Positions 1-64,000 of a stretch of 64,000 nt of DNA are shown in pieces. The stretch's first letter is position 1. Each line of letters opens with the position of its first letter. Origin of the DNA: Cloeon dipterum (lineage: Eukaryota; Arthropoda; Insecta; Ephemeroptera; Baetidae); the NCBI RefSeq assembly GCF_949628265.1, contig NC_088789.1, forward strand, positions 7,680,886 through 7,744,885. Reading direction: 5' to 3'. The notes under the pieces are model-generated. The model was given only the letters and a program-made list of their open reading frames with translations, made no database searches and was not told where the DNA came from. Position numbers and translations under genes: made by a program.

Positions 1-439
1 TTTTTAATATAATAAATAAATTTCTAGAATAAGGTAAGAAATAAAATGCAGAAATTAATGAAAATAAAGATCTCCCCATCATTTCATTGAAAATTTTCCA
101 GAAAATATCCCAGAATTAACCACTTCAGTTAATTTTAAACATTATTTAAAATCTCCATCATCCATCTCTTATCCCACTCACTTAACGCGCGTTTAAATTT
201 TATCGCAAGCCCTGCTGCCTCAGCTTTAACACGGGAAAGGTCGGCGCTCACATTAACCCCCATCAATTGCCAGCAGTTTTTAGTTTTTTTCGTGAACGTC
301 GCTAAAATTCTGTTGGCGAGCCTGCGGGAGGCGAGCCATTTGAGCAACAACATTCCATCCGAGCCACGGAGGCTCTACACAGGCTCGGCCGACTCTTAAA
401 AAATTTGCCTTCCTGACCCTCGACCGAACAACCAGAGTA
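1..439. other. AT-rich non-coding stretch
   Basis: No coding pattern, RNA gene or repeat was recognised here. The open frames present are short and have no conserved motif. Confidence 0.5.
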
Positions 440-1060
440 CTTTGCAAAACCTTGCAGACCCGCAGGGAGCCCACCACCCCTGAAGACCGTCCCGTCCGAG
501 CAGACAAACCGTCAACAGACCGTGCGTTCGCGAGTCTCTATGGCCGCTGCTGCGAGTTAAATAACATAAATTATCGACTGGGGGCTATGTTGCTGAATAA
601 AGTTGCTTTGATTCTGCGCCTGGCAACATGGCAAAGCGTCATACTCAGTGAGTGAGCCTGCTGCGAGAGAGACGTCCGACGTTTGCACGGGCTGGTAGAA
701 CGGAGTGCCGCGGACGCGTGCTAAAAGCTAAAAGGTCGAGTGTGCGGCGATCAGTGGTGCAGACGCAGACACCCCAGCAGCCCCCGGGGTCGGCCGATTG
801 GCCAGAGAAAAGGGAGCCATTGAGACGAAGCGCGCGGAGAGGAGCAGCGGAGCGGGCGCGGGCGATTCGCCATCGGCGAGGTATTGATCAGCAGCCGAGT
901 GTGGATCATTTGGTACGTACGACTCGCCTCGTGCATCCTTTTATGATGGTGGCCGCCGTTTCCTCAGCAGCCCAATAAATACGCTCTCTTGGCCCGGGAA
1001 TCGAACGCAACGACCCACCGCTGGACGCAGGCTCACGACGATTTCGACCTGAATTTCGAG
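440..1060 (+). promoter_or_regulatory. CpG-rich promoter-like block ending in a strong 5' splice site
   Basis: This block is much richer in GC and CpG than its flanks. It contains an initiator-like TCAGTG at 645-650 and ends in TTCGAG|GTGAGT, a strong donor with the last exonic base at 1060. No convincing ORF covers it. The simplest reading is a non-coding first exon with its promoter, possibly an alternative distal start of the RBFOX gene that begins coding at 20,000. The link to that gene is inference, since no splice partner can be proved from sequence alone. Confidence 0.3.
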
Positions 1061-4000
1061 GTGAGTCCCAGATTTTCGTTTCCTCACTGCCGGGGTGTGC
1101 GCTCGCTCGCTCGTTCGCACACGAGTTGGGCAACCGAGATCTCTGTTATTTTCGTACGTGCTCGGAGATTTAGATCTCCGCTGGAGGCAACCCACAAAAA
1201 ATTTGTTTTCCGCACCGAAATCTTGCTTCTTCTGCATTCTCGCGGCGCATTGGGCGTGGAGCGCATTGTTTTCGTTCGCAGAAGCTGGACGCCGAAAGAC
1301 AATGCATCCCGTGACTGTTTATGTCGTCTCGTGTTTGCGTCGTAAATAGTGTGCACTGCAGCAGCTTCTTCCGATGTAAATAAACTGGCTGGAATGATCA
1401 TTTTTTCATCGGGTACTAATGCAACGGCGAACGGCCCCTTTAGCTCTGCCCAATGCACTGTTTGCACAGGACGACGGACCTCGGCATTGCATTTGCATAA
1501 TTTAATGGGGCTCTTTGAAGAGCGGTGTGCACACCTATGGGACGAGAACCCAATTAAAATGCTCAAGCAGTACCTGCCTGCTAACTTCCGCCCTTTTGCT
1601 CATTGTGGTAGCTCTCCGTGCGACAACAGCAAAGTTTCTATTTGATTTCGTGCCAATCTTTTGTTGTGTTATGCAATACCGGAGCAAATAATTTTGTTGA
1701 CGTCGTTAAAAAGATTTCAATTCAGCCAGTTGCTATTCTAGGAAGTTTAATTTATGAACTTTAGATCTGATTATTTGATGCTATAACAAATATATGTAGA
1801 AGGCAAATAGCTGCAGCGGCCAACAGAACAGAATTCCTCAAATAGCTCTATTGCTTTGTTTGAGCAATTATAGTAAACAAGAGCGTAAATTCCTGAGATT
1901 TCTTATCATTACAATTCATTATTCATGCCATTGATCAAACAATCCACTTTAGATTAATTGGTGGTTTTGAGATTGTTATTACAAGCCCATTTTAGACTGC
2001 ATTCAAAGTTGGACCTTTCGATCAGATTTTTTTCTTACTTGAAACAATGACATGATTTCATTGTGTAGTAATCGATTATTGCCCATTGTTGCGTTCCCAG
2101 AGCTCCCATAACACGCATGCATAATGAGGCCAAAAATGACCTGTGACCTAGCTTTTTAAAGATATGCGTAATTTTTTCAGTAAAACTTCCAAACATTCTA
2201 AATCAAAATTTCAGGCGAATAAGTGTCTAAAACTGAAATGAAAAATATCGCAATCTGCGATTCCCATTGAGAAACGCTTTTCGCTTCTGAGAGAAACAAC
2301 AACTCCAGTTTCAAATTCTGACGAGCCAGACGGATTTCCACCGGCTGCGGAAAAAATGTGTCATTTTAATTGGTGACTCGAGGCAGAAAACGGTACTGTG
2401 GTGTTTGGTGCGTACGTATATATGCTTAATCGCGAGCTCTCCTTTTAGTCTATGAGCAAAAGTTGACAGACCAGTTTTGCGTGGCTTTGGCGACTTAATT
2501 AATTACTCCTACAACTCTTTGAAGCTAAAGAATTATTATCGCCTCTACACGAACTGGCCGAGCGCCTCAAGGGCCACACGACAGCACAAATAATGTTCTA
2601 TTAACTGGACTTTCATTGCCACCAAATAATAATGCACTTCATTGCCGCAATTATTGCTCAATTCGTAAGACGCAATTGCTTTGGAGCAGAGCCCAAGTTC
2701 AGCAGCAATGCTTCGACAGTCAGCTGTGTGAGGTAGTTACAAATTGCCTCCGTGGAGATCATTTGTTATATTAAGAAAAAATGAGTGGGAATTTGAATTA
2801 TCTGCTTCTACCGTGCCTGGTGGGCTTTTAGAAATCTAATGAGGTTGGGCAAATAGTTGCATAGTTACAGAGCGTAAAATAATGTTCTATAAAAGCGCAA
2901 GAAACGTGCACTTGCTTATTTAATAGTTGGCCTTAACAGGCGTTTTAATTAGGTGCGCAAGAGCATAACAATTGAATGGAAAAAACGTTATTGTTTCATA
3001 ACGATTTCATCTCATTCAACCATCGAGATATTGAGATAGCAATTGGCCACTGCATCATCTCATTGCATTAATGGCCAGCTTTCAACGGCATTTATTAAAA
3101 AAATTTCCTGGTCTGAAATGGTGCACGTTGGGCAACGGTACTTAATTAAGACTAATTGAAGGAGAGCATCATTCTGTAATGTATCAATAAAACCAATATT
3201 TGAGCTCAGAGTATGCCAGCCTGCTATTCGCAACAGTTTTGAGCATCAGGAACCGAGAGAGAAAAACCTGAAATTTCGTCTCGCTAGAGTTGTAAATTAG
3301 GCGGACGCTTATTAGTCGGTGGGAAGCAGTGAAACTATAATAATAATTATCCACACGACACCAATCAGCTGCGGCTTTGAAACGCAAACTTCGATCGTCT
3401 CGAGTCAGCTAACACGCAGATCCTATTTCAGCACTTGTAACAAAGGATTTTGCGTCGAAACGACCTAAAGACGAGACAGTGAGAACACACTTTGCATTCA
3501 ATGCACGCGTGCGGTTCAGACAAATGAAAAATGCAACAACCCAGCAGGGGAAAGTTAGTCATTTGTTACGTATTGCTACCGCTAATAAAGCGCACAGAGT
3601 GAAAATGTAAAAAGAAATCAGCGGCCGCGCTAGTGTCACTCTGAAGGCCGGCGTGCAATTATCTATTAGCGCTTGTACAAAGGCGACGAGTGATCGCATC
3701 CCCCCGCACATTATCTCATATTTGGCTTGCCGTTGGGATCAGGTGCAAGTCATTTATTATAGAAAGAACAAACACACTAACACACACGACGGTGAGAAAT
3801 AAACGAGCGAGCGAGCGAGTGGAGCAGACAGGTTCTTTTTGCAACGCCGCGTTGTTACATCAAGCAGCAACGCCAGGCGTAATATCCCTTTCCCTTCCCA
3901 CTGTCCTAGACCTCTTCTGCACGTAATTTCTCCCATCGTTTTTCAAGTGGCATTGAAATCATTTGGCCTAAATCGCGCTCGAGCGCATACTTTCGATCAA

Positions 4001-6126
4001 GACGGCGACTGCCGATCAAAACAAGCCGACCGGCTCGGCATAATTATACGTGCGCACTCCAACAATATAGGCGTTTCGCAATGGTCTGCTACCTGATTAA
4101 AAGTATGTGCGCAGTGTATGCAAATCGTGGAAATGGCTTTTAAACGCAAGGCAAACAGATTTCGACGTTTGCTTAGGAATCTGGGTGGACCGAAAATTTT
4201 ACCAGACAAAGGCGATGTGCTAAACGGTCCATTAGTGACGCCGTTTTCATCCTTAACAGTAGTTTTTGTTCAATTTGCAACTTGTTATGAATAAATAAGC
4301 GCCTCTCGTGAAACGACAACTCATGCTAAATTTAGACAAAGTCTTTATGGACGTGTTCAAGTGCGCGCAGACCTGAAATGTTGGGTCACTCGATGAAAAC
4401 AGTTTATCAGCAAAAAAGAGAATATTTGCAAAACTCAAGATGGAGGCTGTAAATGCAAAAAAATCACGCAGTCAGCGTAATGTTTGATTTTAATTTCGCT
4501 TCTCGCAGTAAAAAATCTTAAATTTCTTGACATATATAGGCCAAGGAATCGAAGATAAAATTTTTAAACTGCCTCATGGTCAGGTTATTCTTTTCAAATC
4601 CACGGAAAATTGTAATTTGCATTTATATCCAACAAGTATTATGTCAAACTTTCAATCACTCTAAGTTTTGAGAAACCTTCTAAAAACTTAGCCATTGCAC
4701 GGAAACTGTTTTATGAATGATTAGTAGCTAATTTTACGTAATTGTGCTGTTGATGCAAGCAACGACGAAACGACAATGCTTTCTCCTAATTTAGAAACGT
4801 AATTTTTCATTAAGGGACCAATCCAAAAATTTCAAGAGTGCAGACAACTTCCTTCGATTGTGTTCTCATTGCTCGACCGAGCCTTCCTATTTCTGCATTA
4901 GCATTTAACTCGGTGTGCCTGTCTGCAAACAATGCAAAGGCGGCACTAACCCACATCGCGGCGATTTTTTAAGCAAATATTCCGCGATGTGTGTGCACTT
5001 GGTTCGTCTCAGACGTGCCCGAATGAGCACTAGTGTAACAACAACAGTGGTAACCCACATTTTTTAATTACGGCCGCTTCGCAGTTAGCGATGTCCAACT
5101 TTTCCTGTTGGATCGGTGGAATTGCCATTTTTGCCGAAAGCACTCAGCTGATGAAGCGACCTTAAGCGGCAGTAATGCAAGCTGCACTCAGCAAATTGCA
5201 CGCAATTGTGACTGCTTTGGTATGTTTCTGCCTTGTCCGGGAGAAAGTCCGCCGTATAATAGCGCCCTGGGTAGTTAACTTAATGAAAATCTGCTTGTCC
5301 GAGTCAACTTCTGGTATACCCCTTGCGAAAGAGTGTGTGGACGAAAATGGTGTTCCCACTACCACTAATTACGGTTTTGGAATTCTTTGCAAAGAAAACA
5401 TACGATCGTGACAGTTGAAAAGAAATCTTATTTCGAGAGAGACTGCTGGAGACTGGAGAGTAAATAACATCATAAACACTTCAAACGAAATGAGACGTTG
5501 GGACAAATTTGTGAGACCTCATTTTAGAGATTTCTATCGCTTAATTTAGTGTGGATAGAGGCAACTTTGTGTCCTGTCATATATGCCCACCAAGATGCGA
5601 AACACGTCATCACGCTACAGACATATTATGATGAGTTCCGCACTGCTGCATTGTAGATTATTTTATGAAATAAACCGCGCAAATATTGTGTTGCAGAAGT
5701 TGAAGTATTTAAATCTAATTCCTTTAATCTCAGAGAAGAAGCTTCACACTGCCAAGTGAAGATCAAGGGAAAATGCGGACAAAGGAAAGATTTGCGCTAA
5801 GCCGAGTTTCAAAGTGGTCATCCTTCCTAAAATAATTAATCTTAAGTGCTATGTTTTGCGGCTGTTGCTTTGTGTAAACCGATTATGGCCATTTTTTCGA
5901 GCTGCTTTTGTTGTCAGCTGGAAGAAGTAGTGAGGCTTCTGCCGGCTTTACAAGTGGCGCAATTTGCACAGCACCACGCACTTGAGCAAATATTTCCCTA
6001 CTTAAGACAGTTATGAATAAGCCGCTTTGTCTAGAATGAAAATAAAAAAGAAAAGTCCGACACGACTTGTGTGTTCTTCGGGAGAACATGTAAATAAATA
6101 CCAACAGTTAACCATCCTCTCGCTCA

Positions 6127-6153
<27 letters not shown>
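6127..6153. repeat. (AG)n microsatellite
   Basis: An uninterrupted run of AG dinucleotides, 27 nt long, in AT-rich flanks. It could be a GAGA-factor-type site, but nothing else nearby looks like a promoter. Confidence 0.9.
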
Positions 6154-6157
<4 letters not shown>

Positions 6158-9100
6158 CTTTTTTATGGGCAAGGAGTGACCTTTCGCATATGATATCATC
6201 GCTATCAGTGGAAGAGCGTACGGCTGAAGAAACAAAGGAGTAGATGCAAACGCCAATTGCATCACTCGCATAAAATTCCTGCGTCTAATTATCAATTGTA
6301 ATAATGACTAGGCGCTTTCTAGCGCGCGTTATTAATTGTTTTTTTTACTGCGTTTCGTGTGAGAGTGAGAGCTCGCAAAGAAAATTACCATAACCTATAG
6401 GAAGTAAGAGAGCAATGAAAAGAAGGAAGGAAAGGAACCTGGTTTCTTCTTCACTCTTCTAAAATCGAATTTCAATTTCCTGCGCGAAAAAGGAAGAAAG
6501 ATTATACGTGTAAAGTGCGTGAGCCCTCTTTCTCTCACTCTCCGGCGAATCGCACTTTAATTTCTTTTGATGGATTGGAGAGAGCCAGCCGCGCTATGAT
6601 GGATTTTCTAAAATGCGCACCTCGTTCTCCGGGAAAGAACGTTTCAAAATGGAAACTCGCACAGGTTGCTTGTTCTTTTTTTTTCTCTCTGGTCGGTCTG
6701 GCAAACAAACAAGACGACTCGCGGCAGAACGACTATGTTTACAAATAGAGATTGATCGCGTGGGACGATCAATTTCACACACGCGTGCAGGTGCTGGGCA
6801 GACGGAATAAAAATGGAGCATGCTGAATCGAAAAAAAACGTTCGTGCAACTTGCGATTTATCGCGTTCACGTGGGCATTCGCATTAAAGAATTGCCTCGA
6901 AATCGCTCCTGACAGTTTTAATTTGTTTGAAATCTCATATTGAAAATAGCTGTTCGCGATAAAATATTTTAACTACTTCACGTATGTTTTTTATGTTTTT
7001 ATAAAATAGATAAATAATAGTGATTACATCAAGGCATTTGTTTTACTAGTTAAAATTTTCCTGCTCTAATCAACACCAATTATGTCAACACTAATATGTC
7101 ATCGTGTTGTTTATGTTTAGTCAAAAATACTATGTATAAACATTTTTCTTAGCAATAATAAAATATGCATTTCCATTTTAAGAAAACAGAATGTTGAATT
7201 GAGCGTAAGAGGAGTCTATGAAGTAAAATAATTTCCCCCACGAATTTCATCTGCAGTAAATTTTATTCCAGATCGTGAATATCGCCGAGATTAATCGACA
7301 CGTAGTGATATATAAAAATGTCGTTTCCTCGAATTTTCCAAGCGATTGCTGTTCAAACCACTTAAACCACAATTTAACGCAGCCAGCGGTGAAGGAGCAA
7401 CAAAGATCTCTTACTCAGTATGGCGCAGAAGGAGTGGCGCCAACGGGAGTTTGCGTTCGCGAAATCGGTGCACCTGTTTTGCAAAACCTCCGTCAGATGA
7501 CACCTGGCAGTGCCCGGCGGCGGCGCTGACACCTGGTGGCGGCGCCTTGAAGCGCCAGCCGCGGCCAGGTTCTCCGCATTCGCCTCCCGGGAATGCTGCT
7601 AGCATGCAGAAAGTTGAGCTAGCGAAACTTTTGCACCGAAATTCGCTCGTTCGAGGGTTTTGTCCATTTTCCGGAATAAATTACTAGAATGAGAAAGACT
7701 TTTATTAGTTTATAGCCGCCGGCTGCGCGGATCGTCCTCGCCGAATTATGTTCCTCACGCGCCGCCGGCTCGTTCTCTATGCGATGCCGCTACAGCAGTT
7801 TCCTCTTCAAAAGTTTTAATTCGCGCATTGCAGATGCATGTAACGCGAATGTCTCCCTCATCCCTCGTGAGACTTCTCTTTCTTTTCTTTTTTCCCTGCT
7901 GTTTGTGCGCGTTATTATTTATCGACTACAAAAGTTGCCGCTTTTCCTCTCTCCTATTGGAAAATGTAGCACATGGTTCCTTCCGCCGGCACATAAAAAA
8001 TGTATCCCGTGTGCTTTATCCTGTTTTCTACCATTGAAATGTCACAATTCCGTAAGGAATATTTCATTTTCCGCCAGCTTTTGTGTGTGTAAAAAACACA
8101 CAAACAAACACATTCGTTTGGTGCTTGCGTCTCTCTGTGTCGGTGTTGCGTTTTTCCCACAGAAAAATTCCACGTGCAATTCCAATCTGTATTCTGCTTT
8201 TTTCATTTTTAAATTTTTAGAGTTTTGGTTTTCACATCTCAATTAAAATTTTCATTTTTTGACACTTTTGAACATAATCAAACGGTTAAATCCTTACAGG
8301 TCAAAAATTAAGAACACTTTGCATTTTTGCTTGAGCAATTGGTTCATCAAGTTTATTGGTTGGAATTTAGCAACATTCTACCCCTATATGTATACAATGT
8401 GCAATAATGAAATCAGGACCAACGGTGATTCGATTCTGATTCCTTTCATCGTGATTTATCCAATGGTGTGTGACAATATTGGAGCGAAATAAATCCTGAT
8501 TTTCAACAAGGAGATAGTGCTCGCTACTGGATGAGCATTGAGCATACAAACTTTGGATCTCGCAAATTTAAAGGGCAACCTGAGAAATTATTAGCTTTTT
8601 CCTAGTTTTTCTGTAGCGTATCAGGTAAAGCTCAAAAGGATTCTCAAATTTTATGTATAGGTTTACTTTAATTTCTTTGAAACAACAAAAAATATTTGTT
8701 CACTAGCTTAATATATATTATGTAATGATTCGGACTTTGATTAATGTTATTTTCTGGAAATAGATTCGTTTTATTTTTGTTCCACTACATCTGGTTGGGG
8801 GTCGAGATGAAGCAAGGCAAAAAATCCTGTTGAGCGAACAGACATCACGTTTCACAAAACATTCTAATCCTTCTTATCCAATTTGTGGAACGTCCGAAGT
8901 TTTTCCTAACATCTCCCTAGAGCGAGAATAAATTTTGGTGCGCAAAAAGTCTCTATTTTCCGTCCGGCCGCGCTCGTCCGTTTGAGGCAATTTTTCAAAC
9001 GTGCAGCAGTCTGGCCGACTTTTTCAGACGAGTTCACTTGATTTAGCGCGCGGACGGATGATAAAGTCGGCTTTTTGTGTTCACTTGGACCAGAAATACA

Positions 9101-10239
9101 CACACTAATACACGGGAGACCAGCTCGCGCGTCCTGTGTTGTGTGGCCAACTGCAATTAAGTGATCCGTGCACACTGTGCGGATACGGGAAAAAAATAGC
9201 TGAAGCGTACGCTTTTGCATAACGAAACGTCCTCTGCGTGCACTGCTGGCGTGGAAATTTTTAACCTGTTTGTGCCCTACATGGCCTAGGCGATATTTAA
9301 TTGGCCGTGCACCAAGCGGATCGCGGTTAACGATGATTCAATTTGCTTCGCAGATTGAATCTGGCAAAGTTGCACCTGTTTTATGCATCAGGTGTAGACA
9401 AAACTAAGTGAAAATCTCGACTGTGCGTTATTATCCTCCTCAAGGGATAATTGTCACCAGAAGTGATATATTGCCGTTGTTAAAGCGCAGAAGGTTTTGT
9501 CACATACCTGTTGTAATTTTTGCTACGGCTTTCCAACCGCAGAAGAGTGAAAGATGAGTAATCCCTTGCGTTTAATTCACAAATTCTATTAAACGCAAAA
9601 TGACGAAACTCTTTATTGGGTTGATATTATTCCTGAGGAATAATATATTCATTTATAGTAGGAATTTTTTTAATTCTTGGATGTTAGGAAACTAGGGAAA
9701 CTAGAGCATATATTTACCATTAATATGAATATTTGCTTTTTGATAACGCTCAGCCTTGTGGTAGCGCGGGACATATGATGTAGTTTGTCCTCTTAACTGT
9801 TCAAATAAACCGGGATTAGAGTTAATTAAGACACTTATTTCACTTTTGTGGAATTTTTCACTAAAATTACACCCTGTCTTCGCCCCTGCGCTAACTAAAA
9901 GGGATTTTGGCATGAATTCCTGCACGGCCAAAAAAGCGATATATAACAGCCGCCTGTCACTTTCCCTTCGCTGGCACGCAATAAATTAATTTGATAATAA
10001 AAACGCAGCCATCAGTCTGCGTTTTCCGAGATGCTGGCTCGAATTCTGCCTCGAGTATGGGGCTGACATTAGTGAATTCCGCTGCGCCAAAGCACAAATG
10101 CACTATCGCCTTTTTCCGCAATAACAACATTATCCGCGTCCAATTCCAGCTGCGAGCTGCAAATGTAACGCGACTGATTTATGCGCCCGACGACACGTTC
10201 CGGGTGCGGAAAAAAAGCCAGATTTCGGGCGCCGCTCGA

Positions 10240-10620
10240 AAACTGAAGGAATGAAGGCGTCGGCGGCCGTGCTCGTGTTTATTTTCGCGAACGCCTGTGC
10301 CGGCGGCGCGCCGGGGGCTGGAGCGACAGGGAGGAGCACATGGCTGCGCTGCCGGTGCGGGCCCGCAGTGAGTCTCTCTCATTGATTCTTTCGCTCCTTG
10401 ATTCGGCTGCTGCAGCCCACACCGAGCGTGTGACACACGCCGAGCTACCCTCACCGACCCGAGAGCAGCCAAGGGACCCCCGACGGCCGACACATCCGCA
10501 GTCGAGCAGCAAATTTCCGCATGCACACACACTATTATCCAATATTCGTTTACTACGCACGTTGCCCGACAGAACACGGTCACTTATTTGCAAGGAACCA
10601 TATACCTGCCAGCGCTAACC
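10240..10620. promoter_or_regulatory. CpG-rich block
   Basis: A GC- and CpG-rich island in AT-rich surroundings. A GTGAGT donor-like sequence near 10,369 follows GGCCCGCA. No ORF in it resembles a known protein. It may be a regulatory island or another non-coding first exon. Its function is unknown. Confidence 0.2.
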
Positions 10621-12135
10621 ATCTGACACAAGCTGAGCTTGGACGACAGAATTTGCGCAAAATTTGTTGGCACTTGTCACTTAATCAGGGGTCATTCTAA
10701 AGAGTAAACCAGAATTTTGGGGGATACCGTCTTGTTTTCATTTCCGAGAAAAAAAATATTTTCTTGCCGACCCCCTTTTAATAATTAGCTATTCTGTGCC
10801 ATTAGAGGACAACGCTAAAAATAATATAGTTACTTATTCCATCAGTAAAGACTAAGAGAAAAGCGAGAAGAAGTCCATAAGACACCCTCTCAAGGCACTC
10901 CTCTAAAATCAACATTCTCGCTACTTAGCACTCCGAACAAAGTAGAAAAGCGTGTTTAACATTTTACGAGGAGCGAAAAATGGTCACGTTTCTCGCTCCA
11001 CATGGACCGCTTTTCTCATTTATGACACATTTTCGTCGCGAGCATTCCATCTTGGCAAGAACTCAAAATCCACCACAAACACGCCGCATTATCTTCCTCG
11101 GCCTAATACGTGATATTTTTCGGAAAAGGCAGCAAAAAGCATTGCACCTCTTAGTTCGGAAAGAGATGAATCTGCCGTTTTCGCCACAATCGAGTTCGTA
11201 TTATCACACTGCAGAGGGGTCTTGGCTCTTGTGTGGTTGGTTCACTCACACTCCCGCGCTCGAGGGGGCAGGCCCTGATTGATTTGTCATTCGCACCGCG
11301 TGCTCCTTGCTTTTCACCTTGTCGAATTCGAATCTAGATGCTGCAAACGCAGCCTCTTGCAAAAGCCGATCATTTTTATTCATTTCGCAACCCGCTCTCT
11401 TTATGTTGGGTAATTGAAATTTGTTTGGAATGATCTGCAACGAGAGCGTGGTCAGAATCGCTATGTGGCGCATTAGAGCAGTACGTGTGCGTATTTTCCC
11501 TCCTTTTCATCGATTTCCACTTTTAATACGTTGGATAATCTTTCTATTGCTCAAGTGAAATAATTCGCTTTCTGTTTGCTGATCTGGATCTTGCTGGGCA
11601 CGCTTTCAAGGCAGATTGCGAATCCCAATCGCTACAGAGGTTTTCTCCTCGCCCTCTCTGCTTGAAGCGCCGGAAGATTGGAGAATAATAACGTCTGCTC
11701 ATTATTCAGCCCGAGGAGTTATTTGATTTCATTTTGCAGACTTGTCTGCTTCCTCCTCCGTAAAAATTTATTTCGGCTTGAAATGGAAATCATGACATTA
11801 TGGCTGACGAAGTCAAACGTTGTTATTTTTTCGTCCTCAACCAAATTAACAGAGAGCTCTGCCAGTGCTCATTCTTTTGAGAACCTCTTCATCAGTGATT
11901 AGACCGTAACACCAGTGGTGTTGTTTGTTGAATCTCAATATGCGGAAGGGGAGCCGGGATTATCACGCAAACAACCATTGTGCCCCACATCACGTTTGTT
12001 TGCATAAATATTCACGCTCCGACAATGCAGTGGACCGTTCCAAGATCGATATGAGCGCAGCACTGACATGTTCTGCGGAACTGCTGTCACTCTTTTTCGC
12101 ATAAAAATGTTTTTAATCGGCTAACGTGGACCGCA

Positions 12136-12159
12136 ACGCGCGCGCGTGTGTGTGCGCGC
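12136..12159. repeat. Alternating CG/TG tract
   Basis: 24 nt of strict purine-pyrimidine alternation (CG repeats, then TG, then CG), the composition most prone to form Z-DNA. Confidence 0.8.
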
Positions 12160-13899
12160 TCGCGTCGCGGCTTTCAAAATCGTGTTCAGGTAGAGCGAGA
12201 GACAGGCAATTTCCAGTTGGAATGGCATCGCGATAGAGTTCCGCCTGCGTAAATATTATTTAACCTGTAACCATAACACGGAGCAGCAGCGAGTATGTGG
12301 CCGTCTTTGTGTGTATAAATAGAAGCCGCAACATGAGGTCGATTTTTGTCATTTTTAAAGTGCTGATCAAACATGGCTTGATCCTCGCGGAGGCCGGCGC
12401 ACCTCTGACGTCACGCCAACAGGCCTCCTCGATCTCTTTTTTCTATCTCTTTAATATGACGAGCACTTGTGTCAAGGGTGATTCAAATGTAATGGTGTCT
12501 AACCTAGTTTTCCCGACGCTTTTAGCCATTCATTTTTCTTCCCTCTCAGCGTCGATCCCGTCCGCCTCATTTCTGGCCAACGTCGGGAACTTGACAAGTC
12601 CATCAATCGCGATAGAATGGTTGGTGGAGATCATGAGTTGGATTCTATTCGCGTTTCATCAATTAGTTGAGCTAAGAAACCTTTTCTAGTGAGACAAATA
12701 AAGGGCTTTTTGCTGTTGCAGCCCTTTACTCATACATTTTGGATTGAATCGGCCTCCATTTTCATTTCCTGGTTTCCCATGGCGACGCAACGTTTCGCGA
12801 TCAAGCGGCCAGCTCTCGCCGGAACGTAACGAGGACTGGTGGCCATCAATTTTCATATTGCCAGAGTAAAAAGAGCCAAACGCCAAACGCGGCATTTGCC
12901 ACCCCCACCACCGCCGCCGCGTGGAATCCCGCACGGCTGTGCTATATACTTTAAGGGTGCATTATTAATGTTTGTTCGTGGCAAACAAAATCAGTGTAGA
13001 GCACACGCATTTACAAACTCGATTAGCGCGTAACGCCCAAACGGACATGAAGTCATTCCTGCCGTCCACCGTTCGCCATTAGGCTGGTGTGGTGTAATAA
13101 AAAAAGTGGAAGGCATGCGTCTTCGTTACAACTGCAAATTATGTGCATTTCTCTCGGTCTAGCAATTTTTCAATTGTTATTGCCGAGTGAATAAATAAAT
13201 CCAAATGCTTTTTTTTAATATCAAACGCCTATTCTTTCATTCATGTTTGATTCTTTATCTCTACCTGTACCATTTTGGATGTTGAATAATGTATTTTCAC
13301 AAGACAAGATAAGAGAATTTTGCTTATACGCGTTTCTCCATAGAATCCAACGTTGTGCTGATTGGACTGCTCAGGAGAGACTCTTCAGGAAAAATGAACT
13401 CAGCTATGGTATGTGCAAAAATTTACGTATTCTATTTTTCCCCGCAAATAAATTAAGAGTTGTTTCTTTAAAATAGTTTTTACGGTTCACGTTACCACAT
13501 GATAGACGGCCTAAGATTGCTTATTTTTCTCCTGAAAATTTGTGTTTTTTTTAAATGGGTCATTCAAAATATATTACATTATCCGTTCGTTTATTAAACA
13601 CAAGTTAGTGTATAACAGATTCTATTAAGTAACAAAATATAAGGTCAGTCATTTGGCTGGCAATTTTGCAGCCTGAGTCAGACTCATCTGATTTTTGTCA
13701 CAGCTCAAAAAGTGATAGAATTCCATGCTCTTATCACAAAGTTTACAGACACAGCTATATATTACAATTTGAGATCTAAATAATGTCGACGAATGAATCC
13801 CAAATATTTTTACCACTTTCAAACTCAAAATATCTCCGGTGTTCTGGCTTTGAGCCTCATTTTTCGCTCAACGTCGTAAATTCACTGACCAGCCACCTG

Positions 13900-14569
13900 G
13901 CCCCACGGGGCAGATCCTAAACGCAGAAAGTGCCATCGCGAGGCAGCCTGCGCCCACTATTATGCGAGGCAAAGAACAAAGTGGTGCAATCGCGCCAGAA
14001 TCGGCTAGCTGGAGTCCCTGCATCATGGTCCTGGACCGAATCGAATTGCGCGCAGCTGGGGTTGCGGCGGCTCACGTGAGCGTGCGGCGGGTGCGCTTGC
14101 TGGCTTTCTCTCTCGCTCACCCAACCACCCGCTCTCTCGCTTTCGACCGGCCGGCTGCTGCTCTCTTTATCACAGCTGCAATTACCATTGCGGAGCGGGG
14201 GCTGCACTGCACCATTTCCAGGAGCTCTCCTTTCGCACAAGCTGCTTGCTGCTTTCCGCACACCCCAAGTGCGCCGTAAATTTGTGCCGCCTTGCACGCG
14301 CAGCATTCCAGCAGCGCTAATTAATTCAATTTGTGTGCATACACCGAAAGAAATAAGCGTCAGCGCGAGTCACCCGCGTTCTGCGGCGCCAGGCTCGCGC
14401 GAATTTGCGGTCTGGCCGCCGTTCGTTTGTTGTTTTTCAAGTCCGCCGGCACGAGCTGATGATTCGCAGACAAATGAGCAAACTCTAGGTGGAGTTAAGC
14501 GCTCCAAATGGTCTAATTTGTTTTGCCTCATACGGGAGTTTTTTTTTTTAGCTAAATTTCGCATTGCAG
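13900..14569 (+). promoter_or_regulatory. CpG-rich block ending in a 5' splice-like site
   Basis: A CpG-rich block with CTCTCTCGCTC (GAGA-type) runs. Near its 3' edge GCATTGCAG|GTAACG provides a good donor with the last exonic base at 14,569. It has the same layout as the blocks ending at 1,060 and 17,157, which is why an alternative non-coding first exon of the RBFOX gene is proposed. No coding potential was recognised. Confidence 0.25.
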
Positions 14570-16329
14570 GTAACGCGATAAGCTTTTACGTTCATTGCGG
14601 TGGCAATATAATTTAATATAAAAAGCCTCGACTTATATTTGGGGGGGGGGGGTCGTAAATTTTATCTGGAATTTGACGGACGCGTGTAGCTCAGTTTTGA
14701 TATTTAAAAAAATCAATAGGCTGGAGTATATCGACCTGTTTGCACCTGCTCGGATTGAGTGAATTGGCTTTGCAGAACGCAGGTCTAGCGTTTCAATCCA
14801 GCTACTTGAACGCTTGTGAGTGGCCCTTCAGTTTCAGTGGGCTGGGCTCCTCTGCAGCCACAGTGCCTAGATTATCCGTTCAAATGTGTTATTGTAGCTC
14901 GGCTTCTCTGCAAAAATAGGCAAATGCAGGCTTTTACCTTATTTGGTTTTTATCCAGTTCAATTATTTTGGGAACAGTTGGAAAAGATTAACGCCTCTAA
15001 ATATGTTGAAAGTGTGCTCCCTCTCGCTCTGGAATTTGTTTTATACTGCGACTGTTACATCATCGTCACAAAATTTCCCATTTTCTGGAACACACGGTCC
15101 GTGAAAATGCTGCAAATGCGGCAAAAATATTATGCGCGGCGTGTATTAACATATTTTGAGTTTTCCGCCTCCGCTTGAGAGGACATGCTTAGAGGGATAG
15201 TGTTGGCCCAAGCGTTGGACGTGCTCCAACTAAGCAGAACTTCGTCCCAAGAGTTGCAGTGACGGCCGACTCGTTGACAGCGGGAATAAGCTTTGGCTTT
15301 TTCAGCTGCCCAAACGGTGACAGCGACAGTATTCGTGTGCTGTGATGTCTGATGAGATCGTAAAATTCTTAAAAAATTTACTGCCAAATTAAACTGATGT
15401 AAGGTTGCTTTTAAAACACAAAACAAAAGGGCCGTGCAGATTGTTGTCAGAAGGATGGCCCGACAGCTGAGCGAGCGAGAGAGAGAAATCTATATTTAAG
15501 CTGCGAGGCACAGTGCGTCACTTTTAATTCGAGCATTTTTAATAAGGTTCACTACGACGAACCGACTAGTGAACAGTCGTGCGTCGTATCGAACATATTG
15601 CAGTGGCAAAAAGAGCGAAACAACGATGTAATCCAATTCGGCTGGGTCACTCTCTCATTAGAGAATCAGGGTGCTTCCCAATTTAGCATTATGCTCGTAC
15701 GTGCTCTTTTCCTCTCTATGTTCTCTAGGGAAATTAAAATTCCTAGCCGCAATGGAAAAAAACGTAGCGTAAAAAACATGCTGCCCCTTTTGCTTTTATG
15801 GTGCTAATTATAAATTTATCTTTTGATCAAGTGCTTTTATTACTAAGAAGGCGCATAAAGTATGGGGTTTTTACTTCTTGTTTTATTGAGGAATTAGCAA
15901 TAATCAGAAACGTTTGCCAGTTAGAGTTACTCCAACACCTTTTTAATCTGAATGATGTAATATTCTGAAGACCGGTTGCATAACACAAACTCTCTGAATC
16001 GGAATTAATATTTTAAAATTATTTCGTCAAAGTTAGTGGTAGAGAAAATTTCCTAACGTAATATGCTTTGTTGCTACTCTTAACAAACCATTTTTAAAAG
16101 AGCCAGCAGCACTGCTGACAGACTTGACTCAATTGTCTTTGTCGTCGGTAGATGTAAAATGAATGACTCATATTTTTGTGTCAAATTAAATAGCCAGCTC
16201 GGCTCATGCGTCGTATATGGGGACCCACCCATGCGTCCAGCAGTATTTAGCCGAAATTATGGTCAACAGTGCGCGTGTTTACACGTTACGGGTCCGTGAA
16301 AATGCGAAAGAATCGATAATAGTGAGCGC
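14570..16329. other. Non-coding stretch with a 12-nt G run
   Basis: No gene recognised. The only notable feature is the homopolymer of 12 G at 14,641-14,652. Confidence 0.4.
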
Positions 16330-16422
16330 GCGGGCAAAGTTGGTGGTGCGGTGGAAAAAAGCCGACTGAGCGAGCGAGCGAGGCGGGCGGGCGGGTTGAA
16401 CGAGAGTTTCAGCTCAGGGAGC

Positions 16423-16453
<31 letters not shown>

Positions 16454-16867
16454 CAAGCGAACGAGAAAGAGCGAGAGAGAGAGAGAGGCGGGCTGTGACG
16501 TCGTGGTGCAGAGGCCGCAGAGGGTAGCATGCAGCAGTGTGTTATTTGGGGAGGGCATTACCCACCTCGGCAGCTCTGGCAAGCAGGCGAGCCGCGGAGC
16601 AATCTCTCCCTCTCGCGGCTGTTTGCTACGGCGCAGGATCCATCCCCAGCCATCCTGCCCGCTGTGCTATGCTCTCCGGCTGTGCGAGTGCGGAGCATAA
16701 TAAAAGTAAGTGTACGCGCGCTGAGCAGTGGAATGGCGTTGTTGGGGAGCCTTTTCGACTGACGAGAGCTGCCAGTCAGAGTGCGAGAGATGCTCTTGCT
16801 GCGTACACGCTGAGCTTGAACGACCGACAGCAGCCATTGAACGCTAGAGCCAAACGCTTTATTTGTT
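16330..16867 (+). promoter_or_regulatory. GAGA- and CpG-rich proximal promoter region
   Basis: Contains GCGA and GCGG tetranucleotide runs (about 16,369-16,395), two GA-repeat blocks (16,423-16,449 and 16,471-16,487) and a CRE-like TGACGTCG near 16,496. GA runs are bound by GAGA factor in insects and are common at promoters with a paused polymerase. A possible donor AAAA|GTAAGT lies at 16,705/16,706. It is immediately upstream of an Inr/DPE pair, so it most likely drives the RBFOX gene. Confidence 0.4.
16423..16487. repeat. (GA)n tracts, two blocks
   Basis: Two GA-dinucleotide runs, at 16,423-16,449 and 16,471-16,487, separated by an imperfect GA-rich spacer. They are candidate GAGA-factor binding sequence in the proposed promoter. 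Confidence 0.85.
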
Positions 16868-17157
16868 AGTGATCGAGAGGAACTGAGTGTTTTTGGACGG
16901 ACCGAGATCGATAGTCGGCCGGCCGCTCTCGTGGTGCAAACCCATCGCTGCCCAGCGTACTTTCGGCGGCCGAAGCGAGCCGCAGTGTTGTGTGTTGTTC
17001 ACCCACTAGTTCTCAACAGCAGTCAAACTGTGGGGCGCGGGGAATTTCTTTTTGCCACCTCATGGAGTCTACTACCCTGTGAGTATCTAGCGACAAATCG
17101 AGCGGCCATGTGCTCGCACGATTTCGGCGTCTCGCCCCGGGGAGTCTAATTTTTCAG
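16868..17157 (+). other. Rbfox: Candidate 5' UTR exon of the RBFOX gene
   Basis: Start: an initiator-like TTAGTG has its A (+1) at 16,868, and GGACG lies exactly at +28 to +32 (16,895-16,899), the spacing required of a downstream promoter element. End: TTTTTCAG|GTAAAT gives a 5' splice site after 17,157. The exon has short upstream ORFs but no protein-like frame. The next downstream acceptor in good context is at 19,996, where RBFOX coding starts within 3 nt of the splice site. The linkage is inferred and needs transcript data. Confidence 0.35.
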
Positions 17158-19996
17158 GTAAATAAAGCAACCGCTCGCTCGCCATCACGGGGTGGCTAGC
17201 TTCCGAGTTCAAATCACGTCGGGTTGCTCAACCAGCTACACAATTTCGTCAATCTGAATCATTTGGCTTCGTCACGTGTTGAAATATTAAAAGAGTTTTT
17301 CTTCATTGAAATACCAGAGGTAATGTAATATTTCAGTCGGAATTCTATTCATTTTCTACGCATCATTTACTACAGGAGAATGGTGATAAAGTGAACGAAG
17401 CATTCTGAAGCGTATTTGAATTTCTCAGCAAGTCAAATTGGCATCACACGTGGTCCAAATTTAAGATCGCTCGCTCGCCAAGTACAGTCTATTGCGAATG
17501 TTTTTGTCCGCAAGCACGCTACTGGGTGGGGTGGCTGCTGTGCCGCTGACTGCTTCTGCGGGTGTTGCAACAGGAAACGGCCAATTTAACTTTTCTGTGT
17601 CTCATTGAGCGCAGAGGGAACAGACGAGATGACGCGCACTCGACGGCTCCTTTTCATCAAATTTTCATTCGACGCACTCGCCTGTGAGTGTGAGGCCAGC
17701 ATTTTCAAAATCGATACTTAAATTCGCGTCAGCACCTCACGGAGAGATGCTGTCTCTTCCCTCGCCGTATGCGTGCATGTGTTTTTATTTATACAATGGC
17801 TCCGCAGCCGCTGGCTGGCATGCTGGATGGATGGAAGCTGCTTCTTTATTCTCTCGATTTCCCCCCGTGTGCCGAAGCAAGCAAGCTGGCAAGAATGGAG
17901 CTAAAACAGCTCAAAGTTATATTTATACGCGCGCAGCAGCAGAAGCAGGCCCTTCTTCTTTTTCTCTCTCACTCACTCACTTGCGAGCAGATAATGAGGC
18001 CTCTTTGGCCGTATTGCCCCGTCCGTCCGTCCGTCCGGCCAGGCCCGCTTGATTGTAATTGTCGCCGGCGACGACTCAATATAAAATTTGTCTGCGGCGG
18101 CCAACGACTGAAATAACGGCCTTGTCTCGAATTAAACACGCAAATTTAGACTGCTTGCTATTAGTTTCGCGCCAAGCAAAGGACGCTGCCTCTGGCTTAA
18201 GAAAAAAAATCGCGAGTGCAAAAAGGCAGCGGTCGCACACATGTCCCGCGTGTGTGTGATGACGACGGCCTGGCTTTGTTTCTCTCTCACTCAGTCGTCC
18301 TATTTATTTGTGTTTTTGTCCTGCTAATCCCGAACATGTGAGACGCATCTGCCTCGGTCCTCTCTTCGTTGTTTTGAATGAGAGCCTCTTCACTGTGCGG
18401 CGGGCAGGGTTGCCAGTCCTCTTCGGCGTTTGCATATATGGTCACCCCAAAACCGAGACCAAACTCGTAACTCCTTGCTTTAATTAACGCGTCGTGCGCC
18501 AAGCGCATGATTTATAGTTAGATACTCGCGGCTGATCGATAGGAACAAACGACGGACAGAGTGAGTGCTTCCGGTCTTATAATGCGCGAGCCGCCAGTCA
18601 AAATTGCTCTTTTTGCTCGGGGGTGTGAAAAATGAATGGTGATTGGAATTCGCACCCTTTCAGCATTCACAATTAGTTCGTCCATTTGAGCAGCGAGATG
18701 AACTAAATTGTCTGTCAGTGAACAGTAATTTCCGTTTTTCTAAGTGCTGGATGAAATCCGAGTTGGAGCGGCAAACGTCCACGTTCACAGTAAAAAATAT
18801 GAAGAGAAGAGCAGAAGTGTTTTAAAATGCTGGCCGGAACGGTGTCGTTTATTACTTAGGAATACGAAGAATTCAAGTGAAATCACAACTCTCGTGAAGG
18901 GTGAATTATGCATTATAATGGAACTCACAAAATTCCACGGAACGTCCCCTTTTCGTTTGTCGGGGAAACCCTTTCTGTATCTGAAATCACACTACTCATT
19001 TTTCAACCCTTACAAAAGCCACTTTCGCCAGACCCCGTTTTTATATTTTTAATCCTGTTTTATTGAATTCCTGTGCAGCAATCTAAAAAATATCCATTGA
19101 GCATTGAAAAAAATAAAACTGTTTTTCACATCCCTGAGAGGCATCAAATCATTTCGGGTCACGGAATAGTGCGATAAAAAGAGGTCGAGCCACAAAAGTT
19201 ATCTCGCAAATAAAGAAAAAAACGCCGGCGAGTTATCGCAAACGAGAAAAGGCTGGCGTATCGGAAACCGCTGAAAATCCGTGCCGTCCGCTGCTTATTA
19301 CTGTTACTGCGTGGAATTTAAATACCTGCATGGGGAGACAGGGGGTTGTTTAGTTAAGCGTATACACTACATACTTGCAGCTTGGCCGATAGAGCGTCAC
19401 GGAAATGGAAACGCGAACAACACAAAACCGAAATCGGCCGGGTCGATCGCGCGCTCGCTCACTCGGCAGGAAAGCGAGCAATTTCGCGTCTAAAAACACT
19501 ATTCAAATGCATCACGAAAGATAAGAGAAGGAGAGAAAAATTTGATTGTGCGGGGCGCCGTGCAGTACGTATGGCGGCGGCAGGTATCGATCCCGTGGCC
19601 TGCTCGATAACCCTGACTGCAAAAGCGTGATTTACTTCCCTCGCTAGGGTTGAGCAAAAAGTCGATTATTCTGGTATACAAGAGCCGACAGGAAATTGTC
19701 TGCAATACGGTGTATTTTCGCAGTAGTGGCTAAACGACTATATTGCGATAAATGGAGGAGAGATAATAATCCTTTACCAAATGATCGCTGCGTAGTGCAC
19801 ATAAAATACACCCTTCTGCTGCGGGTTAAATTGCTTTCAGTAAAATTGTTTAGAAATGTGTATTAATAAAGTGTTCTCGTGAAACGCAGTTTCTCAATCG
19901 TGTTGGGTTTAGAATTCTTAGAGAGATATATCATATATACCGTGTATGTCTTGTTTTTATGTTCTCCACTGATTGCGTGTTTCCTTCTGTTTACAG
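17158..19996 (+). other. Rbfox: Probable intron between 5' UTR exon and first coding exon of RBFOX
   Basis: No coding sequence recognised. TGCATG hexamers occur at 17,774-17,779 and 19,327-19,332. A (GTCC)n run is near 18,019-18,034. The stretch ends in a pyrimidine-rich TTTCCTTCTGTTTACAG acceptor. Confidence 0.4.
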
Positions 19997-20242
19997 CACA
20001 TGGTGCAGACAAACATGAGTACGGCCCCATATGCCACTGCTCAGTTCCAACAGAACGGCGAGGCCCCGGGTCCTCCGACGACCATCAAGGTGGATACGAC
20101 GGTGCCCAGTAAGGACGCCAGCACGACGCCGACGGGTGGTGGCGGCGGAGGTGGCGTCCAGCTGTCCTCAGGGCAGGTCAGCGGACCCAACTTCTCGCCA
20201 CCGCTGCTGAACGCCAACGGAACTGTCGAGCAACAGACAATG
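19997..20242 (+). CDS. Rbfox: RBFOX exon with start codon
   Basis: Acceptor TTTACAG ends at 19,996 and the ATG is at 20,000. It encodes [16 protein letters not shown] and a Gly-rich run. The PYATAQF block matches the start of the common N-terminal exon of vertebrate RBFOX. Met6 ([11 protein letters not shown]) is an alternative start. It ends in phase 0 before GTGGGC. Confidence 0.85.
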
Positions 20243-23200
20243 GTGGGCGAAAACTTAACTTTTTATCCGCTCTGTTAATGCTGAACTCGGCGGAAAACTT
20301 AATCGTAATTAATTGCCGACAATTTGATTCATTTAACGATCAGAATAGCAAGCAAGCTGTTTTCTCATTTAAGTGGAAGAGCCGATTTTTTCCCCTCCTG
20401 GAAAACTTTTCCAGTGACGCTCATTTATTTCCCGCGCGATCAGCGAAAAACGGCCTTACTTCAAGCTTTTCCCAAATTAAGATAAGCTGTGCAAGAAAAC
20501 TCAAATTAATCTACCTAATTTAGGGGATAATTTATTACTTCATGAGCTGTTGTTTTCGGAGCTCAATCGTTTCCTACACACGCAACTTCTGGACCCAAAA
20601 ATGCACTACGTTTCAACCCCCTTCCCCCAAACATAGATATGCACAGCAGATAGTCAACACAATATATATTTACTTACAAATGTGCTTCAACTCGCCAGCA
20701 GTGCGTGCCGAAACGGGGCCGAAGCGTTCAGACCATTTCGACTGGGAATCCGCGCAACTCTGCAGACTCCCGGCGCGAAACTGATTAACAGATTATTTCC
20801 GTACGCGCCGCTAAATTACTGCATGAGGATTCGCAATATGCAAATTCCGCCAGCAGCCATCATTCTCGCGGACAAAAATCAATCGAGGGAATAAATTAGC
20901 AGTTAGCTCAGTGTGCGACGCGTTGGAGTTTTTCCAAAAGCGACGACCGGCGCGTTTGCTGGTCCTGCGGTGGCTGTTGAAATAATTGGCGCCGCTCGGT
21001 TATCGCGCGCACGAGGGAGAGAAGCTTGTTGCCCTGAACGAAACAGCCGGCTGATATTAATATTTGCTGCCTCGAGTGGTTAATTCGGACTCGACGTACA
21101 TGGCCCATCGTTCGCCCGTGTGTTTTGAATGCATTCCAAATTCTGCCCCGTTTGATGCTTCAACCAGAAGCAGTCGCACTACAAAGGAATGTTAATTTCA
21201 GACTAAGTGCTAGTTTAATGAGTTTGGCGGCCGTATCCGATTTTCAGTGACGCGGAAAAGTCTCATCCGACTCTTTTGGTTTTATTTTCAGGCGCAGAGC
21301 ACTCTTCACGAGCTTCCATCAGGCGGTGTGAGCTTCCAACAAATAAGCTTAGAGGTGAATAAACTTTTCATTCTACGCATTAAAAAAATCTGCCACCAGT
21401 TGAAAAACTGAATGGTTCTAACCCATTACCCAAGTACAGATGAGAGTTGTGTGATGTGACTCATAATGAATCTCAAAAGGGTTAAATCCATCAAATCAGT
21501 ATGGTTTTGACAGCCCTCGTTATTATTAATTATTGACAACAGGACTACCCAAAATAATTAATACCAATCTTAGCCAATCTAGTTGGAAACCGCACTCTGC
21601 GGTGGAGCGACTCTTTTGAGAACTTAAAATTAATTTTCCTCAACAATGACCTCATGCTGAAACAGATGATATCACTGCCGGTGGCAAGTCGCTGACCACT
21701 TTTACGGTTTGTTCCAGAAGCAAATGACTGAGACAGACTCGGAGAGCACAGCTCAATTGACAGTCCAATCCTCAGGCAACCCCCTGCAGGTCAATCCGGC
21801 CACAGTGGCAACTGGTCTCACAGTACCTGGTGGAGTCATTTCTCCAGGAGCAGCCGTCTCGACGTCAGGCGCTCCACCAACAACAGCGGTGGCCACCTTG
21901 GCGGTGGCGGCGGCTGCGGCGGCCGGTGCCATCCCTGACCCCAGCAAGGGACAACCAAAAAGGCTGCACGTCTCAAATATTCCCTTCCGGTTTAGAGATC
22001 CTGATCTTAGAGCCATGTTTGGAGTAAGTATAATTTTTGCATCTCTTTCCCTTCATCTTAAAAATGTTGGATGTATTTTATTAGTTTTCCTGTCAACAAG
22101 TTATCGTGTTTCTATAACATTCGATTGCTGAGTGAAGAAGTGATATTTGGGAGCGTTTCTCAGCTGTCGCTTAGTTTGCAACCAAGGCCGGTCTTGAGTG
22201 AGATAACTTTTCCCATCCCGCTCTTTGGGCCCATGTTGTTCTCTTGAGATAAATTAACGTTCGGCATTGACATTTAACCTCTGGCTGAGCCGATTAGTTT
22301 TACTCAGCTTGAGCAGATGAATATTTTATTGTTTTACTTGTTGCCCTCCGCTCTGATGATGACAAAGCCGTGGAATGCCTCTATTCAGCACAGGCGGCTT
22401 AGGCAAACATTGAATATCAGACCGAGTTTACTCAGTAACCCGATATTTCATTAAGCCCGTCATGTGATTAACTCTCTTTGTCTCTTTTGTTCCAGCAATT
22501 TGGCCAAATCCTGGATGTTGAAATTATATTTAATGAGCGGGGGTCCAAGGTAATGTACCAGATCAGTTTCCTACTTCACTCTGTTACTAACGCCTCGCGG
22601 ACAAGTCGTCCATTTTCAGCCTTTTGATTCGTTTCGCCAGAGCACTGTAATTGAAGCTGAAATTTCCACCATTATTATGTCACTGGCGTGGTTGATTATT
22701 CACCTACCGCGCGCTCCAGCCCATCCGTGTTCCACTCGATAGAGCATTATGTCCGTTTCCTGTGTCGATTCTGATCGCTCGTTCGCTCTACCGCAATCAT
22801 TTCGGCGACTTTCCTTGAAAGCGGCATTTCATTAGACGTACCATTAAAATTTAACAAGATTCGTGCCGGTGCATGTGATTTTGGGCGAGCGCTCGCTAGT
22901 CTGGAGAATCAATTGCACATACTACTTTTTTGGTAGATGTAAAGACGATTATGAAACCAAACGTTGCTGCGGCATGCACGGCTTTCAAGTTGCTGCTTGG
23001 TTTTGATGACAGTCGCGCGCGCGCGCCAAGCAGACTGCAGTGCATTAAAAATTCATGGCGATTTTTAGCGCCGCTCCTCTGGATGCATAATTATTTGCGA
23101 CGACTCCTTTTTTTACAGCCTATTTTGAGATTTCAAGGCGAAAATGGGTCACGTCCAAAGAGCAAGCAAAGGAAAAAGTGCTGCAGAGAACGTCTGTGTA

Positions 23201-26200
23201 AAGAGAAAACATCGCCGTTCAACTCTTTTTGAAGATATTTCTTTAGAACTATCTTCTCGCGAAGCATAAATAAAATAAAAAGAGAGCCATGTGTGCCGCA
23301 GCGGCATCTTTACAGCGAGAAGGAAATGCCGCTACTATTGCTGCTGCTGAATGCTGAGAGAGCAGAATCTTTATTGTGCTAACTCGATTTATTTTCAGCG
23401 GCCTTTCTTGCTGCCTGCAGAATTATATCGTTCCCCTGTTACTTCTGTATACATATACAGCATTATTTATATTTTTCGTGGTTATCTTAACCCTTTCCCC
23501 TTTCGTAAGTGGTTCTGTAATTTTTCTCTCCGTTCTTTTCGCCGAGAGGGAACAAAGAGCGCGAATTTAATCCCAGCAGTCAATACATCTTGTTAATCGC
23601 GACCCCCGGCAGATTAGGATTTCTCTATATCTCTCACGAGTCCATGTATATATTATGGAAGAACAATCAATCCAACATCCTTTTGTGTCGCTCTTCGTAC
23701 GTCTTTACGCCTCGTTTGGTTTCACTTTTAATTTAGTCATTCCTTTTTTGATGCATCAGCTGCATTTTTACAATTTTCATATTTACAATTAGTTCCGCCC
23801 TAATGCACTGTAAACTGCTTCAATTTGGACATACATATTTTATCTCTTTTTGTTTCTCTTTGCCATAATTAATTTCCAAGTCCTAATTTGGTAATTTTAT
23901 CCCGTTTTTATTTCTCTTGGTTCAATAATGAAGACTGCAATGACTGGATTCAGACCTAAATTCTGCTTGTGTATGTGAACATTTCATGTAACCCACAGAT
24001 GCATTCCAATTGGCAGTTAGCAAAGCAGAGTCTGTTTGCCTTTCGTCCTGCGGACGACGTGCCGAATCGATTCCACCTCGGGACAGAGATATTTTTCACG
24101 CGCCGCGCCGAAATGAAGCCACTTTTTGCGTCTTATTTGTTTTGCCGGTCGGCGGCAGCAGCAACGCGTGACGTTGGCCACTCGGCGCGCATTAGAATCC
24201 ATAAATATCTCCGCATGCATTTAATATTGGCATACAGCGCGGGGGGCTTTTACATTTGAATTTCCTTAAAGCGGCTCCTTGGCGTGCTTACCACGTAGCG
24301 AGCAGCACCCATAACTCCTTCGCTCGCTCGTTTGCTTGCAGGCTCCTCCCTCGCGCCAGAGATTTATTCCTTCTGATGCACATCAATTTTTCATAAGCAC
24401 GAAACAGCGGCACCAGAGAGGAGGGAAAAAATTAAAGTGGATTGCAACAAGGGAAAATGGGGCCGTCATTCAGCGCGGGGTCACTGTATAATTTTTTTAA
24501 CCGAGAAAATAATGATGCTCGCTACAAATGCAGGCAGCTGGTGACAATGCGTTTAAAACTAGAAGTAAATATCAGAATTTTCGGAAAAACACAATTTTAT
24601 GTGCCATTTTCTTGTTTTTCTTGTTTTAAATTAAAGACAGCTCATATTATATATTATTCCAAACTAAATTAATTAATATCGTAGGCGGTGCCACGCGCAG
24701 GAGCCATTCTTGAATAATCTGTTTAAAATTTAAGCATTTAATCTCACCGTGTGCCCCATCCATCCGTCCGCTGCCATTTCATTATTTTCTCTGAAGTTAC
24801 GGCCAAAATTAATGGGCACCCTCGTGTTTTGATTTCTTGATTCACGTTCAAACACGGGGCGCGCGCGAAATAGCAGATGTCGATTCGAGCACGTCGGACG
24901 CCGGAAGGGGGGCGAACGATATACGTGTCAGTGCGCTAGTTTAGCGAACCGCTCGCCATGTTAGACATTGTGCTTTACTCGTATGTGATGATTGCACTAA
25001 CATCCCTTCAACAGCGACTTTGCCGCCATTGGATGTTTTTGGACTGGACCTGCCTAATCTCTCATATATATTTTTTCTCTCTTGGCCAATTGAAGGCAAA
25101 GAAATTCGATTTATCAACCTCATACTCATTTCCCCCTGTTGTCAAAACTACTACTACTCTTTGTTTTTAATTTGAGCTCTTTTCTCTCTGACACTGAAAA
25201 GAATTAAGAAATCCACCAGTTTGTTTCCACCATATAGAGTCGAGAAAAAAGATTTTCGTTGCTGTGTGAGCTCTTTGATTCACAAGATCATCCTCCTTTT
25301 TCTAGATGACATTATATATATGGCTATTATATTATATTTCTGTCCACCCAAGTTTTTAATTGTGATATGATTATGTTGTTATGATAATGATTGACCAAGA
25401 AATCGTTGATGATCTGAACATGATTATTAATGCATGTATTTTTCTTGTATCTGTTTCTGCATGCAGGGGTTCGGTTTTGTAACTTTTGCGAGTAGTGCGG
25501 ATGCAGAGAGAGCACGCGAAAAACTTCACGGCACCGTGGTTGAGGGCAGGAAAATTGAGGTGTGCATGGAATTTTTTTATTTTTTAATTTTTCTCTCGCG
25601 CGCGCACAGATCCGTGAGTGCACCTCTTGTTACGCATTGCCGAGTGATTACCAGTCGATACCATTTTACTGATGTTATTGGCTGGTAATACGGAACGTGT
25701 TGCGTAACGACGTATTTGTGCGTGCTGCCATGAACTTGTGTACTACATGGTTTTTACACAACATGTTAGGGCGATCATGATATCCTGCACATAAAAATAT
25801 ATCTCTATATATAATATATACTAGGGTGATATTTATCCATCCAGCTTCTGATTAAAAAAAAAAAAGACGGAAATGAATATCCCCTGCCCTCAAAAATTGA
25901 GCCATAACAAAGACGCCTCCTCCTCGATAAAGCCACAGCAGTTTCAGCACATGTTTCTCTGAGCATGGTGATTTTGCCAGTAATTTCTGTTCATTCACCG
26001 TATTTCTCGAAGTAACTCGTATTGACAGTACGTTCTTTATCTCTGTGAGCAAAGTGGGGTCGCTCTTCGCGGTAGAATTGGATCTCGTCTATGTGTTTGG
26101 TTGGTTAACGACGTGCTTCTTGCTGAACGTTTTTTGGGGATCGCTTGATGATGAGCATGCGGTTGTCTCAAAATTTACGGCCCAAGCAAATAAAAAAGCA

Positions 26201-29200
26201 GACGACTTTCAATGTTGGCAATGGGTAACGTCCACTTTTTTCCAGAGATAAACTGCTTAATATGTGTTTCCTCTCTTTTTCTCTTGTTTGAGATGAGTTA
26301 CGATTCGTATCGTTTAACGCCTCAGTTCGTTTTCAAACAAAATCTCACTCTGCTGTTTGCATTTTCTCATCAGACACACACACGTTCACACACTACCTCT
26401 TACGAATTATAATTTTCGTTTTTCTCCATCTCTACGAGTTCGGTTTGGCACGTGTGTGAGTAACTGCTGTGACTTGTGTTCATTTTGTAAAACACCTCTC
26501 CTCTATACCCTCGCAAATAACATTCCCCCGAGCAATGGTAAGTCTTAATTGTACAGAGTAATCAGTATTGTGGCTGAATCAGAATGAACTCAATGTTACC
26601 CGTTTCTTACCTATACATTGAAAACTACTCCATAGTCGGTCAACTGCGAAAAAGTGCGGCTGTATGAAAAGATAAAGTCAGCATATTCGCTGCCCGGAAC
26701 GCTTCTAGTTAAATGTGATTTTTGCAAAGATCCATCTCCTGCTGCCCCCTCCCTCCCGGAGTTTGCATTCTTACATATTTAGTTGCAAGAACACACGTAT
26801 ACGAATCCACCGCCTTATATATTTATAATCAAGAGTTTTGATTTCAATTTTCAACACCTTCCCTCATGAAAAACCCCGCCTTCGACTCTCTGTCTTTTCC
26901 TGTGATGTCTTCTCCCTCCTCGCTCGACGAACTGAAATTTCAAACACAACAGAGTCGGAACGAATTTAATTATCTAATAATCAATCCTTGCAATATGATG
27001 TTTTTGTGCGTGTGCGGCTGCAGGGTGCGAATGTGCGAGTGCTTGCGGAAAATGGCCTGGATATCCTGTTGTCATTGCCATTTATATTGTGATACCATCT
27101 ATATCGACATAGTGGAAAGAGTTTGTTTGATTATATATCATGTTTGTTAACCCCGAAACATATACATACACACACAGCGCAGGCAATCGAATTGCGAATT
27201 TGTGTAACGACCACAAGCAGCGTGCGCCACCGACGAGTGACCAAAAATGATTGCAACTAATGTCTTCTCTTTCAGGTCGGCGTCGCGTCTCTGCCGTTAT
27301 TTGTTACGTTCTTCTTTTTTGATTGCAAATGTTTCTCTCATGCAAAGCGTGCTACATTTTTTGTTCTCCTTTTGATTTTCTATAGTGCGTCGGGCCGTAG
27401 GTCAAATAAGTCTCTCGAATCTCTCACACTCTGTGGGTGCGGGCAGTTCGTAAAATCTCTCAATCTGTCTCAAGTTATGAAAGACCGCCCAACATAATGA
27501 GGGTCAGGTAAGCGAAAGTGAAGATGACGATGGCATTCCAAAACTTGAAATGATTTTTAATTAAGCAAACGCAACATTTATAAAAGATAATCTCTCTGAA
27601 CTGAATGTGGATAATGATTCAAGCCTGGAACTATAATTCAAGTTTTTTTTATTTAATATGAATTTCACTTGATTTGCCAATTTTGATTGAGTTAATTTTG
27701 GAGCATCTCAGAAACAAGTAATTTTTAAAATCCTTACAAAAACGTGTACGTCCAACAAGAACAAAACAACTCCTCTGCTCCCCGTTATCTCATATCTTAT
27801 GTAAATTTGAGACTCCTTTTTGATGCACCGTGTATTTTAAACACACTAAGGAGATGAGCTGCTTTGTTGACATGATCTATATATAATCATAGCATGTTGA
27901 TTTTTGGATTACTCTGTTCACACCAAGTGCATTATTTTTCCTATTATTTTCATTGCTGGATTAATACTGTTGCTGAAGGTTGGTTTGCTTTGTTGACCAT
28001 GGAAGTGCGAACTGGATTTTTCCATTAATTATCTATGATTTTTTTAATCTTACCACATTAGTTGATTGTCATGAACTCGGAACTGAATTAATCTCACACA
28101 CACCAATTTTGGCCGTCGGCTCGCGCGGCAGACCGATTGACTATGAAACACGCGGTTTGCCGCCCCATTCTTCACTCTAATGCGGACGCGTATTTTCGAG
28201 ACGCTTCTTTTATGAAATGAAAAAAAAAATCGGCAAAAACTGCCCCATTCGACCAATCTCAGGAGCGGACCGAAAGTCGACGCGTTCGCACCCTGCCTTG
28301 TGCAGTTCCTTCAAACTCAGAGTCCCGAATTTTTAGTTTGGGTTTGAGATGTTGACACTTTAATTTCTGCTACCGCTGCGTACTTAGAGAGAACTTAGTG
28401 ACTTAGACGATCTTGGTGCATCCCTGTACTGCAGTTGTTATTACTATCTACACACACTGTGTTGCCTTTCCTCCTACAAAACTTCTGTCTCGCGATCTCT
28501 TTTTATCAGAAAAGCCGCTCGAAACCGCTCCAGACACCTGGAAACTGAACTTTTTGATCGACAAACCGGCTTTCTGGATAAAAATAGTCGTCAGGCGGAA
28601 TGCATCAGTGTTGGTCTGCCGCTCTGCATCATTCTCAGCATCATATATATACATTAAAAATCAAACGCTAATAATTCAAAGTAGGGTTTTGCCTCAAAAA
28701 ACAAACAATGGACACGTGTGTTTTTTATTGTCGTACAACATCCGTTCGCTGAAGCAACAACACACGTTCGCTTATATATCGATCGATTTCGGAAAGTCTC
28801 ACTTAATGTGGAGGGAATCTGGCGCGGGGGCGGGGTTAGAGAGTGTGTGTTCCTTTTTGCGTGCGAACCCGCACCCCGCCGCCCGGCCGCCGCCGGTGCA
28901 TCTTTCTCAGTTTGGAAATGCTGTGTCTAACTTCCTTCATTCATTTGCTCTTCTGCACCCAGCCTGCATCCAGCCTCTTAATTCGGTCGGCTCCCGAGCG
29001 TCGTGCATACTGATTCCAGTATTCACGAATGCGGCGATCTTATCCTCTTTCTCTCTCTCACACAAGTTTGCCAGTCTTATCTCTTTCTCATACATGAATC
29101 ATTTACAAATGGTTGTGTTTTTGTACGGTGTGTGCGATTATCAAGCGCAAGGGAATTCCAAACTGCTGCACGTTCTCTGTCAAGAGCAACCCTAGACTAC

Positions 29201-32200
29201 TTGCTCTGTTTGTGTGCGTGCGAGTGCTGCTCTATCTGTATTAATACTTATTCCATGCCATTGCAATACTGGTGTTGTGCGTGACATGCGTGCGCGTTTG
29301 CCATCAATTGTACCACACTCACTAATGTTGATACTAACTTTTCCGAAGAATTAGGCCCTCCTAATAATAATGTTTCGGACACACGTCCTCGCGCGGCGGC
29401 CCCCGGCTCTCCGCGGGCTTCCGCCACATAATCTCGCTTTAGATGTTGTTGTATCAAGGAGTTTTCTCGTAATCTGAACACCTTTGTTTTTGAAATGCAA
29501 TCATCTATATATAGCTTTTACCAATCCATCAGATGTTCTTCAGCATGCATTTTTAAAGTATATCTCAAACAGCCCGTTCACACAGTATTATATTGTCGAG
29601 CTTTTTGTCGCCAATAACAGGGACGTGGGCTATCGTCCGGCACAGCTCCGGCTCGCAAACAAATCGGACGACCGCCGACGTCCCTTTCAAATAATCATTG
29701 TCAAGCTTTGCGCGAGGAAACCGCTCGCGACCCTCGAGAAGCCACGCGTTTCGGCCCTGGGTCAAAAATATAAGCTTCTGTGGCTAAATGGGGTCGGCCG
29801 CGAGTGGCCTTCCGACGCACTTTCTCTAAAGCTGAAGTGAGCAAGACCTGTGCGTATTCGTACACTTTGGCGGGGCGCGCCCCGAGCTGCTTTTGCCGCT
29901 ACCCTAGGGCTTGAAGGTTTCTGAAGGGTCGAAAACCACAGTGTGCATGCCAGTAATTGAACGTCAGACTACTCTCTCTCTCTCTATGCTAAAAGTCTTC
30001 TAAATAACCTGTGACTATCAGCACGTCCTAAAACTTGCACACAAAACGAAGGAAGTCGACTCAAAAACAACCGATCGTTGCTGTTTTATTTCCAATTTGT
30101 GTTTTTCTCTTTCTCCGTCAAAATTTTCTCTATCTATCTCTATACTGTATTAATATTAATTTTGTTGCCTGTTTTTGTGTTTTGTAGGTGGCTTTGTGTT
30201 ATTACATTCATAAGAATTGACTCCAGTAGATTGAACAAGCTACTGACTCGTGCCTTGAGCCAACACATTACTATAAATCATAGCTTTGGGTATCGTGGAC
30301 GAATTCCCCTCACATTAAAGCGCAAAATCCACTCTGATTATATAACGGAAAACAATAAAATCGTTTGTTTATTCGTGAAAGAAACGAACCGAAAAATAGC
30401 ACTTTAATTTTTGCGTGCGTGTGTGCGTGCGAGTTTGTTTATTCAGTGTTTTACATTGTTAGTCTGCAAGGCTACTTATATACTTTGGATATATCATCAT
30501 GTTGCATGGATATCTTGATTACTTGTATTACTCTGTTCCACATAATCATTTGAATATCAAGCCAAATTATATCTCAGCCAACTGACCAAAAATCACCCCC
30601 CTCAAAATACACTCATACACGACATACACACAGAAATACACATACACACCGGAAAAAATTCTGATATAAAACTCGACGTGTAGTTTCAAAAAGACAAAAC
30701 TATCCACAGTCATTTTTGCTTCCAAACTTTGAGCTCTTCTTCAGTTGTGTTTATCTAATCGCCGTCATCTTTGAAATTTAGGTTAACAACGCAACGGCGA
30801 GGGTGCAAACCAAGAAAGCGCCGGCGGTGCCAAATGGTGAGTTTTCCGCTTTTTATCTCCTCCTTTTCGTAAATATCTGTCACACCCACGTTTCCACAAG
30901 CGAAATTATTATCTCTGTTCAACTCATACATAAGCCATATATTATATATACTGTCCTGACAACTGCAACCAGCACTACACACTTTTGCCTCTTGGAATTT
31001 GATTTCTGAAAGTCTAGTTTTATTACTTCCATTGGCATGAAAGGAAGCAGCTATGTGGTGAAAAAAGAGAACTCAAGGCACACATACCTTCAATACCACG
31101 GCACTTTGGTGCCGATTCTGTGGGCAAAATTATTGATTCCCCCAAAAGAAAAAAATCAAAGTTGATGGGTAAAGAAGGAGCCTACAAGTAGACCTAGTGC
31201 TAGATGAGAATGAATGGTTGTGCTTCCTGAAAAAAAAACTATACGTATTAATCACACAAACTAATCAGCTGATTGGTTAGCGCAAAACGTCGAATTTTGA
31301 TTGTTACTTTGTATTTTAGTTTTTCTCACTAGGAATGGATCAGTCCCTTCTCTGGGTGAGATATCTTGAGCATAGTAACTTCCATTCTCTTTAGTTTCAC
31401 TTGATGTGGGCCATGCAATTTGTTTCTTTGTGTCTCACGACATCACAGTTGTCCATGAAAAAAAATCGTAAAATTCTCTGAATGTGGTAGTGCCTACACA
31501 CAATAAATCATGCTTAGAATTTTAATTCTAAATATTGATCTGCATGCTGCCTACTCTGCACCCATGTGCTTCCGAATATATTTTCATGCAAATACCGTAG
31601 CTTTTTTTTAAAAGCGTTCACGCTTTTTTGACGCTGCGTGCACAGTTTTTTTCTGTAGGCAAATCCCATAATGTGTGGCTCTTGCGCTTCCTGCTCTGTA
31701 CCACCTAGTGCAAACGTTCAAAGTGGAATGCAGATTTTATTTACTTGTTAAGTGGAAATCACACTATAATTCTTGTTCCGATTGACGTTCATTGATTATA
31801 TATCATTACATACATTTGTGTGTATATGTATATATTACTCATCACTTTTTTCACATTGACTGAGGTCAACCTCAGCTCCAACATGTATTTGACTGAAGTA
31901 CTAATTGTTTTTATTTTCCTGCAGTTTGCCTACAATGGCCTGAAGGTTGGTCTATTTCTATATACTAGGATTGCGATTGTTATTTTGGATTGTTTGCCAC
32001 ACACTTGCTTGAATTTGCATGTTAGCTATCATTTCAACTGCCTAATTGTCTTCCTGAGTATATCTTAATATCAGTAGTAAGGGATTGCTCAAAATAATAC
32101 TTTGGAAATTTTAAAAATAATTTTATTTGAGGCTAGTATGGCTCGAATGAAAATTGCTTAGCCAAGAATCAATCTCAAACAAGTAAATTAGATCAACTGA

Positions 32201-35200
32201 AAAGTTTTAGAACTTCAGAAAAAAAGTTCACTAAACCAAAGGTGAAGAGTAGAATTCTTAACCGTGCCTAAATGGTTTGGAAAACTTGGAAATTGAAATA
32301 ATTATTCTGAATAGATTGGTCTTGTGGCATGTTTGGAAATCGAGGGAAATAATATGAAATTTCGTAAAATTTGATTTTTTGTTGCAGCACACCGACCTGA
32401 ATTTACCTCCAATGATTATGGTTAGTTAAAAAATTTTCTGAATTTTCTATCTAGTCAGTTCTCTTGCTTGTTGGAAAAGGAAAGGGTCAGTTGAATACCC
32501 TCATTTTCAAATATGCATTAGTACCGACCTTTCTTCTCGTTAGCTCAGCAATTCTCATACTATATAGGACTTACTCTAACGTCAGTATGAAAATGGTTGT
32601 GTTATTTACTTTTTCACGCGCTAGTAATTAAAAACAAAAAGCATTTTGTAGATTAGAGTTTGCGAATGAATTCCGTGTGGATTATCATAAAAAGAACAGT
32701 ACAATGACATGCATTGCTTGCGCGCAAAGCATTATTATTGAAATAATGAAATCATCACCAGCTGAAATCGATAAAGAACGCGCGGAAATGCCTGCCGATT
32801 TGATTCATTCGCTGATTGTGCATGGTTTGCTGGGCAGAAAGCTGCTGCTGTGCGGCAGGTTGGCTCATTTTGTGCTCTTTGTTGCAGTTGCGGCTCTACG
32901 AGGCGTAGCGATCCAGCGGGGCAGGGTGCGCGGATACCCGGCGGCTGCAGCTGCCGCGGCGGCGGCCGCCTTCGCCAGACATCCGAGTCCCTTCTCGGCG
33001 GCGGCCACTGCACTCCACGGATACACACCGTAAGCGTGCTGCTGCTTCTTTTCCCCATTGTTATTGCTGGCAGGCAGCCGGAAAACTCGCTGCAATATGC
33101 CAATTCGACGGCCCTTATTCCCTTATTGGCAGCGCAGCTCGCTTCACTTGGCTGAATCCTCCTTGCCTGTCGATGATTGTGGCTGCTTTCCCGGCCGCCC
33201 ACTTCTTTTTCCGCTTTGTGTGACTGTGTCGCTCGCTTTTGTGCGGCCAGCCAAGTCTCTGGTGCTCCTTCCCCCTTTTTAAATCAGTTTATCTCAATTT
33301 GCGTGGAAAACTTTACTACTGGCGATGGGCCTGCATTTATTCCAGACTTTTGGGTTCGGAAAATGGACTCTTGCCTATTCATTTACGGATTAATTCTTTG
33401 GGGAGTTTTTTTACCTTTTTATTATTTTTTCATCGTTTGACAATGGAGGCTAAAATTATCTTTCCATCTTTTAGTGTTCATAAATTTTGTGTCACACATT
33501 ATTTCGCTGCTAAAATGTTCATTGCAATCATTCCACTCACGTAATGCGTTAATGCAGACGCCAAATTCGCCCGGACCGCAATTACTCCATAAAAGCGCGA
33601 CGCATTAATAATTGTAGCGCCCGGATTTTTAATTAAATTCTCGAATTGAGCTCGGACGTGTACGTGCGCCGTCGTAAACCGACGGACGGAGAATTAATTT
33701 TTCAAAGCAAACAGATAAAAGTGCTCTGAACAGCTCACGTGCGGCGCGCGTTTCATGCAGAATTATTATATTTTGCGCCGGCACCGGGCGCGCGCGCGAG
33801 CCAGCCAACGAGCCAACTAGAACTAGCGAGAGCAACGGCGTCGTAAAAATTTTAGCTCTGCGGCACGTGGGGCGTAATGTATGCTATTGTTATCGATCTG
33901 ATGAGTGTGTATGTGTGTGTTGCAGAGGTGTCTACTATGACCCCATCCTGGCGGCGCATGCAGCTTCACAGGCCGATCCCAACTACAGGCTTCAGGTACA
34001 TAGCGCTCTTGCGATTGACGCCTTTGCGCCAGCTCATGAATTAATCTCGACGTGCCCCGAATTTTTAACTACTAAAAAAGTGTCCACCAATTTTTCTGTA
34101 TTTCGCTCTCTTTCAACCTGCACCAGCCCGCTGCATTTTTCTCTTTGGCTCTCCGAGTAGCACAGACTCACACTCACAGTCAGTGTGTGGCTCAGAATCA
34201 TTCTCCCGCCCACAATCCCCACCCGATGCATTTTTAGTTGCTCGGCGGGCGCAGGGGTCCCGTAGCTCTCTATCTCAATGAATTTGCATGCCCAAGTACT
34301 TCATTACAAACTTGCTCCTCTGCATGACTAAAACATAATTAAAAACTTCCGCAGAAGTTATTAAGGTATATAAGGTCTCTCTCAGTGAATTAATTTTGAT
34401 TGACTGATTAGTGTTTGGAAACAGTTTTCGTTTTTCTACTTTCTGGGCGCCAAGCTACGCTTTTTGAAAGCAGCCTTGCCTGCTCTTTCGGAAAGTCGTA
34501 AATTGCCGATTGGAAACTGTGGAAAGTATCCCCTGTTTAAGCAGCTCAGGACTTGTTGTATTGTACAAAAACATTATGCACTTTGAGAAATGCTTTGGAA
34601 TGTTTGATATATAACTCTATACTTCGATACAACTTATATATAATTATTGAAATAGTTGCGTTGACGCTGTTGGGTTTGCTTATGGACTTTTCACTCATTG
34701 TAACCAGCTTTGTATTTTCACAGAACCTATTGGAATTTGTACGCTCTCTATATATGATTTTTGTGTTGTTGACATACATACCGATATCTTATTATACATA
34801 TTTGACTGAGATCCGATACTGCAAGTGAGTGCCACTAACTGATTTTCCGCGACAAACACACTCTCGGCACCACCACCTTCTTCTCGTTTCGTGTTTTTTA
34901 CTTACTCTGTGTGTGTTGTGTGTCCATCATACTAGAAGTTATGTACAAGTAAACCCCACCTTCCAGCAAGTAGTTGGTTTACTAGCAGCTTCTGGTTCGA
35001 TGCGCTCTCGGGCCTTCCGACCAAACCTTGGTGAATGAAACGGTGGCTGTAGACAAGTGAGATAAGAAACGAACCGACCGACTCAGGTCCAGTGCATGCT
35101 GTATCACTCGTGGGTCACTCTAATTTAATTAATGCTCTTTAATTTTGGCTGTGTATGCATTTATACTTTTCTCCACTTCTCCAACCAACACCACTACTAC

Positions 35201-38200
35201 TACTGCTGCTCTCTCTTTTTGTTTATCTTATCATTTATGTCCGTCCGTTCCTCGTCGCTGAATGCTCTCTGCCGCCCTCGCTTGTTAAAAAGTCTGCCAT
35301 TGTCGAGGGGCAGTTTACCCTCGGTTCGCGAAACTCGGCGTTGTTTCAATTAAAAGAAGCCCAGTAGCGCGGCAGCATTGTTTCCCTGGCTCGCGGCCCC
35401 TGCAATCTTGACCCCTGAAAAAGTTGTGCTCGCGGCCGGTCGAAGCAATTAAAAGTTTGTTCAGCGAGAAACGCCATTATCTCCTCGTCGTTGAGGGGTA
35501 GCTCGCTGGAACACTTTGTTTGCGAGTCGAATGGGGGTGACAATTGTAATGAGGTGCATTGCACCATCGCGCACAGACCCCGCTCGAGATCTTTCCGCGA
35601 CTTGAGACGGCATAAGTGCTTTTGTGTTTTTCGTAATTGGAGCTTTTGCGGCCACGAGAGGCGGCAACGGCCTTTCTCCCTGAAAAGTCTGCTTGAAAAT
35701 TCATGAATTCACTTAAAACCATTTGAAAAGTGGCTGCTCCTTTACCTCGAGTTTCATTTAACCGTAAAATCTTAATATTCAGCTATTTTAATTTCCTTAA
35801 ACGGACTATCAATGAGAGAGTATTCAGTAGCTTTTGTTCTTTTTTTCTTTTTTTTTAATTTTATCCCTTCAATTTTTATTATAAATCTTTGTGGAAGCGT
35901 CTACAAACTTGCTCTTGTTTTCTGAAAGGGGAATATTTGCAAGGGGCTCTGTTCTCCGCTCGTAAATCGGCCATTTCGCCGCTCTCACTGTTGAAACATC
36001 CGATTCTGCATGCTGAGAAATTTGCTCGCGCATTGTTTGTCGGCTCTTGCTTACCTCTCCTCGTTGCGCCCGCGAACGAGAATTTATCGCACTCGCTAGT
36101 GCCTCCGCTCGGAACTCTAAAATATTCACTTCTCTGCATCCCTTGTGAATTTTCCCTTGCGGAACACTCGCTCTCGCCTTTGTAGACCTTCTTGGTTAAA
36201 CACTCCTGTCATAGTGTAAATTTCTGTTCTTAGCAGTGTAGTTTGCAGCATTTTTCACTAAACACTCACTTTTTGCGCACGTTTTTGACCAACCTCTCTA
36301 ACTTCCCGATAACTTTTTAGTGGATACAACAAACCTCAAATTTATTCTCCTTAACGTACTCCACGAGTCCACTCTATATTTCATTTTGAGATATTAATCG
36401 TGTTTCAAGCAAAGGACAGGAGGTATTCTAGACGTTTTTATGTTTCAGGCTGCTCCAACAACCGACGAGGTAATTAAATACTTCTTTCAAAGTGTTGGTA
36501 TTCTCTTGTAAAATTAAGTTCACTGGCCTGTGCGCATCTTGCCCGAAAAGATGTGCGAAGTGGTTTTGTGAGTATCGTTCGCTCATTTATACACAGAAAA
36601 CAAAGACACCAGTAATATCACATGTGAGGGAGTAGAATAGTATGGATAACTTAAAAGAATATTTTTAGACTGCTTATATCTCTTAAATACTTTGTAACAC
36701 CACCAAATACAAATTAAAAGTACGGTTTACTGATATTGAGCCTCATCGAACGCTGCATTAATATTTGAATCAATTACTCCTTCAGTTATCTACCTATTCA
36801 TTCTTTCATCTAGAGGTAGGATTAATATTGGTGGAATAGTTTGATAACCTCACAAACAAAGTAGATAAAATACATTATTTTTATTATTTTGATGGAACAG
36901 AACGGAAGCAATAGTTTTTGACGCTGAAATAGCTGCGACCGTGAATTCCTAATGTTCCATAATATTCCTGTATTAACACATTTTTTGATAACCGCTCAAG
37001 ATTTTTCCGCTTAGCAGCACGCGATTGCTCGGAATCACACAATCGAGCTCTCTTGCTGTGTTTTTCGCCTTGGAGGTGGAACGTGCAGTAATTTCCACAA
37101 AGAAACAATTTCATGCACACGATGTACTCTTCGTAATGACATCTAAACACAAAGAAAAGTACGCACAATGATGCGACCTCCATACAGGATGGCCTAAGAG
37201 TAAGACGCTAGCATTAAATATACATTTAACTTGACAAGCCAATGCTGATTATTTATTGTTTCACTTCATTCTTTTTCAAATGAAATATTTTCTGCTTATC
37301 TTTTGAAAGGGAAATTACAATTTAGTACATTCACATGAATTAGCATAAATCAGACATGATCAAAGTTTGTAATTCTATTCCCGCATTAGTTTATTTCCAG
37401 ACAGCAATTTTACAAATTCCTCGTTAATCCCCATTTTCATGGTTGCGTAAGCACAATTCCGCAAATTGCAAGTTAGAAACATCTGTTTGAAGGGTAACGC
37501 CGAGCTGTTAGGCCAGCCTGTGTGCATACTTGCGGTCGTAATCACATACTTACATACACTAACTCACAAGTCGACACTGAAACGTTGCATTGCGCACTGC
37601 GAAACTCAGATGATGGTGATGCTGCTCTAACCCATCCGACTGTCTGTGCGAGTGTCATAACTAACCCAAGGAGTGTGGTTGTTGCAAAATGTCGTTTGTC
37701 GCCCCGGAGGCCGGCTGAGACGGAGAACTTTGCTTTCCACCCCGGGCAAAGAAGGAATGAATGACCCGTTTCGGCCGGGGCTGACAGACATTAGCGAGAG
37801 CGCCAACGCCATCCAGAGTTTACTCGCTGCATGATGTGATGATGATGGCCGGCGAATGATGACGGTGGCTGCTGTTCACGCTCCATACATTCTTGCTCAC
37901 TGTCGCCAAAGTATTTCAAGTGCATAGTGTTTTCATCAACGCTCCTCTGACGTGGGCCGCGCGCGTTAATGCGACTGGACAGTAATTGTCACTCACTCGG
38001 ATTGTTTTCTGTGCCGCGCCGGCCCAGTCTTTTGTTCTGTATCGAGCTGGAAATAATTGACTGATTGACTACTGCTATACATACTAATTGGCATGCCGAT
38101 CGACTCTTCTGCACACAGTTTGGGTCTTTTGTCCTTCTCTCTCTTTATTATATTATCTACTACTTGAAACTGCGGTGGGGTTTTAAAAATTCTATGACCA

Positions 38201-41200
38201 TATCTATAGTGCATGCAGAGAATTGCGATCATGTGCACCGGCTGTGTCTCTCTAACCATGCGACCGTGTGTCGTTCATTTGTAAATTATCGCTTGTTTTC
38301 TCGTTCAAGCGTAGTGAAGTTGCTGCGAGGGAGACTACGAATTCTGCATTTTGATCCCAAAGTGCAGATTTCGTGGAATTTCCTGCAGATTTTTCTCAAG
38401 ACTTGTGGTTTAAACTCAAAATTTGCATAATTATATAACCTCATGTAGATTAGCTATTTGTTCTTTTTCTACAGTAGTTTTAGTTTGACTGATCAATCAG
38501 CAGTGTTAATTCATAAATAGTTGCACCTGTTTTTTGTGTTATTTTATATTTTGTTATTGCCATTTTTTGAGAGCTTAACGTTATAGCCCATTTAAATAAG
38601 TCACTCGTTTTCTGCAGGCGTCAGCTACTTTCTATGTTGCCGCGTAGAGTAGCATTGATTTTTCATCCACTTTTTTTCCGCCAACCACAAAGTCATCGTT
38701 CATTATTAGAACGGCGCGATTCCCAATCACAAATAAGCCGGTTTGAAGGGATGAAAGAAAGTCCAGAAGTGGTGGGTGGGTGGTCGGGAGGTCGAAAATT
38801 GGAATTGCAACGCAACGGGCTGTTAAATTGAGATCAGAGTTATTGCTGGCCCGGCCCAAGTGAGCGAACGTGGCCCTTGTGCAGTCGATCTGAAATTATG
38901 AACCGTTGAAACCGTTCAAGTGCACCTCATTGTGCCCGTGATCAAAGAGAAAAGTGAGAGATGGCCGCCATTGCTGCCGCCGCCGCCGCAGCCGCTTCTC
39001 GCACTTTATGGAAATTGCGTCTTTGTTCGCGTCGGCAGCAGCCAAATTTTATTTATTTGCGCGCGCGAAAAATTACCATGAGAAGCGGCGCCCGAGCAGA
39101 AAAATGGCGGCCACCTCTACGTCCCCCCCGTGACTAACACCGCTGCTGCTCGCACCACCCTCGAGCCCCGCGCCACCGCTGCCAGGGCCTAGACCGCGTT
39201 CCACGCGGCCGATTTACCGAGGCTGATGCGAGCAACAATTGTGTAAATAATATGTAAGAGAAGAACAAAATTTATGACTTCTTGGTTTCTTGTTGTTGAC
39301 GAATCGTTCTTTTCTCTGATATTTTTATGTTGCTCGTGTCTGCCTGCCTGCCTTCTGCGTGCTGCCTGTGTGTTCAATGAATTCTCTCCTCTTGGTACCA
39401 CCATATCAAACTCAAAACACAGCAAGCGGCGGCCTTAGCAGCAGCTGCCGCCAGCAACCCGGCGGCGGTGGCCGGCATGGCGGCCTCGGGGCTCAATGCC
39501 CAGGCCGCAGCAGCCGCCGCGGCAGCTCCTCACCTCTCGCTTCTAAAGGCCCCCGCTCTCTCCACTGCCCAACAGGCCTCCTACGCAGCCGCAGCTAGCT
39601 ACACGGCGGCCACTGCGGCCGCCGCCAGGGTGGCCTACGGTGCGGCGGCGGCCGCCGCCGCCCAGCCTGTCGCCGGCTACGCTGCTGTCGCAGGGTGAGT
39701 CTCAACCAATATTAAACTAACTTTAATTTTATAATAATTTCGCCAGCACACGCACAATTCATCGCATCTCTCGTTCCGTTTGTCTGTAAATTCTAGTTAT
39801 TTTGATGGCACCGAAAAAATTGCAACTAACCGATAAAAAAATATCGGAGCATCTTTCAAATTTTTGGTGGATCAAGAACTAGATAAATAAGTTCCCAGTA
39901 CATATGTAGTGACATCATCGCTGTTCAGGGTATCAAAATAAAAGATGCGTCAACTGTTGGAGTAATTGTTGGGCTGCTTTTTTAATTTTCTTCCATCAGT
40001 AAGGAAAGGACCAACTGCTATGGCTAACGAGGTAACGTTTTCTTAGCTGTCGCGATACAGGGTTTGTCTGCAAACACCGGTGGTGATTTAAAAAAAAAAT
40101 GTCAAAGGTGCCTGATTTACAGTTTATTCATCATCAATGTATTTATAATTGTTTTGATGTCATACGGAAAATTATTAAAATGTGCTATTCGATTATTCAA
40201 CATTAAAAATCAGACTGTCGGAAGTCAGAAAGTATAATCAAATCGATTATTTATCGATTCAAAAAACATAGCGGTCCCTTCACAAAGTCTGATAATAATT
40301 ACTATTAATTGTTGTTATTAATAATGTGTCGCAAGTCGCAAAAAATTCAATCAAGGTTTTATTTAATTATAACGTTGTATTGATTAATTGGCATTTGACG
40401 AAATCAACACGTAAATTATTCAAACAGACGAGTGATTTATTTTAATTTTTGTAATTTTCCCTTTTCTTCAAATTGCGCTTATCTTAATTTTATGGCATCC
40501 CCTTAAGGGATGCCATATCGTAAACTTTGCTCTATTAAATAATTTAGGGATGCCTGCTATTGAAGGTACAATAGCTGGCATCCCTAAATTATTTAATAGA
40601 GCAAAGTTTACGATATAATGAATAAAAAATCAATTAATCAAATAAATGCACATCAAACTTCCTCAATATTTTTCAATCTAGACTCGGAATTAAACTGATT
40701 TTCACCGAAGGAATCGTGAGGTTGCAAGTTAAAATTATTGTTGTCCATTATTTATTTATCAAATCTCGTTGCAATTTAAAAATGCCACCAGCGTGCGTCG
40801 CAATCCACTCCGGTGACAATAATCGCGACGTTAAGCCAGCCGTATCTTTCAATCAAAAAATTCCAACTCGGCGTCAATTTCCATGGCATGTTCAAGTTGA
40901 ATTTGCACAGCATAACTAGCGGCCGAGCGAGATGTAATAGGGCACGATAAGCCGCAAGAATAAGTGCAAAATTAGCGGGTCCCACCCAAAATCGTGACCG
41001 GTCGGTGGTAATTGGCGGTCTAAATATAGCCTCGGGTGCTTGATTATCGTCGCTGCAAGCGGCCGTCGGCCGACGGCGCAAGGGAATGCGACCATCTGGG
41101 CCACTTTGATGAGCGCACCGGCCAAATCAGCTCTGGTCATGCAACTTGATAGATACATCATGCGGCGCATCGGCTCTCGGAATAAGTGGAGCTCTATTTA

Positions 41201-41986
41201 CGCTCGCAGCCACACTACAACGAGCGATGCCTTGAATAATTTCGCGTGCCGTGCTGTGCGTTTATTTGTTCGTTCTTACCTGGAGATGCAAATAATTAGC
41301 AGCTCTGACGGTGCGTGTCTCGTTGCTCAATTTGCAGGAACCCTCTCTGCCTTTCACCGGCAACGAGCAGTTACGGGCGGGAGTACGCAGATCCCTACCT
41401 CGGTCACAGCATAGGACCAGTGGCTGGATACGGCGTAAGTTGACTTTTTGATTTATGCAAATAATGACATCCTCATCCGCCTTTTGTACCATTCTGGAGC
41501 TCAGAGTGAAAATCTGATCTTTTTTGAAGAGGAAGAGCTCTTTCACTTAGTTACTTTTAGAGCTCCTTTAGGCTACATAGTTCTAAATTAATTTTGCCAT
41601 TCCAACTGGAGTCTTTCCTGGACAAGAAAAATTATTTTTAAAACAAGATATCTGGTATTGTATTACAATTCCATACTTTTTTCTGGCTTCTTGAAAAACA
41701 GATTTTTTTGTTTGTTTGTTCTTGTCCACTAATATTTTCTACTTTTCAAAATTTTCAAGCAACTTTGGTACTTTTTGCATTAAAAAGAGGAGTTACTCTT
41801 GTAACTTAAACTGTCAGGGGTATGATTGAGTTGTTTCCAAAATGATTTAGTCCATCAATGAACTGTCTCAGTCAGCCAATATTTTCAATTCTTCAGATTG
41901 TTATTTGCTTGTAAACCACTAATTTTCCCTTTGCTTCGCAGGCTTCGGTCTACAGAAATGCCTTCAACCGATACACACCATACTAA
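20000..41986 (+). CDS. Rbfox: RBFOX family RNA-binding splicing regulator (full coding span, 14 exons)
   Basis: RBFOX proteins bind (U)GCAUG in pre-mRNA and switch alternative exons in the nucleus; cytoplasmic isoforms bind 3' UTRs. Fourteen exons with mutually compatible phases give 504 codons plus stop. The N-terminus carries the family block PYATAQF. One RRM lies at about residues 183-260, with RNP2 in [17 protein letters not shown] and RNP1 GFGFVTF. It is almost identical to the vertebrate domain, including [23 protein letters not shown]. The C-terminal half is Ala-rich and ends in [14 protein letters not shown], comparable to the vertebrate YRGGYNRFAPY tail. Exons: 20000-20242, 21292-21354, 21718-22023, 22496-22549, 25467-25559, 30782-30836, 31925-31945, 32388-32420, 32888-33029, 33926-33995, 36449-36469, 39423-39694, 41338-41434, 41942-41986. 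The ATG at 20,000 is the first in its exon. Very small exons may be alternative. Family assignment is secure; the exact isoforms are inferred. Confidence 0.95.
21292..21354 (+). CDS. Rbfox: RBFOX 63-nt in-frame exon
   Basis: Lies between TTTTCAG and GTGAAT, phase 0 on both sides. It encodes 21 residues beginning [12 protein letters not shown]. There is no known domain. Being a multiple of three with phase 0 ends, it could be skipped without frame change. Confidence 0.6.
21718..22023 (+). CDS. Rbfox: RBFOX exon with linker and start of the RRM
   Basis: Begins [10 protein letters not shown] after TTCCAG and ends DLRAMFG before GTAAGT, phase 0 at both ends. It has an Ala-rich linker, then [20 protein letters not shown], which is RRM strand beta1 (RNP2) and helix 1, nearly identical to vertebrate RBFOX. 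Confidence 0.95.
22496..22549 (+). CDS. Rbfox: RBFOX 54-nt RRM exon
   Basis: Encodes [18 protein letters not shown], one substitution from the vertebrate sequence ([18 protein letters not shown]). The 54-nt length and phase 0 borders also match the vertebrate gene structure. Confidence 0.95.
22550..25466 (+). other. Rbfox: RBFOX intron within the RRM
   Basis: 2.9 kb separating the 54-nt and 93-nt RRM exons. There is a TGCATG at 22,870-22,875 (321 nt downstream of the 54-nt exon), and the two upstream sites described for the 93-nt exon. No other exon was recognised. Confidence 0.8.
25431..25568 (+). promoter_or_regulatory. Three TGCATG RBFOX-binding sites around the 93-nt exon
   Basis: The hexamers are at 25,431-25,436, 25,458-25,463 and 25,563-25,568. 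The second ends three bases before the first exonic base, inside TTTCTGCATGCAG. The third starts at intron position +4 of the donor. Bound protein would mask both splice sites. RBFOX bound upstream of or at an exon is known to repress inclusion. Confidence 0.7.
25467..25559 (+). CDS. Rbfox: RBFOX 93-nt RRM exon (RNP1), probable autoregulated cassette
   Basis: Encodes 31 residues starting [20 protein letters not shown] and ending EGRKIE, phase 0 on both sides. It carries RNP1, so skipping keeps the frame but removes most of the RNA-binding surface. In vertebrates the equivalent 93-nt exon is repressed by RBFOX itself. Here TGCATG overlaps the acceptor (25,458-25,463) and the donor (25,563-25,568), with a third at 25,431-25,436. 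The donor GAG|GTGTGC is weak. Confidence 0.95.
25560..30781 (+). other. Rbfox: RBFOX intron (5.2 kb)
   Basis: No further coding exon recognised. TGCATG at 29,944-29,949 and 30,503-30,508, in addition to the donor-overlapping copy. A 260-codon open frame at 28,413-29,195 has no ATG start and no protein-like composition. Confidence 0.7.
30782..30836 (+). CDS. Rbfox: RBFOX exon after the RRM
   Basis: Starts [18 protein letters not shown] after TTTAG and ends in phase 1 before [14 protein letters not shown] is invariant in the family, and this is the last piece of the RRM and its basic C-terminal extension. Confidence 0.9.
31925..31945 (+). CDS. Rbfox: RBFOX 21-nt microexon (VCLQWPE)
   Basis: Flanked by TTTCCTGCAG and GTTGGT. 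It enters and leaves in phase 1 and adds VCLQWPE after PN. Too short for ORF detection; found by splice sites, phase and resemblance to the VCVQWPE-type segment that I recall from insect RBFOX. A TGCATG lies 71 nt downstream (32,016-32,021), a position from which RBFOX normally activates. Confidence 0.75.
32388..32420 (+). CDS. Rbfox: RBFOX 33-nt exon ([11 protein letters not shown])
   Basis: Lies between TTTTTTGTTGCAG and GTTAGT, phase 1 on both sides, adding [17 protein letters not shown] resembles the YSPEFYAG stretch that follows the RRM in vertebrate RBFOX. Symmetric phases allow inclusion or skipping. Confidence 0.6.
32888..33029 (+). CDS. Rbfox: RBFOX C-terminal exon ([11 protein letters not shown])
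   Basis: After CTCTTTGTTGCAG it encodes [17 protein letters not shown] and a nine- to ten-Ala run, ending HGYTP in phase 2 before GTAAGC. The RG-rich piece corresponds to the vertebrate RGAHLRGRGR region, involved in nuclear import. A TGCATG lies 64 nt upstream (32,819-32,824). Confidence 0.9.
33926..33995 (+). CDS. Rbfox: RBFOX C-terminal exon ([12 protein letters not shown])
   Basis: After TGTTGCAG it completes Pro and encodes [20 protein letters not shown], ending RLQ in phase 0 before GTACAT. Phase 2 entry matches the previous exon. Two TGCATG copies follow at 34,285-34,290 and 34,321-34,326. Confidence 0.9.
36449..36469 (+). CDS. Rbfox: Candidate RBFOX 21-nt microexon (AAPTTDE)
   Basis: Flanked by TTTTTATGTTTCAG and GTAATT, phase 0 on both sides, so it fits exactly between neighbours that also meet in phase 0. 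It adds AAPTTDE. Support is splice-site quality and frame only. Confidence 0.5.
38963..39112. promoter_or_regulatory. CpG-rich patch with inverted GGCCGCCATT motifs
   Basis: GGCCGCCATT at 38,963-38,972 and its reverse complement at 39,103-39,112 match the YY1/Pho-type core GCCGCCAT. The patch is CpG-rich and carries a short ATG frame rich in Ala. It could be an internal promoter or intronic regulatory element of RBFOX. Confidence 0.3.
39423..39694 (+). CDS. Rbfox: RBFOX Ala-rich C-terminal exon
   Basis: After ACTCAAAACACAG the frame reads [20 protein letters not shown] and continues through several Ala runs with HLSLLKAP and Tyr-spaced repeats, ending AAVAG in phase 2 before GTGAGT. Ala/Tyr-rich low complexity is typical of the RBFOX C-terminal domain, which in vertebrates supports higher-order assembly. 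Confidence 0.9.
39695..41337 (+). other. Rbfox: RBFOX intron with a long hairpin
   Basis: No secure exon. It contains the inverted repeats at 40,491-40,616 and a doubtful exon-like segment at 40,000-40,031. Confidence 0.75.
40491..40616. repeat. Nested inverted repeats forming a long hairpin
   Basis: Arms 40,515-40,562 and 40,569-40,616 are reverse complements at 47 of 48 positions, with a 6-nt loop. A second small hairpin (arms 40,491-40,501 and 40,507-40,517, loop 5 nt) abuts and overlaps the first. The octamer GGGATGCC or its complement occurs four times. It could be a foldback/MITE-like element, a recent inverted duplication or a small-RNA precursor. Confidence 0.9.
41338..41434 (+). CDS. 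Rbfox: RBFOX exon [11 protein letters not shown] with two in-frame acceptors
   Basis: Using acceptor TTTGCAG the exon starts at 41,338 and reads [11 protein letters not shown] before [20 protein letters not shown]. Using GAGCAG it starts at 41,371, 33 nt later in the same frame, and joins the preceding VAG directly to YGREYADPY. The second form looks closer to the family sequence. It ends in phase 0 before GTAAGT. Confidence 0.9.
41942..41986 (+). CDS. Rbfox: RBFOX terminal coding exon
   Basis: After TTTGCTTCGCAG it encodes [14 protein letters not shown] and TAA. The Tyr-Arg...Phe-x-Arg-Tyr/Phe-x-Pro-Tyr end is the family signature and includes the C-terminal nuclear localisation (PY-type) residues. 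Confidence 0.92.
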   Translation, partial: ASVYRNAFNRYTPY

Positions 41987-42031
41987 AACGAGAGGCCAGC
42001 AAGATTGGCTGAGATTGATGATTGATTCCTC

Positions 42032-42402
42032 TGTAAATACGCCATCTCATTTTACTACATGACAAAAACCAGAAATCCAACGCGAGTAGCCAGGTTTTGA
42101 GAAGACGATTTCCATGAACGCAGTCGTAGTGCCCCACCATTGTTGATCAGAAGAAACACAAGAAATTTGGCAGCTACCGCTGTGACAAAACATTTTTTTA
42201 TTTTACGATTATTTTACTATATATTTCATTTACATTGTCCACGAAGACAAAGCAAGCACAAAGTCGGCCGAGGAGAAACAGTTTGTGAGCCGCACTCTCG
42301 GCGGCCCAGCCAGCTGCAGTCGGCGCAAATCTCCTCAAGCCTGCGTCAAAAATGATTTTTACTGTATTTATATATTTTGCCAAGCTCTTTATAGTGTAAA
42401 TA
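42032..42402 (+). promoter_or_regulatory. Two TGTAAATA Pumilio-type elements
   Basis: Perfect matches to UGUANAUA at 42,032-42,039 and 42,395-42,402 on the sense strand of the proposed 3' UTR, 46 and 409 nt after the stop. Confidence 0.5.
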
Positions 42403-44439
42403 TTTCCGAACCTCCCGATATTTTAAATCTATTATAACAATCAATTTTTGTTCCTACTCTGATGATCAAATATTGAGTTTGTCGCTAAACTAGGGAATAC
42501 TCGATGGATACTATTGTATAACTTGATAAGCACAACTAGAAGAATCTCGGCGTGAAATTTTACACTTTGCGAGAGCAGAAAGCAACCAAACGTGCGCGTC
42601 CAGCGAATTTCGCTGGACGACCGACACGATGAACAAACAAAAATCAGATAATTAAACATAGCACAAGTGGGCAAAACAAGTTTTTGTGCCAAATGAATAA
42701 TGAGATATATGATAATTTAACGATGATACATAATCAAATTATGTATTGCATACGAGTATGTTATGTCAAAGCTCCGAGCGATCGGAGAAGACTCTACGAA
42801 AGCTGAAAAATGTAATATTAAATTGCGTAAAATTTAAGGACACATTAAAGAACACAACACACGATTTAATGAATCTCTCTCAGCGAGATATTGCTCCAGT
42901 ATATGTGTAAAATGCGATTATTTTCCTCCAGTGAGGTCTAGCACCCGTCAAATGTGAAACAATCAACTCTGTGTTGCGTTATTTGTACGGACAAACTAGT
43001 TGTGACTGGAACAATACCTCAAGCAAGTTGTGCGCGCGCGAAAAATCTGTCCTTCAAACTTGAACAAATCGATGATGATTAATATTATTTGAACAAATCA
43101 TGACACGAACAAAATTTGCTGTCATTCAAAGCAACAATATTGATTAGCTTGTTGTGAGCACACTCTAGAATACTCAATGCGTCTGAGATCTTGGCTATTA
43201 AGTTGGAACATTATACTTTTAATCTCTAGATTTTAGCCTCTTTTATAGATTTTTTAAAATTAGACATATCTTGATTATCAAGCAAACATTGAAGGACAAA
43301 TTAATTGATTAATTCCTTTTGTTACGATGATTATTGTATTACTTTATTACCAACCGATTTTGTTCGCGCCCTCCTTTCGTCTGAAGAATATCATCAAACC
43401 AAAGAGCCGTAGATGAATCAATCTTTGTGAGTTAAAATATGCTCAAATTTAGAAGTACGTGCACACGTTCATACACACACGCATTCACACATGACACACA
43501 AACACACACAGGAGAGCACACGAGTTAGCACAAACCTCAGTTCTAGATTTAATTGGTTGGATCGAATCTCTCTTTTCCCCGCTAAACACGCGCATTCATT
43601 CGTTTTTTGCTCAAATACTCATTGATTTTTAACCCACTGAACAAACGATTAATAAACTTTGGTTCCGCACAAGATGGTTAGACTTGGTTTTCAGTCTTCC
43701 ATTCTGCTACATTTTTGGTGTGTAACCTGGTGCAGCCCTGTTCCCAATTTTTCGCTCTCCGAGGAGCGATTCGCGACTTTTTTTACCACTGCTACCGCAC
43801 GAACACGAACAGCGCGTACGCTCGCATCGGTGCTCTTAATTCCACGAGATAATTTTTATAGCTAGCGAGGGAGGACTCCGTTTCGTCTGTTCGCCTGTGA
43901 GAAACGAAAAAAGGTTTTAGCTCCTGTGACTGTACTGTACAACATTGGAACGCACAATATTCGGTTGCATTGTGATTTTTTGACATTATCTCCACTCCCT
44001 GAGGAACACAAAAAGAGCACAATGTAGTTAAGTAAAATTTTAGTCGAGCGTGTTGAATAAAAATTAAAACGAATGAAGACGAGAGAATGTGTCACAGCTT
44101 CCAGATCAAAAGTGAATTCACCAAGCTCCACTCGATTGTTGACGTGGACTCCAATTTTTTTGTATTAAAAGAGTCCTTGCAGACTCAGCGAGCCCTCCAA
44201 GTCTCGTTAGGCAATCTAATTAATTATATACACACAATGTAATATTTACAATTATCATTACAAGAAGATAATTAATAGTCGTGCTGCGCTGCTTTTTGTT
44301 CTACCCGGGATTGAAGTCGAATTAAGTGCAGGGAACGAGACGAATTTTACGCAGAACAAAGTAATGGCACTGGCCACATTTGGACCGACCCGAGTACTGA
44401 CAAGAGCACACTGATCGCACATAATCACCACAAGATGAC

Positions 44440-44472
44440 ACACACTCACAAACACACACACACATACACACA
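44440..44472. repeat. CA-rich microsatellite
   Basis: Imperfect (AC)n run. A second similar run lies at about 43,475-43,511. Confidence 0.8.
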
Positions 44473-44690
44473 CTCGAGAATAAATGAATAATAAAAGGTA
44501 TATTTATACGATCCAATCTCTAGGTCTGACTACAATGGACAATTATGATTAATATCCAAGCGAGTTCCAATTATTGTTTCACCTCTTATTTGTATGCCAT
44601 CATGTACACTGATTTAATTGGAACGTGTCTAATTGATTAAATACATTTACAGAATAAGAATAAATTATTTGCTGTTTTATTTGAACTACA

Positions 44691-46110
44691 TACAACAACC
44701 GATTAGTTGATTGCGCCTTCAAAATGAGCATGAGCCACGCATTTAAAACTTGAGTCACTTTCATTTTAAAAACACCTAAAGCTTACTCAACACAATAATA
44801 AGATGTATGTAAAAAATCATCATTATTATTAATTTATTTATTTAATTGATATAATACAATAATGACACTATTCTGTGTCGATCTTAACCTTGTTGGTCAG
44901 CTAAAAAAACAATTATATATATGGCATTGAACTAGTCAGCGACTGTGTCAGCCCCTCGGGCCTCTTCAGCAATATGTACTTTCTCTGCAAAACAAAATCC
45001 TTTAACCACAGAAACAACTGCAGATGATTTTGAAACAGTTAAATATTATGTGGCCTTTGGAGACGATGACCACTCTCGACACTGAGCAAATCAGCACAGC
45101 CAAAAAGAGAAGCAGCTATAAAATCTCATTAAATCTTGCGATAAAATTCAACTTCTCAAGAGAAATGAAGAAATCGTGAAGTGCGTTGAGGGGTTACGCA
45201 TCCATTCTGAGCAGCCAAGTAGGAGCCACTTCAGACGGTTGAGCTATTGACTTTTTGTTAAATAATTTCCATTTTTTTTAATCGGTTATTATTGAGAAAT
45301 TCTGTTTCTCAACGTCACGAAATGTCTAAAATATTTATCTAGTTATTCTCCGTTCAAGATACAATCACATTTACAAAAATAACAAATCAAGATCCAACAC
45401 AATTAATGCTAAGTCACATATTAAAATAGTACAATAATTAAAGTGAAATAAAGTTAATTTAACGTGTGTTAGAACAGGACAATGAATGGAGACTTCATTA
45501 TTTGGCTCTTTGTTAGTTGACATAACCTGTGAAAAGCAACTCCCTTGAAAACATCACAGAAGTAAAAAAATGAATTAACATTTTCGTGTACATCTTTAAA
45601 AGCTGCATCTATCAGAAAGGAAAATATTTTTCAATGCATAATAGGCACAAATTTTACCTTTGTCAATTTTTTCAAAGTTTTGTTTTAATTTTCCGCCCAA
45701 GATAAAATTAAAACTCTCCCATTACTCTTTTATTACCAAAACAAAAAAAATGAAAGAAATTCATTCATAAGAAGTCATTTTATAATAACTAATTATTTTA
45801 AGTTTGATAATGATGTCTTAATGACTTTGTTTAAAATCAATTTGTTTTTCTTCTGAAGACCATCCAAAATTCTTAGCAATTCTATTCGAGTTATTATATA
45901 AAACTCTTATCAACCATGAATCAGATTGGTGATAAGAAGAGAGTTTTTCGACTCTTGTACCCTACACTGTTAGATAATACCAAGAACACGTAATAAATCA
46001 AGAGAATCTAAACTTGAAAATATTTGAGCTCGGAAAATAAGCTAACTTCATTTGTGCTGCGCAGCAGTATATACAGAGATAAACAACTGAACTTGAATAG
46101 GACAAACGGC
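44691..46110. other. AT-rich intergenic region
   Basis: Between the probable RBFOX 3' end and the promoter of the first acyl-CoA synthetase. No gene recognised. Confidence 0.5.
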
Positions 46111-46114
46111 GCTC

Positions 46115-46261
46115 CTTATCAGTCGCGAGAGAGCCTTCGCTTCTAGATATATAAATAAACAAGGCTGCTTGCCTGGACCAAGCGTGGAGAGCACTATTTT
46201 CCAGTTTTCTCTCACACAGTCAACCAGCGGTCGTGTCTTATCGTTGAGGATCGTCTTATCA
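46115..46261 (+). promoter_or_regulatory. Promoter of acyl-CoA synthetase 1: GATA sites and TATA box
   Basis: TATATAAA at 46,148-46,155 is well placed for a start near 46,180, leaving a short 5' UTR before the ATG at 46,328. GATAAG motifs in reverse orientation flank it at 46,115-46,121, 46,237-46,242 and 46,255-46,261; the first and last are full TGATAAG. Confidence 0.5.
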
Positions 46262-46327
46262 ACTCATTTGGCCCTTCACTGCGCGGTCGTGCACCTAAAT
46301 TTCGTCGCACAGTGCCAAATCAGCACG

Positions 46328-49300
46328 ATGTTGACCGCAAGGGCGGCGTTTCCGAGGCTTCTGCGGTGGTCGTCGTCGCTGGCGTACAATCCGAAAAAGT
46401 TCAATGGCATCTACGACCCGAAAACGCACATCGTGCGCTCGCCCTACCAAGGCACCCTGCCCGCTATCAACGCGTGCGACTACGTCTGGAGGGACTACAA
46501 AAAACACGAGTCCGAGCTGGCTTTGGTGACAAATCAAAAAAGATGTGCTCGAACCATTAAGTAATTTTTGGCATGCCGTGCAGACTTGTGCAATTAGCGG
46601 GAAGAGCCTCACTTTCGGCCAGACGCACGGAGCCTTCGACAGGCTGAGCGTGAACCTGCCCGCCAAATTCGGACTCAGGCAGGGCGACGTCGTGGGCCTC
46701 GTGCTGCCCAACATGCCGGAATTTGCAATCGTGTTTTACGGGTGTCTTGCAGCGGGTTTGGTCGTCAGCCCGGCCAATCCTATCTACACGTCAGGTATGA
46801 AATTGCGAATCTGCACCGGTCATCGTGTCCGAATTTGAACAAACGAGATTACAATTCTTGTTCAAGGAAAATTTGGCATATAAGATCAGAAGGTTCTTAT
46901 TTTATTATGTACAAATCTGAATTCAGAGCAAATACGTTGCCTTTTATAGAAGAAATATGTAATTTTACTTTCTTAATTTTTAGATATATTTTATCCTGAC
47001 GAGCATTTAGAAATCTAGAAATCCATTACGATATTATATATTATGTTTTTCCAACTAGCTTAGCGCTTTAAATAATTTATTGAAGCAGTTTAGGCAACCC
47101 AACTCTGATAAAAATTTCTAAAAAGCATTCATAGACGACATCATTTGTTACTTTATTTACTAAACACAATAGTGAGAATTGGGAAGTATATATTAATTTA
47201 AATGTGATCGTTTTTCTTAGCGTTAATCTTTAAAATAAAATGCTTTTTATTTTCGAGGCACTTTCGAATTTGGATCATTTACTCAGTGTAGGAAATTAAA
47301 AATAATTTAATAATTCGTCTGCGCCTCTCATTAATTGTTATGCAATAAAGTATAGCATCAATTACTAGTGAACCTCACTTGAAATCGTTCTAATCAACCA
47401 AACACTGGGAGCTAAACTAAATCATTTTTTAACATTCCTGAAGATCAGAAACCGAATGAAACAAAATTTTCAATGAGCTGAAGGTTTTTCCATCAGATAG
47501 AAACAATTTATTGGAGCTAAGGAAATGACTTGTCCAAAAAAGTCATGAGAAGTAATATTTTCTACTAATATTCTCAATTCCACTAATTCCTCCAAAAACA
47601 TCAAACGTTATCTTACAGAAAAAATAGCCCGTTTGAAGCCGTTAACAGATAAAAATTAAGATTAAGCCCACGAAAATTGTGCACTTTGTTAGAACACTGC
47701 TCTGAAATTGGGTAAACGATCTTCTGACAACGTTACGAAGAAATACGCAAATAAAGTAGTACAATTCCAATATATAAGCTTTCAAACATTTTCTAAGTAA
47801 TCCTAAAAGTCACCTTTTTAGACAATAAAATCATAAAAAGCCTCGATTGCCGTATCATAGCCGCAATTATTGTAATCTTGTTTTTGTTATTAGTACTGAT
47901 AATATCCATAATTTGCAAAGATAATATCCCGCTCAAATTTGCAGAAAAATCCGCCAGGGGTTGAGTTATGCAATCCGCTAGACCGGCCACCAGCGCGGGT
48001 TGCATAATTGCTAAATTTCAGGCATTTTTCTCTTTCCTCTTTCAGATGAGCTGCTGAAGCAGTTCACCGACGCCAAAGTGAGCCTCGTGGTGACCACCCC
48101 TGAGCTGGCTGACCGCGTCAGGGAGGCCCTGAGCAGGATGCCCGGTGGAGGGGCGCCGGTCGTGCTCACCGGCCAGGCTCCACCTGCGGCAGGGGCCAAG
48201 GACACTTTCCTGCTGGACGAGCTGATCACCCAGCAGATTAAGGGCGCCGAAAGGCTGCCAAAACCCGACCCACAGTGCCTGGCGGTGTTGCCCTATTCGA
48301 GCGGCACCACCGGCATGCCCAAGGGGGTGGTCATCAGCCACCGCAACCTGGTGGCAGGACTCTCCATCGGGGACCATCCTGATGCTGTCACGAGCGGTGT
48401 TGAAGGTGGTGGAAGTTGGTTTAGGTTTTTAATTAAATTTCACTCGTGTTAGAATATTTTATTAATTAATTTGATGAATAATTAAAAATCGTTTGAAAAA
48501 TTCATCGTAATATATTTTAATACTATTCACATGTTGTCCATTTAATATTATTTTCTGAGACAAGGTTTTTAATATATTCGGCCCTAAAATCGTATTATTT
48601 TATCTTTAATACCAATTAATGATTATCATTAATCTCAAAGAAATTTTCGACAAAATATTTTATAAGCCCGCAAGCTATTAAATCAAATTTTGTATTTAAA
48701 TTATAATTCTTAAAACATTAAAGTAATTAAAAATGTTTCGCTCTTTCCGTCTCTAATGTTTCCTGTAGGTGTTTATGTAATAAATCAAGTTTTTATGATT
48801 GATTCTTTTCAGATGGGAGAAAAAATTCCACGCTTGCTGTGATTCCATTTTACCACATTTATGGTTCTGTAATCATTCTTGGTTGCTGCATTGGTCGCGG
48901 CTACAGAGTCATAACACTTCCCCGTTTCGACCCCACTACATACTCTCAAGCATTTGAAAAGTACAAGGTAAGTAGACGCAAATGTGAAGGAGCTCAAGTG
49001 AAGCAATTAAATTCTAGCCCACTCATCTGTTTTTGGTTCCCCCGCTGGTGCATTTCATGGCCAGGTCGCCTTCTATTTCGAGAGAAGCGATGCAAAATAT
49101 CAAATTGACAGTTTCGGGCGCTGCTCCTCTTACAAAACAAATCATGGACGAGTTCGTTGCGAAATTGGGACCAACTAGTATATTTAAAACAGGTAAAAAT
49201 TGTGCAAGAGCGTTTTTCGATTTTGTTTGAGAGCTTTGATTTATTGCAGATGCTAAATTTTTTTAATGATGCATTTTCAGGCTACGGAATGACCGAGAGC

Positions 49301-50465
49301 AGCTGCCTGTTAACTGTAATGCCAGAAATAATGCCAACATGCAAGGCGAAATCACTGGGTCCTCCAGGTGTTTTCACCGAGTTTAAAATCGCTGACAACG
49401 AGGGCAACGCACTGCCTCAAGGCCAAGTTGGAGAACTGTGCGCGCGAGGGCCACAGATCATCAGCGGCTACCTCAACAACGAGAAAGTCACCAAGGAGAC
49501 AATCACCGAGGACGGCTGGTTAAAAACCGGTGACGTCGCCTTTTTCGACGAGTACGGACACGTCAACATCGTAGATAGAGTCAAAGAGCTCATCAAAGTC
49601 AAAGGCTATCAGGTTAAAATTGTTTAATTAATTTTATAAATATTTTTTAAACTCTGCTCAGCACATTCCGTGGACTTTCATACCGAGAGGTCTTTAATTG
49701 AAACGGCAGACATTTTTTGTCCCTTTTAAGCCGCTGGAACGGTGCTAAAACCAGAAAGTGGCGAGTCGGCGTCGGTGCCCGTTGCCCGTTGAACTATCTG
49801 AGCATTTCGAGTCACTAAAATAACCACCTTTTGCCATCGGTGACATTGGGCAGCCAGTATTAGATCCCCGAATAGCTCAAATATCTCCCGTTGCTTTGAC
49901 ACTCCTGAGAAAGCCTTTAACAATGCGAGTCAACGGGCTGGCTGTGTCCCTATATGTATTGTGTCCTAAATAAAAAAAATCCAATATTTAGCCTAAATGG
50001 GATGAATATAGAATTTTCACAAATCTTTGAAACATTTTGAAGATATTTAAAAAAAATATTTTAAATTATTTATAGAAAACTAAAACTTTTATCTTTCCAG
50101 CGGGGAGAATATAATATGTTGCTTAAATATTCTTAACCTGACATTATATTTTGAAAAAGAAAATCTGAATTATATAAAATTTTTAATAGGTTTCTCCAAC
50201 CGAAATCGAGTCGATTCTGATTCAGCTGGAAGGAGTTGCGGACGTCGCTGTGATTGGTCTTCCTGACGAAAAGAATGGAGAGCTGCCGAAGGCGTTCATC
50301 GTTAAGAAGCCGGGTGCGCAGATCACCGAACAAACTGTGATGGACTTTTTGAATCCGAAAGTTGCTGAATTCAAGAAACTCAGAGGGGGAGTGCAGTTCC
50401 TAGAAGCAATTCCTCGCAGCGCCGCGGGAAAAATTTTGAGGAAAGACCTTAAATCAAGTGCCTGA
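46328..50465 (+). CDS. Acyl-CoA synthetase 1 (4CL/luciferase-like, probably mitochondrial)
   Basis: An ATP-dependent ligase of the adenylate-forming family that activates a carboxylic acid (medium/long-chain fatty or aryl acid; substrate unknown) to its CoA thioester. Exons 46328-46525, 46584-46794, 48046-48396, 48813-48967, 49018-49192, 49281-49612, 50190-50465 give 565 aa, normal for the family. Motifs in order: P-loop YSSGTTGMPKGV, IPFYHIYG, YGMTE, GWLKTGD, hinge VDRVKELIKVKGYQ, and the catalytic Lys in PRSAAGKILRKDL. The N-terminus MLTARAAFPRLLRWSSS is basic and acid-free, like a mitochondrial presequence. The end KSSA is not a PTS1. ATG 46,328 is the first in frame. Exon 3 could instead end at 48,405 (three more residues). 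AATAAA at 50,468. The N-terminal layout recalls Drosophila pudgy-type enzymes (inference). Confidence 0.93.
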
Positions 50466-50696
50466 GAAATAAAACTTTAATATATTATGAAAGTTTAATA
50501 TTTGTATTTTTCACCCCGACAATTTAAACAATGAAAAGTTCAATACTGTTTTTATCATTTAATTGGCATACATGCACGAGCCAATATTTGTCCTTCATCA
50601 ATATCACTAAGAGCAAATATTTTGAAGCCTGCTGCTGGATGTCGTGGGCAGGTTGCAGGGGGGTATTATCTGCGTGATTTGATTTTCAGTCGGGGC

Positions 50697-50703
50697 TGAT
50701 AAG
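50697..50703 (+). promoter_or_regulatory. GATA motif upstream of acyl-CoA synthetase 2
   Basis: TGATAAG 44 nt before the start codon, in a promoter region only about 280 bp long between the stop of copy 1 and the start of copy 2. No TATA box seen. Confidence 0.35.
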
Positions 50704-50746
50704 GCGAGAAGCTACTCAATAGAGTGTTGATCGCTTCATTCTCAAA

Positions 50747-53700
50747 ATGCTTCTTAGCCGGGGACCGCTCAGCTGCAAGCTGAGAAACATTCGAAGCTGC
50801 AGTGACAATGGAAAAAATTTTAAATTTGAGTCGAACATTTTAAAGTCGGTGACAACCGTGGACATTCCTCGAGTTGACGTTAGCAGCCTGATCTGGAGAA
50901 ATGTCAAAAATTGGGAATTGAAGCCAGCTCTGGTGAGAGCCATTGACATTTTTTTGTTTTGCTTTTCCGATTCTTTGAATTCTAGACTTGTGGAGAGACT
51001 GGACGAAGCTACAGTTACGGCCAGCTGAAACGCTCGTCAGAAAATTTCGGTGCCAATTTGGGCGTGATTTTGGGTCTCAAGGAGGGAGAAAAATTGGGCC
51101 TTGTGCTGCCCAACATCCCCGAGTTCGCGACTGCCTTTTACGGAGCAGCATCTGCGGGGTTGATTTCAACACCGGCAAATCCAATCTACACAAAAGGCAA
51201 TTTAATTTATTAATCTATTAAAAATACAGAGAAAAAATTATTTGTGCTGTTTATTTTTTTTGTGTCACCTATAATCAGTTAAATTAAAAATTTTCAACCT
51301 CAGATGAGTTGGCTAAGCAATTTGTGGACACTGAAGTGTCGGCTGTGGTCACAACCCAATCCTTGCTGCCCAAAGTGAGATCGGCTCTGAAGAGTTCTCT
51401 CGGCAGAGGATGCATCATCGTAGTGGACGGCAAAACTGACAAGAAGCAAAACGTCTACGGCTTTCAGGACTTGGCTCAGAAGAAATATAAAGGGGCTGAC
51501 ACGCCGAAAAAGCCGGATCCTGAGGCGCCCGTTGTGATTCCGTACTCGAGCGGCACAACAGGCTTGCCGAAAGGAGTCGTCTTGACGCACAGAAACCTCG
51601 TTGCGGCGATTTCCATCGCCGACCACCCAGACGTCATTCCACAAAAATCCATCGGTGAGAGTGGACAGTGAATTAAACTGGGTGGCTTTGAATAATTTTT
51701 GACTGGATTAATCCCTAGGATCCTTCCAAGAAGTGACTCTCGCGGCCATACCACTGTTTCACATTTATGGTCTGGTCAACATTTTGGGTTTGAGCTTGTT
51801 TCGTGGATACTACATCGTAACTTTGCCTAATTTTGAGCCTAAACTCTTTGCCACCACATTTTCTAAGCACAAGGTATTATTTTGATTTTATACCGTCTTG
51901 AATGTAACAGATATTAACTCTGTGGCAAATTTGATGCATGCAACACGTTAAGCATTCCTGCGAAGCCGGTTGCACAGCTCCTGAAAAATGACATGAAATT
52001 TCAGCCAAGCTACATGTGCTTTGTGCCGCCACTCATGTCGTTTGTGGCGAGCTCACCTTTGATCAGTAGAAAAGCGCTGAGCCACCTGACGTTTGCAGCC
52101 AATGCCGCGGCCCCTCTTTCCAAGCAACTGGTCAACCAACTGAAAGCAAAATCTGGAAACCCGAAGCTAATCGTGAAAAATGGTAGTAATTATTAATATG
52201 ATATGGAATTTTAACTCGAGGAAAACATTTCAGATGATGTAGAAATAATCGGACTTGTTCTCGTTAAAGTTGTGATTTTCATCCTCGACATGTTTCGGCT
52301 CCAATTGGTCTTCTTCATTCTGTACCTGAGAACCTACGTGTTAGGACCCTCTCATGACTAGCTAGGGCACCAGTTGGAACCAAAAAATTTCGATAAAAAA
52401 ATCTCGACTTTAATCAACGAGGACAAGTTCGATTAATTCTACACAATCATTAATTATTATCACAGCACTTTATTGAGGAGATGTGGCTTTGTGGCACCCT
52501 CTTTAAAATTTAAATTATATCTTTAGAAATTAACTATAAAATAATTTTTTCATCCGCTATTCTATCAAAGAGAAATTAGTAAATTAATTTCCTACACATC
52601 ACTGATTCAAATTAAAAAATATCATATCATATTTTATTGTTCTTGTGCTTGTTTATTTTTGCCGTATCAATACACATACAATAATAAATAAAAATATGTA
52701 TAAATGAGATATATTATAGCAAGAAAGGGCAGACCATATACTAGCAAGATAATGCACAAGCGATTAATTACAATGGAAATCTCTCGCCACCCTGAGCCTC
52801 AATACAAAAAAAAGTAATCCACAAATCACTGTACACTTGCCACAAGGAGGGAAATTCGGTAACGGAAAATCCTGAGAGAAAAATGCTCGCTGGCCGAAAA
52901 CGCCGCAGACGCTGCGGTGCTAGTCGTTCGCGTCGCCTCGAAGCTGCCGCCTCTCGATGATGCGCGCACGTTCGTTGAAGTCGATCGCACCTCCCCCGCA
53001 CCTTTTAAAAAAATTAAGTCTGTGTACTTCAGGTTTATATTTATTGGCATTATTTTTGCCTCTTGCGGCGGCCGCTGTCGTCGTCCATGCATAAAACGCA
53101 GCGTCCTTTACTGCACTCTATTTAATGTACTTGCCTGCGTGGTTGGGTGTTTAAGGTGTATAGTTTTTGTGATTTTAGACAGTCAAGCAACTGAATATTT
53201 TTATATACATTAAAAAATAAACAAGCACGTAAAATAATTTTGATTTAGGTACGATTTTTATAAGTATATAGTGAGGCATTTTTTCAAGCCCTTCAGTTTG
53301 TTCACTATTCACGTAAAAATATTTATTTTAAAATTTAATCATCTGGTATATAGGATTTGGAATGACGGAGACGAGTGCTTTGGCCACAATCACGCCAGGC
53401 AGCTTCCAAAAAGAGACGGTTGGCCTTCCAGGCCCAAACACTGAGATTAAGGTTGTAAACGATCGAGGACTCGCCCTTCCAATGGGCCAGGTCGGAGAGC
53501 TGTGCGTGCGAGGTCCGCAGGTCATGAAGGGCTACTTGAACAATGAGAAAGCAACCACAGAGATAATGTCTGAAGACAACTGGCTCACGACTGGAGACAT
53601 CGGATACATCGATCCTGAGGACGGACACATCAGCCTTGTGGACAGAAAGAAGGACCTGATTAAAGTCAAGGGATTCCAGGTTAGTTTTGCGTTGATTCAT

Positions 53701-54144
53701 GTTAAGGTACATGTTTTCCATACATTATCATTAATTCTTGCCTCCGAGGTTCAGAATTAATTTAGTCTTATAGCATTATTTTGTTATCGTCCAGGGTGCT
53801 GTGGCAAAAATTTGGCATTCGAGCAAAGTAAAATCAAATGCTTTATCGATCAACCTTTCCAGGTTTCCCCGACTGAACTAGAACTTCTTCTTCTTGAAAT
53901 AGACGGAGTAGCTGATGCAGCGGTTATCGGTGTGTCAAACCAGACTTCGGGAGAACTTCCCAAAGCATTTATTGTAAAGAAGGCCGACAGTAACGTGACG
54001 GAGCAGGACGTCATTAAATTTGTTGAGCAGAAAGTTGCGCCTTTCAAGCAACTTAAGGGAGGAGTGATGTTCGTGTCTGAAATACCAAAGAGCGCAGCTG
54101 GAAAAACGCTGAAAAAGCTTTTGGCTGACAATGAATTGAAATAA
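50747..54144 (+). CDS. Acyl-CoA synthetase 2 (4CL/luciferase-like)
   Basis: Tandem paralogue of the gene before it, presumably activating carboxylic acids to acyl-CoA. Exons 50747-50932, 50986-51196, 51304-51654, 51719-51873, 52005-52182, 53354-53679, 53863-54144 give 562 aa with the same seven-exon phase pattern. Motifs: [46 protein letters not shown], and catalytic Lys in [13 protein letters not shown]. The basic N-terminus ([17 protein letters not shown]) suggests mitochondrial import; no PTS1 (ends NELK). Odd points: intron 2 appears to start with GC (AAAAG|GCAATT), and intron 5 is enlarged by a MITE-like element and a GC-rich island. GWL of the usual motif is NWL here. AATAAA at 54,218. 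Function of this copy is inferred. Confidence 0.92.
52233..52451. mobile_element. MITE-like inverted-repeat element in intron 5 of copy 2
   Basis: Left half (from about 52,233) and right half (to about 52,451) are imperfect reverse complements over roughly 70 bp. For example TAATCGGACTTGTTCTCGTT pairs with the complement of AACGAGGACAAGTTCGATTA, and GGCTCCAATTGG pairs with that of CCAGTTGGAACC. There is no coding capacity. Short size with long terminal inverted repeats fits a MITE. Target-site duplication is not clear. Confidence 0.6.
52630..53110. other. Unexplained GC-rich island inside intron 5 of copy 2
   Basis: CpG-rich DNA at about 52,885-53,005 and 53,068-53,102 stands out from the AT-rich intron. 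On the minus strand a frame reads [18 protein letters not shown] to a TAG at 52,920-52,922, followed about 260-290 nt later by two AATAAA signals (52,652-52,657 and 52,633-52,638). It may be a nested gene, a retrocopy or part of an inserted element. Not recognised. Confidence 0.3.
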
Positions 54145-54535
54145 TCCATTCATAGAAATATGAATACTATATGCCTTGTTCTTGTCCCCATCTAAATATA
54201 AAAAATAATCAAATTGAAATAAAGACCTAACACAGAAAATGAATAAAAATTTAATTTTAACAAAAAATTATACTTAGGATATATTATTTCATAAAATTCA
54301 ATACCATCATTAATGGTCACTATTTATTGGCTACTTCATAATAATATATAATTTTCATAATTTTTATCACATCTCAGAAAATGATAAAAGACCTAACACA
54401 AAATCGATTTGAATTTTGATCAATTCGCTTGATAAAGTCAGAGTGTTTCTATACACAATAGAGCTTAAATTTGCTCACATTTAAAGAGGAGCGGTGCAGA
54501 GGTCAGCTCATAATCGTACGAACGCCGTTGAGCAC

Positions 54536-54696
54536 GATAAGATCTCGCCTTTTCAAAGTGCCACAAATCGCATTAGAGGATATACATATATAAACAGTGA
54601 CTTATCGTAAAATTGTGCAATAATTTTCTCTCGCCTGATAAGAAATATTCATATATAATAGAGCAGAACGTCGCAATTGTACATAAAGTCTTATCA
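54536..54696 (+). promoter_or_regulatory. Promoter of acyl-CoA synthetase 3: GATA sites and TATA box
   Basis: TATATAAA at 54,587-54,594. GATAAG motifs at 54,536-54,541, 54,601-54,606 (reverse), 54,636-54,642 (TGATAAG) and 54,690-54,696 (TGATAAG, reverse), all within 170 bp upstream of the ATG at 54,703. Confidence 0.5.
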
Positions 54697-54702
54697 TTTG
54701 CA

Positions 54703-57700
54703 ATGTTTCTGTCACGATCGCAGCGCTTGCCGCGCTCCAACCAATTTTATTTAAAACTGAACAGGCTCCTTTTTGACGATGCAACCAAAATTTTGTCTTC
54801 AGACACTGTCGCTTCCATTCCATCGGATAAGAATTTTGTCGATTACGTTTGGAAAGATCACAAACAGTTTGAAAACAAAACTGCTTTTGTAAGTGTTTAT
54901 CACAACTCTTGCTGTTAATTATCAGTGCGACTTTTCTGCTTGCTCTGTTTCTTTGTTTTTTTTCAATTGCAGAAAAATTTATTCATCTCATTAAAGGAAA
55001 TTTAATTTTCAGACTTGCGGCGTGAGCGGACGTAGCCTAACTTATGGGCAAGCGTACGCTGCCATCGATCGGCTCAGTGCAAATTTGCCGGCAGAATTTG
55101 GACTACAGAGCGAAGATAATATTGCTTTGTTGCTGCCCAACATTCCAGAGTATGCAATAGCCTTCTTTGCCGCCGCTTCCACTGGGATAGTGTCAAGTTT
55201 GATCAACCCTCTGTACACATCATGTAAGATAATTTTAACTCGTATTTTAGTAGACAGCAAAATACAATTTCCACGGGGTATTCTTGAAAAATAAAATAGA
55301 AAATAATCTGGTTAAAAATTCTTTTGTTTTTTAAAATTCCATTTAAATATTTGAAAATCTTTAAATAGGAAATAACTAAATAAAATTGAAAATTTGATAA
55401 AACTGAAAAAAAATTAATTCAAAATTATCAAATGGCTTGGCTCTGCACAGATACGATTCAGGATGGGTAACTTTAAAAGTAAAAAATTGAATAAAACGCT
55501 ATTTTTTCTTTCAAAATGTCACTCATATAGATATCCATCCTGAATTAATCAGCGAGAGCTGAGAGCCATTCGATAATTTTAAATTTAACAAAATTATCTG
55601 CATATTTTTTTCTTTTTATCTAAAAAAACTTACAATATATGCACGTCGTTTTCATCTAAAAATTTGAATTTATTAATGGTTTATTAAACGCAAAATATGC
55701 GTGCAGCACTCTACATCAAAAAGTTAATCAATTTTTACAAATTTTCGCTGCTTCTCTCAAAGTAAGTTTTCTTGCTGTACACTTTTGGATATGATATTTT
55801 TAAAAGTTTGAATTAATTTTTTTTTTCATTTGAAGCTGAGCTGTGGAAGTTGTTGGCCCACTCGAAAGCCAAGGTGATTATCACGATACCCCCGCTTTTG
55901 GACACCGTGAAAGAAGCAATGGCAGAACTGCCTGGCGGCGGATTGCCGGTTATCCTGGTCGGCGGCGACGGCAGCCAAAAAGACACGGTCGACTTCAAAA
56001 CCCTGGTGGCCAAAAGCACGAGGGCAGTCCGCCGACTAGATAAGGCATCCCCGCAGGCAAATATAGCGCTGCCCTTCTCCAGCGGCACCACCGGCGTGCC
56101 CAAGGGGGTTGTCATATCGCACTACAATTTGGTCGCCCAGGCCGAGACCATGCTCCACGCGATTCCTGATTACAAGACAGGTATGCCATTCATCTTATTA
56201 TCATTTGGACTTAAGAATCTAGCTGACGGTGATTCACTTTTCGCTCTTGAAAAATTGTAAAGCAAATCTGAACAGGTTATCTGCAAAAAAAATATTTAAA
56301 AAATGAGACCACCTCATCATTGACGTGTTGTTATGCAGATGATAAGGTTACCATCTTGATTGTTTGGTTGTGCAATTATTCACCGTGTCTATTGATGGAA
56401 AGAAGGTTTGAGATAAAGCTAACAATAAGATTTATGCATTTCAATGGGAATAGATTGTAAAAACTTTCAACGCAAGCTGAATATTTTTCGTTGCAAAGAA
56501 TTATCAAAAAATTAACCAAAAGTTTAAATTGAAAAATCCAAATAAAATTTTACCAATCTCAGTAAATACTGGTTTCATCATTTCTGATTTAGAACCACGA
56601 TCAACTGTAGCTGTGATACCATTTTTCCACATTTACGGATTGTCGATGTTCATGGGATTTTCCTTGCGGCGAAGGATGCAGGTAGTCTCACTGCCCAAGT
56701 TCGACCCTTCTACCTTCTTGCATGCCTTGAAAACCTACAAGGTTCGCGTGATAAACGATCTACAATGGTTCGATTAGATTCTAAAAATTTAAACTGCAGC
56801 CCTCACACCTGTTTCTCGTGCCACCCCTGGTGGAGCATATGTCGAGGTCACCACAGATAACGCCAGATGTGATGGAAAACCTGAAGTTCGTCAGCACAGG
56901 TGCAGCGCCGATCACCGGCCAAATCGTGGAAGAGTTCTTGCAGAAAAGCGAGCATATCCAGCCATTTTTCATGAACGGTACGTTTTTTTTAATAAGCTAT
57001 CCATGTCGTTTTCACGGCAGTTTCTGCTGTAGGATACGGCCTGACGGAAACTGCAGGAGGGATTATAGTTACGTCGGAGACGGTGAAATACGGCGAGTAC
57101 GGGATGCCCGTTGGAAAACTGTGTGCCAATTGCGAAGCGAAAATCGTGAACGAGACTGGAGAGGCTCTGCCCATTGGGGAGGCTGGTGAGCTGTGGCTGC
57201 GCAGCCCAACTGTCATGAAAGGGTACCTAGAAAACGAGGAGGCCACCAAGGAGATCATTACCGACGACGGCTGGCTCAGGACGGGTGACCAGGCGCGTTT
57301 TGATTCCAGTGAAAACGTGTACATCGTCGACAGGCTCAAAGATATAATCAAAGTCAAGGGATTTCAGGTAAAAATCTTAAGTAACTTTGGCTATTTTTTA
57401 AAATAACAAGTGAATCGTATGTGTTTTGAATAATTGTAGTATGTCTTTTCTAATTCTGAATGCCAAAAATCTTATTTAAAATTGATCTAAACACAAGAAT
57501 ATTTTCCTGACACGATGTCTTGACTTCAACTTTTTAGTTGTGAAATAGAAAAATGAGCTGACTAAAATCACGACAGAAAGAGATCTGATTTTTTTAATTA
57601 TTCCCTTCTTAGGTCGCTTGTGCGACGAAAGGAGAGGCTGCATTGAATAATTGAGTCAAACGTTCATACAAAAAAATATTCTAAAAGTGGAATTGATAGT

Positions 57701-58103
57701 TAGAGGGGAACAAAATCACGCAAAAAATAAGTGAAAAACGTAGTTAAATGTAAATTCCAATTTAACTTCGTTTTGGAACCGCAGTTTATTTATGCAGATC
57801 ACGAGAACATATAGTTATTATTCCACTCCTCTCATGCAGGTGTCGCCGACCGAAATTGAAGACGTGCTGATCAAAATGCCGGGGTTGGCCGACGTCGCCG
57901 TCATAGGGGTGCCAGTCGAGGATGGAGAGGGTCCAAAGGCTTTCGTCGTCAGAACAGCCGGTTCAAAAATCACCGTGGAAGACGTGCACGCATTCTTAGC
58001 AACAAAAGTGGCAAAATTTAAGAAATTGTCGGGTGGAGTTCAATTTGTTGACCTAATCCCGAGAAGTGCTGCTGGAAAAATATTGAAGAAAGATCTTGAA
58101 TGA
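54703..58103 (+). CDS. Acyl-CoA synthetase 3 (4CL/luciferase-like)
   Basis: Third tandem copy of the adenylate-forming acyl-CoA ligase. Exons 54703-54888, 55013-55223, 55836-56180, 56593-56741, 56800-56977, 57033-57367, 57840-58103 give 555 aa with identical intron positions and phases to copies 1 and 2. Motifs: FSSGTTGVPKGV (Phe in place of Tyr), IPFFHIYG, YGLTE, GWLRTGD, VDRLKDIIKVKGFQ, and catalytic Lys in PRSAAGKILKKDL. The N-terminus MFLSRSQRLPRSNQF is basic and acid-poor, compatible with mitochondrial import. It ends KKDLE, not a PTS1. ATG 54,703 is chosen because upstream in-frame sequence offers no earlier ATG. The donor of exon 4 (GTTCGC) is weak. AATAAA at 58,112. Substrate unknown. 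Confidence 0.93.
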
Positions 58104-58184
58104 TTGTATTTAATAAATTTCGTAAATTACGAACCTTCTGATTTTTATTTATTTCATTGTTCAGTAGGAGGTATTTTTCTTGGT

Positions 58185-58191
58185 TGATAAG
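58185..58191 (+). promoter_or_regulatory. GATA motif upstream of the GPCR gene
   Basis: TGATAAG 116 nt before the GPCR start codon, in the roughly 200-bp gap after copy 3. Confidence 0.35.
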
Positions 58192-58306
58192 ATCTCATCC
58201 TGAAATAAACTAGGCGGTCATTGCGGTCGCTTCTTGTGTGCATTTGTCATTTCCGTTTGTGCGACAGCTTAAGACACACTACATAAGTCTTATTTATTCG
58301 GACGTA

Positions 58307-60895
58307 ATGGAGACGAATATACGCGTTTTCTTTGCATGCCTTATTCTGTTGCTCGCTCCGAGCCTAGTTTCCAGCAGGGTGCTCAGACTCTGCGACAAGA
58401 ACCTGCGGACTAAAGTGACCGACGGCACGGTGCAACGAGACGGCAGCCTTTTGACCATAAATGGCACCGTTTTCCCAGTTGGCACCTATTGGCACGAGCG
58501 CACAAGCCAGGATGAGATAATTTGGTGGACTTGTCCTTGTATGCTCGGCGATTGCATCCGCCTCTGCATGAGAGGTACAATTTACCTTTGGGAAAATGAT
58601 AAAATTGAAAGATCGTAGTGAAAGTGCATTTAAAATTTAAAATAATTAAGGAATGGAACAAACATTAAATAGTGAAGTGTATAGTATAATGTTCTTTTGC
58701 AGACTCAAATTCTTCAAGTACTATTTTCTCTTAAAAAATTGGGAAAATAAAAATTCTATACGATGAAATTTAATTTATTTAAATATATTTTATGATTGCT
58801 TCTCTCCCACTGGCGAACCAACAATCAACGGGTGGGTAAAAAATTTAAATAATTGTAAAAGAAAACTTAATATGACCAATTTTCTAAGCGTTAAGCACTG
58901 TTAAACACGCTCAATGTTCCAAAAAATTTATTGTTCCATTATAGGAGGGATGAGTGACAAAATTTTATTTTGTAAAAGCTGAAATATATTTTGATGCCTC
59001 AAAACTGCTAGCTTTTTTATCTCATGCACAGAATGTTAAATTTAAAATTTAAACCTATATCTCTACGAGCATGAGGAGTAATTTTCAAATTTTTAATCAG
59101 ATGTCGCCGAAATTGCACATCTGCCGATGGCACCGCTGCCAATCCACGTCCCAGTCTGGGAAGGAGACGTTAAGAAGACCGTGTCGGTCACCTCATATTT
59201 TAAGGTCGTGCACGAGGCAGCGTGCACAATCGAAGGCTTTTTCTGGGACGACGGGCTGACCACCAGCGACTTCCGAATCCAGAAAGACGGATCGATCTAC
59301 TCGCCAAACAAAAATGATCCGTTCACGTCGAAATACACCAATGCTAAAAGTTACTGCTTGATGCCCCACGTAAACAAATTGCTAGAATCGCATTGGGAAA
59401 ATTCGATTTTGATTTTTGCATTTCAGGATAATAAGAGGCACTTGAATGTTCTGCTTTGCGACCCCGTCATAGACTGGGAAGTGATCGTGTTCCCTTTGTT
59501 TTTTGTGGTGAGCGCCGTGTTCCTGCTGCTGACTGTGCTGGCCTACGTATTCACCCAAAACCACTACTCCGTGTTCGACAGATCTGTGGTCTGCTTTTCC
59601 TGCACTTTGCTGCTCGCGTACATTGGCCTGACGGTGAAAGTCTTGTCAGCAGAAGCGAGCTACATTACTGCGTGCAAAACCATGGGTAAAAATTCAAACT
59701 GTATGAAACGAAAAATTTGTGTTGAATAATATACTTGGAATCAACAGTACAATAAATATTGAAGGAACCTGACATACATTAAAAAAACATCAACTCTGTC
59801 TTGCAATAAATTAGAACTACTTTTTAGTTTTTAGTTTCAGTTGCGAAAATTTGACCAAGTGAATGACAGTAAATAATGCTAAACTAAAAAGTTTCATGAA
59901 CAGCAACATATTCAATGGCATAACACATTTTTTTAAAATTTATTTTTAAATAATTTTACCATCGGCTAGTATTTGTTTCTTTAACTTGAGGTCTGATAGT
60001 GTGGTTTAAATCCCGAAAATCCCATTGTGTGCATGCTGAGAAATTCCTCTCAACCCTCTAAATCTTGCTCGACTGGATTTTAATATGGTTTCATAAAATT
60101 AATTTTTCAGCCTACGTTCAATATACTTTTGAGCTGGCCTCATTTTTCTGGCTCAACGTGATGTGCATCGATTTGTTCATCATAACCAAAAAGTATGATA
60201 ATTGTATAAATATTATAATATATAATTTGATTATTTTTTATCAATTAAATCCTAGGGCTGAAATGTGCACTGTTGACATTTTTTACAAACTCGCTGCCTA
60301 CGTGTCAGGAACTTCTTTCGTGCTTTTCCTTATCATGCTAGTCGTGGACATCACCACTTCTCACCCCACGTTGAGCCCTGGGATCGGAGTGGAGAGCTGC
60401 TGGTTTAGATGTAAAGTCCCGAAAGAAAATCTCTTTGAAACCGTATTAATTAATCGTTTTGCGCTCGCAGCTTTCTGGGGCAGTTTCATCTACATGAATG
60501 GGCCGATTCTACTCTTGCTGGTGATCAACACGGTGTTGCTGATCATAATCGAAGTTCGCTTTCGGCGCCAGAAAATTAGTTCCTTGAGAAGGAAGCAGCA
60601 GGATAAGGAGTCCTCCACGCTCATAATCAAACTGCTGCTGCTGATGGGATTCACGTGGCTGTTCGAAATTATGTCCTGGGCTGACGGAAGTAAGTTTGCC
60701 ATTTGGCACGTCACCGACTCGGTCAGCGCCATTCGCGGCGTGTTCGTCTTCTGGATTTGCGTTTACTCCAATGATGCTGTCTGGGAGCCTTTGCGAATGC
60801 GCTTTTGGCCGAGAAAAGAAATTCCAGAAGAGGCGAACGATGTTGCAATGACCACAATTGAAACCTCTGCATCTCACTCCGACATTCATATGTAG
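58307..60895 (+). CDS. Methuselah-like G-protein-coupled receptor
   Basis: A family B-type receptor of the arthropod Methuselah group, in the plasma membrane. Exons 58307-58574, 59101-59685, 60111-60192, 60256-60895 give 524 aa. Residues 1-23 are a signal peptide (METNIRVFFACLILLLAPS...). The ectodomain has the Methuselah Cys cluster CPCMLGDCIRLC. Seven hydrophobic segments follow, including EVIVFPLFFVVSAVFLLLTV (TM1), FELASFFWLNVMCIDLF (TM3, the typical FFWLNVMC block), LIIKLLLLMGFTWLFEIMSW (TM6) and GVFVFWICVYSND (TM7), then a short cytoplasmic tail. The 63-nt AT-rich segment 60,193-60,255 is read as an intron, but it is stop-free and in frame. AATAAA at 60,970. Drosophila Methuselah relatives affect stress resistance and lifespan; the ligand here is unknown. 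It lies between acyl-CoA synthetase copies 3 and 4. Confidence 0.93.
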
Positions 60896-62547
60896 TTTCA
60901 ATTTTGATATATGTTTAGAAAAATGGATTTTCTGTAAAAAAATTAGTCTCGTGCCTTGGAAAGGATGAAAATAAAAACGTATTGCTTTATCACTTCATAA
61001 TTTGTGTCTTTGACACTCTTAAAAAAATTATATTCTTAACATACATTACATTAAAGCCTTCTTTATACCAAAACCAGGTCTAATCAAATCATTAAGATTA
61101 CCTTTGCCAGGTAGTACAAGGCAACCTTCGAATCTCGTCTGCTGACCTGCGAGCTGCATTCCTTGTCAGGTCGTTCGAAAGGAGAAATATGTTAAAAAAG
61201 ACTGGCATGAAAGCAAGAAAGGAATGAAGGGTCGCACTATATCTCATAGCTGTCGCTGCTATCGTAAAGTATTCTCCTCAGTTTCAGGTAATGCTTAAAG
61301 ATTGTTTAGAAAAACACAAGCGCACAGTGGAATTTAGGTTTAAAATCTCTCAAGTGAATAGTTGCTGACCTTTTCTATATTTCAAAATTGCCAAATTTTG
61401 ATTCATAATTCAAACTGAACGTTCTACGCTATGTTGTGTTATTTACGCAGCAGCTTCATTTAATAAGCGCGCACACACACATAAATTATATTGCCTTTAT
61501 TCTACTAAAAAACTTTATGCCTGAAGTTACATTTTGCAAACTAGCTGTTTGCAATTAAAATCATGGTAAGAGGGAAAATTTCTAGACAAAAGACGAAATT
61601 TCTTATTCGATTTGAATTTTTCCAATTCGAAGTCAATTCGCAGGCTCTTAATTCTAAATTGTAATGTTGCAAATTTAGAAAATTTGCTCGCGTTGTGAGT
61701 CAATAAGATCAAATTACGAAATTAGACGATTGCGAAAGCTCACCAATCGTTAATAATTGCTGCTTTGAACCTCTCAAGGACTTTAGATCCGATGAGACAT
61801 CGGTGTTGTGGTCCATTTCTGCTCAACTGCTGCCTGTGCGCTCGCTCAATTTATTCGTCCGGTGCTGTGATAATGATTGTGAGTCAGACCGACTGGGACA
61901 GGACACAAATTTTAATGGCTAATATGACTTGACTGTAACCCTACTCATAAAGTACAATAAACCACGAAGTGGCAGTGAAATAATGAAATTTTCAAACAAT
62001 CTAAATATGTGCTACCTAGTATTCCAATTTAAAAAGTTTAGCAACCACAAAAAGTAACTTTAAGTAAATTTAAATCATAGAAAATTTTAATTTAGCTAAC
62101 CATAATGGACTAAATGTGGTGCCACATTGAAATAACAAATTACCTGTAGTGTTAACTCACTTCAATAATAACAGTTTGTGCTTCAGAAACACAATTTAGA
62201 GGCTTTCGATATTAGCTTTCGTAGGTAAATATATTAAAGGAGAAAACAACTTCTTTTTAAACCAAAATACGTATAAACCATTAGCATAAAATGATAATTA
62301 AATTTTGTTGTGCAAGTCGCGCGCAGCTCTCACGTCGTCCGTGGGAGCAGTGAAAACGAGCGTAACACCATCAGCGTCGCTTATTGCGTGTTGGACTGAA
62401 GGCACGCCGCTTCCTTTCCTCAACTCCCAATGTTGTATTAGAGCCGCACTTCTACGCTGCAGCTGGCTAGTCGTTAGTTGTAGGCCAGCAGGCGCGGACG
62501 GGGATTTCTCTTTCCTGCAGACTCGCTTTCATCTCGCATCTCGCACC
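60896..62547. other. Intergenic region between GPCR and acyl-CoA synthetase 4
   Basis: 1.65 kb, mostly AT-rich, with the GPCR polyadenylation signal at 60,970-60,975. No TGATAAG motif was found upstream of copy 4, unlike the other copies. The 5' UTR of copy 4 probably begins in the GC-richer part after about 62,310. Confidence 0.5.
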
Positions 62548-63483
62548 ATGCTGGGCCTCAACATGTCGAAAGATTTGGCTCGCAAGATCCTGGCGCCGAG
62601 CAGGACGATTGCTTTTCGTCACAGAAGCACTGAGCACATTACAGAAGACTACATCGACAGGACCAATAATGTGGTGCACTCGCCGTTCTCAGGCGTTGTC
62701 GTGCCCAAGTTGAACGTGTCCGACTATATTTGGAGAAACTCGGACCGATGGAAACACTGGCCAGCAGTGGTGAGGCTCTAATTTAATTATTTTCTTTGCA
62801 CCGACTGACTCACACGACTCACTGATTTTTATGCAATTTAAAATATGGCAACTATTCTAACTTGTAAAGTTAGACACATTAATTTATTATGTTATTATTG
62901 TTAAGAAGTATCAGACTGAACACTTTAGAGAAATATTTTTGGTACCGTTCTACTTAATCTCTGAGCTGTTAATAATTTTCTTTGTCGGGTCAGAACAAGT
63001 CTTAAGATGAGACAATTTGTTACAAGACTTCCACGGAACTGAAGTTGCGTAAAATTACCATTGAAAGCGTAAGTCTTCGATAATTATTAATAATTTTTTT
63101 AAATTTTAATGCTTATATGCTTTTTCTCTATTAAAAACGACAAACGCAGAGGATTAATCTAACAATTTTCTTCATTTTAGACGACCGTGGTTGAAATAAG
63201 TGAATAAAACTGAGCGACTCTTCATTAGCCTCAGACTTGGGTGTTGCTTTAAAATATTTGACTTTTCCACAGACGTGTGCGGTGACAGGCCGCAGTTTCT
63301 CGTTCTGCGAGGCGCGGGCGGCGGCCGAACGGCTGGGGATCGCGTTGCCAGCCACCCTCGGCCTCAGACAGGGTGACGTCGTGGGGGTGGTCATGCCGAA
63401 CATGCCTGAGTACGCCATCACATTCCTGGGACTCGCGTCTGCCGGAATCATCGTCAGCCCCGCTAACCCATTGTACACTGCAG
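62548..63483 (+). CDS. Acyl-CoA synthetase 4, first two exons (gene runs off the window)
   Basis: Exon 1, 62548-62769, starts at ATG in CACC context (a second Met is at codon 6) and encodes a basic presequence-like stretch MLGLNMSKDLARKILAPSR, then VHSPFSG and VSDYIWRN, the family N-terminus. Exon 2, 63273-63483, is 211 nt long like exon 2 of all three other copies. It reads TCAVTGRSFSF, then VMPNMPEYAI and SPANPLYTAG, and ends in phase 1 before GTAAGA. The AMP-binding motif and the rest lie beyond 64,000. It is the most distant copy in position, separated by the GPCR. Fold-type assignment is firm by comparison with its neighbours. Confidence 0.88.
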
Positions 63484-64000
63484 GTAAGAAGGCTTTGTTG
63501 CCAAACACACGTGCATTGCTCCTTCGACGATCGCTCCGTTTTCATTTACACTACTTGCTCCCTTTTGAATTCTCTGACACGCGATCCTTATGAAAAGAAG
63601 GGATTTTCGCCACCCCTCTCCCTTCATAGCCGCAAACGACAACCTTGTGAGTTTTCCACCGAGTGGGAATGAAAAACAAATTCATCGTTCAAGAAAATAT
63701 TTTTAAGATAACTGCAACTAGAAGGGTTCGCAGAAAACCTTTCTGCTCGATCGTCTACTTTTTGTGCTTTGTTTCACTCATGACCTACTTTCCGGTCAAG
63801 TAAATAAGGCGTCATAGCTTGAATTCATAACAGTTTTATTATGGAAGGGAATTATTAGAACACACAGTTTTTTAATTTATCACCCCTCATTTTCTGAAAC
63901 ACTAAAAGGAATACATATTCAAGAGCTACACCGCCTACACCCCATCATCTGTGTAACATCAATTCAGGTTTCAAATCTTTATTTCCTCCAAAAAAGATTT
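63484..64000 (+). other. Intron 2 of acyl-CoA synthetase 4 (continues past the window)
   Basis: Begins with GTAAGA. No exon 3 acceptor followed by the expected D/SEL(L/W)K start was found before the window ends. Confidence 0.75.

Follow-up and report, generated by a model that had tools for sequence, protein, structure and literature searches.

Three sense copies of the hexamer TGCATG lie within −36..+9 of the RRM exon of a predicted RBFOX gene in Cloeon dipterum, one of them inside the acceptor and another inside the donor. It is the position of the hexamers at this exon, not their number, that stands out, and it does so well beyond chance. The best explanation, and in our view a probable one, is a conserved, self-repressed RRM cassette exon whose RBFOX-driven skipping would give a dominant-negative protein. 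All coordinates given here are those of the 64-kb stretch of genomic DNA that was analysed as a whole, which is referred to as the window.

The RBFOX gene and its RRM exon

The exons of the gene on which the argument turns are the following:

21670..22023, + strand, RBFOX exon whose 3′ end codes for the first part of the RRM (from an RRM match; its start is approximate, and its end and donor GTAAGT were set by eye)
22496..22549, + strand, RBFOX exon of 54 nt, upstream partner of the skip junction
25467..25559, + strand, RRM exon of 93 nt in phase 0, a predicted cassette exon
30782..30836, + strand, RBFOX exon of 55 nt, downstream partner of the skip junction

An RRM of 83 residues was assembled over four exons and matched human RBFOX1 (4zka, 4.5e-47) as well as ASD-1 of C. 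elegans (7.6e-33), with 76 of the 83 residues identical to those of the human RBFOX1 chain. A Pfam profile scan returned a match to RRM_1 (E 8.4e-9); a fragment holding only the beginning of the RRM gave no RRM match in the same scan. With an RRM that closely matches those of RBFOX proteins, the gene can be assigned, on sequence similarity, to an arthropod-like RBFOX. The 190-Mb genome contained 18 RRM-like matches, three of which were the RBFOX locus itself. Since the 15 matches elsewhere were all 44% identical or less, the RBFOX gene appears to be single-copy in this genome.

The exon at 25467-25559 codes for the second half of the RRM, and in its length of 93 nt and its phase 0 it corresponds to the autoregulated RBFOX exon. 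The junction from 22549 to 30782 that would result from its skipping is in frame and free of stops, and removes 31 residues of the RRM.

Several other features were observed in the window and the genome. An alanine-rich exon at about 39420-39694 (start approximate, donor GTGAGT) is likely to be part of the C-terminal low-complexity region of RBFOX. When the list of open reading frames was inspected by eye, those at 46097-58103 and 62302-63672 resembled tandem acyl-CoA synthetase (4CL/luciferase-like) genes of several exons each, and those at 58214-60895 a methuselah-type seven-helix receptor gene. About 187 of the 190 Mb of the genome lay in five contigs of 33-43 Mb, and (TTAGG)6 found no match in it.

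TGCATG at both splice sites of the RRM exon

The three hexamers are placed as follows:

25431..25436, + strand, TGCATG starting 36 nt upstream of the RRM exon
25458..25463, + strand, TGCATG inside the acceptor, at −9 to −4, within TTTCTGCATGCAG
25560..25568, + strand, donor GTGTGCATG, in which the TGCATG at 25563-25568 begins at intron position +4

With the exon border marked by a slash, the acceptor reads CTGTTTCTGCATGCAG/GGGTTC (in short form TTTCTGCATGCAG/GGG) and the donor AAAATTGAG/GTGTGCATGG (in short form GAG/GTGTGCATGG). The original prediction had located TGCATG on the + strand at exactly these three positions, and had described the exon as a phase-0, 93-nt exon of the RBFOX RRM that encodes RNP1. 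Both descriptions were confirmed, with the qualification that the first residue of RNP1 (K) comes from the previous exon.

TGCATG was not enriched in the 64-kb window (47 observed against 46.4 expected), and its core GCATG was found less often than expected (107 against 143.5). A gene-wide enrichment of TGCATG was considered and judged unconvincing, there being only a slight sense excess of 16 against 12 antisense copies in the gene (19997-39694), compared with 8 against 11 elsewhere in the window.

Such ordinary frequencies would suit a constitutive exon that carries TGCATG words by accident, but the placement of the words makes this reading highly improbable. When the 144-nt flanks of the exon were dinucleotide-shuffled 20,000 times, a hexamer started within the last 20 nt of the intron 424 times and at the donor 210 times, and at both edges only once; none of the 20,000 flank shuffles held three or more hexamers within about −40..+13. 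Decoy splice sites taken from 264 kb of sequence on both strands agreed with this, with TGCATG in the last 20 nt of one of 905 acceptors and in the first 14 nt of one of 1,407 donors. The decoy set was composed of the window and twenty control stretches, with the finding itself masked on the + strand only. The hexamer was absent from the other four fixed donors and the other two fixed acceptors of the RBFOX gene; these six sites, the decoys and the shuffles take the place of a proven splice-site set for the whole genome. The exon was, moreover, a single candidate that mammalian knowledge had fixed beforehand.

Accidental occurrences of the arrangement do exist. The strict two-sided pattern TGCATGCAG-N79..109-GTNTGCATG was found in at least six places genome-wide, compared with at least two and at least zero places for two control words, all of these counts being lower bounds. 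Reversed-pattern controls gave no matches, yet they are poor controls since they contain CpG. A good polypyrimidine tract was present in only one of the six places listed, the RBFOX exon (16 of 20 positions Y, compared with 7 to 12 in the others). The remaining places, at least five in number, thus fit the strict pattern without a good tract, which is a point in favour of accident. As candidates for further RBFOX targets the five were rejected as most likely chance occurrences, three of them having no open frame and two having open frames. TGCATG therefore lies at both splice sites of the RRM exon beyond what chance would place there.

For the favoured reading, self-repression of the exon, we propose that three UGCAUG sites of the RBFOX pre-mRNA would be bound by nuclear RBFOX itself, one at −36, one across −9 to −4 of the acceptor and one across +4 to +9 of the donor. 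At the 3′ splice site the protein would then compete with U2AF, and at the rather weak 5′ splice site its rival would be U1. As a consequence of this proposed competition the 54-nt exon would be joined to the 55-nt exon, and the skipped, in-frame mRNA would encode a protein missing 31 residues of the RRM. This delta-RRM protein should lose RNA binding, yet should remain a competitor of the full-length form.

We consider autoregulatory skipping the most likely reading because, according to PMC3126832, the equivalent exon of Rbfox2 is skipped when Rbfox3 is expressed in mammals, in frame and with a dominant-negative product. The same effect of Rbfox3 on the mammalian Rbfox2 RRM exon is covered in the review PMC11380049, and a −93 isoform of Rbfox2 from rat cortex is mentioned in PMC5577181. 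By analogy with these systems we infer binding, skipping and dominant-negative action in Cloeon dipterum; direct occlusion of the splice sites is the least certain step of this explanation.

The donor hexamer spans +4 to +9 and so overlaps bases +4 to +6, which pair with U1. The U1 duplex of the donor GTGTGC (−5.3 kcal/mol) was, by a small margin, the weakest among the five donors of the gene, the other four having values of −5.9, −6.6, −8.7 and −9.6. With flanks of 60, 100 and 150 nt the donor hexamer was predicted to be unpaired at 0.36, 0.65 and 0.58, respectively, and is thus fairly accessible. A weak donor with an accessible hexamer would also suit mixed control, in which the upstream and acceptor hexamers repress while the hexamer at +4 helps U1, so that the level of RBFOX tunes inclusion both ways. 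PMC5577181 and PMC8559713 associate RBFOX sites upstream of an exon with skipping and downstream ones usually with enhanced inclusion. According to PMC13158602, RbFox binding at the weak 5′ splice site of an exon raises its inclusion, which counts against a simple repression rule; the motif proposed there is GUGACU, not UGCAUG. We nevertheless consider mixed control unlikely, as joint binding of RBFOX and U1 would not be easy where the +4 hexamer overlaps the U1-pairing bases, and as RBFOX represses the equivalent mammalian exon (PMC3126832).

A predicted hairpin over the acceptor

The upstream hexamers fall within a structure that was recognised in the predicted fold of the region:

25432..25517, + strand, predicted hairpin in which the first half of the exon pairs with the acceptor and the polypyrimidine tract, containing both upstream hexamers

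One arm of the hairpin (25432-25473) holds the polypyrimidine tract, the acceptor and both hexamers, and is predicted to pair with 25478-25517 of the exon. None of 200 shuffles was as stable as the hairpin (z −5.47), and when 398 regions of 201 nt were drawn at random from the window, 149 had a comparable domain and a single one was as extreme. At neither of the other two acceptors fixed for the RBFOX gene was anything of this kind seen (z 1.5 and 0.05). Equal stability was reached by one of 2,000 versions of the exon with random synonymous codons, and by one of 2,000 in which the intron part had been mononucleotide-shuffled. The acceptor hexamer was predicted to be unpaired at only 0.17, the second to third lowest value among 24 sense hexamers.

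These values could be taken to mean that RNA structure is the main regulator of the exon, with the acceptor fold hiding the 3′ splice site and the RBFOX sites being secondary or acting by changing the fold. The same analyses make this distinctly unlikely, as does the presence of three RBFOX words exactly at the RBFOX exon, which structure alone would leave unexplained. When the intron part was dinucleotide-shuffled instead, 22 of 2,000 versions matched its stability (z −2.59), a z value also attained by at least 6 of the 211 decoy acceptors. The whole region of 201 nt (25417-25617) was only moderately more stable than its shuffles (z −2.08, 5 of 200), and the donor hairpin was ordinary (z −0.47). 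Direct pairing of the acceptor with the donor gave a duplex of −12.8 kcal/mol, a value computed without a control and left out of account. Since the acceptor hairpin was noticed post hoc, with its borders taken from the fold, we treat the evidence for it as suggestive.

For self-repression of the exon the hairpin would nonetheless have consequences. The switch had originally been thought to be very direct, which is less certain now that a stable hairpin is predicted over both upstream hexamers. If real, the hairpin would weaken the case for simple binding at the acceptor and point instead to a structural layer, and RBFOX would need it to be open; it may thus act as a second layer of control. 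One could picture a self-switch of two layers, in which the stem-loop folds the polypyrimidine tract, the acceptor and both upstream sites onto the exon, RBFOX works with or against this fold, and the third site lies on the donor. We put this forward tentatively, as possible but doubtful.

Hairpins were also observed elsewhere in the RBFOX region. Two of these were single-copy and resembled miRNA precursors, one located 67 nt inside the intron that follows the RRM exon (25627-25710; z −5.81, with none of 200 shuffles as stable, for 25620-25715) and the other in the later part of the region (38323-38388; z −7.08, none of 200, for 38315-38395). A weaker hairpin (25822-25886; z −3.43, none of 200, for 25815-25892) shares the intron of the first. 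No Rfam family matched the window at gathering score, including the hairpins at 25627-25710 and 38323-38388; five weak Rfam matches in 24800-26600 (E 1.3 to 7.6) all lay far below it.

Relation to known RBFOX feedback

The loop proposed here has a close precedent. Damianov and Black (RNA 16:405), who are cited in PMC3126832, reportedly described in 2010 an autoregulated 93-nt RRM exon in mammalian RBFOX1, RBFOX2 and RBFOX3, which is the same loop. Their abstract reportedly also places Fox elements across both splice sites of the RRM exon of Fox-1 and of Fox-2, and Fox sites on the flanks of the Drosophila exon. The original prediction had set the gene apart from its vertebrate counterparts by the overlap of its sites with the splice sites themselves, a contrast that finds no support when the same overlap is reported for Fox-1 and Fox-2. 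If so, neither the overlap nor the occurrence in arthropods is new. The antiquity of the loop in arthropods, offered originally as a new idea, had likewise been anticipated, as PMC3126832 already states that Rbfox1 and Rbfox3 share this alternative exon, as does the homolog in Drosophila. As a system the feedback loop is thus not novel, since it is already known from mammals and has been noted for the fruit fly.

Comparison with these systems brings out what is shared and what is particular to Cloeon dipterum. The RRM exon has in common with that of mammalian RBFOX1/2/3 the gene family, the exon length, the phase, the half of the RRM that is encoded and the in-frame skip; unlike in mammals, there is apparently one RBFOX gene here and so no cross-regulation between paralogs. 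It is also like Drosophila Rbfox1/A2bp1 in having an equivalent alternatively spliced exon, as stated in PMC3126832; passages from two papers on Drosophila Rbfox1 (PMC8742874 and PMC5778076) do not discuss the RRM exon. The NMD exons 5* and 6* of Rbfox2, described in PMC3126832, provide another negative feedback within that region of the gene. They differ in causing a frame shift and decay, whereas skipping of the RRM exon here would keep the frame. In a pattern search for relatives, genome contigs that include no other eukaryote gave at least 171 stretches, with a single RRM, from Parabacteroides, that was 36% identical; viral contigs gave at least 17 stretches, with neither a relative nor an RBFOX locus among them.

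The RRM exon of Cloeon dipterum would represent a case from a non-model insect of a loop whose workings were established in mammals, and it agrees with the loop predating the split between arthropods and vertebrates, as Drosophila had already suggested. Because RBFOX is apparently single-copy here, self-control could be probed directly, in a setting without paralogs, by altering both splice-site hexamers, while the hairpin predicted at the acceptor offers a further layer open to testing. If the splice-site hexamers and the fold both prove to be ancient, this switch would be among the oldest traceable structured splicing feedback switches.
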